From Branchiostoma floridae (taxonomy: Eukaryota > Chordata > Leptocardii > Amphioxiformes > Branchiostomatidae): a stretch of DNA of 64,000 nt. Both the position numbers and the translations under genes were made by a program. The stretch covers positions 4,615,893 to 4,679,892 of the forward strand of contig NC_049997.1 of assembly GCF_000003815.2 (NCBI RefSeq), in the 5' to 3' direction. Below the pieces are notes generated by a model that was not told the DNA's origin, made no database searches, and worked only from the letters and a program-made list of their open reading frames with translations. Shown here one piece after another: positions 1 to 64,000 of the stretch; position 1 is the stretch's first letter; each line of letters opens with the position of its first letter.

Positions 1-3000
1 TACTGCTAAATCAAACACTGTTCTGCTGATTCTGCAATACGACAGCACAAGACTCAGCGCAATAGAAAGTAGCAGGTGTTTTCATGAGAACATCGTAACG
101 TATCAAATGCACATGTAAAGTAAGATTACAATACGGCGGGCATTGGAAAAAGTACAATAAACACAAGTACATGTGCATCAAATTAAAAAAAAATTTGCAA
201 ATTTAAAATAACTCAAGATTACTCGCCTTATATTATTTGGTAACGTTGATAATATCTGGTGTAATGATTAGGACGACGTTGCGTCATTCTTTGCGTTTGG
301 GGTTCCCATCGGACGGTCAAAGTTCAGGGATGGTTTCGTCACATGATGTTTTTGCACCAGGTGTTCACAGGTACAGCAGGTACGACTTTGGACCAGGTAT
401 ATTGACACTGACAGCCATGTTTGCACGTACAGGCACAGAGACGACGAGTCCTGGCACAAACTGGAGAACTTTTCCGTGGTTACTGAACATTACGGTCATG
501 TGAGAAGGCTCTTTTGCGCTCTTGCCCGGTGAAGTGTCACTGAGTTGAGTCCACGATCTTTTAAGGTAAGTTTATATTTGAACACAACGTTGCTCTTTGT
601 TTACCATGTCACCCTTTGTCACATATGTAGTGTGATTGGTTTGCGACCACGGATTGAGGATATTCTATTATCTCATCCGTCTAATTGCAACAGAAAAGTT
701 CATGTCGTTTAATGTAAAATTCATTGTCCTGTGATATTCTACTGAAGACAGTGCGCCAAAGATCGCATGAAGTTTGTGATAGCGCCATGGGCAGGTTTGG
801 ACCTATATGTCGGCTGATACAGGGTTCAGTAACCTTTGTTATACTGTAAGTCATATGACAGACATAGTAGAAGTAAATGTCATGCATGATGTAATGTAGC
901 GTCTATTTTGCATTTAATTTTACGTTTCAAATCTATGATGGAAAGAAATCTCATTTTTTTTCTTCTTGTTCTTCAGAATTTCTATCTGTACAAGGAGCTT
1001 TTATGACAACAACATTACATTATGCTATATGTCAGTCTTTGTTCAATGATATGATATAAGATGATATTACATCGAACTAAGTGACATCATGTAGTCTCAG
1101 GAATGATTTTACACGGTATATTTCATTTACTGAGGTTGAATTTTACGTATTGCATATCTCTAATGTGATGTTCGAACTCTCATTTTCTACCAGGCCCCAT
1201 TTGAACATTATTGACCCCTTATTTCTTTTGTCACCTCCTTTATTCCTTTATTCAGATACCCTTTAGCCCTATTTAGGGCTAGTCTACCAGGGTTTGAATG
1301 AAACAATGAAACGTACATATACAAACGCAAATATATACACAAACATACATGTATATGTGTATATATACAAACAGATAATAATAGATACACAATCATAAAA
1401 AAAAAACTATTGGTTCAGCGTGCAAAATACCCACTTGCACACTTGCACATTGCAACCACTTTTTGCTTGGTGCAACTTACTTCTGAACTTAGGTTGCAAC
1501 CTTAGATTCTGAGCCTCAGAACTTGATTTTGTTGTCAATTTACTTGGAAGAAATAAATGAACCAAGGCAACTCCATTTCATATTAGCCAAATATGTATGT
1601 ATTGTACCTTTTTTCCCCTAGAAATTAGTGAATTGTAGGTGGTGCAACTTGAAATTCAGTTGTGCAACCTTGTTTTTGCCCCAGGTTGCAACCTGGCTCA
1701 GAAAAGTATTTTGTACACTGTGGTTTGAGAAGACATGGTGAGATGTTGGGCAGGGTTTTGATGTGTGGTGGTAAGGTCAATATTCCATAGACTGATGGCA
1801 CGGTAGAGAAAAGTTCACTTTTTTTAGTTTGTCTTTGGCTTAGGTAGCTTAAAACTGAAGGAGTTGGATAATCTAGTTGAATATGTGTGGGTAGAATGGA
1901 CAGAAACAATGGAACTGTAAATGTCATGGGGCTCCTTACTGACAAGTATTCTGAAAAACAAAAATTAGTCAATGTGCTGATGGCGAATCTTTCTCTTTTA
2001 ATACCATGGGCCAACCCAAGCCTGAATGCATTTGGTTAACAGGTGTTTCTAGTTGGCATTTAAGCAACAATCTACAGGCTCTGTTCTGTACTACCTGGAG
2101 CCTACTAGAAAGTAGAAGACAGTTTGCTAAAACTGGTAGACTGAGTACTGTGCTACTGATAATACAAGTGCGCATAAAACAACCGTACAGACTTCATAAG
2201 GCATGGCCCATTCGTGCCTTCTCACAAGGGACAATTACTGCATAGTTTTCTTTCTCATTATGAATTGTCAGTCCCACTCTGGTACAGTAGATATTATACA
2301 TATTGTCATGGTGGATTAAGCCTTACAAGAATAGTATCAAAGTTATCACCCCTCTCCTGCAAAAATTCACTGTTTGTCTGTTTGTAATTAAACCTTTTGT
2401 CCAGGTAAATATTCTCATTTTGAACCATCTGCCAGTACTTTGATTGTAATTTAATCTGAACTCATTACAGATAATATTATCTGTCCACATCTGAATTACT
2501 GCCCTACAGCACTTCATGCCTCATTGAGTCTTAAATCTCTGACAATTACTTACTAAAAGAGTTTCAATCCAAAGATGTTAGACTGTTTGCTAACCTGGGG
2601 CTTTTTTCATGCATTACTAATGATTGGACCCAAAAGTCAAAATATGTGCTTTTATCAAGTGTGTGATTCTTTATATTGGTTACAACTTCAGAGTCTGTTT
2701 TTCCAAGGATGTTATAATTTGAATGTCCTTGGTTTTTCACAGACTATATAAACAGACTACTGTAGCCGCACGACACCAATTGTTTGGAGGAGAAACTGAA
2801 ATTTGAAAGACAATAGGATTGACACAACACAAAGGCATTATCCCCTTGTCCTCAGATGACAAGGCATGTGACCAGTCACATGTTGAGGGATTCCCAGGAA
2901 TGTAGTCTGTCTAGTTGGAAAGACTGTTGCACTTTCAAAACAGGGGTGTTCTGTATTTTCTTGTGGATATGTGTCTCAATCAACCACACTTTCTTGTATG

Positions 3001-4972
3001 TTTTGGCATTGTTTGCAAAATATAATCCTTTCTAAGTTATAGATATATAACATTATTGCTTTATATAAATGTAAATCGACAAATTTTGTGAAAAGAAATT
3101 CTGATTCATGAAGACTAGACATCCCTGTCTATGAAAATGGATTCAACCAACTGATCTGTCTTGAATGCTCCCTTGGACATCTGACACTTCAGAAGGTGGT
3201 GCCTTGCAGTTTGGTTGGGTTTTGATATAACGTCCTTGGTTTATCACAGGTTTCTATGGAAAGATTTTATCAGTGGGGTATAATTCTGCAAGAACACCTG
3301 AAACCCAGAGTTATTGACAATTCTGATAGTTTCTCGGATTTGTCTTTGATGCCGTCACTATGGATTTCTTAAAAAGGTATGTTTTCTGAGAGAAAGTTAA
3401 TGTTAATTTTTGGGAAAGGTACTAATCTATGTGGCATTGGGACAAAATTGTCTGTTTTTGTCATTGCTGACAATTAATTTGCATGGAGAGTTGAGAAAAG
3501 TAGAATTGCATGAGAATGACTTGAAGTTTAACCCGGTGAGGGTTTTAATATTGGTGGAATGTGTGTTAAATTTCTTTATAGATTATGGAATGAATAGAAG
3601 TTTAGTATCCAGGATTTCATTATACTGCTGCTGGTGTCTTTGTCACAGTGATCAGCAATTGGCTAAACATCCACACACAGCATTGAATAATGAAATTTGT
3701 TATTTGATGAGTAAACTCAGATTTGTGTCTGTCATTCTGGCATGATTATTGATAATGACAGCATTTTTGCAGTTTTGTCTGACTGTTTGATCTGCATATT
3801 TAATGTGTAGCTAATTAGGTTGAAGAAATTGACAAGGGTACGAATGCTTTAGCGCAGAAAAATGCCAGAGTTGGGAAACTGAGAGTCCTGCAATGTTAAA
3901 ATACAGAACTAAGGACTGATGCATATCACTGTCCTTTGTGATGTTCTCTTTTAACATGACTTTTTTCTGTAACTAGCAAACAATATTTCTTAAATGGTGT
4001 AAGAATAATGCAACCCAGGTGTCTCACCTACATTTCAGGTATTTCTAAGTCACAAGACTTCCATGTGATGACATGGATAACAATAGCTGTCCCAACTGCC
4101 TTGAGGCAATTCCTACTCAGTGGGGGTTTCCCGGAGAAATCTTTTAACACTCTTATTTGTAACATAGACTGAATTGAGATTTGAACAAACATGAAGGATG
4201 TGAGAATCAATTAGGCGACATTGATTTGATTATATGGGAACCCCAAAACTGATGTGAGCATGGGAATAAAAAAATGTTTGGCCCAGAGAAACTAACTTCA
4301 TTTTGAAATCTATCTTAAAAGTGGTCAGGAAGGTTGAACAAGTGCCTAACAAACAGAGTATGGTATACCAAACAATAGATTATTTCTGTTCTTTCACATT
4401 TGTTCTTTGACCTGGGAATTGATGTTGGCATTCTATGACATTAGCATACATTTCCAATGTATTTTTTGCAATCTGTTTGTACCTCACCAATCCATATCTT
4501 TCAAATTTCAAGACATATATATTTGCTCATTTTGCTTTGTATGATTTGGAGCGTGGTTCAAAACTTTTTTTCTTTTTGGAAACGGACGAAAATTGATGAG
4601 CGTACGAATGTTCTCAATATAATAAAATCAATATGGTTACAGTGTTCGAAATACCCATCTGCAATTTGCAGAAGGAATTTTAAGATTGCAGAGGAAAAAT
4701 TAAACAATCCAAATTTTGCAGAATGAAAAAAATCAGGATTGGGATTCAATGCTTCTTAATATGTTAGCAAACTTAAGTGGCATTCTCACCCCTACAAGAC
4801 AACATTTAGCTCCTGTATGTTGTCTTGACTTTGTCTTGCATTTGTTTCCTATTTGACTGTTATCTAAAATTTTTCACCTCTTGCATATCAATTCATAGTT
4901 AGGGTATGAAACCTGTTCTTATAAGAACATGTTGTCTGATATGTTACAGAACCTGTTACTGTCCTATTGGTG
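1..4972. other. Upstream non-coding region, no recognised gene
   Basis: I see no exon with family similarity on either strand. The stretch is AT-rich. It includes a CA/TA-rich segment near 1315-1380, a dispersed repeat (1410-1720, listed separately) and unassigned sequence. It probably contains the promoter and 5' UTR exon(s) of the OCA2-like gene. A candidate 5' splice donor (AAG|GTAAGT) lies near 566, and the acceptor just before the first coding exon (…ttacag at 4945-4950) shows that at least one non-coding exon should lie upstream. Its exact place cannot be fixed from sequence alone. Confidence 0.5.
1410..1720 (+). repeat. Dispersed repeat with TTGCAAC motifs (copy 1)
   Basis: A segment of about 300 bp rich in 'gttgcaac' and 'cttgcaca' words. 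It recurs in reverse orientation at about 31325-31640, including the same central part (a 'gtcaatttacttggaagaaa' stretch). It is an interspersed repeat; the class is unknown. It carries no meaningful ORF. Confidence 0.6.
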
Positions 4973-7900
4973 ATGAGCGGAGGTGTGATCGCCATGAATC
5001 CTGTCACCTACGGAACGTATCAAAGTCTTGAAGACACGGCCGGGGACAGGAGAAGACGTGCACATTTTGTACCGAACCGATCGCAGACGCCGTCGATTCC
5101 CGAGGAGAATACTGCGGACAAAGAGGACAGAGAGGTTGAATCTGCTTTTGATAACAATACTGACAATATGGAGAGAAGTCCACTGCTGACGAGAGAGCCT
5201 TGCCCAAGTGATCAAAATGCGAACAAAAGAACCCAAAGAGATGAACAAGTGGCAGTTAGGCCGAGGCTTACCAGACCACAATCTGCACCAAATGGGTATG
5301 TTTTTATATCTTACTAGTACTAAAATTATGCTCTTGATTTTCATTTGTAGTATATATTATGATATGCATAACTGCCATTGTCTTTTCTACTGTTCATTTT
5401 GAAGAATACTGGAGCAATTGTATCACAATTGCATTTTTCTTTGGCTTAGGCCACACCAATTTAATTTGTTAGTTCATGGATTTTCAAAAAATAAAGAAAA
5501 TATGCTTAACTGGAAAAACATACTAAAAACAAAGCCTGTGGACCTGGTGCATGCCTTGGTACACTCAGGTGTATGGAGTCAAGTAGAAATGTTCATATTC
5601 AAGTTTTCCTCCCTGCCCGTTGCACTTATGATGTTCACTTGCTATATTTTCACTTTAAAAAAATCTGTGAACCAACAACTTAAATTGGTGGGGCCTCAGG
5701 AATTTCAAGAAAATTAGAAAAAGTTCGTGAAGTTTGAACTCTGTCTTTTGACAATTTGCCTCTCTACCTTATGACTACGTAGTGTACTATCAGGAGCCCT
5801 GTACAGCTACAGCAATATGCAAGCTCTGGACGCAGACTTGGAGGCACGGCTGGACGGGCGGGGGCGCAGTGCTAGTGCCTTGTCTTTAACATCCCAGATG
5901 GAACTTCACACCAGTGATGACCATTGGTTCACAGTATCCAAGGGTACAAGGTTAGATATGCTTTGATGTTTTAATTGTACATTATGTTACATTGTGTAAT
6001 ATTGTCATCATTTAAAAAATCTGATAGTCATTCAAAGGATTTTAGGTTTAAACATTAATGCTAATATTTTGTATCAGTGTTTTTAAATCAAACAAAATAA
6101 CAGTTGATAACTCTTGATAAATGGATATTCTTTATATGGGTATGTCTTATTTCTTGCTCTTTTAAGGGAATTTTCTTTCCTAATAATGATAATTTTTTTT
6201 ATCTTTTATGTATTCAGGAAGTTATTCAGACAGATGAAGATAGGAGTCCTGTTCCTTATGGTCATAGCCTTCTCAGTAAGTCTGTTGTTAGTAACCTTAA
6301 AATACCATTGTCTGCAAATCCTATACAATGTAGATGCTTCCATGCTGCAAAAAACGTATTGTGGAATACTATCATCAGTATGATTAATTACCATATTGTC
6401 TATCACATGGTAAGAAATAATTTTGATATGTTAACATTTGTACAGGACCTCGTGTGCATATTTCAATGAATATGAAATGTTTTTTTTCCTCAGATAATGT
6501 TTGGCAGTATCCCAGAAGGCAATCAGCATCCCGAGACCATTGCTGTTTCTAGGTCACAACCATTCCGTATCCTTCACATTCCTGTATTGATATAGAAACA
6601 GCTGTATATGGTAGTCTATCAGAACTACTATATTTCAGTGATAATTTTTCTCATTCCTTTTGAATGTGTTAATAATTGCTTTATCAAAATTATTTTATTC
6701 AGTTACAATGAAATGGAAAAATATTTGTAACACCCTTATTAAAAAAGTTGCTAATCTGACATGTTTATGCCCTGTGTGCTGCGCCCGGATATAACTGGGA
6801 TAGGACATTTCCCGACCTAACAGCATTGTGTGCGAGTAGCACGGGAAACCCGGAAGTTAGGGGTGGCGGCCTTGTTCGGGGGTTCCTTTTCGGAGGTCAC
6901 TGGTCAAACCCTGGTACTAAGTAGCATTTTATTGGGCAGAAACTTGAGGGTTAAACTTTTTTACCAGTTTTCATGCTAGTCTGTGTGGTATAACCCTTAA
7001 CATCCATTTCAGATGAAAATATAGATGTTGACATGTTGTCCGGTGTGGTAAAACTAGGTGTGGACGGACCGTTCGACCTGCTGACCAGTATGGATGCCAC
7101 TTCCACCAACTCCATCAACGTGACCTTACGATGCAACGTGACAGGAAATGCGACATTAAAAGTATGGATTCTTGTTTATATTTCTTCTTTCTTACTTAGA
7201 CATTTCTCATGTCTATACATCATTTCTTTGAAATCAGATTTACTAAATTAATAACAAGATATTTCAAAGTCTGCGCTCCAGGGTTGTCTCCTGTCTTTCT
7301 GTCTCATTGTTTTGGAGTCCATGTTGTAAATTTTGGTGTTATTTAAATCACTTACAAAAATACATTGTCATTCATTTCACATCCTGAAGTTTAGATTTTT
7401 TGGAAAGATGGTTCGAAATCTTTGTCCGTCTTCTATCCTATGACAGGTCCTGGAGACAGCTTTGTTACACACTTCCTGAGTTACATGTACATCTTCAGAT
7501 TTTACTTTTTGCTTACTGTAAACTGTTGTATAATGCCTTTATCTAACTTGTCATTCATTTCTTTCTACTTACAGATCTTGGCCAACTATACCCTTGTTGT
7601 GAAGCACCCTACCAACATCCCAACATCAGACTGGGTTGGACATACAGAGAAGGTGCAGGTTGAGAGAAAGTAAGGCTGGTTTATAACTGTGTAGTTAGGA
7701 TTGTAGTTGTACTGTCTTCAATGTTTTGCCGTCAATGCTTTATGTTATTCTACCACAAGATGATTTAAATCACTTTTCCAATATTCTAAATGTTCATTTG
7801 ACTAAACTGAAAGAATGACTTTATTTATTTGGAGAAGCCACAAAGACATATCACAACTTTCCCATGTTCATAGATGGACAGAAAACTAATTTCCTCTTCA

Positions 7901-10900
7901 AATCAAAGAACCCACAAATTGTAGAAAAAAAAAAAGTGGAGCTCTTCGTCTTCCTTTGCTTCCAAAAAAGAAGTCAAACAGACCCGTTTAGAAATTTAAC
8001 ACTATTTGAGTAGCCTCTAGTACAATAAAGTTTACTACTGTTCATTGTCACATGTATGTCTTCCCTATTTTTACCATGTATTGCAATTAGCCCCGGGCAT
8101 GAACTTGCAAAAAATAATTCTAAGCCCTCAGAACTGAAGCATTCTTTCTTCGCCACCCAGGAATGAGGATGACTTGATAATGGTGGACATCACCACGGGC
8201 ATGAGCGAGGCCACAGCGCTCACCCTGTCGTACGTCGAGCTGCCGCCAGCTGTTGATTACAGCGTGCTGATCGCTGCCATCATCCTCGGATTTGTCTATG
8301 TCCTCATCACCTTTGATGTATGTTTGGTAGACACTGTTCTTGTGACATGTTACTTTGCTTAAGAGGTTTTGCTTGCATTTCTGGGCTTGGCTTGGCTGTG
8401 GTACTAGCATAGGTTTTTTGAAAAATTCTCACTAGTCCTGTAGCATTTGCTTTTATTTCATACACATTCACTTCTCTATACACGTGCAAATGCAGATACA
8501 CTGGAAGGTGATGGATGTTTCTTCATAATGCCTAAAGTAGAATTATAGATTTCAAAGGAGGCGACAAATCTTATGGTTCAATATGCTAAGTTTTCCTTGT
8601 TAACAAAATTCCTGCAAGTTGACTTAGCCCATGCTACCCCCAAGAGGTAATGGTTTCACCTGTTTCTATGGTTACAGCTGGTGCATAGGACGATAGCCGC
8701 CATCATTGGCGCCCTTGCCGCCCTGGCCGCACTTGCCATGCTGAACGAGAGACCCACCCTGGAACACATCATGGGATGGATCGACTTTGAAACACTCTCA
8801 CTCCTATTTGGAATGGTGGGTAGCTGGAAACCCTTTTGGCATTAGGCAATTCTGTATGATTCTACTATGAATAGCAATTATTTTCTTATTATCATGGTGT
8901 AGTTTGGGACAAAGGAAATATTTAAGTCTGATAGAAATCACTAGTGACGATCTGACACGTTATGATTTCATGGGTTGCTTTTGTCTGTTACAGATGATAC
9001 TGGTGGCAATTTTCATGGAGACAGGATTCTTTGACTATGTGGCAATCAAGGTAAGATCGGTCTGTTATGGATAAAAAATGTTATCCCTAGGTTGTAAGGC
9101 CCATTTTCAAATTCTTCTTTCATCTTTATGTATCAACTGTCCTCAGTCCTCATTCTTTCACTGTTTCCTTGGTCAACAAGTAGTTGTGTTATGTTCTTGG
9201 CACAGTGGCTATCCCTGTCCTTGGTGCTGAATTTGATATCTGTTAGAACTGTTGTTAACTAGGAGACTGTAGATAAATGTTATATGTACTGTACCATAGT
9301 GAATTGAATCAGATGTATTATGTGTTTTGTATTGTTTTGCCATGTTCCAGTGTTATAAGTTGTCGCGAGGCCGGGTCTGGGTGCTCATTTTCATCCTGTG
9401 CCTGCTGGCTGGGGTGGTGTCGGCATTCCTGGACAATGTCACCACTATTCTTCTCATGGTGCCAGTCACTATAAGGTAGGAGCATTGTAATCTGATTTGG
9501 GAAAGTTTGTAATTGTAGACTGTCTCTTGATTTTTTGTTAGAGGGTTGTCGTAGTCATATAATGCTAGTTCACCTGTATCCAGGGGATAACCTATATCCG
9601 TTATTTTCAAAACATGGTACTATGTAGGGATATCAAGTCGAAGGATGGTGGTATCAAATAGTTTCAAGATATTGCAGTCTGAAACCAACATCTGTCGACT
9701 TGATATGAGTAAATGCCCCAATTTTTAACAATGAATATAGGTTACCCTGTGGATATGGTGAACTTGTGTTACATGCAGCATATATTTCAAGATAAGTTTG
9801 CTCTTATTTCATATTTAACATTGTTACAGTCAAATATGCTATGAAGTTTGTAACAAATTTGGTCAGGAAATTTTGAATGAGAGCCAAACTAAACAATGTA
9901 GCAGCATTGTGCTAAGCATATCAAACTTCTTCCTTTCAGGTTATGTGAGGTCATGAACCTTGACCCCAAGTATGTCCTGATTGCCATTGTCATGTTCTCC
10001 AATATCGGCGGGACCAGCACGGCTGTTGGGGATCCTCCCAACGTTATCATCATCTCCAATGCTAGATTCCAGGCTGAGGTAGGTTTTAATAGTAGATGTG
10101 TGGTGTTCTCATATTGCCAATATGTGGTCAGCTAAGATTACGCTTAGAAATCAGGTTACCAATGTCCGAGCAAGTAGTTAGAGCGACCTTCCGAGAGAGC
10201 CCGCTAACATTGACTTCCATTGTACCATGTGGTTCTACGTGTCCAAGTGCATATTAGAAGGTACATCTTGTTACAAATTAGAATATTGTTCTCTCCGCCC
10301 GTGGGCACATAATGTCCCTGCATGCGTCCAACCTAAAATCAGTTTTTTTAGGCTAATCATTCAAATGTATACTATTAGTTAATAGATCCATTCAAAATGC
10401 TAGCAGTCTTGTAGTGCTGTTACTAGTATATCTGATTAACACATTTAAAAAAAAATATATCATTAACATCTACATTTTGTTATTGATATAAAAGGCTGAC
10501 TCAGGTTTTGTTAAAAACTGTTTTGTGTATTTTTGTCCCCAGGGAATCGACTTTGCCACATTCACGCTCCACTTGTTTCTGGGTATCATCCCTGTCTACA
10601 TTTTTGGTTTCATCCTTCTCAGAATCATTTACATGTGCAAACCACTCTTCAACAAGGAACACCCAGAAATTGTTGGTAAGTACTAAGGACACAGTATTAG
10701 ACTCCTAATTGTGGTTTCAAGATATCATACTCATAATCATATATTTGATATTCAACTTCAAAATTGGCAAAACTGTATACTTCATATCCAACTAAAATCT
10801 TGGGGAAATCTACATATTATTTAGTATTGGACTAAAACTTCAGGTAAACATATAGTGTAATGTATATTATATCATATTCAACTAGAAACTTAAGGAAATG

Positions 10901-11137
10901 AACACGTATTTGATGTTCAACTAAAACTCAGAAAAATATACAATTTTGATATTTCAGATTTCTTGTGACAGTAATTTTCTCTGTTTCAGAACTCAAACAT
11001 GAGATCAAGATTTGGAGACAGACTGCCCAGAGAGTGACTCCAGCAAGTCGTGAGGAGAACACAGTGAAGGCACTCCTCACACAGAAGGTCCTCACACTGG
11101 AGAACACACTCAAGAAGAAACTCTACAACCTCAATAG
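4973..11137 (+). CDS. OCA2: OCA2-like P protein (melanosomal permease), 3' half missing
   Basis: Polytopic transporter of the ArsB/NhaD-SLC13-like superfamily. In vertebrates P protein sits in melanosome membranes and controls their anion conductance and pH. Coding exons: 4973-5295, 5783-5950, 6218-6275, 6494-6566, 7013-7161, 7575-7669, 8161-8317, 8678-8815, 8994-9050, 9351-9475, 9940-10078, 10543-10675 and 10990-11137. All have GT/AG ends and matching phases, about 587 codons. I chose ATG 4973 ([10 protein letters not shown]); ATG 4994 is the alternative. The N-terminal 160 or so residues are cytosolic and polar with a 'SPLLT' motif, then TM1 (exon 6218-6275), an N-glycosylation-rich luminal loop, and TM segments to 10675. 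The human protein is about 838 residues, so the last third, including the second permease repeat, is absent. The frame is open at the last donor, so the gene is cut by the assembly or rearranged rather than terminated. The donor at 6566 (C|GTATCC) is the weakest boundary. Confidence 0.85.
6218..8317 (+). CDS. OCA2: OCA2-like: TM1 and luminal loop exons
   Basis: Exon 6218-6275 encodes a short basic stretch and a hydrophobic helix ([14 protein letters not shown]), read as TM1. Exons 6494-6566, 7013-7161, 7575-7669 and 8161-8317 encode the large loop between TM1 and TM2. It carries NxS/T sequons (NVT, NAT, NYT) that suit a luminal loop, as in the vertebrate P protein. The exon ending at 8317 closes with TM2 ([17 protein letters not shown]). 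The intron after 7669 contains a dispersed repeat ending in an AAUAAA-like 3' tail (7955-8145). Confidence 0.75.
7955..8145 (+). repeat. Dispersed repeat with polyadenylation-like tail
   Basis: Contains 'aagaagtcaaac', 'attgtcac', 'caattagccc' and 'gggcatgaacttgcaaa'. The same order of words occurs at about 29030-29180, 34800-34920 and 42310-42520, each ending in an A-rich '(a)aataaa/aaaa' tail. This looks like the 3' end of a retroposon family, possibly a non-LTR element. No coding part is seen. Confidence 0.55.
8678..10675 (+). CDS. OCA2: OCA2-like: first permease repeat with signature motif
   Basis: Five exons encode the core transmembrane helices. 8678-8815: an Ala-rich helix, then [13 protein letters not shown], the substrate-site region of the family. 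8994-9050: [12 protein letters not shown]. 9351-9475: a hydrophobic helix and '[18 protein letters not shown]', the DNxTT motif typical of ArsB/P-protein transporters. 9940-10078: '[17 protein letters not shown]', the family signature glycine/proline loop. 10543-10675: another membrane helix. Residue conservation in both signature loops argues for a functional protein over this part. Confidence 0.85.
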
Positions 11138-11146
11138 GTGAGCAGA

Positions 11147-11432
11147 ATGGTAGCACCCATTGGATTTGTTGTACATAATGGTAGCACCCATTGGGTTTGT
11201 TGTACATAATGGTAGCACCCATTGGATTTGTTGTACATAATGGTAGCACCCATTGGATTTGTTGTACATAATGGTAGCACCCTTTGGATTTGTCGTCCAT
11301 AATGGTAGCACCCTTTGGATTTGTTGTACATAATGGTAGCACCCAATGGATTTGTTGTACATAATGGTAGCACCCATTGGATTTGTTGTACATAATGGTA
11401 GCACCCTTTGGATTTGTCGTCCATAATGGTAG
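11147..11432 (+). repeat. 31-bp minisatellite
   Basis: About nine direct copies of a 31-bp unit built from 'tggtagcacccattgg' and 'atttgttgtacataa', with a few substitutions (ccctttgg, gtcgtccat). It starts about 10 bases after the last OCA2-like exon donor and runs almost to the first N gap. Reverse-strand open frames through it are artefacts of the repeat. Confidence 0.9.
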
Positions 11433-11456
11433 GCACATTCCCCCGGAACCAGTCTA

Positions 11457-11556
11457 NNNNNNNNNNNNNNNNNNNNNNNNNNNNNNNNNNNNNNNNNNNN
11501 NNNNNNNNNNNNNNNNNNNNNNNNNNNNNNNNNNNNNNNNNNNNNNNNNNNNNNNN
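11457..11556. other. Assembly gap (100 N)
   Basis: Exactly 100 N, a conventional placeholder, so the real distance is unknown. It follows a minisatellite and separates the truncated OCA2-like gene from the polycystin-like gene. The missing OCA2 C-terminal exons could lie in it, or the join could be wrong. Confidence 0.95.
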
Positions 11557-11761
11557 TCGAGGGAAGAGGAAAAGGACATAAAGTTGCACGCGAGCTTTTG
11601 CTCAGGTTTCCCTTGAATACCCTCCTAAATTCACCTCTCAGCATGATTTGCAATATCCAGGCTTTTCATTTGACATCATCGACGCCATGTTAGATTATAG
11701 AGTGTATCTGCAAATCACACACATGGGTAAGAATAAGATAGAGCAAGAGCAAGTCTTTTGT

Positions 11762-12706
11762 TACACGGAACAAATTCTTCACACATATATTAGAGTAGAC
11801 TGCCGCAATCCGAAAACCCATCCGGTCGTCACAGACTAAGACAGATTTAAAAATGGCCGATTTTACGAAGATTTTTCAATAGATATATATTGATGTGGCC
11901 GCCCATTGGAAAAGTACCTACGAGCGTCATGGACAGGTTCCCATTCAACGTGGCCGCGTTGGACAGGTGGATTAGTCTTGGAAAGGTCGCTAAATATTTG
12001 CGTTTAGTTTCGGAACCAGGAAAAAGTGACCGTTTGGGCCAGACTGAAATATTCATCGAGCTAATTTTCTTGGGGTTGACCGTTGACGTCTTCATTTGAG
12101 CCAGTGAAACGCAAATTTACCTACAACTACTATAAAAACGGTGTTCCTTGACTCACGACACAGGTACATTGTAGTTTCATGTATCGCTGTTCGAACTGTC
12201 AATACTCTTGCTGGTTCATCTTACAGCATTGGTTCAGAAATCTTTTTCTGACATCATGTTTGAAGCAGGATATAGGATAAGTCTTTTTACACAACAAGCT
12301 GGTACTTACATTGCTTACTTTTCGACGTCTCTCAAACACCTATGTCAGAGCTTCGAACTGGAGTTCTGCTTCTCACCGCTATATGTGTCGATTCAAATGA
12401 CCATTCCTCCCGGAGGAATTGTGAAAAGGCTTGACATGCCAAGACGGCAATGTTTCCAATGTAACGCCTGGTCCTTTGCTATAACTACATCAGAAAACCT
12501 TATTCGGTGGTAGCAAAGTACCAGACGTAATCACACCATATACACCTCGGGGCGGGTCATTTACCCTTAATTATTACATAGATTATAACCAAAGCTACCG
12601 CGAAAAACGTGCATCTTCGCGCAACTGAGTGCAGACAGCATACCAAACAAGACAAGAGATACATAGAAAAAACTGCTATGATTGAATGTTGTCATTAATT
12701 ATGCAA
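11762..12706 (+). repeat. About 0.94-kb dispersed repeat, copy 1
   Basis: Nearly identical to 17096-18028. It begins with 'tacacggaacaaattcttc' and ends at 'gtcattaattatgcaa'. The copies differ by small indels, for example 'gtggattagtcttgg' here against 'gtggaagtcttgg' in copy 2, and about 13 bases around 12398-12410 absent from copy 2. A third, shorter relative of its 3' part ('caccatatacacctc') lies near 45820-45890. No protein family is recognised in it; the small open frames are broken differently in the two copies. Confidence 0.85.
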
Positions 12707-13346
12707 TTTTGTATGCTCATGCAGGTTTATGTTTTATGCATTTACTGACAGAAAAGGAAGGAACATCAGAGGATGTATAAATGTACATAGCGGCAGTTAA
12801 TTGTGCCGTGTTTCTTCCTACCGGTATTTTTTACCCCCTCCCAACCACGCGCCCGTTCGCCGTGTAATTCCGCGGCGTGTTACAATTACAATATTACGCT
12901 TTTAGCAGGACAAGAGTGGCAGAAAAGTTACACAGAAGAAGTGGCAAGGGTAACCTATAACAGCAACATGTAACTGGAGAAAATGATGCGTTGACAATTT
13001 GTCAAATCAGTATGGCTAGAGAAATCGTCGTAAACGTACCGGTATTATGATAATAGATGTTATATGTCAAGCTGCGCAAGTAAGTGTTATCTTGCAAAGT
13101 TGGTTTATGGTAATACTATGTACCTGCAAAAATTCAGTTCCAACTCATTATATCAACTGTCATTGACGTGTACCTAACTTATATGATTGTTGTACTTTCA
13201 ATGTCTGTAATTGTGATTTTAAGACAAATCATTGGACAACTTTAAATGTTTTTAGAATTAATTTGTAACGATTGTTAATTAACAATGTTTTACTGGTGAA
13301 CTTGCCTACAAAGTGTTGCTTTTCAACTTGAGTCATCAATGTAGAA
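12707..13346. other. Region upstream of the polycystin-like gene, no feature recognised
   Basis: Unique-looking sequence with a short GC-rich patch (12835-12885). It may hold the 5' UTR or promoter of the downstream gene. I see no convincing exon. Confidence 0.4.
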
Positions 13347-13763
13347 ATGACAGTGCTGATGACAGTCCTCTCGCCTGTGGTAGGTGCCAATGTCGCCCTG
13401 GGGAAGATAGCGTACCAGACAAGCACCCGGGCTGGGGGTGGGGCTGCCAGCCGTGCCGTAGACGGGAACACCAATACCAAGTTGTTCGCTGGTTCCTGTA
13501 CACACACTATAGGTGACCCGGGAGAGGATAACCCAACCTGGTGGGTGGATCTCGGCCAATCGTATATGGTTGATAGGTACGTAAATATACATAACACAAC
13601 ATATATATGTACATATACCAGTCATTACAGTAAGGCCCTGTTGATATGACTATTTGAATGACATCCGCGCGTGCATCAATTTTTGGTAGTTCCCCCAAGT
13701 TTTCAACCATAGGCGTAAATCGTTCAAATTCTAGCTGCATAATGAGCAAATTTATGCTGTAGG

Positions 13764-13823
<60 letters not shown>

Positions 13824-13949
13824 GTGTGTACATATTTAAATCTGCTGCATATATATATATTTAAAATCTACAGCATAAATGTGCTCATTATGCAGCTAGC
13901 ATTTGAACGATTTACGCCATGGTTGAAAACTTGGGGGGAACATTTGTTT

Positions 13950-14029
<80 letters not shown>

Positions 14030-14829
14030 GAAAACAAATGTCATTGCATGCCAACGTCAATTCCGAGGTCGAAGAGGAAGATGTGAAGGAACTAAAAATG
14101 AATAACAACTCGGTATGTTAAAACTTCCTGTCCACGTATATTTCATGATAGCCAAATGTTGTGTATTCGCATCAATTTTTGCATTGGATGTCAGTCATAT
14201 AATCAAATTAACGTGGCCTAAATATGCAAAAGAATAACTCACATACCGCAAACGCAGAGAAACCTGCATGACCAGCATTAGTAGCATATGGACGACCCAT
14301 TTCCATTTTCGGTCATACCTCAAATATTTTTTGTCTCAATTGAACCATGTACCAGTGGTCCTGTCTATAGTAGCCAATATGTCTAATGCGAACATTTTTT
14401 GAAGTCCATTGAGTGTTCGCTATAGGCAGGTTTGACTAAGTAGTCCAGTATTCGTGTGTGCGTGTGTGTACTTATGATTATTAGCATAATTTAAAATATT
14501 TTCGTTCTCCTGATTTCCATCGATAATTCAATACAAAATCCCAAGCCAAGCATAAAACTACTGAGGTCATTACTTTGTCTCCAATATCTACAGCGTGGTC
14601 ATCTTCAAACGTCAGGACTGTTGCGCTGAACGACTCAACCCCTTCAACATCCACATCGGGGATTCCGACCAGGTCAGCACGAACCCCAAGTGTGGTGGTG
14701 ACCATCGAATCGACGTGAACCAGCCGTCCATGTCGATCTCCTGTCAGGGGATGTGGGGAAGGTACTTTGCCGTCCGTCTCCCCGGATCCTCCCGAATACT
14801 GACCCTGTGTGAAGTCCAAGTATTTCCTG
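13347..14829 (+). CDS. Fucolectin/tachylectin-4/pentraxin-1 (FTP) lectin domain, exons 1-2
   Basis: Exons 13347-13576 (the domain starts about 13384) and 14594-14829, phase 2 then 1. The translation opens 'ANVALGKIAYQTST' and contains 'ASRAVDGN', 'WWVDLG', 'VVIFKRQDCC' and 'FAVRLPGSS..LTLCEVQVF', the classic order of the eel-fucolectin FTP fold (F5/8C clan). The family binds fucose through a His and two Arg; the candidates here are in the 'RQDCC.ERL' and 'CGGDHRID' segments. Four or more Cys suggest the usual disulfides. The first exon could instead begin at an acceptor at 13383 with a separate upstream signal-peptide exon. Confidence 0.8.
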
Positions 14830-17800
14830 GTAGGCCTTTTCATACATTTAGTTTATATGGTTGTGGCGTAGTGTAGAGCTGTCACGAAGTGAGCAGGTGT
14901 TGACCACGGTATGTTGATTTAAACGGTGTCAAATGCACAGTTGATAGTAAAATGGTATGATTATCAATTGTCATCATCATATAGCCAGGAGTATGCGGAG
15001 TGAGACCGCGTGGCGTAATCGGCAGCGCGTTCAGCTCAGGCCCAAGAGGTCCTGATCATGGGTTTGAATCCTTCTGTGCCACCTATCTTGTGCCATTGGG
15101 AAAGGCACTTTACACGACTTTCCTCACTTGACTCAGATGTAAATGAGTATCTAGCTGCGGCTTGTGGCAGTGACAGGCCTTTGTAGCTGAGACTGGCCTT
15201 AGCGGCAAGAAACTGTTATTATAGTGTTAAATGACGAAAAAATTATTTCTTGAACATTTGGCAGCAACATGTACGTAAAGTTGAACATGCAGACTTAAGT
15301 CATGCCTCCGGAATTCATGTTTCATTTACATAATTTATATATGAGAAAATGCTACAATAGTTTTCTTTACTACGACGTTCATACCTTGGACATATTGTTA
15401 TCGAGGAGATGATCAACTGATGTCTTTTATACAAATGATGACCCCATTTGTATAATCAATGAGAAACATTTATAATAGATCACTTGTAACAAGAGATCGC
15501 CTTTCGTGTTAACAGCAATGCCGTACAAACATCCAAAAGACTACGGTGTTGATGCATGATGCAGTGAATGCAGTCAAAATTGTTTCTGTATGTGTTTCAG
15601 AAACGGACCCTCCACTGTCTCTCACGTGCTCAACAGCAACGTATACTTCAATCACCATCAGCTGGATAAAGCCGAGTGCGCCCCTTAGCGGATACAGAGT
15701 AAACTACACTCTCGTTAGTGACAGTCCTTCCAACGTGACGACAACAGAATTTGGTCCTGAACATGAGGAACATGTCCTCCAAGATGCCATAGCTGACCGG
15801 AATTACAGCGTGACTCTCGTCGCTGTTGGGATGTATAAGGACAGCGTGCCTGTTGGGGTCACCTGTCTTACATGTGAGCTCTATTGCAGTAACTTATTTA
15901 TCATCCTGTCAGATTGTACTTTACAGATATATGCTTGAATTCTTAATGTCGCTATCTTGTATAGCATTTTTACATGTGCTGTCCCTTTATCTGATAGTGA
16001 CGCCCCCACCTGAGGAGTTTCAGGTGACATACGTCACAGAAACGTCCGTTACAGTTTCGTGGCAGAAGAGGGTCAACTCTTTCGCTCGGCACCACAAGGT
16101 GTGGATAAGGCGCAGTGACTTTGCTGAGAGTCTGTTCACACGGTTCGTACCAACCGTTCAGACTGACCTGACGTTCAAATACCTAACACCTGGCACAGAG
16201 TATGTGATATCGGCCTCAAGCATCAACAGGCAAAACGAGGGTCCAGCCGTGAACCTTACTATGGAAACAAGTAAGAAAGCGTATTCCAATGTATACTATG
16301 GCCAAGACACCGTGGATTATCTTATGCAGCTGCCCCTAAATGCATTTGGACTGTATTTTCTTGTGAAATATTTTAAGACTTTTGTTTCAATGAATCATTA
16401 TGCTACCCTGGGAAAACGCAGACTCCTAACGAGGCACGCAAAGTTTACCGATCCCTACAACACGCACGCACGGGACACCCGCCGCCTAACACCCGCCGGC
16501 CCTCGAACCAGCTGGCCCCTACTAACACGAGCCTCTTTCGGAGTCTGGCTACGCCATGCATCCGGCCCGTCACACCAGTGCCATGATTTATGGCCCCACC
16601 GCGCAGCATGCCGTCCCCGCTCGCAGCGTAATTGGGTACAGCTAATTTCCGCGTGACACGATCTGACCAACCACATTCCTCCTACTACGTCATGAAATAA
16701 ATATTCCCTAGTTCACGTAAAATCAAAACAATCTACACGTGATTATTTAGCAAGGAATCGTGCCTCACGCCTACTCGAATGTGTTATGCCAGCTACTGTA
16801 GAGTTCTACCCCGCCGCATTTCTCTGGCGATCTAAAAGTTAATTTTGACATATACAGTGCTGTCTCCAGGACCTGTCCCGCCGCTGGACGGAAATTTAAC
16901 TGCAAATGCGCCATCATTATCTTCCGCAGAACTCACAAAATCCAAGGAGGTCCTTGCAAAATCGTATTCATGACACCAGAAGCCTTTCGAAGAGATCGAA
17001 AAATTCCTACTGCGGTCACCGTGTGCGTGCACATGTACCGCGCCCGTGCGATTAATCAAACTCCGAACCCTACAGCTCACACAGCTGCGATCTAATACAC
17101 GGAACAAATTCTTCACACATATATTAGAGTAGACTGCCGCAATCCGAAAACCCATCCGGTCGTCACAGACTAAGACAGATTTAAAAATGGCCGATTTTAC
17201 GAAGATTTTTCAATAGATATATATTGATGTGGCCGCCCATTGGAAAAGTACCTACGAGCGTCATGGACAGGTTCCCATTCAACGTGGCCGCGTTGGACAG
17301 GTGGAAGTCTTGGAAAGGTCGCTAATTATTTGCGTTTAGTTTCGGAACCAGGAAAAAGTGACCGTTTGGGCCAGACTGAAATATTCATCGAGCTAATTTT
17401 CTTGGGGTTGACCGTTGACGTCTTCATTTGAGCCAGTGGAACGCAAATTTACCTACAACTACTATAAAAACGGTGTTCCTTGACTCACGACACAGGTACA
17501 TTGTAGTTTCATGTATCGCTGTTCGAACTGTCAATACTCTTGCTGGTTCATCTTACAGCATTGGTTCAGAAATCTTTTTCTGACATCATGTTTGAAGCAG
17601 GATATAGGATAAGTCTTTTTACACAACCAGCTGGTACTTACATTGCTTACTTTTCGACGTCTCTCAAACACCTATGTCAGAGCTTCTAACTGGAGTTCTG
17701 CTTCTCACCGCTATATGTGTCGATTCAAGAGGAGGAATTGTGAAAAGGCTTGACATGCCAAGACGGCAATGTTTCCAATGTAACGCCTGGTCCTTTGCTA

Positions 17801-20800
17801 TAACTACATCAGAAAACCTTATTCGGTGGTAGCAAAGTACCAGACGTAATCACACCATATACACCTCGGGGCGGGTCATCATTTACCCTTAATTATTACA
17901 TAGATTATAACCAAAGCTACCGCGAAAAACGTGCATCTTCGCGCAACTGAGTGCAGACAACATACCAAACAAGACAAGAGATACATAGAAAAAACTGCTA
18001 TGATTGAATGTTGTCATTAATTATGCAAATTTGCTCCTATTTTGCATAATTAGTATTTCATCTTGTACAACATTGTCTGAGGTACCTACATACCATGAAA
18101 ATCCGTTGTTCCCTTCTTGAGTTATCGTCTCCAGAACTTTTTGACAAAAATGCCCCTGCTATCCCAAAACTAGACGCTAGGGGGCCAAAACTTATGTCAT
18201 TTCTTTCTGAGCACAAGAGCTATCTAATACTCAAAAATCGTGACCATAGCATGTTCAGAACACCAAAATAGCAAAACCGGAAGTTGCGCTGCAGTACCAA
18301 GGGAAGCCGCTAGGGGGCCCAAAATCTAATCATTTTCAGCTTTTATCACACCCTACCAACACATCAAGTATCAAACCAATCCACTCAGCCGTTCTTGAGT
18401 TATCTTGTTTACACACACACACACACACATACACAGACACACAGACACACAGACAAACACAGGGCAAAATATAACCTCCATGACATTTCATGGTGGTAAC
18501 TACATACGAATGCGGCATACGGAACATAGAGGTAGGTGCTATGTTCCGTGCGAACACTCAAGACAGGTGCTAACACTCAAGACAGGTCGATTACAATACT
18601 CTGTCGACGTAGGTTACCCTCCAGTCACAGAGTAATTAGATCGACAACGATGGACATAAAAAAACAAGATTGCAAATTTTCAAAATGGGCACCATAAACG
18701 TTGTGACAAGAATTGATGTGACAAAATATGGCACCACAGCCAACAGGGTATTCATTTGGTTATGAAAATGTGGATGGGCATAGCTATAGTGCCACACCAC
18801 GGCTTCAGTCTCCAAGGTCATATTTGTGCTCAAAGCCCCATTTTACATTGACATGAACTCTATGTCCACATGAACTTTTATATTGACCGGCTGATTTTTT
18901 TCTCTAAATCACTTTTGTAAAACACAGACACCCATTGATATGACGTAACGTATCAATTGATTCCATAGTTGCATTTTGCACCAACTGGTGTATTGATACA
19001 CAAACAAGTGTATTTTTTTCTCTCTCTAAACGGAGGTAGTCAGATATACCGTAGGTATGGTAAGAAGTGAAAAATAGTTATCTTATTTCGGGTAGCGTAT
19101 GTTTGTTTGTTTGTTGAAGACCAGCTGATACCTGGACCTGATCCTCTGGACCTGAACCGGACCTGAACATGAATTTTCTGTACCGATACCCACCCCTAAT
19201 TTAGACTATATAGCGGTAAATGAGTGTAGTGGTTTTAGAATCTCTTTGAATTATATTGAAAGTATTAAGGGGAAACAGACTGCGTTGTTGGTGAATGCAG
19301 TCAAAACTGTCTCCGTATGTGTTTCAGAAACGGACCCTCCACTGTCCCTCACGTGCTCAACAGCAACTTCTACTTCAATCACCATCAGCTGGATAAAGCC
19401 GAGTGCGCCCCTTAGCGGATACAGAGTAAACTACACTCTCGTTAGTGACAGTCCTTCTGAAGTGACGACAACAGAATTTGGTCCTGAACATGAGGAACAC
19501 GTCCTCCGAGATGCCATAGCTGACCGGAATTACAGCGTGACTCTCGTGGCTGTTGGGATGTATAAGGACAGCGTGCCTGTCGGCGTCACCTGTCTTACAT
19601 GTGAGCTTTATTACAGTAATCTATTTATCTTGGTGACCAAGGACTGTGTTGTATAGATACAGGCTTTAATTCTTAATGTAGTTTTCTTGTATAGCCTTTT
19701 TACATGTGCTGTCCCTTTATCTGATAGTGACGCCCCCACCTGAGGACTTTCAGGTGACATACGTCACAGAAACATCCGTTACAGTTTCGTGGCAGAAGAG
19801 GATCAACTCTTTCGCTCGGCACCACAAGGTGTGGATAAGGCGCAGTGATTTTGCTGAGAGCCTGTTCACACGGTTCGTACCAACCGTTCAGACTGACATG
19901 ACGTTCAGCTACCTAACACCTGGCACAGAGTATGTGATATCAGCCACAAGTATCAACAGGAACTATGAGGGTCCAGCCGTGAACCTTACTATGGAAACAA
20001 GTAAGAAAGCGTATTTTAATGTATACTATGGCCAAGACACCGTGGATTATCACATTGAAGTTTTTCAACTGTCATACAACACAAATTATTCTCACCTCGA
20101 ATTTTCATATACAGCTATAATTTCATTACCGTGGATTATCATATACAGCTGCCCCTAAATGCATTTGGGCTGTATTTTCTTGTGAAATATTTTAGGACTT
20201 TTGTTTCAATGAACAATTATACATACGTGTATTGCAACGTCTTTTTCAGGTCTTTATAACCCATGGATGATGCAAAACGAATTCAAATACAATTCAATCT
20301 GTACAACTGATTGAAAATGGAAATTTACTTTTGCGAACGTTTTAAGTGACATCCATCACTCTTCTTCAGCATCACTAGAATAAGCTGACAGAACAGCTGA
20401 CTTCATAAACGTTTCAACACATAGATTTTAACAATGATATCTGGATGTATGCTTTATATAATGTAACCAAATAACACAATGTATCCTTAAAATAGAGAGT
20501 TCAGAAATGGGTACAGGTACATACACTGATATTTATTTTGTTTTTTTTTCTTTCAGCCTGTAATAATCGCTTCGGAATGGAATCAGGTGACATACCAGAT
20601 GAAAGTATTACTGCATCTGGCTTTAATAACATCAACCGCGCTCCCTTCCGCGCTCGGTTGAATGGTGGCTATGGCCAGTTTTGGGTACCAGGAAGGGAAA
20701 GAAACCCTTGGTTGCAGGTATAAAATAATGCTATTGATAAAACATTTCTGTTTAACCAGTTATTTTTCGACCCATGTACCAATTTTCATGGCATGACAGC

Positions 20801-23800
20801 AATTGGTGGTTAAGGCATGTCAATTTTTCATTCATGTTCATAGTCCCCACATTATATATTACTGCAAAGCCATCAAAATCATCTTTGGTGTTATACAATG
20901 TTCCTTGATAAAACAGTGATTTGTGTCGTCATACGTTTTATATATTCTTCATACATTTTACTTATATATTTTCACTCTATAGCAAAAGTTTTGTCTGTTC
21001 TCTATTGCCTTTAGGTATATTTAGGCGGAATGAATTGCGTCACGGGTACCATTATTCAAGGTAGTGGCCCGGGACATGGTGCTTGGGTGAAGTCATACAA
21101 GCTACAGTACAGTGCAGATGGGATCGGGTGGACGACATATGAAGACACTGGTGGATCCGAAAAGGTAATCTTAATTTCACAAATTCTACGTTAACTGATT
21201 CTTCCTCTGATTGTGATAGAGAGGACAGACGAAAATTCCTGCGGGCTCTTTTCGACCATGAACAGTACAACATACCTTAATTTCAACGTACCGTCCTAAG
21301 AACCGTGACCCTTTCCAGTAATGTTACAACAGCTGGATTCAAACTTATTACGACCTCTAGCTCCAGAGGCAGGGCAGCTAACCATTAAACTTCGCAGTCT
21401 CCGTTGGTTATTGAATCCACCATTGTGTTAGAAAGTAGGTTGTAGTGCTCTATATGTATAATATTTAACTGATTAATTGCCCTATTTGTTTACCTGACAG
21501 GTCTTTCCAGGCAACACGAACGCCGGTACACCTGTCACAAACCCACTGGACTATCCTGTTGACGCTCGTTATGTGCGCTTCTATCCTCAGTCTTCTAGTT
21601 ACTACACGGCCATGAGGGTTGAGATTCTAGGCTGCAGCATGGAAAGTATGCCCTTAAAAATAACCATTTAGGTTTTGTTATAGCATTAATTGTCAAGTAT
21701 CTTACAGTGCTTTTCAGTTTCACTTCTCTGCATGGGTATCACTTTAGGAAAAACACGTACATTCTTTTTATATGAATCTTTTAGTGCCTGACGTAAAAAT
21801 ATTCTATACTGTCTTCTAAAACGACTGTAAGATGTATTGGGAATGCATGTGGACTTGGCATTTTCAAAGTTTTGTTGTACACACCTTGTTAAACTACCTG
21901 TGTTCTGTGTCTCAGGTAATACAGAGAGGCTCATCTTCCCCACACCACGCCACACCGGTAACTACGCCAGGCTGCTGACTACGTTAGCTCGGGATTTGAG
22001 TAGTTACACTTTGTGTCTGCGCGTGCGAACAGACATGAGCTATGGCAGTGGAATGGCATTGGTCAGTTACGCCGTAGAAGAACACAATAACGAACTGATG
22101 GTGGCAGGTGACGGTGATGGCGGCTTTCTGGTAAGTCATAAATCTTAATATCAAACCTATGGAATGTAAATCTGACTTTCTAGTTGTAGATTTGTCTAAG
22201 ATAAGGTCACACTGTCTTGAATTTATGAATGACATTAGTCCTACCTTGTTTTTTCCAGCTTTTGTTTTAGAATGAGGAAATTTCATCCAGTATATTTTGA
22301 GAAGGGACTGCACGAGCAACCTCCATGCACATAGCTCCTCCATGGGGTTGCTCCTGCAGCCCTTTCTCGCGCGTAGAGCTCGCTCCTTGGAGCTGGAGGG
22401 CTGTACGAGCAACCTCCACAAAGCTCCTCCATGGACGTTGCTCGTACAACCCATATTGTATATTTTTGCGAATGTGACAGACGAAGATTCGCGACAATTT
22501 GTAGAAACACACACATACACAATGAGCGAGTATATCAAGTATTCTGAAGCAAAGCTTGAAATGGTCCTTACAAAAATGAAGGATTGGTTGATACATAAAC
22601 AAACATATCGATAAAGTGTTTATTGTCTGTTATCTGTCATGTGTGTTACATTTTCTTCAGAACACTTAACAGCACATCTCAGTCAATATGATATCCTTAC
22701 GTGTAAATACATGTTATATTTTCTTACTTTTCAGCTATTTGCAGATAATCAAAAGGCTACCACAGCTTACCTGACTGTTCGGGACGATCTGTGGCACTCA
22801 CTATGCGTTACCTGGCGAGGAAACAATGGTTCGTGGCAGCTCTACGCTGATGGTGAGCTCAGAGATTCAGGATCGGGGCTTGCAGTCGGCGGTAGGATAA
22901 ACAGCGGCGGCACATGGATTCTTGGACAGGACCAAGACACAGTTGGAGGAGGATTCGAGACGTCTCAAGCCTTCAGTGGAGAACTGTCGCATGTGAACCT
23001 CTGGGACCGCGTGCTGTCTCCATCTGAGATAGAGGCAGTATGGCGGACATTCTGTGAACACCATGGTAACGTGATTGACTGGACAGGCACAACAGTAGCC
23101 ATTTACGGACTGGTCAGCAAGGAGCAGCATCGCGTCTGTGGTAAGGAGAATAGCCTTCATATCCAAATGTTGTTAACAATACAAGATAATAGTTTATTGA
23201 AAAGACATTCCCAAAGGCGAATTTAATTGCAAAGCAATTAAAATAGTGGTATTATACAACGTTTAGATAAAACGTCATAAAAGACAAGGTGAGAAAATAT
23301 CGATACATAATTTAAAGTCCTAATGAATATGTACCCATATCATAACGCATAAATGGTACAAAACACGCAGAGACGTGGCCTTCCTAGTCATAATCGCTGA
23401 ATGCCATTGAGGGTTTAGTAATAATGTTAAATGTAGGTGAGAAAAGCGCAAAAGCAAATTGCGAGAATGATTTCAGGCAAAAATAAAGCCAACTTACCCA
23501 CAGCCCTAGGTAGGGTCAAAATTGGGGCATCTCATTGACATTTAGTTTAATTTTAACGCACACGATATAGCCATGACAGCTAATTGTAAACTTGTACCCC
23601 AAACCAAGCTACCGGCGACTGCACATCTCCCGTGGCCCTTGGGATGGAGAGCGGCGCCATCGCTGACGACCACATCACGGCATCCACACAGGAACCTGAG
23701 TTCGAGGCTTACGAAGGTCGTCTGAATAACGGCTGGTCGTGGATGACGTACACCGTAGACACGAACCAGTGGCTACAGATCGACCTCGGCAGTCAGAAGG

Positions 23801-26800
23801 TCCTCACCAGTATCCAAACACAAGGCCTTTGGGGGGGATATACCGTCAAGTCTTACAAACTGTTGTACTCTGACTATGGGACAGCCTGGGTGACCTACGG
23901 AGATGGACAAAACGACATGGTATGTTTTTAAAGTTGACCTAAAGGAGGTAAGCTCTTATCTTGATGAATATTAACCCTATTCAGACCGGGCTTTTTGGGT
24001 CATCGATGACGTAATATGACGTAATTATGACGTCATCAATTTGACTTTATTGGCTGAAACAGTGAAAAGTGTATTCCCAGAAAACTTGAAGGCATGCCAC
24101 AAAAATGTAACAGCAAGTGTAGATAGCTATAATTTTTATTACGACTTGTGTTACCAATAGCAATATCAATGACGCCAAAGTGACGTCATAAAACGAGGTC
24201 ATACATATCTAAGATACCAGTTGGGCTCCGCCATCTTATATCCAACACCTTGATTTTTATAAATACTTTTTTGGTGACAAATAATCGCAAAAGACAACGG
24301 AAATAGACTAAACACGTTCATTTAATTTTTTTTTTTATGAACAAATACAAAAATGTAAATGTACCAGGTAGTTGCAACTTACATGTATTAGGGATAATAC
24401 GCTAGCTATTCTTGATTTGGTCATACTGTCCGCCATCTTTGATTTTGGCCCATGACGTCATCACATTAGCATAATTTATGCATAATTGATTATGAAAAAT
24501 ATTCTAGATAACATAAGATTTTACTATGATAGTATCTTATGCCACCGCAAGATCTGCTTGGAGATGAACATCCCAGGGGTTCAGACGTTCGAACGCGGTT
24601 CGGACGGTTCCATTATTCAGCTTCCGCTGGGTCTCTCTTTTTCTTGATGGCATCAAATTATGTCAATCTTTAATAAATGCTTCATCAATAGTAAGCATTT
24701 ACACATCTTGCTAAAAGTAGTTAGCTTACCCCATATATAGTGAGTTCCCGTTTTCACAATGTACCGTTGCATTATATTATGTCATTGGACCGTTCTGAAA
24801 ATTCCGTGGTCCCGTAGGGTCACCTGTGGTCACAGAGTGGTTCGAAACTCACGTTCGACATAATTTTTGTCACAGGCCTTAATTGACCTGAGTAATGATG
24901 TATGACATCCCATAAGAACTTGAACCTTAGACAAATTGGTAGCCATTCAATGCTTTATCAATTAACATATACAAGACAACAGAAAGACACTGATATATCT
25001 TACTAAACCTCTTTAGATATTTAATGGAAACCGTGACGGCGACACCGTTGTGGAACAGAATCTGCACACTCCAGTGACGACACGATATGTCCGGATAAAC
25101 CCACAGTCTTCGCACAGCAGCTCCCGCATGCGCCTTCGAGTGGAGCTTCTTGGGTGCGATGGTGAGTACGTTCACTTTAATTGTCTTCAATAAGACCCCG
25201 CGTTGGATACACCCGATCCCTGATATCGGAAGTTAAGCAACGCGCAGTCCGGACAGTACTTGGATGGTAGTCCCCCGACCTAGGACGACCGGGTTGTTGT
25301 AGCCGGACCAAGCATGGTCATTCCGCGAAGTCGTCTTCCGGGAAGGACGTAAAACGGGGATCCCGTGCTCGAGGAGGTGCCTCGACCACGTTAAACAGCC
25401 TTATTACTCATTGGGTACCTACTGGCTTGTAAAATACACCAGATGATCATTATGGTTATTATTATTTGATAAGGCTTTGTTGTGGGAGGTGGCTCACTTG
25501 CCGATAAGTATGTCAGTCATCAGATTCTATTTTGCCCAAGGTCTCGAGCTAAAAAAAATCAAATGACCCCAAAGTTGTTACTACCAAACTAGTCAGCAAA
25601 GAATGTGGCCTTGGATACGAATGTATGGTCGTGATTTTATAATGGTAGATAAACAGGCGACAGTATAATTCCGGACGAACATATTAATTCCGGAAAACCT
25701 TAATTTATTTCAAAATAGATAAACCAGATGAACTAACATTTGTAGGTATGATATATCAAAGGATGATGAATATATAGGTTGCAATTAGATGTATCCATGA
25801 AGAAGGCCAATTCTGCAGAATTCTGCGAATTCTGCCAAAACTCTGGGACCCTGTATTCATTATCCTTTGATACATCATACCTACAAATATTGATTCATCT
25901 GGTTAATCTATTTTGAAATTATTGAACTAGTTACATGTGAACCCTAATTTTCAACACAAAAATTGGACTTACCCAAATTTTCGACTGAACACCACCAGTC
26001 TATTTTTAATGATTAAGGTTTTCCGGAATTAGAGTGTTTGTCCGAAATTATACTGTCGCCTGTTGATAGCTCTTTACGTAGAGAATAAGTAGTCTAGGTA
26101 TCGGCCCTCCATTAGCTTCTTCTATAAGCAGAAGCCAGTTTTGGTTTAGACTTTGAAAGAGAATAACTAAAGAATGGGAGACTGATTGTGATGATTTTGG
26201 TATTTAGATAGCTTAAATGATGCTTGATATATTTGGATGGTAAATATGGAAATCATATTTAATCAACATAATTGATACTGATTTTTTTAAAAACCCGTTC
26301 CATTCCGTGATAGGGCTGTTCGAACATGTAACTGAGAGAATAACATTAATAGGTAGAAATTATGCACATGAAAATGCTTCGATTATTAGACATTACATAG
26401 TGGTAAATGGCCGGAATTTGACTGAGGTTGAAGTATAAATTATGCAAATAAAACCACATTTGCATAACTAAAAAAATGCTAGCAGTCTTCTTTTATAAGA
26501 TAAGATAAGTCAGCGTCTTATATTTGCGTGTAGGAGATGATCAATGCACGAAAATTACATTATTTGTATAAAAAATGAAAAAAAATAATAATACATCGAA
26601 AGTCAAAAAGTTAAATCATTCGTCGATGGTATGGGTCTTAGAACTCTGGTTCACGTGTAAAATGTACCCGGCGCTTGCACCGGGGACCATGGCCAACTCA
26701 TCAAACAGTTAAACGCTTTCTGCACTTTCTAAAGTCAAAGTCTTTGAAAACATCGGCAGAGATTCATGAAGATGTTTGATAAATATATATTTATACATAA

Positions 26801-29800
26801 ATGGTCATGTGTATTTTGCAATCTTTTTTCTTTCAGTTATTCCGCAGTTTCCTGCAGAGAACGTGACATGCAGCTCGGAGACAACGAGTTCATTTTCACT
26901 GCATTGGTTGTATCCTTCCGGTTATCTCTCAGGATACCGTATTTGGTATCAGTGCGTATCGTATGACGTGGTACCAACAAACGTCACGTCATTGGAAGAA
27001 AAGAGCGGAAGTGTCAACGTCACCATTGACGGTTTGAAGAGCGGCTGCAGATACAACGTCACAGTTCGCAATGTCGTCTCAATATATGAAAGTGCTGACG
27101 TCTTCATCGAGTGCATAACTGGTAACATTATTATCCATGAAATGTCATGGAGGTTATATTTTCACTGGCGTCTGTGTGTCTGTCTGTTTGTTAACAGGAT
27201 AACTCAAGAACGGCTGAATGGATTAGTTTCATACTTCGTTTGTTGGTGGGGTGTGATGCAAGCGTAATTGATTAGATTTGGGGGGCCCCAAGAGGCTTCC
27301 CTTAAGCTTGGTGCTGCAGCGCAACTTCCGGTGCTCTGAACAAGCTATGGTTCAAAATTTTGAGTATTAGAGAGCTCTTATAATAATAATAAGTCACATA
27401 ACTTTGGGCCCCTAAGCGACTAGTTTAGGGATAGCAGGGGCATTTTTGTCAAAAACCTCTGAAGGGGATAACTCGACAGGGGAACATCGACTTTTTATGA
27501 TTTTCGGTACCTTAGACCAAGGAGGTTAGACAATGTTGTACAAGATACAATACTAATTATGCAAAATAGGATGACATTTGCATAATTAATGCTAATAATC
27601 TATAAAAGGAGTTTTCAATGTATGTCTTATCCCGGAGATGATATTGTCTTGACATTTTATGTTGATAGCGTTCAGCGTCATGCCAAAGTGGGGGTGAATT
27701 TCAACCTCCCAACATTAATTTTTGGAACTGCAGGGTCATTTTTGTCAAGACATTCCAAAGTGGATAACTGCAGAAAGGAATGACATATTGACATAGTTTT
27801 GGACATGAGGGTAGCTTAGGGAAAGATGTTTCTAATGATATACATGTTATGCAAATGAGGGCTTGATTTGCATAATCTATTTGGAAATTGCATAATTCCA
27901 CTGTTTTCAATATCTGGACTTCAATAAATGTTACACATGTAAATTATGACAGATGGAACATAGGCAGATACCAAATATGCTAATGAGGAACTGATTTGCA
28001 TAATATCTGCGATAATGGTAAATCCACTTAATGATTGATGATGGGAATTTCATACTTGTGACACGTGTATGTTAATCAATGATGAACATCACCATGAATA
28101 AATCATGTAAATGTGCAAGTCATTTGCAAAAAAATTTTAAAAGCTTTAAACATTTCATGAAGGCATGAGGTCGCCGAACTCTAGTTTAATATCTTAAACT
28201 GCGTTGATGATTTAGACTATGTAGAGGTAAATGAGTGTAGTGGTTTTAGAATCTAGATTAAATTATGTTGAAAGTATTTAGGGTTAACAGACTACTTTGT
28301 TGTAAAATAATGCAGTAAATGCAGTTAAAAGAGTTTCTGTATATGTTTCAGAAACGGACCCTCCACTGTCTCTCACGTGCTCAACAGCAACTTCTACTTC
28401 AATCACCATCAGCTGGATAAAGCCGAATGCGACCCTTAGCGGATACAGGGTAAACTACACTCTCGTTAGTGACAGTCCCTCCGAAATGATGACAACAGAA
28501 TTTGGTCCTGAACATGAGGAACACGTCCTCCAAGATGCCATAGCTGACCGGGAATACAGCGTGACTCTCGTGGCTGTTGGGATGTATCAGGACAGCGTGC
28601 CCGTTGGTGTCACCTGTCTTACACGTGAGCTTTATCACAGTATTTGTTTTCTCATTTTGTCAACAGACTGTGTTTTACATATATAGGCTTTAATTACCTT
28701 TGCTAAAAGGTTCCTAACGGCTTGCTATTGTACTACTGGGTTTCATATCTTAAGCCCTGCGCATGCTATGATCGTGACATCGGGGCAGAGATGCAAATAA
28801 ATACCTAATCAACATAATCAATGAGAGCATGCTGTAAAACCACAGGGGTAAATGAATGGAATATCTTATGTCAGTTGGAAGTTATGTCCAGGTGAACATT
28901 ATTGAACAATAGATAAACAAATCTAATTTGCATATCTTATCAGAAAATGCTTCGAAAAACTATATTCATGTTAATTAAAATCACAGAACCCACTAATCAT
29001 TAAAGATGTGGGACTTTTCATCAGCCACTGCCTACAGAGAAGAAGTCAAACCTTCCAGTAAAGAATGTAGAATCATGCATATAGATAGCTGTACAGAATA
29101 GACACTTGTTACTTTTTACTGTCTGTACCCTTGCAATTAGCCTACGGGCATGGATTTGCAAATAGATAAATTGATTTTAAAAAAATCGTTATCTGAGTTG
29201 AGGAGATGACCAACCACTATAATCAATAACTATAATCATAATTAATAATCCTAATTATTGACAGACACAATTGATAAACCAGTTGTTAAAGTAGAATCAT
29301 TTGGCGAATGTATGAGGTCGTGGAACTCTAGTTCTTAATGTTGTTCTCTATTTTTAGTGACGCCCCCACCCGAGGACTTTCAGGTGACATACGGCACAGA
29401 GACGTCCGTTACAGTTTCCTGGAAGCAGAGGGTCAACTCTCTCGCTCTGCACCACAGGGTGTGGATAAGGCGTAGTGATACAGCTGAGAGCCTGTTCACA
29501 CAGCTAGTGCCCACAGGTCAGACTGACCTGACGTTCATTGACCTCACCCCTGGCACAGAGTATGTGATATCAGCCACAAGCATCAACACGCAGAACGAAG
29601 GACCAGCAATGAACATTACTACTGGAACAAGTAAGAAAGTGCATTTTCATATAAGTAAATACATTAATGTAACTATGCCCAACACATAGTGGATTCTGAT
29701 ATACAGCTGCACCTAAAGGTCTTTGGACTGCATGGCATCTATATTTCTTGTTAGTTATTTACTTCGATAAATATTTATGCATGATTTTATTGCAACGTAT

Positions 29801-32800
29801 TTTTTTCCAGATCCGTACTCATGGATGATGCAAAACATAGCTTTTTACATTAATAGTGTAAAGTATGATTTATCTGTAACCAAAGAACACACTGTATCTT
29901 CAGAAATGGACAGTCCAACTGAATTAGATGTTGTACAAAAGACAACCAGCACCATAACAATCTCATGGACACCACCTCAAGCTGTCCTTATCGCTTACAA
30001 CATAACCTACACAGAAAATGGAAGGAGTGCGTACATGATGACGTCAGGAGATGTTGACAGTTGTGAACTGACAGGTCTGGTACCTGGTACTCTGTATGAC
30101 ATAGACTTGGTGGCCGTTAGCAAGGTGGGGAGGAACATCGCCGTCAGTACTAGTGCTGTCACAGGTTAGTATTATTTTAATATTTTAATATTTTAATATT
30201 TTAATATTTTAATATTTTAATATTTTAATATTTTAATATTTTAATATTTTAATATTTTAATATTTTAATATTTTAATATTTTAATATTTTAATATTTTAA
30301 TATTTTAATATTTTAATATTTTAATATTTTAATATTTTAATATTTTAATATTTTAATATTTTAATATTTTAATATTTTAATATTTTAATATTTTAATATT
30401 TTAATATTTTAATATTTTAATATTTTAATATTTTAATATTTTAATATTTTAATATTTTAATATTCACTACACTGATGAAGCTATGGAACGACATACATTT
30501 GGCATATCTTTCCTCGCACATTACCGTCGACTTTGCCTGCTTTTAGCCAATTGCAATATATCTGTTGATGATGGATATACACTAAAATATTATTCTATCT
30601 TAAGACACAGCTCCACCTTCGAGTCTGAGAGTCACCAACTCCTCCACGACATCGTTGTTCCTAGAATGGACGCCACCTGCGGCAAACATTCTGTACTACA
30701 GCCTGGACATTTCAGACGAGCATAGCGGAGAGGTAGCATTGCTAAGGTAAAAAAAAAAGTTAAATGGACATACAAATAGTTTGCCATGAAGACATTATTA
30801 CTATGGACAGTACATGTAAGTTTAATGTGCATAGGAATGCTCTTTTTGTCTTTTTGTGATCAAGTTTGTTAATTTTTTTTTTCATTTTTTTTTAAATTTG
30901 GTAAGAGTTAATTATATGTTCTTCTTATCAAGTGAAATATGATCTGCAGTTTTGTTATAAGTATACGTTATACGTTAGCAGCATATCCTTTAGTATGCAT
31001 TGTTAGCATTGTTCTTTTGGAATGTTTGCACGATGTTTATTGCCTTAAATTACAAAGAATAATCTCATATACATTTCAAAATAAACTTTTTCATGATTTG
31101 TACATCAAACAAATGTTTACAATAAATGTCCATCTTTTTGTCACCTGTTTTCAATACAGGCTTGATGGACACAAAACGTCCTATTACGTCACAGGTCTTG
31201 TACCAGAAACTACATACGTCATCAAGATGGGGGCGTTCAGTGAGCATGGTCGTAGTGCGGACATCACTATTTCAAATAGTACAGGTATGGTGTTTGTTTT
31301 GGTAATAGGTCACTGTACAAAATAATTTTCTGAGCCAGGTTGCACAGTGTGGAACCTGGGGCAAAAAATAGGTTGCACAACTGAATTTCAAGTTGCACCA
31401 CCTACAATTCACTACAATTCTGAAAAAAAAGAGGTACAATGCATACATGTTTGGCTGATATGAAACGGAGCTGCCTCAGTCCATTTATTTCTTCCAAGTA
31501 AATTGACAACAAAATTGAGTTCTGAGGCTCAAAATCTAAGTTGCACCCTGTGCAGCCTGAGTTTAGAAGTAAGTTGCACCAAGCAAAAAGTGGTTGCAAT
31601 GTGCAAGTGTGCAAGTGGGTATTTTGCACTCTGGAGGTGCAGAGATACTGTGTATCATGTGAAGCATCTCAAGAGAATACCATACCTTTATGATACCTTA
31701 TCTAACAGGAAATAACAAAATAGCCGTGAGTCTAGCCTTGTTGTGCTTTTAGTCGCTCTTGGTATCGGCCCCTTCACACGAGAATGAACCGGAATTCCGT
31801 CAGAATGAAAATTATTTCCTATTCTTAGGAATTCGTAGTGTATTTAGACACTGCAATCCAGATATTTGTGCCAGTTCTTTTGGTTGGAAAGTTTCTGACA
31901 TGCTAAAAACTTTCGAGGTGAAGAAATATAGAATGGCATCTAACATGTATTCCAACTGCAGTATGACCGCATTCTACGGCATTTCAACATTATTCGACAC
32001 ATTCTGATTTCATTCGATGGAAAACCGAAACGGCAAGCCACTTCAAATCCTGCCAGAATGTGGCCAAAAGAATATCTGGAACGCAGTGAGAATGTCTAGA
32101 ATGCACTACAACTACCCAGGAATAGACAAACAATACTTATTCTGACGGCATTCCGGCTCATTCCTTCTCATGTGACGGGGATAGAAGGTCCATTTGGAAT
32201 TTTCACCCGAATGTGGCACGAATTTTGCACATTATTACATTATCCTGCTAATTCGGTTTCCGTGTGAAGGCCTTGTAAGCCCAATTTCGCCCTTTTTGTG
32301 TGCCTTTTAAAGGGCCTTCACACAAGGCTGGACTCCAGGCTAAGAAAAAAATACAGATAAACAGATTTTTACAGCTGATACAGATAAACATATATATTTA
32401 TTACCGGCTGATACAGATAGACAGATATAAATTTCCTATCTGGTACAGATACACAGACTAATAAATCCATCTTTTGGATCTTGTATACGGTATTCCCTGT
32501 ACCCTTGTTGGCTACTTTCCTGCATTTTATGATGGTGTTTATTTTCATTTGACACTTTCTTAATTCTTGTACGATAAAATTACCTCCTTCAAAAACTATC
32601 ACGTGAATAATCTGTCATTGAAGGGTCTTTGCCGACAGTCAAAGCCAGCACTGTTACCACTTCACACACAACGACGGAGGCGTCCACAACGGATAGAAGA
32701 ACAACTACTTCAATAACTACTTCTACTTTATGGACAACAACAGAGTCGCCAACAACGAAGAAAAGTACTGACTTTATGACAACACAAATGAGACTTTACT

Positions 32801-35800
32801 AGTTCATGCATACCTTATAGCACTATTATTGCGGTCTTGTTTGTCACACGTATAGAACGTACCAGCAAAACCTTATAGGGGACGCTAGCATACCTTTAGT
32901 GCAAATTATATGTCGTCGGAATAACAAGTCTTCTTTTATTGAATTGTTTCTGCAACTTTCTAAGCACATTATTGACCAAAACGTATTGGTAATTATAAAA
33001 AAACGTCGACATTTGAATTCTTAATGGGTTATTTTTTTTTACCATTTTTAGCAACCGAAGAGATAGAAAGAGACATAAAACCAGCCATGCCTGATTATGA
33101 TGAAGATACAACAAGCAGCCAAAGTACTACAGCATACTATAGTAAGATTCCTTTAAATCCTTCTCTAGCTTAGGGTGTGCATGTACTCTTTAATGCATGC
33201 GAATCCCTAATTTTCTAAAGGTATGTGTGACAGCTGAAGCTTCTGACAAACATACCTCAGGTTCCGAACATTAGGTCCAATAATTCAATAATTTGCGATA
33301 CTGACTTAGAATAAAGAATTTTAGTAATGTATTACCAGCAATGGATAGATTAGTTTTTTTTTCTATATTAACCATCCATGGTACGTAACCATATATCTTA
33401 TATATACTGGAATGTTTTTTATCGTTTACAGTAATGTCGACAGGAAAATCAACAAAGCCCCCTCTTATTGTGGAAACATCAAGTGCAGGTAAAAGTTTAT
33501 AGATGGGTCGGTATTTTCTACAGTAGATTTTCATATTACAGGCAGTATACTGGTTCACAAAAGCATATTCTTAGTTTCCTCGTTGATTTATGCAAAGTTT
33601 GAAACTATAAAGATAATACCTGAATCTGCGTTTCAGACAACGAGAAATCTACAACAACTCCCAAACGGACTACGGAAGATCCAGGTGAAAAGGTGGGACG
33701 TCTTTCGAACATTGATGCCGATTATATTTTCATATTTCTACTTAAACATCTGCGTCTAATGAAATTTCAATGTCTAAAGAAACATGAAAAATCTCCCACT
33801 TTTGCATGTGTCAGCGAAAATGTGTAAAAGTACTTCATTACTGATACTTCATTTCCTAGAATCCTTCAAAGTACTTCATTACTGATGCTTCATTTCCTGG
33901 AGTACTTCAACGTACTTCATTACTGATGCTTCATTTCCTGGAATCTTTCAAGTACTACATTACTGATGCATCATTTCCTGGAATTCTTCAAGGTACTACA
34001 TTACTCAAGCTTCAATTCCTGCAATCATTCAAAGTACTTCATTACTGATGCTTCATTTCCTGGAATCCGTCAAAGTACTTCATTACTGATGCTTTATTTC
34101 CTGGAATCCGTCAAAGTACTTCATTACCTATACTTCAATTCCTGAAATCATTCAAATTACTTCATTACTGATGCTTCATTTCCTGGAATCCTTCGACGTA
34201 CTATATTAATCATGCTTTAATTCCTGAAATCCTTCAAAGTACTACATTACTAATACTTCATTTCCTGGAATCCTTCAAAGTACCTCATTACTTATACTTC
34301 AATTCCTGAAATCATTCAAATTACTTCATTACTGATGCTTCATTTCCTGGAATCCTTCAAAGTACTGCATTACTCAAGCTTCAATTCCTGCAATCATTCA
34401 AAGTACTTCATTACTGATACTTCATTTCCTGGAATCCGTCAAAGTACTTCATTACTGATGCTTTATTTCCTGGAATCCGTCAAAGTACTTCATTACTGAT
34501 GCCTCATTTCCTGGAATCCTTCATAGCTCCAGCAGCTCGCACAAGGCCTAGAAGAGAGTTTGCCGGAAGTACTGGAACCTGAGGACATTCTTGCCGTGTC
34601 GTCCAACATTCAAGATATAATCAAACTCGGTGATACCTCTGAATCTGAAATGCCCCCATCAGTGTTGGTGAGCTTAGTTCTACTTTGTCTGGAGTTCTGA
34701 GTTTGAGTTGATCCACATTTAGCCTCAGAGTGCTCTGTAATTGTATGCACGGTGGTTAAAAAAACTCACTGTTTCTAAAGCGGAATTTACCATTATCCAT
34801 TTAAAGTAGAATATTATTTATAACTGTTCATTGTCACTTTTATATCTCCTATGTTTATACCATGTACTTGCAATTAGCCCTCGGGCATGAACTTGCAAAT
34901 AAATTTCTATTATCTTCATACTAGAACGTTACAATACATTACCAACTTGAAGGCATAATATGCATTTACATCGTAACTTTTCTGGACAGCAAACTACTGC
35001 AGGGATCATAGAGAAGCTTGCTTCTGCCGCTAAAGGATCGCAAGACATATCTGTAGAGAATGTGGAGACCATAGCCAATGGTGAGAATGTTTTCATGAAA
35101 ATAGCTGTATACAAGTGCTAAACATCGACTAAAGCTCCAAAGTAACCAATACACACATGTATTGGGTTTACCATGGCATGATTGTTTTTAGGCAATTGCC
35201 AATTGTAAAAACGTACGGTGATGCTTTACTTTACTTTGGTTTCGGTTTTACTCTGCTCTGCTCTGCTCTACTCTTTTCTACTCTGCTCTGCTCTACTCTA
35301 CGCTAATCTATTCTTCTCTACTCTGCTCTACTCTACTGTATGCTGTCTGCTGTACTCTACTTTACTCTACTCTACTCTTCTCTGCTCTGTTCCACTGCTC
35401 TGCTCTACTATTCTCTACTCTTCTCTACTCTGCTCTGCTCTACTCTACTCTACTCTACTCTACTCTACTCTATCTACTCTTGTCTACTCTACTCTACTCT
35501 ACTCTTCTCTGCTCTGCTCTGCTCTGCTCTACTCTACTCTAATCTACTCTACTCTACTCTACTCTTCTCTACTCTGCTCTACTCTGCTCTGCTCTGCTCT
35601 ACTCTACTCTACTCTACTCTACTCTACTCTACTCTGCTCTGCTCTGCTCTACTCTACTCTACTCTACTCTACTCTACTCTACTCTACTCTACTCTACTCT
35701 ACTCTTCTCTACTCTACTCTATCTACTCTTGTCTACTCTACTCCTCTGTTTTACCTTACTCTATCTTGCATCACTCTAATTCCCTCTACTCTACTCAACT

Positions 35801-38800
35801 CTACTTTAATCTACATTACTCTACTCAACTTTATTGCACTCTACTCAACTTTATTCTGCAACACCTTATTCGACTAAACTATTCTATAATCTACTGCATG
35901 CACTCTACTCTACGCATCACTCCATCTTTACGGTATCCACTAAGCTTGTGAAAATTCCCCAATGAAAACTAATTGCAGTTATTTCCAGTAAATGAGTTCG
36001 CTTTGAAGCTGGTTGTTTTTTCTCTTTGTTATTTAGCCGTGTTGCAGGCGGCTTCAGCAGTTATCGACGTGTTACCTAACCAGGAAACACAGACTGAAAG
36101 TTCCTCAGACAATATGTTAGAAAGTGATCTTATCGACACAAGTGCCACTGATCTTTCCCCAAGGCAACAGCTTAAGGAGTTGAAAAGGGAGGAGAAGGAG
36201 AAGGAAGACATGGTAATGACAGATGTCAAATCGTGTAATAAACATGAATTCCGATATTGTATTAAGCCATTGCACCAAATTATGTTTCCCGAAGGGGAAC
36301 ATCTTGTTTACATGTCTTTAGTTATTACAATATGTTCGGTAATTCAAACAACATTTTATTCTAACGTTTTATCTACTTCTTTCGAAACAAGGAACGAAAA
36401 GCGTCCCAGTCTATCGTGGCATCTTTGGACCAGGTTGCAGAAACTCTTCTGGCGTTACAGCCTGAGGATGCCGAGTATCACTCAAGCTTTAAAACTGAAA
36501 GTATCGCTGTTGATGTGGGGAGACTTCCTTCTGACAAAGATGTCCATCTTCACTCAGGAGATATTTTGGCAAATATTCCTTCCACAAATCAGTCTAAAAC
36601 AAACTCTATGCTGGATGTCAAGGTAAGAAAGACTCATCCAAGTCACAGTCAGTGCTTTCTGCCATTCTTGTAGTATCTACCAGAGTACTAACTGTTTAAC
36701 AAATGATGTTTGACATTTTATATCATCAGAATGAACAAATTGTTTTGTGTTTTACAGATGTCAGTTTTTAAGAAGAACCCGTATTCCTGGAGTAAGTCGA
36801 CTGGAGGACAAAACATCTCGTCATCAGTGACACTTCTGTCCATAAACTCAAAGGAGTCTGGAAACAGCACAAAGCAAGAAGTAAAGCTGGATATGCCATT
36901 CATACCGTTTCAAGCGAGTGGTAAGCAAGACAGCAGGCCATCAGACGATACGACAGAAAGCCCTAGTACGGAGGAAGATCCTACCAACGGCACTACTATG
37001 GCGTACCACGCCTTCGATGTTACAGCCGACAACGTCATCCCTGTTGTTAGTATGAACTGGTGGGATATAGAAGCTACATTTCACGTCTACATCTCTTACG
37101 GATATCCCCCGACAGAAGAAAAGTATGGCCAGAAAATAGTTATTAAGGAAGACGGGTATGAGGCCTGGCTCAGGGGAACAAATTTCTCTACATCCTTCAT
37201 TCCCAACACGACTGACCATAGCGGAGTTCTGTTTGTAGGAGTACAGAAGTTAGGTGCGTTGTTTATCTTCACAAATCATACGTTATCTTTTTTGTCCGTT
37301 TTTTCCACAATCGTAGCCACGTGAAGCCACGATAAGACCCTGGTATATATGTATAATTTTCAGAGCCGGTGAACTCAGCCCACGGTCATCAACAACAGCC
37401 TACTGTGCAGGCACTGAGAAAGAGGGACTACATACTGTCAATGCTATCTGTAGGCTGTTCGTCTTGGAAGGACAGTAAGAAACAATGGAGCCTGGAGTAC
37501 TGTGGCGTAAGTCAATCTAATTAACTTTATAAATTGTTGTAAATGTTCTTATACTAAACTAGTCCCTCGACCTCTGACCTGGCTGACACGGAACAAAGTA
37601 GAAAGTTGACTTAGTTGGCCAGTTGTTGCCAGGCGTTCAAATGAAGACCATAAAACTGCCCTAAGATAAAGTATTTTTTTTAGTCTTAGTCGTCACTTTT
37701 TTGCCTGCTCCTTATCAGATACTTGATGTACTATCTGTTGTCACCAGAGGGGTTAGCATGCATGTTGCAATTGCTTTCATACGAAGTACATCATTGAAAT
37801 AATCTAGCATATACGTTCAAGAACACATTGGAACAAGTTCTGTGAATGGCATCCTAAAAAAAAGACTGTAGAAGAAATTTGGAATTCACTTCATTAGCTA
37901 ATCATGTCATAATGTTTTTTCATTAACTCTTAAGTAGTTCCAGAAAAAGCTACCATGACAAAAGGAGAGATTACTTGAGGACGCAGGTATATTGTTTATA
38001 TTGTTAGCATTAGAAACGTAACAGAGATTTCTACCGCAAGTTTTTTCATCGTTTAACTTTGCTACCACATCAGGCTGACATTGATATGGACAATGGAGCC
38101 ATCAGCTGCCGATGTCACATGACTGAGGGGAAGGTCTCTGTGGGGACCATGACTCTTCCTCTTCCCAACTCCATCAACTTCATCAACGCTTTCAGGAACT
38201 TCCGCAATCTGAGCGAAAACTCAGTAGTGTTCTCCATCGTGGTGTCCGAGTACATCCTGTACATCTTACTCATGGTTTTCCTGTGCGTGGACTTTCACAG
38301 ACTATGGGTAAGCGTAAAGTTGATTGATCCTTAAACTTCAGAAGTTTAATGGTAACCGTGCTTTTCCCGTTGAAACGTCATCTTTCTCAAAACACTAAAC
38401 CAAGTCGTTCAAGGAATCAAAAATGTGACGAACAAATACACCAGATTGCCGCGATTGAACTTCCAGTTCATTTAGGGTTCATTTTGTTGCATCTTTTGAT
38501 TAATGTTAGTTTTGTTTATATTTATGGCGTTAAATAAAAGCAACTTCATGTAGATGACTACGTTATGGGTTTTTCATCTATCCTTAGAGTGCTCGTCGAA
38601 TAATCCCCATCTCTGGAGAGTGTGGAGGAGCGAACAGCAATGGGAAGCCTCTGTCCAAAGTGAGTCTGGTTCCTCCAGACAGGATGCCTGCACCACACGT
38701 CTATCAGATCACGGTCACCACCGGGTCCATGTTCAGCGCAGGGACCACGTCACGTGTCGGCTTCCAACTGTACGGGTCAGAGGGCACATCTCCAGTCAAG

Positions 38801-41800
38801 ATGCTGAACCCGGAAGGAGAGGTCGGTGTTGGTGATATGTGTAATCAGTGTTCAGAATTTTCTTTAACCGGAATATCTATATACCCATAATACTGAATTC
38901 CTACTTCAAAGACATTTATTTTTTTTTGTTCATGTTTAATTTGTTTCCAAAATAATGACCACCAAGAAATCATTGATGGTCTATTGCTTATGTGCCATAT
39001 CTACTCAACAGTACACACTAGTCAAATAGTCTTTTTTATGGTTGGCATATAAAGGCCAACAACAAAATACGTTTTTAGAATGGAAATATAGTTATCATTA
39101 CTTGGATATATAGTTGTCATTAGGCAACACAACCTTTAAGTTGCTTTGGTCCTCGTGTATATTAGTTGTGACATTGTAAGAATACAAATACAACAAGAGG
39201 GGGGGGCAATAGGAAAGTTAACGAAAAATGCTTTTTTCAGAATTTAGCAAAACAAAAGTATGAGAAAGTACAAAACAAGAGTGTTATAAGATAATCATAT
39301 CCAGCAAAAACATATGAAATAATCATATGCACAGAAACATTATGAAATAATATCAACAATCAGACTTTGAAATATTCATATGAAAATGAACACAAATGAA
39401 CTGAACAGGAACGTATGAAATAATTATAACAGAAACATATGAAATTAAATCATATCAAAGGAAATCTATGAAATAAAAAAATGCCTTTTTTTGTCATTTA
39501 CTGTTGGTAATTGCAGGCATTGGTGCGAGGAAGTACTTTGCACTTTGTCATGCCCGTACGAGAGTCACTTGGAGAAGTGATGTTGTTGCACATCTGGCAC
39601 GATAACTCTGGGGAAGGCGACAATTCATCGTGGTTCCTCGGAAGTTTTGTCGTCAGAGATGTAGAGAAGGATGTGGTGTAAGACGCAAAGGACATTTGCA
39701 AACCGATCTCTTTGTCCAAATTAATTCTGCCAGTTGTTTCTTTCCTACTCTGCAGCACTATGATACTCAATTTCGTCTCGTCTCGGCATGTGTGGTTTGG
39801 GAGAATGCAAAATGCCTTGCAAGATGGTCTCAATTAGCTCATTCCAATTTGAACAGGAACGCGAGTGAACTTGACTAAATGTTCATGAATAAAGACAATT
39901 GGCATGTTCGCTTTTTCATCTACTTCTTTATTGATATGACCGAATGATTGATATGTCTCCATGTCATAGGGAAATCTAGCATGATCGAAAACAAAACAAA
40001 AAATACAATTGTACTTAACTAAATCAACCCCTTTGGTTACTTTTCAGGTGTTACTTGACTTGTAACGACTGGTTATCAACAGAAAAGGGGGATGGCGAGG
40101 TGCAGAAGGTTGTTCACGCTAGCACCGAGGAGGAGCTGACATCCTTTACCAATGTCTTCATTGAGGCAACCAGAGATGTGTTCTACGATAAACAGCTGTG
40201 GGCGTCTGCCCTTGTAGCAACTCCGGGTCAGTATGGTTTTTATGAAATGTAGATATATAGACATATTTTAATGAAATGATAAAAAGAAATCAGCTCTCGC
40301 GTGCACGATTGCTCAATACATTTTGTAGTAAAACAGTTGCACAATTAAAAAGGTGACAAATAGTTTTTTTTTTTTTTACATTTTGCTCGGAGTAGGATCC
40401 AGCTTCACCAAAGCCCAGCGTCTGTCCTGCTGCTTTACCCTCCTGAACACCATGATGCTGGCCAGTGCCATGTGGTACAGGCAAGAAAACACAACTGCTG
40501 ACACAAGGGTGTTCAACCTGGGTTTCGTCCGGTTCACCATACAGGTAATGTTCATCACTTAATCGTTCGTTACTGTGAACCATCGTCATCAAAGGTGATT
40601 ATGTCATCATAATTAAGTACCTTGTTGTAGATTTATCAAACGTTGTTGTAGATTAAATAAAATCAATTGATAAACAAAAGTATTAATTCACTATGTGTGT
40701 CTATCATTATCCAAATGTTTACCGGAGCTGTACCTTAGTCTCATGACTGCTCTGACCGTACTTCCCGTGANNNNNNNNNNNNNNNNNNNNNNNNNNNNNN
40801 NNNNNNNNNNNNNNNNNNNNNNNNNNNNNNNNNNNNNNNNNNNNNNNNNNNNNNNNNNNNNNNNNNNNNNCAAAATTGTAGTTTAGATGTGGGAATCTCT
40901 CGTGCATTATGTATGCCCTTGATGTCATTTTAATTACTAGGATGTTAAGTTTTACTCTATACAACTATTTTTTTTGATTTGGGTAATTAGTTGTTGCCAT
41001 ACTTTGATCCATGTACAATTGTCGTGCAATAAAGTTCTTTTCTTTTTAGGGATGTCTCATAAACGATTGTATGTGCCAGAATACTAGTATGTGATCTTAC
41101 CTAAAGAATATCCAGACTTGTCTAATGTACAACATTAGGTCATTAAATAAAAGCCTTGTGACTTGTTTAAGATTGACATTTATCTGTAGTACAGTAGAAG
41201 CCAGTTAATTGCACACCGGATAATCGCACACTTCTGTTAATTGCACGAAATCCCAAATCCCATGGTGGTGCGGTCCAGCTGTATAACTTCGCTTTGTTGC
41301 ACCATTCGGATAATTGCACGAAATATACTGGCAAATGGGGTGTGCAATTAAGCGGCTTCCACCGTATCATAAGTTTTCAATCATTTATGTTGAACCTCAG
41401 GATATTTTCGGAAATGTGTCTTCCGCGTGGCCAAGTACGTGGCGTGGTTGACCGTGTTCCTGGTGTCCACCAGCTCCGCGTTCTTCGTCATCCTGTACAG
41501 TATGGACTGGGGCAAGGAGAAGAGCGACTCCTGGATGAAGGCCTTTATAATGTCCTTCATGGGTTCCAGCTGTGTGGTGGACACTCTTCAGGTGACGTGA
41601 CTTATAGTTATATCTCACTGCACTAGGGGCACCGTTGTGGCACTGCGGGGTTTGTTCACTGCGGCACTAGTACTGTTGTGTTATTTTCGCCGATTTTTTT
41701 TATAATGCAACAAAATACAAAAAAAAACGTTAGAAAATTAGTTCTTTATCTCTAAAAGTCGTAGCGTATCCTTCGAACCCTGCAGTGCCGCACCGATTAC

Positions 41801-44800
41801 CCAAGTGCAGTGAGATACCACTTTTCTTATCAAAAATACAGTATTGTCAATTCTTCATACAAGCTTTCTTTGATAAACTATTCAATCTTGTATCCACGAC
41901 ATATTCTCTACAGAGTATTGGCCAACTCAAAGCACTGCGAAGGCCATTGTAAGTGATAGGAATGTATAAAGTGTGTAAATGAGATATTGGAAACAGTATC
42001 AGCATTTGAACTTAAAGTGCTTAAATTGGTAAAGATTACAGTGGCACTTGATTTTTAAAAAACGTGAATCTGCACAGATTTTGGCTTTTAAGTAATACGA
42101 TAGGTTAAGGTTGTAAATTTAAGGAATGAAATTATACCAAATTAACGAACATGGCGGTCAATCGGTTATTATCAAATCAATCGGTTATTATTTTGAGGCC
42201 TGCAAAACCCACAAAGATTTCCAAACGTTAACTGACGAAAACAAAACTTTAACCCTATTAACGTCACATAACCCACTTATTAAAGAAATTTGAATTAAAT
42301 TAAATCACATTAAGAGTGGGTCACTTCGTCTTTTGCTGCTTCAAGAAAAGAAGTCAAACCCCAAATGTTTAGATTGTAGCTCTTAGCTCACTAGAAAAGC
42401 CTCTTGTTTCTAGATATCACCATACCAAAGTCTTTTTAATTTTCAGTATGTTTGCCATTTATTCTGTATGTTAAATGTTGCAATTATCCCACGGGCAAGA
42501 ACTTGCAAATAAAATTTCTGTTGAAATCTATTCCATATAGATCTTTGTGCTTGCTGTGGTCATGGCGTCCATCTTTAGTCTCCAGTTCCTCGCCAAGCCG
42601 CCGACTATTCGGAAGGAAGACCTGCAGCTGGACCTGTGGAACTCAACAGGTTTGAAGTCTCCATTGTCGTCTAGTTCCTTTGGGTAGAGCCATAGTCTGT
42701 ATGGACTGACTGACAAATGTTGTTTATACCTCAGGGTTCTCCCCAGAATTTTTTAGTATAGTGGAGGGGCTGGCAAAAATAACCCGCACCAACGCGCTGC
42801 ACTTTCATGAAAATGGGTTCATTTTGCAATGACAGAGGGTGTCAAATACTACAAGTATAATATACTGTTGTTTTTCCTTTGTTGTGAAGTGGCAAAACTA
42901 CTATTGTTTTGATCATTGCTCATTCACAAGTTATGGCAGACAATGCTGACTGGAAAAGTGATGCCACTTGGTACAAAAATCTGTGAATTGTCATTAATCT
43001 TAGCAAAACTAACAAAGAAAATAGGGAAGAAACACACTAAATTTGAAAAATAGTATAGTGGAGCTAGCTGAGAGTATAGTGGAGGGCCTCCCTTATTCCA
43101 CTCTCTGGGGAGAACCCTGCACCTCTGGCGCTTTTAAACGTCTTTACTTTCCGATAATTGTATCTACTTTCTGTCCCTATGGTATCTTTCCCTTAACCTT
43201 TTTTCGCTTCAACAATTAATAATTCTGTACAATATACGAACACAAAGTAAATATTACGATATCGCACAGATACGACGATTGGCGCGGTCAACGCAATTCA
43301 GAATTGTGTCTGAAAGATAGATTTACATGAAGACTTTATTTGAAATCATTTCCAAACTTCAAAAATCTTAAAATTTATCTTTAACGCGCGCACTCAATCT
43401 TTCACATTGTTGAACTAGTTCAACTGTAATATACAACACAAAAATTGGACAAATTTTTGACTGTACAGCACCAGTCTTTGTCAAAGAATGAACTATCCAC
43501 TACTGTCGTGACGTCACGTTATGTAAATAGAACACTGGCTCAGTAAGCAGTGGATCATAGGTTGCAGGAAGTCTGTGTCTATGTCTTTCACGTTGTTGCC
43601 TAATCTTGCCTTTCACGTCCTAGCACCAAAGAAAGTCTACCCACCCACTAAGCCTAATATGCAGTCTGCTAGGAGGAAGAAGCTGAGTGAGAAGTCAGCC
43701 TCGGTACTGAAGGAGTTTCTTCTTCTGTTCATCTTCGTGGTCCTCCTCTTCTACATCGCCCAGGTGGACAAAGACCAACATGCCTTTTACGAGACACAGA
43801 CATTGTCTCGCAATATTCTGCAAGAATATGACGCGGTAAGCAAAGGCAAACTTGGAGTTGTGTAGTGCAATTTATTCATGAAACATTGTAACATGCATCA
43901 CAATCATCACCAAGAAAACGAAACGCTATATAATGGAATTGGACCAAGATACAATTACAAGATTCATATTGTAGCAAGGAATCAAAAGTATTCAACTTTG
44001 TAACCAGCTCTTAGTTTGACAATTACAATAAGTATTTTTAATACTTTTTAAGATACAGGCATAAAAAATAGAAATAAACCTTTTATGGTTTGGCAAAACT
44101 CTGAACATGCATGACACATTACATGTTAAGCTCAAGTGATATATGCTGTGGAACTGCAAATGTATAATGATGCTCCCCCATCTTCCAATCTACATATGAT
44201 TCCATGTGCTTCTGAATCCTTGTTCCCGGCAATTTTACGTTCACACCGGGCGCTGCAACCCAACTGCAACCTGAACTGACCAGACCAGGGCGTGAATTCT
44301 ATTGTCTTGTAAGACAGAAGGATGCTAACAAATAGTATCTATTTACCCAAACGTAGTCATACATCCTAATAGTAATGTTTCATGTGTTGATGGTAATTTA
44401 AAATTTACCTACAGATCAGAACTCCGGACCAGTTTTACGTGTGGGCTGAGGACGTCCTGCTGTGGACTCTTTACCCGGCTACCTGGTACAACGGAAGGGA
44501 CATGAAGTACTTAGACCGGCAGTTTGCACACAACACGGGATCCTTCCGCCTCGGTCCTCCACGTCTGACTCAAGTTCGACATCTTCCAGGTACGTCTTGA
44601 GAAGTTTACCTGTTCTTCAGCCTTAAAGCAAATATGTTTCTTTCTTTACATTATTTTGATTTGACTCTATGGATGACATCCTTGCATATTTTCTTCGTTT
44701 CCCAAAAAAACAAAATAGATTTAGCACTTAATAGATCTTCGTACAAAGCAGCTGCAAAAGGGGAAGGATGTATGCCTTGATCTGAAACAAAAATCACAAG

Positions 44801-47800
44801 ACAGATACTAAAGTCGTAGAATGATGAAGTAAATTTAGATATATCAGAGAGGAAAATGCAACTACCACTAACGAAGAATCTGTTGTTCGTCATACCAAAT
44901 CAACATGGCCTTACTGGACATTTCCAATGACCACTAAAATCTAGTACATATATTAACAATATCATATGTTATTCCATGCAGATGCCATGGCACGGAATGC
45001 TATTCATGACCTCGGCTGGAACTTGGACTTGGGGAATGTTTCTGGTAACTGCTGGCGATTCGAGGTTAAGGACTTGTTAGCTCGTACAAACGACACCTTC
45101 CACTGCAAGAATCACCACTCGTTTGACGTGCCTTTAGGCCATGACTCCGCCGTGTCATTCTTTGGCATCTTGAGACAAAACGAGTTTATCGACAAGTACA
45201 CAAAATCCGTGACAATCTCAGTAAACGTCTACAATCCCAGCCGTAAGCTGTTCAGCACTGTGAAAATGGTCATAGACCGTTCTGGAGTCGGGCATCTCGT
45301 GCCAACGGCAACAATCGCTTCATTCAGACTGTTTCAGTACGAAAGTGATACTGACTTTGTGACCTTGTTCATGCACATTTTATTTGCATTGCTGTTCTTC
45401 CTTATGCTATATAACGAAATCAAAGCAATGAGAAACATGGGATGGAAATGCTTCACTTGTAAATGGAACGCCCTCGGTTGCGTTAGCCTCATCGGCACAG
45501 CAACAGCCATCTCCATCTTTATCAAGCGGTATGTGGTGGCATCTGAAACACTCGGAATCGTCGCTGGAAGTAAAGGTACGTCCGCCATGTCGCTACTTAT
45601 TTGATAAGATTATTGTTTTTGTTTTTTTTTACGAATGCAAACAAGACGCCTTTAACCCGCATTATTATATAGCCAGGCGCCGCTGACCAATCAGAAGGCC
45701 GCCAATTCCATGTTGGTTATGACGCTGTAACACATAGATTCCGTCCAGCCCGGTGTGTATCGTTTCTTCTGATTGGTCAGAAGTTGCATCGACACACAGC
45801 TTCGCTCACTCGGTGGTTTTATTCGGTGGTTATAGCAAAGGCCCAGGCGTTATGACACCATATACACCTCAGGGCGGATCATTAACCCTGCCCTTAATTG
45901 AAGACAATTTTTTGGTATAATACACAATCATCCATATGACACAATGCTTTACTTTTCTTTTATCGACCAGGTGAGATGGGATTTGGGCGCTTTGTTGACC
46001 TGCAAATTGCTGCATATTGGGATGATTGTTTGAAGCACATCTTGGGTCTTGTAGTCTTCATCAACACCGTGTCCTTACTTCGCGTCGTCCGCTTTAGTCA
46101 AACGATCGGCAAACTCCTGGCCCTGCCCGGTATCATGAAGGGAGAGCTGATGTCTTTCTTGGTTGTTGCTGCCGTAGCCTTTACGGCCTTCGTAAGTTCA
46201 GGTAAGTACTACAAAATCATAGCGTAGTGTATTGTAACTTTGGTGCATTGTACAATACTCGATGCTGACAACTTATTTGTCCATTGCTGGTTTCAGGACA
46301 TCTCATATTTGGCAGCCAAATGGCATCTTATACAGACCTGCAACACACAACTTTGGCACTGTTCGAGATGATGCTCGGCAGGTTAGTTTTACAAAGCAGT
46401 GTGTAATGATCTTAAATGTGAACCATAAAGTATCGTATGGCGCAATCGGTGAGGTGTTTGACCCAGACCCAAGAGGTAACGGGTTCGAAACCGCTGATTT
46501 GTCCCGATGTTGTGTCCTTGGATAAGGCACTTTACACGGCTTTCCTCGCTTCACTAAAGTGAAAATGAGTACCTAGCTAGGCTTCCTTGAATAGGACGTT
46601 AAATGGAGGTCCCGTATTTGAGAAGAGCCACACCTCGAGCAGTTATAGAACCCACCTCACTTATCGAAAAGAGTAGGGGTCCTTCCCGGTGTGAGTGGTT
46701 CAATCCTACAGTCTTATGGTTGCACTTGGGGCAATTACTGTCGTATTAAGGTCACCTGTGTGGCGCCGTATGGCAGCTCGCTCCAGACATAGCCCCGCAT
46801 AATGCAAGCTCCTTGCAATTCAGCCCCTGGTTGTCAAGAGAGAGTAGTCGGCGCACCCTGTACCCAATAACATTATGTTTTAGCAAGTAGTCAAGAACGT
46901 TATCTCATTGCTTGTTGTTATGACTCTAGATTCTTCGCCGAAGACATGTTGGATTCCAATCCTCTGATCGGGCCGATCTTCTTCTCCACCTTCATGATCT
47001 GCATCTTCATCCTCCTGGTGAACTTCCTCATGACCATCATCTGTGACGCCATTTCCGCTGACGTTGACGTCAACCATGACCGTGAACTTGCCGATCACAT
47101 GTGGAGGAGCTTCTGGGCTATGCTGGGGTTTCACAGCACACCGGATAAGGAGGATAAACCAGGTAAATCAAGCAAAAGTACATGAGTAGTTATTACATCG
47201 CCTTTCTGTCTCCGACATTAATACAACTATGTGGATACACTAAAAGATAAACGGAACAAGACAACCGGTGTAATGGTTAATTTGCTGTTCAACATTGTAT
47301 AGCATATAATGCTACTAAATATGCTTCGCGAATAAATATTTATATTTCTGTTATGGTTGGGCAGTAATTATGTTCAAATGATAATAAAATCAACGGTTTT
47401 TAATGTTTTCTTTTGTTTTGTTTGTGAAGATGTTTTGAAGATGGAAGAGGTGAAGGCAAAAATATGCATCATTCGGAAGAAGCTAGATGAAGGTCTGGAC
47501 ATTTGCAACTCCATCCTGCCTCCACATCGACAGGAAAAACACCCGAAGAGCCAAGACGTGCCCAGCTTCTTGCACCTTGACCCTTGTAACACGTCTTGCC
47601 AAATCATTCGCGAAGAACGTAAGTTAGCAACGATTGTCGAAGAAAATCAAGATACCACCAAAGGCATGGAGGTCGCTCGACCACCAGTTGATGCTAACGT
47701 AAATACAGCGGATGTAAGGATGCGGACCAAGCGAATTGAGGGCATCATTTCAAGGGTAGATCGCGTTACAGCCAAACACAGTGATCAGAAGGTGCCTCGG

Positions 47801-48526
47801 CCTATTCTGGTTGCAACAGCTCCACGTGAGAAGCAAACTCTGACATCTGCCACACATGCTGGTGAACGGCTGCAGCAATCTTCACGGAACATGTGGATCC
47901 CCGATCTAAAGCTTACCACTGAAGACAAGGCTGTACTCCTTTGTGATGAGATGCTGACAGACAAACACATCCATGCCGCACAGATGTTACTCCGCCGTCA
48001 GTATCCAGGGCTGGGAGGACTACAAGATACGGCAGTAGGAGCGTCCGTGTACGGATATACACGGGTCTCCGGAGACGGTCTACAGATTCACCACACCGGA
48101 TCCCTCCACTGGGTGGTTTCATCCTCCATAGGTGGACATGTCAGCCTTTATAACAGCATGCCCGGTAAATTAAATGCATCGCTGGAGTATCAGTTGTGTC
48201 AGTGTTACGCGCCACCCCCCAACATGGGCACAGGCGTACTGACTGTGAAAGTACCATGTGTACAGCAGCAGGATAGCAGGTATAGCTGCGGACTGTTTGG
48301 CATAGCCTGGGCTGTAGACATCGCGATGGGGACGGATGTGACTCAGGTCAGGTACAAGGAGAGCAGGATGAGAGTCCATCTCCGGGACTGCTTCGAACGC
48401 GGTCACCTGTCTCCCTTCCCACAGTCCCTTTCTTTCACCAGTCTGCGACCCAGTACCGTTCACCGGATTACTCTAACTTCAGCCGCTACCGGTAAACATG
48501 CCGATTCAAAAAGCCTGCAGGACTGA
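13347..48526 (+). CDS. Polycystin-1-like receptor/channel with lectin ectodomain and C-terminal Ulp1-like domain
   Basis: Giant gene of about 44 coding exons, detailed in the entries below. Polycystin-1 family proteins are cleaved 11-TM adhesion receptors that pair with TRPP channels. Order: fucolectin domain; FN3 x4; F5/8C; pentraxin; F5/8C; FN3 x5; Ser/Thr stalk; GAIN-like region and GPS; TM1; PLAT; channel region; helical tail; Ulp1-like domain. Every exon-exon junction I could place is phase-compatible from the first lectin exon to the stop at 48524-48526, which is the main argument for one gene. Only the exon running into the gap at 40771 is incomplete. Translation may start at ATG 13347 (MTVLMTVLSPVVG, a weak signal-peptide-like start), or at an upstream exon lost near the first gap. 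Closest in layout to PKD1L2/PKD1L3-type proteins, but no orthology is claimed. It could be two adjacent genes if the stalk exons are misread. Confidence 0.75.
13675..14045. repeat. Long hairpin with (TA)n and (GA)n inside the lectin intron
   Basis: The left arm (about 13680-13763, 'cccccaagttttcaacca', 'gcgtaaatcgttcaaatt', 'ctgcataatgagca') is the reverse complement of 13868-13945. The loop is a (TA)n microsatellite at 13767-13820. A second (TA)n/(GA)n block at 13957-14026 is flanked by another inverted pair ('catttgttttccaata' / 'attggaaaacaaatg'). This is a foldback-type element expanded by microsatellites. Confidence 0.8.
15001..15225 (+). mobile_element. tRNA-derived SINE
   Basis: A tRNA-like head with an A-box-like 'tggcgtaatcgg' (about 15011) and a B-box-like 'gggtttgaatcc' (about 15060), then a non-tRNA body ('aaaggcactttacacgac', 'aaatgagtatctagct'). 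The same body words follow the head at 46434-46620. It is not a functional tRNA gene: the anticodon arm does not fold well and the acceptor stem is poor. It sits in the intron after the lectin exons. Confidence 0.75.
15601..16270 (+). CDS. FN3 domains 1-2
   Basis: Exons 15601-15873 and 15998-16270, each 273 bp and each one complete fibronectin type III domain with phase-1 ends, the usual shuffling-ready form. Domain 1: 'ETDPPLSLTCSTAT', 'ITISWIKPSAPLSGYRVNY', ending 'VGVTCLT'. Domain 2: 'TPPPEEFQVTYVTETSVTVSW' in part, with 'LTPGTEYVISASSIN'. Both carry the core Trp and the Tyr of the FN3 'tyrosine corner'. This pair is repeated at 19328-20000 and 28352-29630. Confidence 0.9.
16420..16680. 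other. GC-rich island in intron, unassigned
   Basis: A GC-rich block ('cccgccggccctcgaacc', 'ccgcgcagcatgccgtcc') in otherwise AT-rich intron, 400-700 bases upstream of the second 0.94-kb repeat. It looks like an inserted element of unknown type. No coding or RNA family is recognised. Confidence 0.35.
17096..18028 (+). repeat. About 0.94-kb dispersed repeat, copy 2
   Basis: Direct-orientation near-copy of 11762-12706, in the intron between FN3 domains 2 and 3. It retains the start 'tacacggaacaaattcttc' and the end 'gtcattaattatgcaa'. It is followed at once by a member of the 'cttgagttatc' repeat family (18030-18530). Confidence 0.85.
18030..18530 (-). repeat. Interspersed repeat of the 'ataactcaagaacgg' family with (AC)n
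   Basis: Contains 'ccgttcttgagttatc', 'gggggcccaaaatctaat' and an (AC)n run at about 18411-18460, ending near 'ccatgacatttcatgg'. Related sequences in the opposite orientation occur at 27134-28190 and 58619-59940, and in this orientation at 63030-63320. No ORF; probably a non-autonomous element. Confidence 0.65.
19328..20000 (+). CDS. FN3 domains 3-4 (duplicate of domains 1-2)
   Basis: Exons 19328-19600 and 19728-20000, 273 bp each with phase-1 ends. Nearly the same protein as FN3 1-2, with changes such as 'SPSEVTTTEF' for 'SPSNVTTTEF' and 'TSINRNYEGP' for 'SSINRQNEGP'. The intron between the two exons is also similar to the 15874-15997 intron ('tacatgtgctgtcccttt'), so the pair was copied as genomic DNA. 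Confidence 0.9.
20251..20310 (+). pseudogene. Decayed exon related to the FN3 exon at 29811
   Basis: After 'tgcaacgtctttttcag' the sequence reads 'tttataacccatggatgatg' then 'caaaacgaattc'. This matches the start of the exon at 29811 ('tactcatggatgatgcaaaa') together with its preceding intron end. Read in the expected phase it hits a stop within about 20 codons (near 20312). It is the remnant of a third exon that once followed the FN3 pair in the duplicated unit, and is now skipped. Confidence 0.6.
20557..21645 (+). CDS. F5/8C (discoidin) domain 1
   Basis: Exons 20557-20717, 21015-21164 and 21501-21645 (phases 1, 0, 0, 1). The domain runs from 'ACNNRFGMESGDIPDESI' through 'RARLNGGYGQFW', 'PWLQVYLGG', 'VKSYKLQYSADGIGW' and 'FPGNTNAGTPVTN' to 'ARYVRFYPQSS' and 'MRVEILGC'. 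This is the standard discoidin order with the two terminal Cys. In other proteins this fold binds glycans, collagen or phospholipid on the cell surface; the ligand here is unknown. Confidence 0.9.
21916..23140 (+). CDS. Pentraxin/LamG-like domain
   Basis: Exons 21916-22130 and 22735-23140 (phase 1, 0, 1). Features: 'LIFPTPRHTGNYARL' at the start, 'SSYTLCLRVRTDM', 'DLWHSLCVTWRGNNGSW' with 'LYADGEL' and 'WILGQDQDTVGGGF' (the pentraxin GQDQD calcium-site loop), then 'FSGELSHVNLWDRVLSP' and a closing Cys. The two conserved Cys (CLR and CVTW) form the pentraxin disulfide. The GQDQD and 'FSGELSHVNLWD' motifs suggest calcium binding is retained. Confidence 0.9.
22300..22460 (+). repeat. Short GAGCAACCTCCA inverted/direct repeat cluster
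   Basis: The words 'acgagcaacctccatgca' and 'acgagcaacctccacaaa' and their complements ('atggggttgctcctgc', 'atggacgttgctcgtac') alternate over about 150 bp, making two nested hairpins in the pentraxin intron. Unknown element type. Confidence 0.5.
23609..25161 (+). CDS. F5/8C (discoidin) domain 2
   Basis: Exons 23609-23919 and 25017-25161 (phases 1, 0, 1). The translation has 'CTSPVALGMESGAIADDHI', 'AYEGRLNNGWSW', 'QWLQIDLGSQKVLTSI', 'GGYTVKSYKLLYSDYG', then 'RYVRINPQSS' and 'MRLRVELLGC'. This is a typical discoidin domain, different enough from domain 1 to be an old duplicate. The intron between them (23920-25016) has TGACGTCA-rich sequence but no gene. Confidence 0.9.
25192..25430 (+). mobile_element. 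5S rRNA-derived SINE (SINE3-type)
   Basis: 25197-25310 resembles eukaryotic 5S rRNA: 'cccgatccctgatatcgg', 'aagttaagcaacg' (box A region), 'agtacttggatgg' (box C region) and 'gaccgggttgttgtagcc'. It is followed by a body with 'aaaacggggatcccgtg' and 'gaggtgcctcga' that resembles the downstream body of the tRNA-headed SINE at about 46597-46640. It starts about 30 bases after the donor at 25161. It is diverged from 5S and lacks a terminator context, so it is not a functional 5S gene. Confidence 0.75.
25652..26064. mobile_element. Foldback/MITE element with long terminal inverted repeats
   Basis: 413 bp. The left end 'aacaggcgacagtataattc' and right end 'aattatactgtcgcctgtt' are inverted repeats that continue inward through 'ttccggaaaacctt', 'taaaccagatgaa' and 'gtaggtatgatatatcaaag'. 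Only a short spacer with 'ctgcagaattctgcgaattc' sits in the middle. 'gata' flanks both sides (25648-25651 and 26065-26068), a possible 4-bp target duplication. It carries no transposase. Confidence 0.8.
26837..27121 (+). CDS. FN3 domain 5
   Basis: A single 285-bp exon, phase 1 both ends. Reads 'IPQFPAENVTCSSETTSS', 'FSLHWLYPSGYLSGYRIWY', 'GLKSGCRYNVTVRNVV'. This is an FN3 fold with several NxS/T sequons, less similar to the others than domains 1-4 are to each other. Its donor is followed within about 15 bases by an interspersed repeat. Confidence 0.85.
27134..28190 (+). repeat. Interspersed repeat of the 'ataactcaagaacgg' family
   Basis: Opens near 'ccatgaaatgtcatggaggt' and 'gtctgtctgtttgttaacag', then 'gataactcaagaacggctga', and ends near 'gaggtcgccgaactctagtt'. 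Internal part rich in 'tatgcaaatgagg' and 'gatttgcataat'. Same family as 18030-18530 (reverse) and 58619-59940. Non-coding. Confidence 0.65.
28352..29630 (+). CDS. FN3 domains 6-7 (third copy of the FN3 pair)
   Basis: Exons 28352-28624 and 29358-29630, again 273 bp each and phase 1. The first matches FN3 1 and 3 ('ETDPPLSLTCSTATS'), the second matches FN3 2 and 4 ('TPPPEDFQVTYGTETSVTV'). The second is the most diverged of its set ('LALHHRVWIRRSDTAESLF'). The intron between them has grown to 733 bp by repeat insertion. Confidence 0.9.
29811..30164 (+). CDS. FN3 domain 8 with N-terminal linker
   Basis: A 354-bp exon, phase 1 both ends. About 40 residues of linker ('PYSWMMQNIAFYINSV') precede an FN3 domain: 'SPTELDVVQKTTSTITISW', 'YNITYTENGRSA', 'LTGLVPGTLYDIDLVAVSK'. 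The linker part is what survives as the decayed exon at 20251. The donor is followed directly by the 9-bp repeat array. Confidence 0.85.
30172..30464. repeat. Perfect 9-bp tandem array (TTTTAATAT)n
   Basis: About 32 copies of 'ttttaatat' without visible interruption, pure A/T, starting 8 bases after the donor of FN3 domain 8. The purity suggests recent expansion. Confidence 0.95.
30611..31284 (+). CDS. FN3 domain 9 (split over two exons)
   Basis: Exons 30611-30746 and 31160-31284 (phases 1, 2, 1). First half: 'PPSSLRVTNSSTTSLFLEW', 'TPPAANILYYSLDI'. Second half: 'YYVTGLVPETTYVIKMGAFS'. Together they make one FN3 domain with an intron between the C and F strands. It is the only FN3 in this gene with an internal intron. 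Confidence 0.8.
31325..31640 (-). repeat. Dispersed repeat with TTGCAAC motifs (copy 2, inverted)
   Basis: Reverse-complement counterpart of 1410-1720, in the intron after FN3 domain 9. Not coding. Confidence 0.6.
31768..32270. mobile_element. Inverted-repeat element 'GGCCCCTTCACACGAGAA'
   Basis: The left end 'ggccccttcacacgagaa' pairs with 'tttccgtgtgaaggcc' near 32253-32270. Inner inverted matches are 'gaaccggaattccgtcagaa' with 'attctgacggcattccggct' (about 32138). Non-autonomous; no transposase seen. The superfamily is uncertain (hAT-like ends are possible) and no clear target duplication was found. Confidence 0.6.
32639..33692 (+). CDS. Ser/Thr-rich mucin-like stalk exons
   Basis: Exons 32639-32764 (or from 32624), 33052-33141, 33432-33488 and 33637-33692, phases 1, 1, 1, 1, 0. 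They encode a low-complexity Thr/Ser/Pro segment ('STVTTSHTTTEASTTDRR', 'STTTPKRTTEDPGEK'), a likely O-glycosylated spacer between the adhesive domains and the membrane-proximal region. The small exons are supported mainly by phase and composition, so individual boundaries are moderate in confidence. Confidence 0.65.
33831..34526. repeat. 41-bp minisatellite
   Basis: About 17 copies of a 41-bp unit ('tacttcattactgatgcttc', 'atttcctggaatccttcaaa' and variants) filling the intron between 33692 and 34533. It runs right up to the next exon, so the acceptor there (34526 or 34532) lies at the array's edge. Confidence 0.95.
34533..37253 (+). CDS. GAIN-like juxtamembrane region exons
   Basis: Exons 34533-34667, 34990-35080, 36037-36212, 36392-36622 and 36758-37253 (phases 0, 0, 1, 0, 0, 1). 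The start is an amphipathic helical segment ('IIEKLASAAKGSQDI', 'LQAASAVIDVLPNQE', 'QSIVASLDQVAETLLAL'), then beta-rich sequence with 'MAYHAFDVTADNVIPVVSMN' and 'TFHVYISYGYPPTEEKYG'. This pattern precedes the GPS in PKD1-family and adhesion-GPCR proteins (the GAIN fold). No REJ domain is evident. The first acceptor is ambiguous because of the adjoining minisatellite. Confidence 0.75.
35250..35760. repeat. Pentanucleotide array (TACTC)n
   Basis: Over 500 bp of 'tactc' units with 'tgctc' and 'ttctc' variants in the intron 35081-36036, decaying to about 35900. Long open frames over it (Leu/Tyr/Ser repeats) are artefacts. Confidence 0.95.
37364..38307 (+). CDS. GPS proteolysis motif and first transmembrane helix
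   Basis: Exons 37364-37506 and 38074-38307 (phases 1, 0, 0). The GPS motif is split by the intron: 'SSWKDSKKQWSLEYCG' before, and 'GAISCRCHMTEG' after. The four Cys/Trp framework is present and the cleavage triad reads His-Met-Thr instead of the common His-Leu-Thr/Ser, still compatible with autoproteolysis. TM1 follows ('VSEYILYILLMVFLCVDF'). Confidence 0.85.
38588..40226 (+). CDS. PLAT (LH2) domain
   Basis: Exons 38588-38821, 39517-39677 and 40048-40226 (phases 0, 0, 2, 1). PLAT lies in the first cytosolic loop of all polycystin-1 proteins and binds phospholipid and trafficking partners. Seen: 'YQITVTTGSMFSAGTTSR', 'VGFQLYGSEG', 'LHIWHDNSGEG', 'SSWFLGSFVVRDVE', then 'TCNDWLSTEKGDGEV', the standard PLAT order and ending. 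The donor at 39677 is GGT|GTAAGA. Confidence 0.9.
40396..40770 (+). CDS. Polycystin TM2-TM3 region, truncated by gap
   Basis: Exon 40396-40544 encodes 'SSFTKAQRLSCCFTLLNTMM' and 'SAMWYRQE', the near-invariant PKD1-family TM2 start. A following exon begins at 40728 (phase 0) and reads 'LYLSLMTALTVLPV' before running into N at 40771. The rest of that exon, and perhaps more of the cytosolic loop, is missing. The next visible exon needs an incoming phase of 1. Confidence 0.8.
40771..40870. other. Assembly gap (100 N) inside a coding exon
   Basis: A placeholder-sized gap that cuts an exon of the polycystin-like gene. No more coding sequence is recognisable between 40871 and 41400. Confidence 0.95.
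41192..41364. mobile_element. TA-flanked MITE (Tc1/mariner-pogo type)
   Basis: The left end 'cagtagaagccagttaattg' pairs with the right end 'caattaagcggcttccaccg' as inverted repeats, with TA on both sides (41190-41191, 41365-41366). About 173 bp, no coding capacity. It lies 36 bases upstream of the exon acceptor at 41400. Confidence 0.7.
41401..42649 (+). CDS. Polycystin TM4-TM5 exons
   Basis: Exons 41401-41591 and 42541-42649 (phases 1, 0, 1). The first reads 'YVAWLTVFLVSTSSAFFVIL' then 'YSMDWGKEKSDSWMKAF', a strongly conserved PKD1-family block (short tight loop with WGKEKS). The second is a helix, 'IFVLAVVMASIFSLQFLAK'. Confidence 0.9.
41613..41815. mobile_element. TA-flanked MITE, second family
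   Basis: The left end 'tctcactgcactaggggc' pairs with the right end 'cccaagtgcagtgaga'; inner inverted matches are 'gtggcactgcggggttt' with 'aaccctgcagtgccgca'. TA at 41611-41612 and 41816-41817. It starts about 20 bases after the donor at 41591. Confidence 0.7.
42732..43119. mobile_element. hAT-like non-autonomous element
   Basis: Terminal inverted repeats 'cagggttctccccagaa' and 'ctggggagaaccctg' bound 388 bp, with subterminal 'agtatagtggaggggct' and 'agtatagtggagggcct'. CAGGGTTC-type ends are typical of hAT elements. An 8-bp target duplication is not obvious. No ORF. Confidence 0.65.
43624..45575 (+). CDS. TM6 and extracellular TOP (polycystin) domain, TM7-TM8
   Basis: Exons 43624-43835, 44415-44589 and 44982-45575 (phases 1, 0, 1, 1). 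A basic segment then 'EFLLLFIFVVLLFYIAQ' (TM6, equal to S1 of the channel unit). The TOP domain includes 'LLWTLYPATWYNG' and 'SFRLGPPRLTQVR', both family hallmarks, then 'NPSRKLFSTVKMVIDRSG'. S2 follows ('LFMHILFALLFFLMLYNEI') with another helix at 'ALGCVSLIGTATAISIFI'. Confidence 0.9.
45971..47162 (+). CDS. Polycystin channel S4-S6 with pore exon
   Basis: Exons 45971-46201, 46297-46381 and 46930-47162 (phases 1, 1, 2, 1). S4 region: 'VSLLRVVRFSQTIGKLLAL'. S5 ends 'AVAFTAFVSSGHLIFGSQ'. Pore: 'LALFEMMLGRFFAEDM'. S6: 'IFFSTFMICIFILLVNFLM' and 'TIICDAI'. Where PKD2-type channels have LGD at the selectivity filter, this has LGR, so calcium permeability like PKD2 is doubtful and it may act as a non-PKD2-like partner subunit, as PKD1 does. 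Confidence 0.9.
46434..46740 (+). mobile_element. tRNA-derived SINE between pore and S6 exons
   Basis: The tRNA-like head has 'tggcgcaatcgg' (A box) and 'gggttcgaaacc' (B box), then 'aaggcactttacacggct', 'aatgagtacctagct', 'aggacgttaaatggaggt' and 'cccacctcacttatcg'. Same family as 15001-15225. It lies wholly within the 46382-46929 intron, so it should not disturb the protein. Confidence 0.75.
47430..48526 (+). CDS. Last exon: helical tail fused to Ulp1-like (C48) protease domain
   Basis: Acceptor at 47429 (tttgtgaag), phase 1, matching the S6 exon. A 1,097-bp uninterrupted exon to TGA 48524-48526, about 365 residues. Residues 1-35: charged helix ('MEEVKAKICIIRKKLDEG'), as at the end of polycystin channels. 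Residues 36-150: polar linker. From about 155: 'IPDLKLTTEDKAVLL', 'LTDKHIHAAQMLLRRQYPG', 'SLHWVVSSS', 'HVSLYNSMPG', 'QQQDSRYSCGLFGIAWA', 'MRVHLRDCFERGHLSPFP', the order of the Ulp1/SENP-like fold found in many uncharacterised and mobile-element-associated invertebrate proteins. Catalytic His codon at 48107-48109 and Cys codon at 48287-48289 are present, with the oxyanion Gln before the Cys. The usual Asp is Asn (48152-48154). I infer a fusion. The alternative is an independent retro-inserted gene read as an exon, but the frame runs straight through and there is no internal stop. Confidence 0.7.
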
Positions 48527-50770
48527 TCATTCATGTATGTGAGAAATGTCACCAACCGCTAGGTCAAGAAAAGTTGAATAGTTGCAAGAATTAGCCCTGG
48601 TCTTCACTTCCTGATCAAGAGGTGCTAACAAGCAGTTCACAATCATTATTTCTACTTTAAAGACAGGTGAAAAAATTTGTTTGACGTCTGACCTGGCGAA
48701 TGCGACCTCTGGAAGGACTGGAATATGACAATTTTTTATTTCCATTGTTATTATTGTCATTGTGTTTTTTTTTCCTTCAAAGCAGTTAGTGTTGTAACAC
48801 TGAGCTGGGCCACACTGGTAAACAATGACAGAAAAAGATTTAAAAAAAGATCAAATTCGTTTTGCTACATTACTACATCAATAGCACTGTCGATATTGCT
48901 TCCTGAATCTATAGTTGTTGAGTAGATTGATACCAAGTTCTATGTATTATGATGTGTTACTTTTCAAGAGGTTTACAAAATGTAAGAATATTCAAATGAG
49001 ACGTTTGACATACTGTGATGTTTTTCCTGCAAACATAAGGTGTATCAGAATACATGTATATACTTCAACTTTTACTAAAATTACAACTTTAACGAAATAC
49101 GGTAAACATATATCATCTGACTAACAAAACCAATTACGTCAGACTCATCATTTCTCTTATGGTAGGCATGTCTTGGATTCTTGATTGTATTGAGTTGTAT
49201 TTTATCATGGTTACTGGTGAACTTGGCTTACAACACCATGTGTATTTATTTTCGCGTTTGAATTCATGTAGATAAAAATTTAAGCGACAACTTTTTTGCC
49301 TACTATAGACAGCTTGCAGGCAAATTTGCACACAAATCAGATACCTAATGTCATGTTAATCTGAATTACCTTTATTAAAATTATAATGTTTTTAATGTAA
49401 TGAAAGAGTGCAGATAATAGATATGTAAGTCAATTCATACAGATGCCCTACATATTGGGCAAATCTCCACAATAAAATTGCTCGGTGTGAAGCACATGTA
49501 TATAAAATAACTCATATAAGGATTTATATCTCCAACTAGAAAGGCCGACATTTGCTTAAGAGCAAATACAGCATATTTCAGCCATACCCCTTCCCACGCA
49601 ACATTGGACTGTTCCAAATCACCCCTGCGCAAAAATGGAACATCCTCTTAACAGTACATTATCCCCCAAAGTGGACTGGTATTGTGAATTGATTCCAGGT
49701 AAAAACAGAGCTTGCTTCTATTTTTCAGAAAATGACAATAATCACACCTTCCATTCAGAAAATTTTCATAATGACTGAAAATTGTTGAATGACTTCATGT
49801 AATGTCATTAACAATTTTCAGTACGATAACTAGGTGTAAGTTTAAAAAAGTATAAGCTCCTTGTGATGTGGGTACATTTATTATTGCAGTGAACTTTTTT
49901 TATTCAAGTAAGGCATACGATTTAATAATTATCAAGCAGGTGCAGGTACTGTAGGAGCGTTTGTTTTCTTCAAGCTGTAAAACTGTTAAACTGTTTTACT
50001 TTGTATGCAATCAGCCATCGAGCCTATTCTTATTTTAGTTTAACAACTTCCTGCCAGACCCGGAAGATACGATTGAACCTTGTTCGAGGATTTATTTTCG
50101 TCTGTCTGGTCAGTCTGTTCATACCCTGGCGCTGAGAGTGTTTTATTGGGCTGAAACTCTGGCAGTTTAAAGTTACTTACAATTTAAATGTTCAAAGTTT
50201 ATGTCAAACAACAACAGCACTAGGAAATGTGGCCACTATAGACAGGTGGTCACTATAGAGAAAATGCTGATCTATTGACTAGGAGCCATATGTTACACAT
50301 GATTTCAGTACACTGATCATTAATCATATAAACATTGCACAGGTAAGCCAATTGTTTAGATGTACAATTAAGTTCAAATAATTCTGAAGAGAAATATTGA
50401 TGAGAAAATAATCATTCTCGCCACTGTCTAACTTATAATTACGTATCAAAACTAAACGCAGATTTTCTAACTAACGCACCTTTCGCCGACTTCATCAAAG
50501 GACCGCCGGCTATCAATCAAACACGGCTGTTGATTAGACTTAGAGTTTCAAACAGTCATGTGCTGTGTGCCAGTTGACAGCGAACTTCATGCTACGTGAT
50601 GTTTTACATTGCTTGGACCTTCTTTCCTACAGCGGTGCTTCTACAAAATATTTAGACTGTAACACTGAGTCCCACATGTTTTATAGAATAGAATTTGACG
50701 CAGAACAGCGTTTTTTGTTGGGTATTTTTCTTGAAACATGTTCGTGGGAATATCAGCGAGGCGGCGACGT
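48527..50770. other. 3' flank of polycystin-like gene, no gene recognised
   Basis: Low-complexity AT-rich sequence. An AATAAA at 49471-49476 is the clearest candidate polyadenylation signal for the + strand gene, about 950 bases past the stop. The segment around 50041-50165 shares words with 6785-6960 ('cccggaag', 'attttattgggcagaaact' / 'gttttattgggctgaaact'), a dispersed repeat. Confidence 0.4.
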
Positions 50771-50778
50771 AGGGATAT

Positions 50779-52150
50779 CAGACCGTCAACAAAAGTCGCA
50801 CGGCGGCTAACGGCGCATCGAAGATACTAGCGCTATAAATAAGTGCTTCAACTAAGGATGGCAACCCGTACAATATTTTTGCATACTGTTGAGCTAAGTA
50901 AAGTTTGTTGTTTATGAGGTTTTAGTTGTCTTTGAAGCTTTGACCCGAAATATTTTAAAGTCAAACTGCTGAAGAGAAGTAAGTGACTGCTACGATTATC
51001 GTAGATATGGCCCTAAAAAAACTGATAAAAGAAGCCTTCTCAATAGTCTAAAATGCAAGAGCTTCCGGGGGGGCTTCGCCCACCTGGGTCCCCCCCACAG
51101 TGGCCCTGCCCCTGGACCCCGCCAGGGACATTCGGCGGCCCCGGACCCCTGTCCGACGCTTTGAAAAAATCCTGGCGAGAAGTCTGTACGGCCTGAGTCT
51201 TCAAGTTAACGTATTGTGTGGTCCCGCTTATGAATATTAATTAGCCTTCGCTTTCCTCTTCGCTGATTGGCTGAACCATTAATTGAATTAACTCTTCCTG
51301 CCGGCTAGACGCAGGTGCAGATGTCGGCTCTGTGGGGTGAACGTCCGAAAGGTCATGGCATGCATGGAGAACGAAAGAAAACCAATTTCCCCTAAAAAAA
51401 GTGCTGTAATTAAGCCTTTTACAGTACTTTATGCCAAAAATTTTACTTGGATCATTTTACCAACTATCTTATGCCTATCTATACCAAATGTTACTCATAC
51501 CAGGGTACAGGGGTGCAAAATATACCGTTATAAGACCGTCAACAACAGTCGCACGGAGCTAACAGCGCAGCGAAAATACCATCGCTAGCGTTTCAACTTC
51601 GGATAACAAGTTATAAGTACTGTTGAACTCAGTAACGTTAAAGTTTGTTTTTAGTTGCCTTTGACGATTTGACCTGAAATAGTGTTACGCTAAACTCCTG
51701 AAGAGAAGTTAAGTGACTGCTGCGATTATCATAGATATGCCCCTAAGAACTTATACAATATAAAGCCTTCTGAATAGTGTAAAATGCGAGAGCCTTAGGC
51801 GGGCTTCGCTCCCCCTGGCGGGAACACTGCTATATACGGGATCATGAGGCCCCGCTTATGAATATTAATTAGCCTTTGGCCTCCTCTTCGCTGATTGGCT
51901 AGGTCTTTGATTCAATTAACTCTCCGGCTGGCGCGCACAGGTGTGGCTCTGTGCGGGGTCACGGAAGGTCACGTCAGGAGGCCAAAAGAAAACACATTTC
52001 CCCTCAGAAAAGTTCCAAAATTAATCATTTTAAGGTTGTTTATGTCAAAAATTTTACTTGAATCTTGTTACCAAGTATCTAATGCCTATCTATACCAAAT
52101 TTCAGGTCATTTAATTGTAATACCAGGGTACAGGAGCCAAAAGTGTCCTT
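50779..52150 (+). repeat. Tandemly duplicated 0.6-0.75-kb unit
   Basis: 50779-51520 and 51532-52150 share the same order of words: 'gaccgtcaacaa.agtcgcac', 'gctgaagagaagtaagtg', 'cttatgaatattaattagcc', 'cctcttcgctgattggct', 'tgcctatctataccaaat' and 'ataccagggtacagg'. The first copy has a 130-bp C/G-rich insertion (about 51070-51190). No protein is recognised. Confidence 0.75.
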
Positions 52151-52650
52151 TTTTGGTCAAAAATTGGCCAAAAATCGCAAAAATAAGCATTTTGTTGCAC
52201 TGTACACCAAAAGTGTTATTGAATTTATATGAAGGTATTATCAAGGCACATCTGTGTCAAATTTCAGCTCATTCAGTTGCAATACCAAGGTACAGGAGCC
52301 AAAAGTGTCCTTTTTTGGTCAAAAATTGGTCAAAAAATCGCAAAAATAAGCATTTTGTTGTACTGTACACCAAAAGTGTTATTGAATTTATATGGGGGCA
52401 TTATCAAGGCACATCTCTGTCAAATTTCAGCTCATTTGGTTGTAATACCAGGGTACAGGGGCCAAAAGTGTCCTTTTTTGGTCAAAAATTGGTCAAAAAA
52501 TCGCAAAAATAAGCATTTTGTTGTACTGTACACCAAAAGTGTTATCGAATTTATATGGGGGCATTATCAAGGCACATCTCTGTCAAATTTCAGCTCATTT
52601 GGTTGTAATACCAGGGTACAGGGGCCAAAATATACAGTTTTGGTCTAAAA
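52121..52650 (+). repeat. 163-bp satellite-like tandem repeat
   Basis: A unit of about 163 bp containing 'taccagggtacaggagcc', 'aaaagtgtccttttttggtc', 'aaaaataagcattttgttg' and 'aaatttcagctcattt'. Copies begin near 52121, 52283, 52446 and 52609. It follows straight on from the 3' end of the larger duplicated unit. Because 163 is not a multiple of three, the long open frames across it shift between copies and are not genes. Confidence 0.9.
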
Positions 52651-52699
52651 TTGACCAAAAAATCTCAATAAAATCATTTTAGAGGCAGACATGAAAAAA

Positions 52700-54538
52700 C
52701 TGAGAAAAAAGCATCAAGGTATTGGCCCATTCTATCCCTGTGCCAAATTTCAGGTCATTCGGTCCAGGAACGGCGGAGATGAATCACTTTGAAGATTTGA
52801 CAGGAGAAAGAAAGAAGAAACATTACGAATACAATATATTTCACCATACTATGTATGGCTGAAATATAATAAAAATCGCCATTGTGCTTTACACTTTTGT
52901 ATTTAGTTTTGGTATTTAGTTTACCGCATTTAAGTCAACGTGTGTTTTGCTCTTGTAAAAAGTCAAGGTTTTTTGGTTGCCATAATTTATGGCAAATTTG
53001 ATATGTGTATACGTAACTTAACTTAGCTTAAAGTAATTTCATAATGTCAAAATCAAAAGCAGTTTGTAAGTTGTTTCTTGATTCAATAAAGTAATCGAAC
53101 TGATTTACATTCCTTATATGTTACTTTTAATTGGCGGAGTAATAATGTCAAAGTATACACAAGCATGCTTTATACATGTTTATACAAGAAAAAGGCAAAA
53201 AATAATTTTTACTTTCAATTCAGCCCTTGCTATATATACAATCATGCACCGTAAATTCGTATCATCTGCTATTCTCGCATAGGACTGTTTAGCCACAGTC
53301 GAGGCTGTAAGGCTGATATCAATTAGGATTTTACCATGGTCAATATTGACCAAAGGAGGCCATATATAGTCTATCGGTAAGCAAGAAAAGTGAATGATAT
53401 ATAAGTGATGCTCACATATACTTTTTATTGCCACAACACCACAGACTTCCCGTATTATTATTCCAAAAGGAAACGTTCTAAAAAGCAGCATATTTGATTT
53501 TTTTAACAGCCATACTATGTCTGAACATTGCGTCTGAAGTGACTTCTTTAGTTTGCCTTGGATGTGACTTAGTTTGTCTCGCATCCAGTCAATGTACTCG
53601 TTTAGTCAATGTACTCGTATGTGACCAAATAAAGATAGTAATACATTTGCGTATAAGACCCTTTTAAATCACTTTTAAGCAAGTTATCCATTCGGTCTCC
53701 TGAGCTATTTATGGAGGGAAATCTCATAAACATTTCTTTAGTAGTCACAAAGCTGGGCATGCCATACAGTTCTTGTGTCTAAATAGGAAGCCATAGTTTA
53801 GCGAATACTACACAACACTATCCTATATCTTGTCATGCCGTCAGCAAACGTAGTTATCTTATATATGGTTCAATGGTTTTTAAGTTTTCAAAAAAACCTA
53901 AAAGATTTTTGAACTATTGTGCCACGATTTACTTTAAACATTGTAATAGCGTCATATACGCATACATTCGCTCGCCGAGCAGTGTATGGCGTCTCGAAAA
54001 ATTCGTTGAAGTGAATTGTTCCAATATATATTCAATTTTCGTTTCAACTTAGCTGTTTCTTAGCTAAGTCTTACCAACACTAAGTCTCGCCAACACTGAC
54101 GAACTTTTAAGACGCTGTTGTCTTGTACAACTTTGTCACAATTTATACATTGCACTACCTTTCGCCTGCTATCATCACGAATAACCATAAGGTTCTATCA
54201 TATCAAGTCATACAAATACACAAACAGCGTACGTCTAAGTAATATATACACCGCCATACATAGGTGTGTCTCAATAAACAACTACAACAGAAGAATCATA
54301 TGTTATATGTTTTAGAATGACTATATATTTTAAATGAGTATAGATAACTACTTGTACTGCCCGTATACTCCCAATACTTAGAAACAGATAAATCTACTCT
54401 TTTTTTACACCAAAGTTTCCTTTCCAGAAAGAAGGCAACCTGTCATAGCTTTATAAGCTTGATACGTAACCTGTTTATACACGACAATAAATATGTTCTT
54501 TAATTGCGACTTCTGGCTCACAAAGTGACGTCATATCA
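52700..54538. other. Intergenic region between convergent genes
   Basis: No exon with family similarity on either strand. It should contain the 3' UTR of the minus-strand TPH gene just below 54539. A TTTATT at about 53424 (AATAAA on the minus strand) is a possible polyadenylation signal. Confidence 0.4.
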
Positions 54539-55539
54539 TCACACGTCCATCTTGTCTAAGGCGTGGCTAATGGTGTCCAGCTCAGCTCGAAGCTCCTGGA
54601 TCACGCGCGCCACCTGGCGAGTGCTGTTCAGAACTTCAACCGTCTGCGTGTATGGGTTGTACCGCACGGTGAATGGGCGTTTTATACTCTTGGCAAAAGA
54701 CCTAATGAAATGGTGGATAATGTTTCATTGAAAGGTACCATAAAAATCTTTTGCGAAAAGAAAATGATCACTTGAATCTTTAATTTGAGACACAGTATCC
54801 AAAATTGACCCAATTTTCTATTTATTTCGTTGTGCGTTGAGTTATAATAATCGCATTTCTACAAATCAAAGATGTCAGACTCAAGATAGTGGATTCAGAT
54901 ATTAGATGTAATAAATGTGACGTATTTTTTCCATGTCTCGGTTGTTAGGTGGTTTACAATTCGCATTTCTAAACGTTCTGAGGTCCATGCATAACATCAC
55001 CCCATGTAAGTCCTAGCACAATGTGGCACCTACAAATTTTCTACAAACAGTGACTGTTTTAAAAGTGAAGGACATACCTCCAAATTGTCGATGTCTGACA
55101 GCACATCATGATCACGGAGAATGACCCAGTCTCGATCTCGCGAGAGAACACGAGACTAGGTCAGGTTAAACCGTTTGCGTAGCTATAGAATAAGATCATC
55201 TGTCCCCACCCCCACATTCTTGTGGAGTATGGTAGGTACAGATCCAGACTGGGTCATTTTCCGTGATCAAGATGTGCTGTGAGACATCGAAAATTTGGAG
55301 GTATGTACTTTACCTTTAAAACAGCCACTGTTGGAAGAAAATTGGTAGTAACTGTATACATATGTGACTGAGGAACCCCTTCAACTAGCACAATGTAAAA
55401 TTTACCTCATCTGCTCTTTGGCCTCATCAAAACTATGGGACAGGAAGTAGACGTCCTGGTAGGTGGTGATGAGGCATTCCTGCTGAACAACGGCTTCCGG
55501 GTCAAAGGGCAGAACTTTATCCTCCTGTGTCAGTGCATG
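54539..55539 (-). CDS. TPH: TPH C-terminal exons with tetramerisation helix
   Basis: Exon 55539-55406 reads '[19 protein letters not shown]' then 'DEAKEQM'. Exon 54701-54539 reads '[18 protein letters not shown]', then a leucine-heptad helix '[19 protein letters not shown]', the tetramer-forming coiled coil of the family. The protein ends 'DV' before TGA. Confidence 0.9.
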
Positions 55540-58500
55540 CTGGGTAAAAACATTGATCGTTTGTTAGTACTGATATACAGCTACAAAACATGTAATTGCT
55601 ACTCTCTTTATGGTGTATTTATGATGTCTAAATAACGTGTTGCATGTTAGGTAAACTATCTAATTTCAACCCCCAAACAATCAGTGATCATGAATGTGGT
55701 TGAACTTTCGTCCTTACTACAACCAAGGAGGTTATAAAGACTTTTTTTAACCTCCTTGCTTCAACTAAGCACAGTAGTGTTTGTTAGTGTAGCAGGTCAT
55801 TTCGCGGCCATGCCAGGTCAGCAATTGCAACGTCATTTTGCCACAGAGTACGTCGTTTTGCAACAACGCACAAGTCGTTTCGCAACAAAGCGCACGTCAT
55901 TTCGCCACATTTGAATTTTATTTCTCTGGATGGCTTGATAGCATTGGCAATTGTATCCCTAACATCATTTACTTATAAATGGATGTCCACGAATGAAATC
56001 ATGACATATTTTCTCGCTATCGAAATGTCACAATAACTTGGTTGTTAGACTGAATCTCTTAGCCTCCATAGCAGGCTTTCTGGGGCCTTTTTTTGGCTCA
56101 TAATACACTTTTGCTGGCCATTTCTATTTGTACTCGGTCGCTGATTGCTGGCGTTTTCTGATTGCCGGCCTCCTTTCGGACCCACCTTTAACTCTCCGGC
56201 GGAGGACAGCAGCCCTGCTCCATATGCCCTGATCTTTCCGTCCTCTTTACACAGGCCGAACTCCACGGAGAAGAAATAGCACTGCGGGCAGTAAACAAAC
56301 CCACTCTTTAAAATGGTACACAAATGAACTCTCCAACAAATATTAGAAGAAAGAACCCTCTAAACTTGTTATCTGCAATTTCAGTCACATTTCCTCTGCA
56401 AATGGTGTCTGTATGGCACAACGGCTAGAGCGTTGGAATCAGAATCAGAAGGTCCTGAGTTCGCTACTCGCCATGACCTTGGCCCCATGACGGTGGAGTG
56501 ACGCCTACCGAGCCTCACGGCTAATCTGTCTAAAGGTGCCAAAAACACCTACGGATTTAGTGCTGCCATTGTGTCAACATCTGCACACTTGCCACTAAGA
56601 CTCGTAAAAGTTTTTGCCCTCTGCTCTGCAAATGTATATCTCTTACAAAGAGAACAAATTTAAAGGCATCATTTTGTTTCGAGAAATCTGCCCGAGATGA
56701 GGTAATACCGTGAAAATCGAAATCTAAAGATCTTAAGATTAGCCGACCTTCCAGCGATCACGAAGTACGTCCGAAGATCGTATATAATGTGACAGGGGTA
56801 TAAGGAACATGATCAGATCGTATGTTTAACTTATACTAGACAGAGAATGATCTATGATCACGTAGAGCAGAAAGTAAAATAATATACCACGGGAACATCG
56901 TAGAAAGCGATTGAAGATGAACTAACCGTAGCCAGCTTTTGGACTTCCTCGTCCGAAGCACCAAGGGAGGCCAAACCGATCTCGTGTGAGAACTCGGCAA
57001 AACTCGGGTCGGCCAGCATGGGCACGTGACCCAACAACTCGTGACAACAGTCCCTGGGGAAAGTAGATATATAAGTTCTTTTAATTTTTTAATTCAGTCG
57101 AAAATTTGGTTAAGTCCTATTTTTGTGTTGAATATTACAGTTAAACTAGTTCAATAACAATAAAGATAGTTTGCTCACGGTTCTGGGGTATAGAAAGGGT
57201 CCGTGCTATGGCGGATGTACTGGGTACAACGGATTTAAGTAACTCCGCGGATAAAGGTGAACTAGTGTTACACAGAAAGTCGAAAAACAATAAAGATAGT
57301 TTGCTCACGGTTCTGGGGTATAGAAGGGGTCGGTGCTATGGCGGATGTACTGGGTACAGTGGAACACACGGAAGGCAAGTCCTGCCAGGAAGTCACGTGG
57401 TGTCAGGTACCCCGCCACGGGCCGCAATTGGAAACCTGTCCGTTCTGCGGTCAAAGGTCACATAATTTTTGTAAAGGTATACTACCGATTTTGGGGGGAT
57501 GACCCCCAGAATTTGACCCTCCTATATTTTGTAGGGTATCAATAAGCTGAGGTTATAATTACATTCCCTTCAAAACTTTAAAGATTACGTTTTACAAAAA
57601 CTATGGTGAAACTGTATACGCCAGATGTGGGCATGTTTCCCTATGAAGCATTAGTTCCATGTTTCAGGAAGATCACAGTTTGTAGACATGTTTGAATGAT
57701 ACACTGATCTTGCAACTTCTCTCACTAGGCCTTAGTATCCAATGCTAGATTAGGGTAGTTTTAGCTTACTAAGTACGTAATAAAATGGTAGGAAAATCTC
57801 CTTTTTTGTACTGTCCAAATCTTCCGTACTATACCTGTGATATTTTCTTGTTATCTAAATCAATTATTAAGAAATATCGTAGTGTTATTCACATTTGAAA
57901 AAAAAATGGAAAAATTCTTCCCTTTAAGCAACAAAACAGTCATGAAAATACATTGTACTGAATATGGATTTACTTTAGAAGCTAATATAAGTATTGATTT
58001 ACTATAAAAAGAATATATTTGCTAGCAGATAGATAACTATTCCACATTTACTCAGCAAGAATGTAATAATAGACTTATTTGATTATTCATCACCTCCGGG
58101 TAATAATGGGCCATTCCATATTACTTAAACCTCCGGAACGGAATTGTCCCAATATGACACCACAATGTAAGAACTGACTTTTTAACAATTACTGATTCCT
58201 TGCAAATTGGACTATTCCAAATCTTGACGTTTATGTATACAAGAATGAGGTTGCTAACCTTTGAGAAATGCTGACACATCTTCCAGCTGAGGAATGTTGT
58301 CTTCTCTGAAAATAAGATTAAAAGGTAAATTTGCCAAGACGTATCAATCATATAAAGCGTAAAGATAAATACATGAAGACTATGCAATCATACATACATA
58401 CATTACCAACATGCACCTAGAGTATATATGGTTGATGGTCATCGATGTACTTAATATCAGATTAAAGGACCCCAAAATAGACATATTTTATTCAAAGAAT

Positions 58501-61500
58501 GCCCCAAACAAGTTTTTTTGTACAAATTGTGTTGGTCTTGACAAATCAATTTGCATAACATACTAAGGAGACATATTTCTTGAATGTATGATTCGACCAA
58601 AATTTAGCTTTATAATTATTACCTTTGCCAGAATGGCTAAGGTTATGTTTTAGGCTTGTGAGTCTGTGTGTCTGTGTGTCTGTGTGTGTGTCTGTTAACA
58701 GCATAACTCGAGAAGCCTTTGATGTATCCCGATTATATTTGGTAGGTGGGTAGGGGTCGGGAAAACGTAGGTCAAGTTCGATAATGGGCCCCCTAGCGGC
58801 TTGCTAAGGTACTGCAGCAGAACCTCAATTTTTGATATCTCGTGTTCTGGACATGCTGTGGTTATTATTTTTTAGTGGTAGATAGCCCTTGGGGCAGAGA
58901 GTAAGTGCCGTAAGTTTGGACCCCCTAGCGGCTTGTTTGGAACTGCAGTCACCGATTTCCTTTCAAACTTTTGACGAGAATAACTGGAGAACGTGTTGAT
59001 GGATCGTCATGATTTTTGGTTGTAGATAGCCCAGGTAACAATGTACATAATGGAATACTGATTATGCAAATCAGCAACTAATTTGCATGATTAATGAGGA
59101 AAGTTTATAAATCCACTGCATTTCACGATAGGACTTTCAAACTTGTCACATATATAGATGAGAAAGAGAGAAATATCAATGCATATTAATTATGCAAATG
59201 ATGGCCTCATTTGCATAATTAATGAGAAAATATGAACGTGTTGACGGATCGTCATGATTTTTGGTATGTACATAGCCGAAGGGAAGACTTACATGATGGA
59301 ATTCTAATTGTGCAAATCGACAGCTAATTTGCATAATTAATGAGGAAAGTTTGTAAATCCACTGCATTCCTTTATAGGACTTTTAAACTTGTCACATTTG
59401 TAGATGAGAAAGAAAGAAATATCAATACATTATTAATTATGCAGATGATGATCTCATTTGCATAATTAATGGGAAAATATGAACGTGTTGACGGATCGTC
59501 ATGATTTTTGGTAAGTAGATAGCCTAAGTAAAAACTTACACAATGAGATACTAGTTATGCAAATTAACAGCTAATTTGCATAATGAATGACGGAAGTTGA
59601 TAAATCCACTGCATTCAGTGATAGGACTTTCAAATTTGTCACATATGTAACTGAAAAAGATGGCAGAGAGTAAGAGGTGTATGTTTGGGTCCGCTAACGT
59701 CTTTCCTTGAACTGCAGGAGCCGGTTTCAAGAAGGATGAAAGTATCATCATGATTTTTGGTATGCTGATAACTTAAGTGATGCTTGATACAATTTAATAT
59801 TATTATGTAAATAGGGATCTAATTTGTATGAGCAATGGGAACCAACTCCAGGCATATAAAATAAAATGTAATGAGTAACACATTCTACATAACAAACCTG
59901 GTTTATTTGGCAAAGGTATGTGTTCGTGGAACTCTAGTTTGAATTATTACAGCACAGACCTAAACTAGCTATTTGCAGCTGGGGAAATCGGTTACCTAGC
60001 AACCGTTGCTAAGAAACATGTATTTTGAATTAGCTCCACCCTTGAAAATATTTAGTACGTACTCAGGATTCATCATACCAATTTTCATGCTTTTACCATA
60101 TTTCACACAATTCTATCAATTTTTGCACCAATTACCTAGATTAATATGGTGGAGCTTTGACCAAAGTGCTCTGGGTTCGAGATTACTCACCTATATCCGC
60201 AGTACATGCGCAGTAGAGGCAGGTTGTTGAGGTGCTGTTGACAGGCGTGTGTCGGGTAGAGTGACGTCAGTTCACGGTACACGGCACCCCTGCGGAACGA
60301 TACTCATCATTTTCAAGAAGGGAAAAACAAGAAATTAAAAAAATAACGTAGTTTTCAATGGGACCTAATCACTGTGACCACGTGACTCGATGCATTTGTG
60401 ACGCCAGTAATGAGTCAAAGGTTGTTGGAAGTCGATATCACCTACCCCAGTCCGGATCGGTGCCTCTTAACGTAGATTGTCTACTTTGCTCACTACACAA
60501 AGTAGCTGCTTTCTAACAACCTTTGTTTTATGTCAAAACAAGAAAACTAATAGGACATTGACCAAGAACCCACAACATGTATGCGTTTGGAAGGTCAAGT
60601 GTCATTATAATGATATTAGCCACGTTACTAGCAACAATACAACAACCTTCTACACAACAATAACTTATCAGTAAAAAACCGTTACGAAATATTAACAGGG
60701 GTGGTACAAAAATGAATGGATGATATTTTTGCTGCATACGAACTTACCATGTGTTCACCTCTTCTTCAGTATACTTTATTCTTGGTATGGGTTGGCCGCT
60801 GCAAAAGGCAATGAACACAATGAGACATGGCAGACTTTATACCATTAATATTGCCCGTACAATTAGCTGAACTGGACTACTTGTTACCCGCGCACAACAT
60901 GTACATACAAAGGAGGAAAGGCGAGCGTGAGTCAAGAGAAAGACTCGAAGAGCGAGAGAGAGAGAGAGAGAGAGGGGGGGAGAGAGAAAGACCCACACCG
61001 CGGTAAAAAATAAAAGTTGCTTCTTCTGTTTTGTGGCATAGGTAATGTCAATTAAAAATACAGCAATTCACCATCCTTTACTTACTATTTGTAATTCAGA
61101 GCTATCTCTGCGAACTGCTTTCTTCTTTCTCGGTAGACATTGTCCTTGAAACCCTGTGAAAGAAAAAAAAACACAGAATAAACATCCTAGTCATCATACC
61201 AAAATGTATGTACATTCTTCCCTCAGAGTCTATCACGACCTCGGGTAAAACACACCGTGTTGTATTCTGTATTCTGACCTAATAAGATCGAAAACGAACG
61301 TCACTTAGTTATGGATTGTTCATGATATAATGAAAAACGCACAAAGCTGTTCGCATTACTTTCCTCTTGCTCTAAAGAATTTCCTAATCTCTGTTCGATA
61401 AATAGATTCAACTGCATTCTGGGAGGCGATAACCCTCACTGTGTACAAGTAGGCTAATATATCCACGAATGCTTATACCGTAGAACCAACAGTGTAAATG

Positions 61501-62746
61501 ACATGCTAGGCCCAATATGTTGATTTATTCATACCTGTAGAAATGCATATATGTCTGTTTAGTTATACTGTAAGTAGTTTATAGACCTAACGAAAGTCGC
61601 TGTATTTTTGTCGTGTTAATGAATATTTCTGTATGTTTACCACTTACCGGGTGGTCAGCATCAAGATCATTTCCATACATGAGGACTCGGCACGCCGTCT
61701 TGTCCAGCTCACTGATTTTGCGCGGGAACCAGGGCACCTCGAACCCCTCCTCGCCTGAAAAACACGCCAATAACTATGTCATTACAAGGCCCCATAGCTA
61801 CGTGCATGCATACAGTATTACCCTGCTCGTAATTGCATTTTTATTTTTACAGTGGATTTTATACCATCTATGGCAAACCTGAGATGACACGTAACAGAAT
61901 ATAATAGAGTAAAATGGAGTAGAATAGTGTAGATGAAAGTATAGAATAAAATAGAAAAATCAAAATGAATGGAATAAAGCAGAAAAAATAGAATAGAATA
62001 GAATAAAGTAGAAAAAATTAAATAGAATAGAATAGAATAGAATAAAATAGAATAAAATACCTTGTCCATTGTCCTTGCCCAGGCTATCTGGCGTGTCCAC
62101 CTTGACCATCTTGGTCTCTCTCTGAATCCGACAAATCAGTTCGTTCATTCGGGTCTTGTCGGCTTCGCAGTCCATGTAGATTTCGACTTCCGATTTTCGC
62201 CGAAGTGAGCGTCGTGACTCGATATGCAGAACGCTGACCTGTTCTTCCTAAAACATTGTAAACAAAAATTCTTCAACATTTTTTTTAAAAGATGAGGACA
62301 TATAATTATCAGTGTAACACGTATGAATGGCTTACTCTAGATCCTCCAAATCTACCCTATTCATTTCATATTAAGAAAGAAAATCTTAAGAGAGATGTCA
62401 AAGAAACTACATATATATATATATATAACAGGGGCAATCGACTTTTCTTCCACTGAGACGAGGGCCGATACCGACTTCCAACAACCTTTGACCCGTTGCT
62501 TTCTGTTATCCTGAATAAGACCTAATTCAAATAAAAAAGCTAAATGTTAAATTCTTTATGATGCAAGATAATTTTCCCAAAACAATTTCCTGAACAGTAA
62601 ATGTGTATTACCTGAAATAATTGTAGTACAGCGGCAAGGCCCCCGACGTCCTTTCTCATAGACAGGATGACCGGTGTGCGAACGGGTGCGAACGTCTCCT
62701 CACAAGGGAAGGACGAGATGCGCCTACGGGTCCCTGGCCCTACAGT
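54539..62746 (-). CDS. TPH: Tryptophan hydroxylase (tryptophan 5-monooxygenase)
   Basis: Iron- and tetrahydrobiopterin-dependent enzyme that makes 5-hydroxytryptophan, the rate-limiting step of serotonin synthesis. Twelve exons in transcript order: 62746-62612, 62247-62061, 61754-61648, 61153-61086, 60798-60748, 60289-60191, 58305-58259, 57444-57309, 57053-56927, 56281-56186, 55539-55406 and 54701-54539. All GT/AG, phases agree, 449 residues to TGA at 54539-54541. Human TPH1 has 444, so only the first few residues and the ATG are missing; that exon is not recognised upstream. Chosen over PAH/TH because of '[17 protein letters not shown]', '[15 protein letters not shown]' (Phe where PAH/TH have Trp) and '[12 protein letters not shown]'. 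Confidence 0.93.
55028..55350. mobile_element. Foldback element in the last TPH intron
   Basis: Long imperfect inverted repeat: left 'cagtgactgttttaaaagtg', 'ggacatacctccaaatt', 'acagcacatcatgatcac', 'gaatgacccagtct'. The right side carries the reverse complements from 'agactgggtcattttccg' to 'aaaacagccactgttgg'. The spacer of about 90 bp includes 'cgagagaacacgagac'. No target duplication found. Confidence 0.75.
55795..55915. repeat. Degenerate 20-22-bp repeats 'gTCatTTcGCaaCA'
   Basis: Five or six imperfect tandem units of the kind 'cgtcgttttgcaacaacg' / 'agtcgtttcgcaacaaag' / 'cgtcatttcgccacat' in a TPH intron. Old minisatellite. Confidence 0.6.
56186..61153 (-). CDS. TPH: TPH catalytic core exons
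   Basis: Exons from 61153 to 56186. Iron ligands are visible: two His in '[12 protein letters not shown]' (codons 57041-57043 and 57026-57028) and Glu in '[10 protein letters not shown]' (codon 56261-56263). Pterin-site residues are in '[18 protein letters not shown]'. '[17 protein letters not shown]' plus 'ERTGF' spans the 58259/57444 junction. All residues needed for catalysis are present. Confidence 0.92.
56406..56640 (+). mobile_element. tRNA-derived SINE (diverged)
   Basis: A tRNA-like head 'tatggcacaacggctagagc' and 'gagttcgctactcgcc', with a body different from the SINEs at 15001 and 46434. It lies in the TPH intron between exons ending 56927 and starting 56281. Not a tRNA gene. Confidence 0.6.
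57156..57227 (-). pseudogene. Partial duplicate of the end of TPH exon 8
   Basis: 72 bp nearly identical to 57286-57357 at an offset of exactly 130 bp: the last ~48 coding bases of the exon (FYTPEP region), the donor and about 23 intron bases. The duplicate lacks the rest of the exon and has no acceptor of its own at the break, so it should be skipped. It could act as an alternative donor site. Confidence 0.75.
58619..59940 (+). repeat. Large interspersed repeat with internal 246-bp tandem units
   Basis: Starts 'attacctttgccagaatgg', followed by a (TG)n-like tract and 'gttaacagcataactcgag'. Ends 'ggcaaaggtatgtgttcg' and 'tggaactctagttt'. The ends are short inverted repeats ('cctttgcc' / 'ggcaaagg'). 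Inside, a unit of about 246 bp starting 'gaacgtgttgacggatcg' is repeated from 58989, 59234 and 59481. It fills the largest TPH intron. Non-coding. Confidence 0.75.
60955..60990. repeat. (GA)n microsatellite
   Basis: A short purine tract 'agagagagagagagag' with a G run, in a TPH intron. Confidence 0.8.
61648..62746 (-). CDS. TPH: TPH regulatory (ACT) domain exons
   Basis: Exons 62746-62612 and 62247-62061 encode the ACT-type regulatory domain: '[20 protein letters not shown]' then '[20 protein letters not shown]'. The RRKS motif is at the position of the PKA/CaMKII site (Ser58) of vertebrate TPH1, so phosphorylation control may be conserved. Exon 61754-61648 starts the catalytic domain with '[20 protein letters not shown]'. 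A (TAAAATAGAA)-like A-rich stretch at 61900-62058 adjoins the second donor. Confidence 0.9.
61900..62058 (-). repeat. TAGAA/TAAAA pentamer tract
   Basis: Irregular array of 'tagaa', 'taaaa' and 'tagag' units (on the minus strand TTCTA/TTTTA) in the intron that ends 2-3 bases from the donor of the second TPH exon. Open frames across it are artefacts. Confidence 0.8.
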
Positions 62747-64000
62747 CTGAACAATAGTATAACATATGACATTAGATTTCGTTACAGCTCTGCATGATAA
62801 GTATTATCAGTATCAGTTCACTCACAACTTAAACGTCAATACCCTAATCGAAATACCGCCGCAAAGAAACTTTCTATGCCACGTTTTCTCCTGTATCTGT
62901 TATTTACATGTATGTTTGATGGGTCACCTTGGAAATCAACTATGCACTGTTGTAGGTGCTACCCATTTGTTTCAAGATGAAATAGATAAATAAATAGATA
63001 CGTTTTGCCAAAACAAGCCAAGAAGGCCCAAACCTATGCCATTTACTCTCGACATCAAGAGCTGTCTACCACTCAAAATCATAGCCACCGCATGTACAGA
63101 ACTTTCGCTGCAGTATCGTAACAGACCGTTAAGCGGCCCAAAATCTAGTCGTTTTCAGGTCTCATCAAGACCTAATAGTATCCAAATACCGAATGTCAGC
63201 CCATATACAGAATGGAATGACAATCCATACAACCGTTCTCGAGTTAGGATTCTCTACATACAAACATGCACACCCTACCCAAAATATAACTCTCTTGGTG
63301 AAGGTAAATATAATGCTACTATGCTATGTAACGAATGACCTATGACCTATGACAGAGAGGCCCATGACACTTCGCAATCGCTATGTTGGCTATATGGGTA
63401 TGGTAAAATTTTGAAGCAATAATCTGTTTGATTATTTGGTTGGGCCTTTACCTTGCTACAAATAGATCTGCTTGGGGATAAAGTTTATGCCAGTTTTAAT
63501 TATTATTCATTCTGTCCAGAGCAATTGAAGACGAATATCACTTAATGGTTGTATATGTCCCAACAATTCTGATATAAGTAATTCTTTATACAGAAGGCTA
63601 TCATTTTATACACAAGGACTTATCTCAATGGACCTGAAGAGCAAATCTAAATACATCATGACATGTGACAATCCCTGCATGGCAGATAGAGAAAAATATA
63701 TCAAGGAAGGTTTAGACATTAGAGATTCCTCAAATGATTATAAAAGCCTCCAATGATTGTAAGAAACTAATCCCATACTACATCTTCTGTATTAAGTTAA
63801 GCTATAGAACTGTAGTTATGTATATGCCATAATTTGTACCTCGTACAATTGTTGTGCAATAAAGTTATATTAAAGTCTTTGGTATGAATCGTTCACGGAA
63901 TGAGTTACGGAATACAAGTCAAACACTCTATTTAACAGGCGTTGGTAATCTACGGTGTGGTTTCTACGAAACATACTAGGGTCTGTAAATTGTATATGTA
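62747..64000. other. Upstream of the visible TPH exons; repeats only
   Basis: The TPH first coding exon and promoter should lie in this direction, but I cannot identify an ATG exon with a matching phase-0 donor. 63030-63320 is a diverged member of the 'cttgagttatc' repeat family ('cggcccaaaatctagtcg', 'ccgttctcgagttagg'). 63800-63880 carries a retroposon-like tail ('tgttgtgcaataaagtt'). Confidence 0.4.

Follow-up and report, generated by a model that had tools for sequence, protein, structure and literature searches.

A Ulp1/SENP-like domain, probably of MULE/MuDR-type transposase origin, in frame with polycystin-1-like channels of Branchiostoma floridae

Polycystin receptor-channels are related to PKD1, the human protein implicated in kidney disease. 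The vertebrate polycystin-1 tails are cleaved, and pieces of 17–34 kDa are reported in the nucleus and in mitochondria, according to the available portion of PMC10063565. A PKD1L2 gene adjoins a receptor gene in amphioxus, as an extract of PMC10199209 has it. Among mobile elements, the accessible part of PMC2836005 describes lancelet Mutator elements that carry Ulp1, and one hydra Ginger1 that carries both Ulp1 and a PHD. There is, in addition, a dispute over the many new domain combinations of lancelets, which the excerpts at hand present either as real (PMC4284660) or as prediction errors (PMC4967905, PMC6071037); the excerpt of PMC6071037 cites a B. belcheri fusion of chordin with PKD_channel that had been mispredicted. 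The present case bears on this dispute, as a single exon of the window gene encodes both sides of the fusion and numerous paralogues show the join again; with the join inside one exon, the kind of prediction error behind chordin-PKD_channel is avoided. The sequence-only reading that preceded this work knew of no described polycystin with a SUMO/ubiquitin-like protease fold. We found no description of a polycystin with a Ulp1-like domain among the open-licence papers listed for polycystins with Ulp1 and for amphioxus/lancelet polycystins and PKD1 relatives, and none of the words polycystin, PKD and Ulp1 occurs in the main text of PMC12062965, PMC4967905 or PMC4284660.

The window, by which we mean the whole 64,000-nt stretch of Branchiostoma floridae DNA that was analysed, sits on contig C19 of the 513 Mb assembly. 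The matches to the polycystin domain, the PKD channel, PLAT and fn3 mark its gene as polycystin-like (Table 1), and it is most likely of the polycystin-1 type. The combination of polycystin domain and PKD channel that characterizes the polycystin-1 family was found both in the window gene and in the distant paralogue L014 (1.6e-26 and 2.6e-12, respectively, with PLAT sub-threshold at E 0.0089). PLAT appears in the window as two sub-threshold pieces, at 38.7 and 39.5 kb, which are consecutive along the profile. No GPS match was obtained at E ≤ 0.01 in the three frames of 30.5–46.5 kb, which were scanned unjoined, so that a split domain could escape. Elsewhere in the window, near-identical open frames at 15513–15938, 19156–19656 and 28306–28686 (SETDPPLSLTCSTAT...ITISWIKP) resemble repeated fibronectin III-type exons, and a Pentaxin/laminin G-like frame (Pfam Pentaxin 1.9e-24) lies upstream on the same strand at 22615–23226. 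A long simple repeat with two open frames occupies 35209–35951, and open frames with an internal repeat (QKCPFLVKNW...), probably a tandem repeat, occupy 51895–52648.

Table 1. Features of the polycystin-like gene in the window
Feature	Position	Strand	Evidence or remark
Fibronectin type III domain (part), upstream extracellular region	30613..30771	+	Pfam fn3 E 1.6e-4, 22.3 bits; cut-off 25, so sub-threshold
PLAT domain, first part (profile 1-40)	38702..38812	+	Pfam PLAT E 0.0018 for the frame; sub-threshold, no single stretch passes
PLAT domain, second part (profile 40-88)	39508..39663	+	Pfam PLAT E 0.005, sub-threshold
Open frame with Polycystin_dom and start of PKD_channel	44957..45601	+	E 2.2e-7 and 5e-5, both over cut-off; exon ends unmapped
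Exon of channel segment S6, phase-1 end	46930..47162	+	74 own-genome matches at E ≤ 10
Intron GTAAAT...GAAG	47163..47429	+	L010 has the same kind of splice points; tail-only L029-L031 have the phase-1 tail acceptor
Polycystin tail helix	47430..47536	+	Common to tail-only polycystins: 57% over 28 residues (L030), 64% over 33 (L031), 37% over 73 (L029)
Linker, weakly conserved	47537..47875	+	50% with L010, dN/dS 0.87
Ulp1/SENP-like domain, MULE-transposase type	47876..48484	+	First codon bases: His 48107, Asn 48152, Gln 48269, Cys 48287
C-terminus and stop	48485..48526	+	PHD-like finger of paralogues missing (alignment)

The join itself can be read directly from the window. The S6 exon has the donor CCAG/GTAAAT in phase 1 at 47162, and the exon at 47430–48526 is preceded by ...TGTGAAG, completes a codon GAT (Asp) and stays open for 365 residues to its stop. 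The splice sites and the GAT codon bear out the phase match between 47162 and 47430 that had been put forward, and the stop-free run then claimed through the domain indeed extends to the stop ending at 48526. Tail helix and Ulp1-like domain form a single unbroken frame in this exon, with no intron between them. The codons of His (48107–48109), Gln (48269–48271) and Cys (48287–48289) were found at the places and in the order given by the sequence-only reading; the third catalytic position is Asn (48152–48154), which is Asp in relatives.

To place this exon, the B. floridae genome was searched with the exon protein and the 58 matching rows were sorted into classes: 32 rows represent 30 domain-family loci, 10 represent nine TE-like loci, seven are tail-only, five are short domain fragments and four are weak. 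The same 30 domain loci were recovered with L014 as the query. Three of them constitute the window clade, namely the window, L009 (94–96% identical, inverted, 208 kb away) and L010 (a full-length paralogue, 74% over residues 1–358), and the 27 distant loci are 45–52% identical to the window protein over the domain only. A full-length paralogue at 74% and 27 further loci in the same genome argue that the make-up of the window exon is not due to chance. The DNA of L009 (C19:4870500–4880499) is 98% identical to the window from S6 to past the domain, and a one-base deletion in its linker shifts the frame ahead of the domain; either the copy is broken or the assembly is in error there.

A same-strand S6 exon lies within about 2.5 kb upstream in 27 of the 30 domain loci (window clade 3/3, distant 24/27), where about 0.005 S6-domain pairs would be expected by chance (30 loci × 74 matches × 2.5 kb, scattered evenly along the two strands of 513 Mb). 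The loci with no S6 upstream are C2:33001938 (L028, whose region contains 5,160 N), C2:32083497 and C12:11893309 (split in two frames); at C12:17113188 (L018), the S6 exon was seen on closer examination of the locus. None of the nine TE-like loci (C7, C17, C15, C10, C8, C1, C4, C9:5.2 Mb and C311) has one of the 74 S6 matches upstream. Conversely, many S6 matches in the genome have no Ulp1-like domain nearby. The tail-only loci L029–L031 (C3, C9 and C18), with S6 exons 67–84% identical to that of the window, carry a related tail with no Ulp1-like domain and stop 70–78 residues into the tail exon, about halfway along the window stretch that leads to the domain. These exons agree with the earlier assignment of the window tail as a polycystin-type helix.

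Exon joins, PHD-like finger and catalytic residues were examined in 23 of the 27 distant loci. A separate short tail exon stands between the S6 and domain exons in 20 of the 23, and the splice chain runs from the phase-1 end of S6 through the tail exon (in phase 1, out phase 2) to the Ulp1 exon in phase 2. In-frame spliced models were built for 17 of the 23, including L025, whose model stops inside the domain. L010, like the window, has no intron between tail and domain, and its frame is open throughout. The reading frame continues without a stop into a PHD-like finger in 19 of the 23 loci, its end not being reached in L012, L015, L016 and L025; Pfam PHD matches are sub-threshold (2.3e-4 in L014, 0.0044 in L026, 0.013 in L022 and 0.53 in L017). 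By alignment, the finger is missing from the window clade. In three polycystin paralogues at C19:6.43–6.70 Mb (L022–L024), Ser (NDSG) replaces the Cys, with the remaining domain and the PHD-like finger kept. Partial domain-end and PHD-like copies were also observed ~0.45–1.5 kb downstream of five fused loci (C9:2487883, C13:18712591, C13:20068470, C13:21161155 and C12:17112311); they look like a tandem duplication of the end of the last exon, and a similar fragment stands at C16:18892527. The linkers of L011, L012, L013, L014 and L020 hold a conserved RRVRF before the domain, with variants in L016, L018 and L019; the stretch resembles RVxF, a docking motif of protein phosphatase 1.

The kinship of the domain was pursued with profiles. 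When fused and TE-like sequences were pooled into a 15-member profile, SENP1 was matched at 1.4e-6, the four catalytic residues (His, Asp, Gln and Cys) falling into register, and Peptidase_C48 is matched by 11 of these 15 members (best 5.2e-10), the window member giving no such match. Built from 13 fused members only, the profile gives weak matches to 6ups (0.052), OtDUB (0.088) and SENP1 (0.37), 6ups being a ULP_PROTEASE-domain protein. As the SENP1 match is strong only with the TE-like members included, the Ulp1 link runs partly via these members. Pfam and PDB searches with the window exon or domain alone gave nothing useful; in particular, Peptidase_C48, to which the sequence-only reading had looked for confirmation, is absent from the two weak Pfam matches of the window exon at E ≤ 10. 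AlphaFold2 gave a pLDDT of 33.6 for the window domain alone, and a scan of viral contigs with the domain alignment found no relative.

Within the genome, the nearest other relatives are MULE-type transposases with SWIM, Ulp1 and PHD parts, and the window domain is 35–38% identical to the TE-like loci L032–L034. In the TE-like loci on C17 and C15 (L033 and L034), the domain lies in one frame with SWIM and PHD (Pfam). Upstream on C17 are matches to ALS2CR8 (2.8e-12), ZSWIM RNaseH-like (1.4e-12) and MULE (2.1e-5, just sub-threshold), and the C17 element is a MULE-type transposase. The domain stretches of the TE-like loci on C10, C8 and C1 are identical or almost so, which fits a mobile element. 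In those fused exons that were scanned, Pfam returned neither a SWIM nor a transposase part. A domain of transposase kin stands, in the window-type genes, in frame with a host domain, and we read these genes as a putative host-transposase fusion on a receptor-channel. The in-frame polycystin/Ulp1-like fusion itself, as claimed earlier, is supported by the shared frame in the window and L010, by the paralogous loci with their upstream S6 exons, in-frame models and low dN/dS, and by the family profile matches, and on these grounds it is very probably real. The earlier claim did not mention the kinship with transposases, how large the family is, the PHD-like finger seen in the paralogues or the Asp-to-Asn change; a deconjugase role is inferred, as the sequence-only reading also had it.

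Our preferred explanation, to which we give a probability of roughly two in three, is that the domain is a C-terminal cytosolic module of polycystin-1-like proteins, captured from a MULE/MuDR-type transposase, of which it formed the Ulp1(-PHD) end. The direction of capture would have been from the transposase to the polycystin, and splicing as modelled would join S6, tail and domain. It could be argued instead that there are two neighbouring genes, the Ulp1(-PHD) exon being an independent gene or an alternative transcript duplicated along with the polycystins. An own start is indeed at hand: an ATG follows directly after 18 of the 19 mapped Ulp1-exon acceptors, which makes a separate start possible in the paralogues, and the window has an ATG at 47441. 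Furthermore, the tail donor is AG/GCGAGT in nine of the 20 tail-exon loci, so that fusion there needs a GC-AG intron, and annotated lancelet domain fusions are often prediction errors, as far as the available parts of PMC4967905 and PMC6071037 go. The start is not general, however, since L021 has GAG in place of the ATG and the tail of L010 has Ile at the window Met that might serve as a separate start. In the window and in L010, moreover, tail helix and domain share an open frame and no intron is needed, and five loci (L011, L012, L014, L015 and L020) keep the tail donor GT though the third intron base abolishes the tail-ending TAA. We consider two separate genes highly improbable.

The other alternatives concern what the captured domain is for, if anything, and on these the catalytic residues and the substitution rates bear. 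All four residues (H-D-Q-C) are present in 16 of the 23 distant domains and in 7/7 TE-like rows. The window clade has H-N-Q-C in 3/3, and the His-Asp-Gln-Cys set of Ulp1/SENP is hence not found there; in addition, the catalytic Cys is Ser in L022–L024, and the catalytic Gln is Tyr in L025, L028, L044 and L045, the last also with Leu for His. Such changes would suit a pseudoenzyme, in which the captured module serves to bind or scaffold SUMO/ubiquitin-like proteins or a partner and is not a protease, and the residue-changed pairs do stay below a dN/dS of 1 (L023–L024 0.36; L028–L045 0.45). On the other hand, the full set is kept in 16 of the 23, and the available part of PMC9866604 gives Asn187 as the third residue, beside His168 and Cys232, of ASFV pS273R, a related protease from a virus, though one place prints Asp187. 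We regard a pseudoenzyme as less likely than not. The residue counts make activity a likely prediction for many members; most H-D-Q-C paralogues are, somewhat more probably than otherwise, catalytic, and for the window copy catalysis is uncertain and somewhat less probable than not. Transposon debris, neutrally exonised, would agree with the MULE kinship, with the shifted frame of L009 and with the stop within the domain of L025. For the family, we rejected it on the dN/dS of the Ulp1 domain, 0.29 (95% 0.24–0.37; 1511 codon pairs) over eight hand-chosen paralogue pairs (16 of the 23 distant loci) presumed independent on the tree; the same position and order at 27 of the 30 loci also tell against it, and we consider it very improbable. 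The domain of the family is under purifying selection. Over the same eight pairs, the PHD-like part has a dN/dS of 0.46 (95% 0.28–0.73; 338 codon pairs). Between the window and L010, the values are 0.64 (0.44–0.86) for the whole exon, 0.44 (95% 0.22–1.03) for the domain and 0.87 (0.56–1.52) for the linker; dS amounts to 0.115 in the domain against 0.364 in the linker, and gene conversion may thus contribute. The domain of the window against that of L009 gives 0.74, at a dS of only 0.03.

Returning to the captured module, we asked how it came to the window lineage. The S6 tree (35 rows, 78 columns) places the window clade in a group of 12 with nine polycystins that have no domain match nearby. 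In the domain tree (33 rows), for which the program warned that long branches meet, the window clade and 23 family rows are set against seven TE-like rows with support 99/98. Within the family, channel and domain diverge to a similar degree, with slopes of 0.92 (S6) and 0.79 (polycystin domain), whereas between the lineages the channel is 3.2 times (S6) and 2.4 times (polycystin domain) as diverged as the Ulp1-like domain. In the longer channel alignment, all 48 between-lineage pairs (1.87–2.65) exceed the within-family maximum of 1.26, which comes from the 73 of 120 pairs with a domain distance above 0.3. JC-corrected dN shows no such contrast, the S6-to-domain ratio being ~1.6 between lineages vs ~1.1–1.7 among distant family members, probably due to saturation. 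An ancestral fusion with later losses was weighed as well: the S6 tree, from an alignment of only 78 columns, needs four changes, at least three by the starred branches. The divergence contrast together with the S6 tree leads us to prefer a separate joining or transfer over an ancestral fusion. The domain therefore probably came to the window lineage once the channels were already separate, and as the route we favour, from these comparisons, either transfer between paralogues or another capture out of the same pool of transposons.

As for function, the domain would work beneath the channel as a SUMO- or ubiquitin-like deconjugase, some members perhaps being binders only. Given that the tails of vertebrate polycystin-1 are cleaved, gating or cleavage could position or release the domain, and the piece released from the PHD-bearing paralogues would be a chromatin-reading protease. 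By analogy with the vertebrate tails, a nuclear relay by the released tail may be entertained, and we think it unlikely. Having lost the PHD and carrying Asn in its triad, the window clade more likely yields an enzyme that is local, weaker or altered, or else a binder. One might go further and imagine a lancelet signalling class in which an adhesion or mechanical signal frees a polycystin tail, made of a transposase-derived SUMO/ubiquitin-like protease with a PHD chromatin reader, as a chromatin-directed deconjugase, the module having been joined at least twice, which would suggest a useful pairing; we would note that this is a speculative and decidedly unlikely extension. In any case, the family offers a concrete, family-wide case of the protease end of a transposon becoming part of a receptor-channel, which could tie a membrane sensor to protein (de)modification. 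It also raises whether polycystin tails carry enzymes, and why a SUMO/ubiquitin-type protease should sit under a PKD1-like channel.

Compared with the described systems, the amphioxus genes share with the polycystin-1 family (PKD1, PKD1L1-3) the Polycystin_dom and PKD_channel and a cytosolic tail helix after S6, PLAT being sub-threshold here, but they add the Ulp1-like domain and, in the paralogues, also the PHD-like finger. With Ulp1/SENP (Peptidase_C48) they have in common the order H-(D/N)-Q-C and, once TE-like members are included, a strong profile match; the relationship is nevertheless remote, the window domain alone having no C48 match and Asn in place of Asp. The order of Ulp1 and then PHD is that of MULE/MuDR transposases with Ulp1 (lancelet, hydra and plants) and of Ginger1, from which the fused exons scanned differ in having no Pfam SWIM or transposase part and in carrying the domain on a membrane channel. 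Finally, host-transposase fusions such as SETMAR, CSB-PGBD3 and KRABINER likewise have a transposase domain joined to a host protein; in the available portion of PMC12062965 these are DNA-binding regulators of gene expression, whereas here it is the protease/PHD end that is placed on a receptor-channel.
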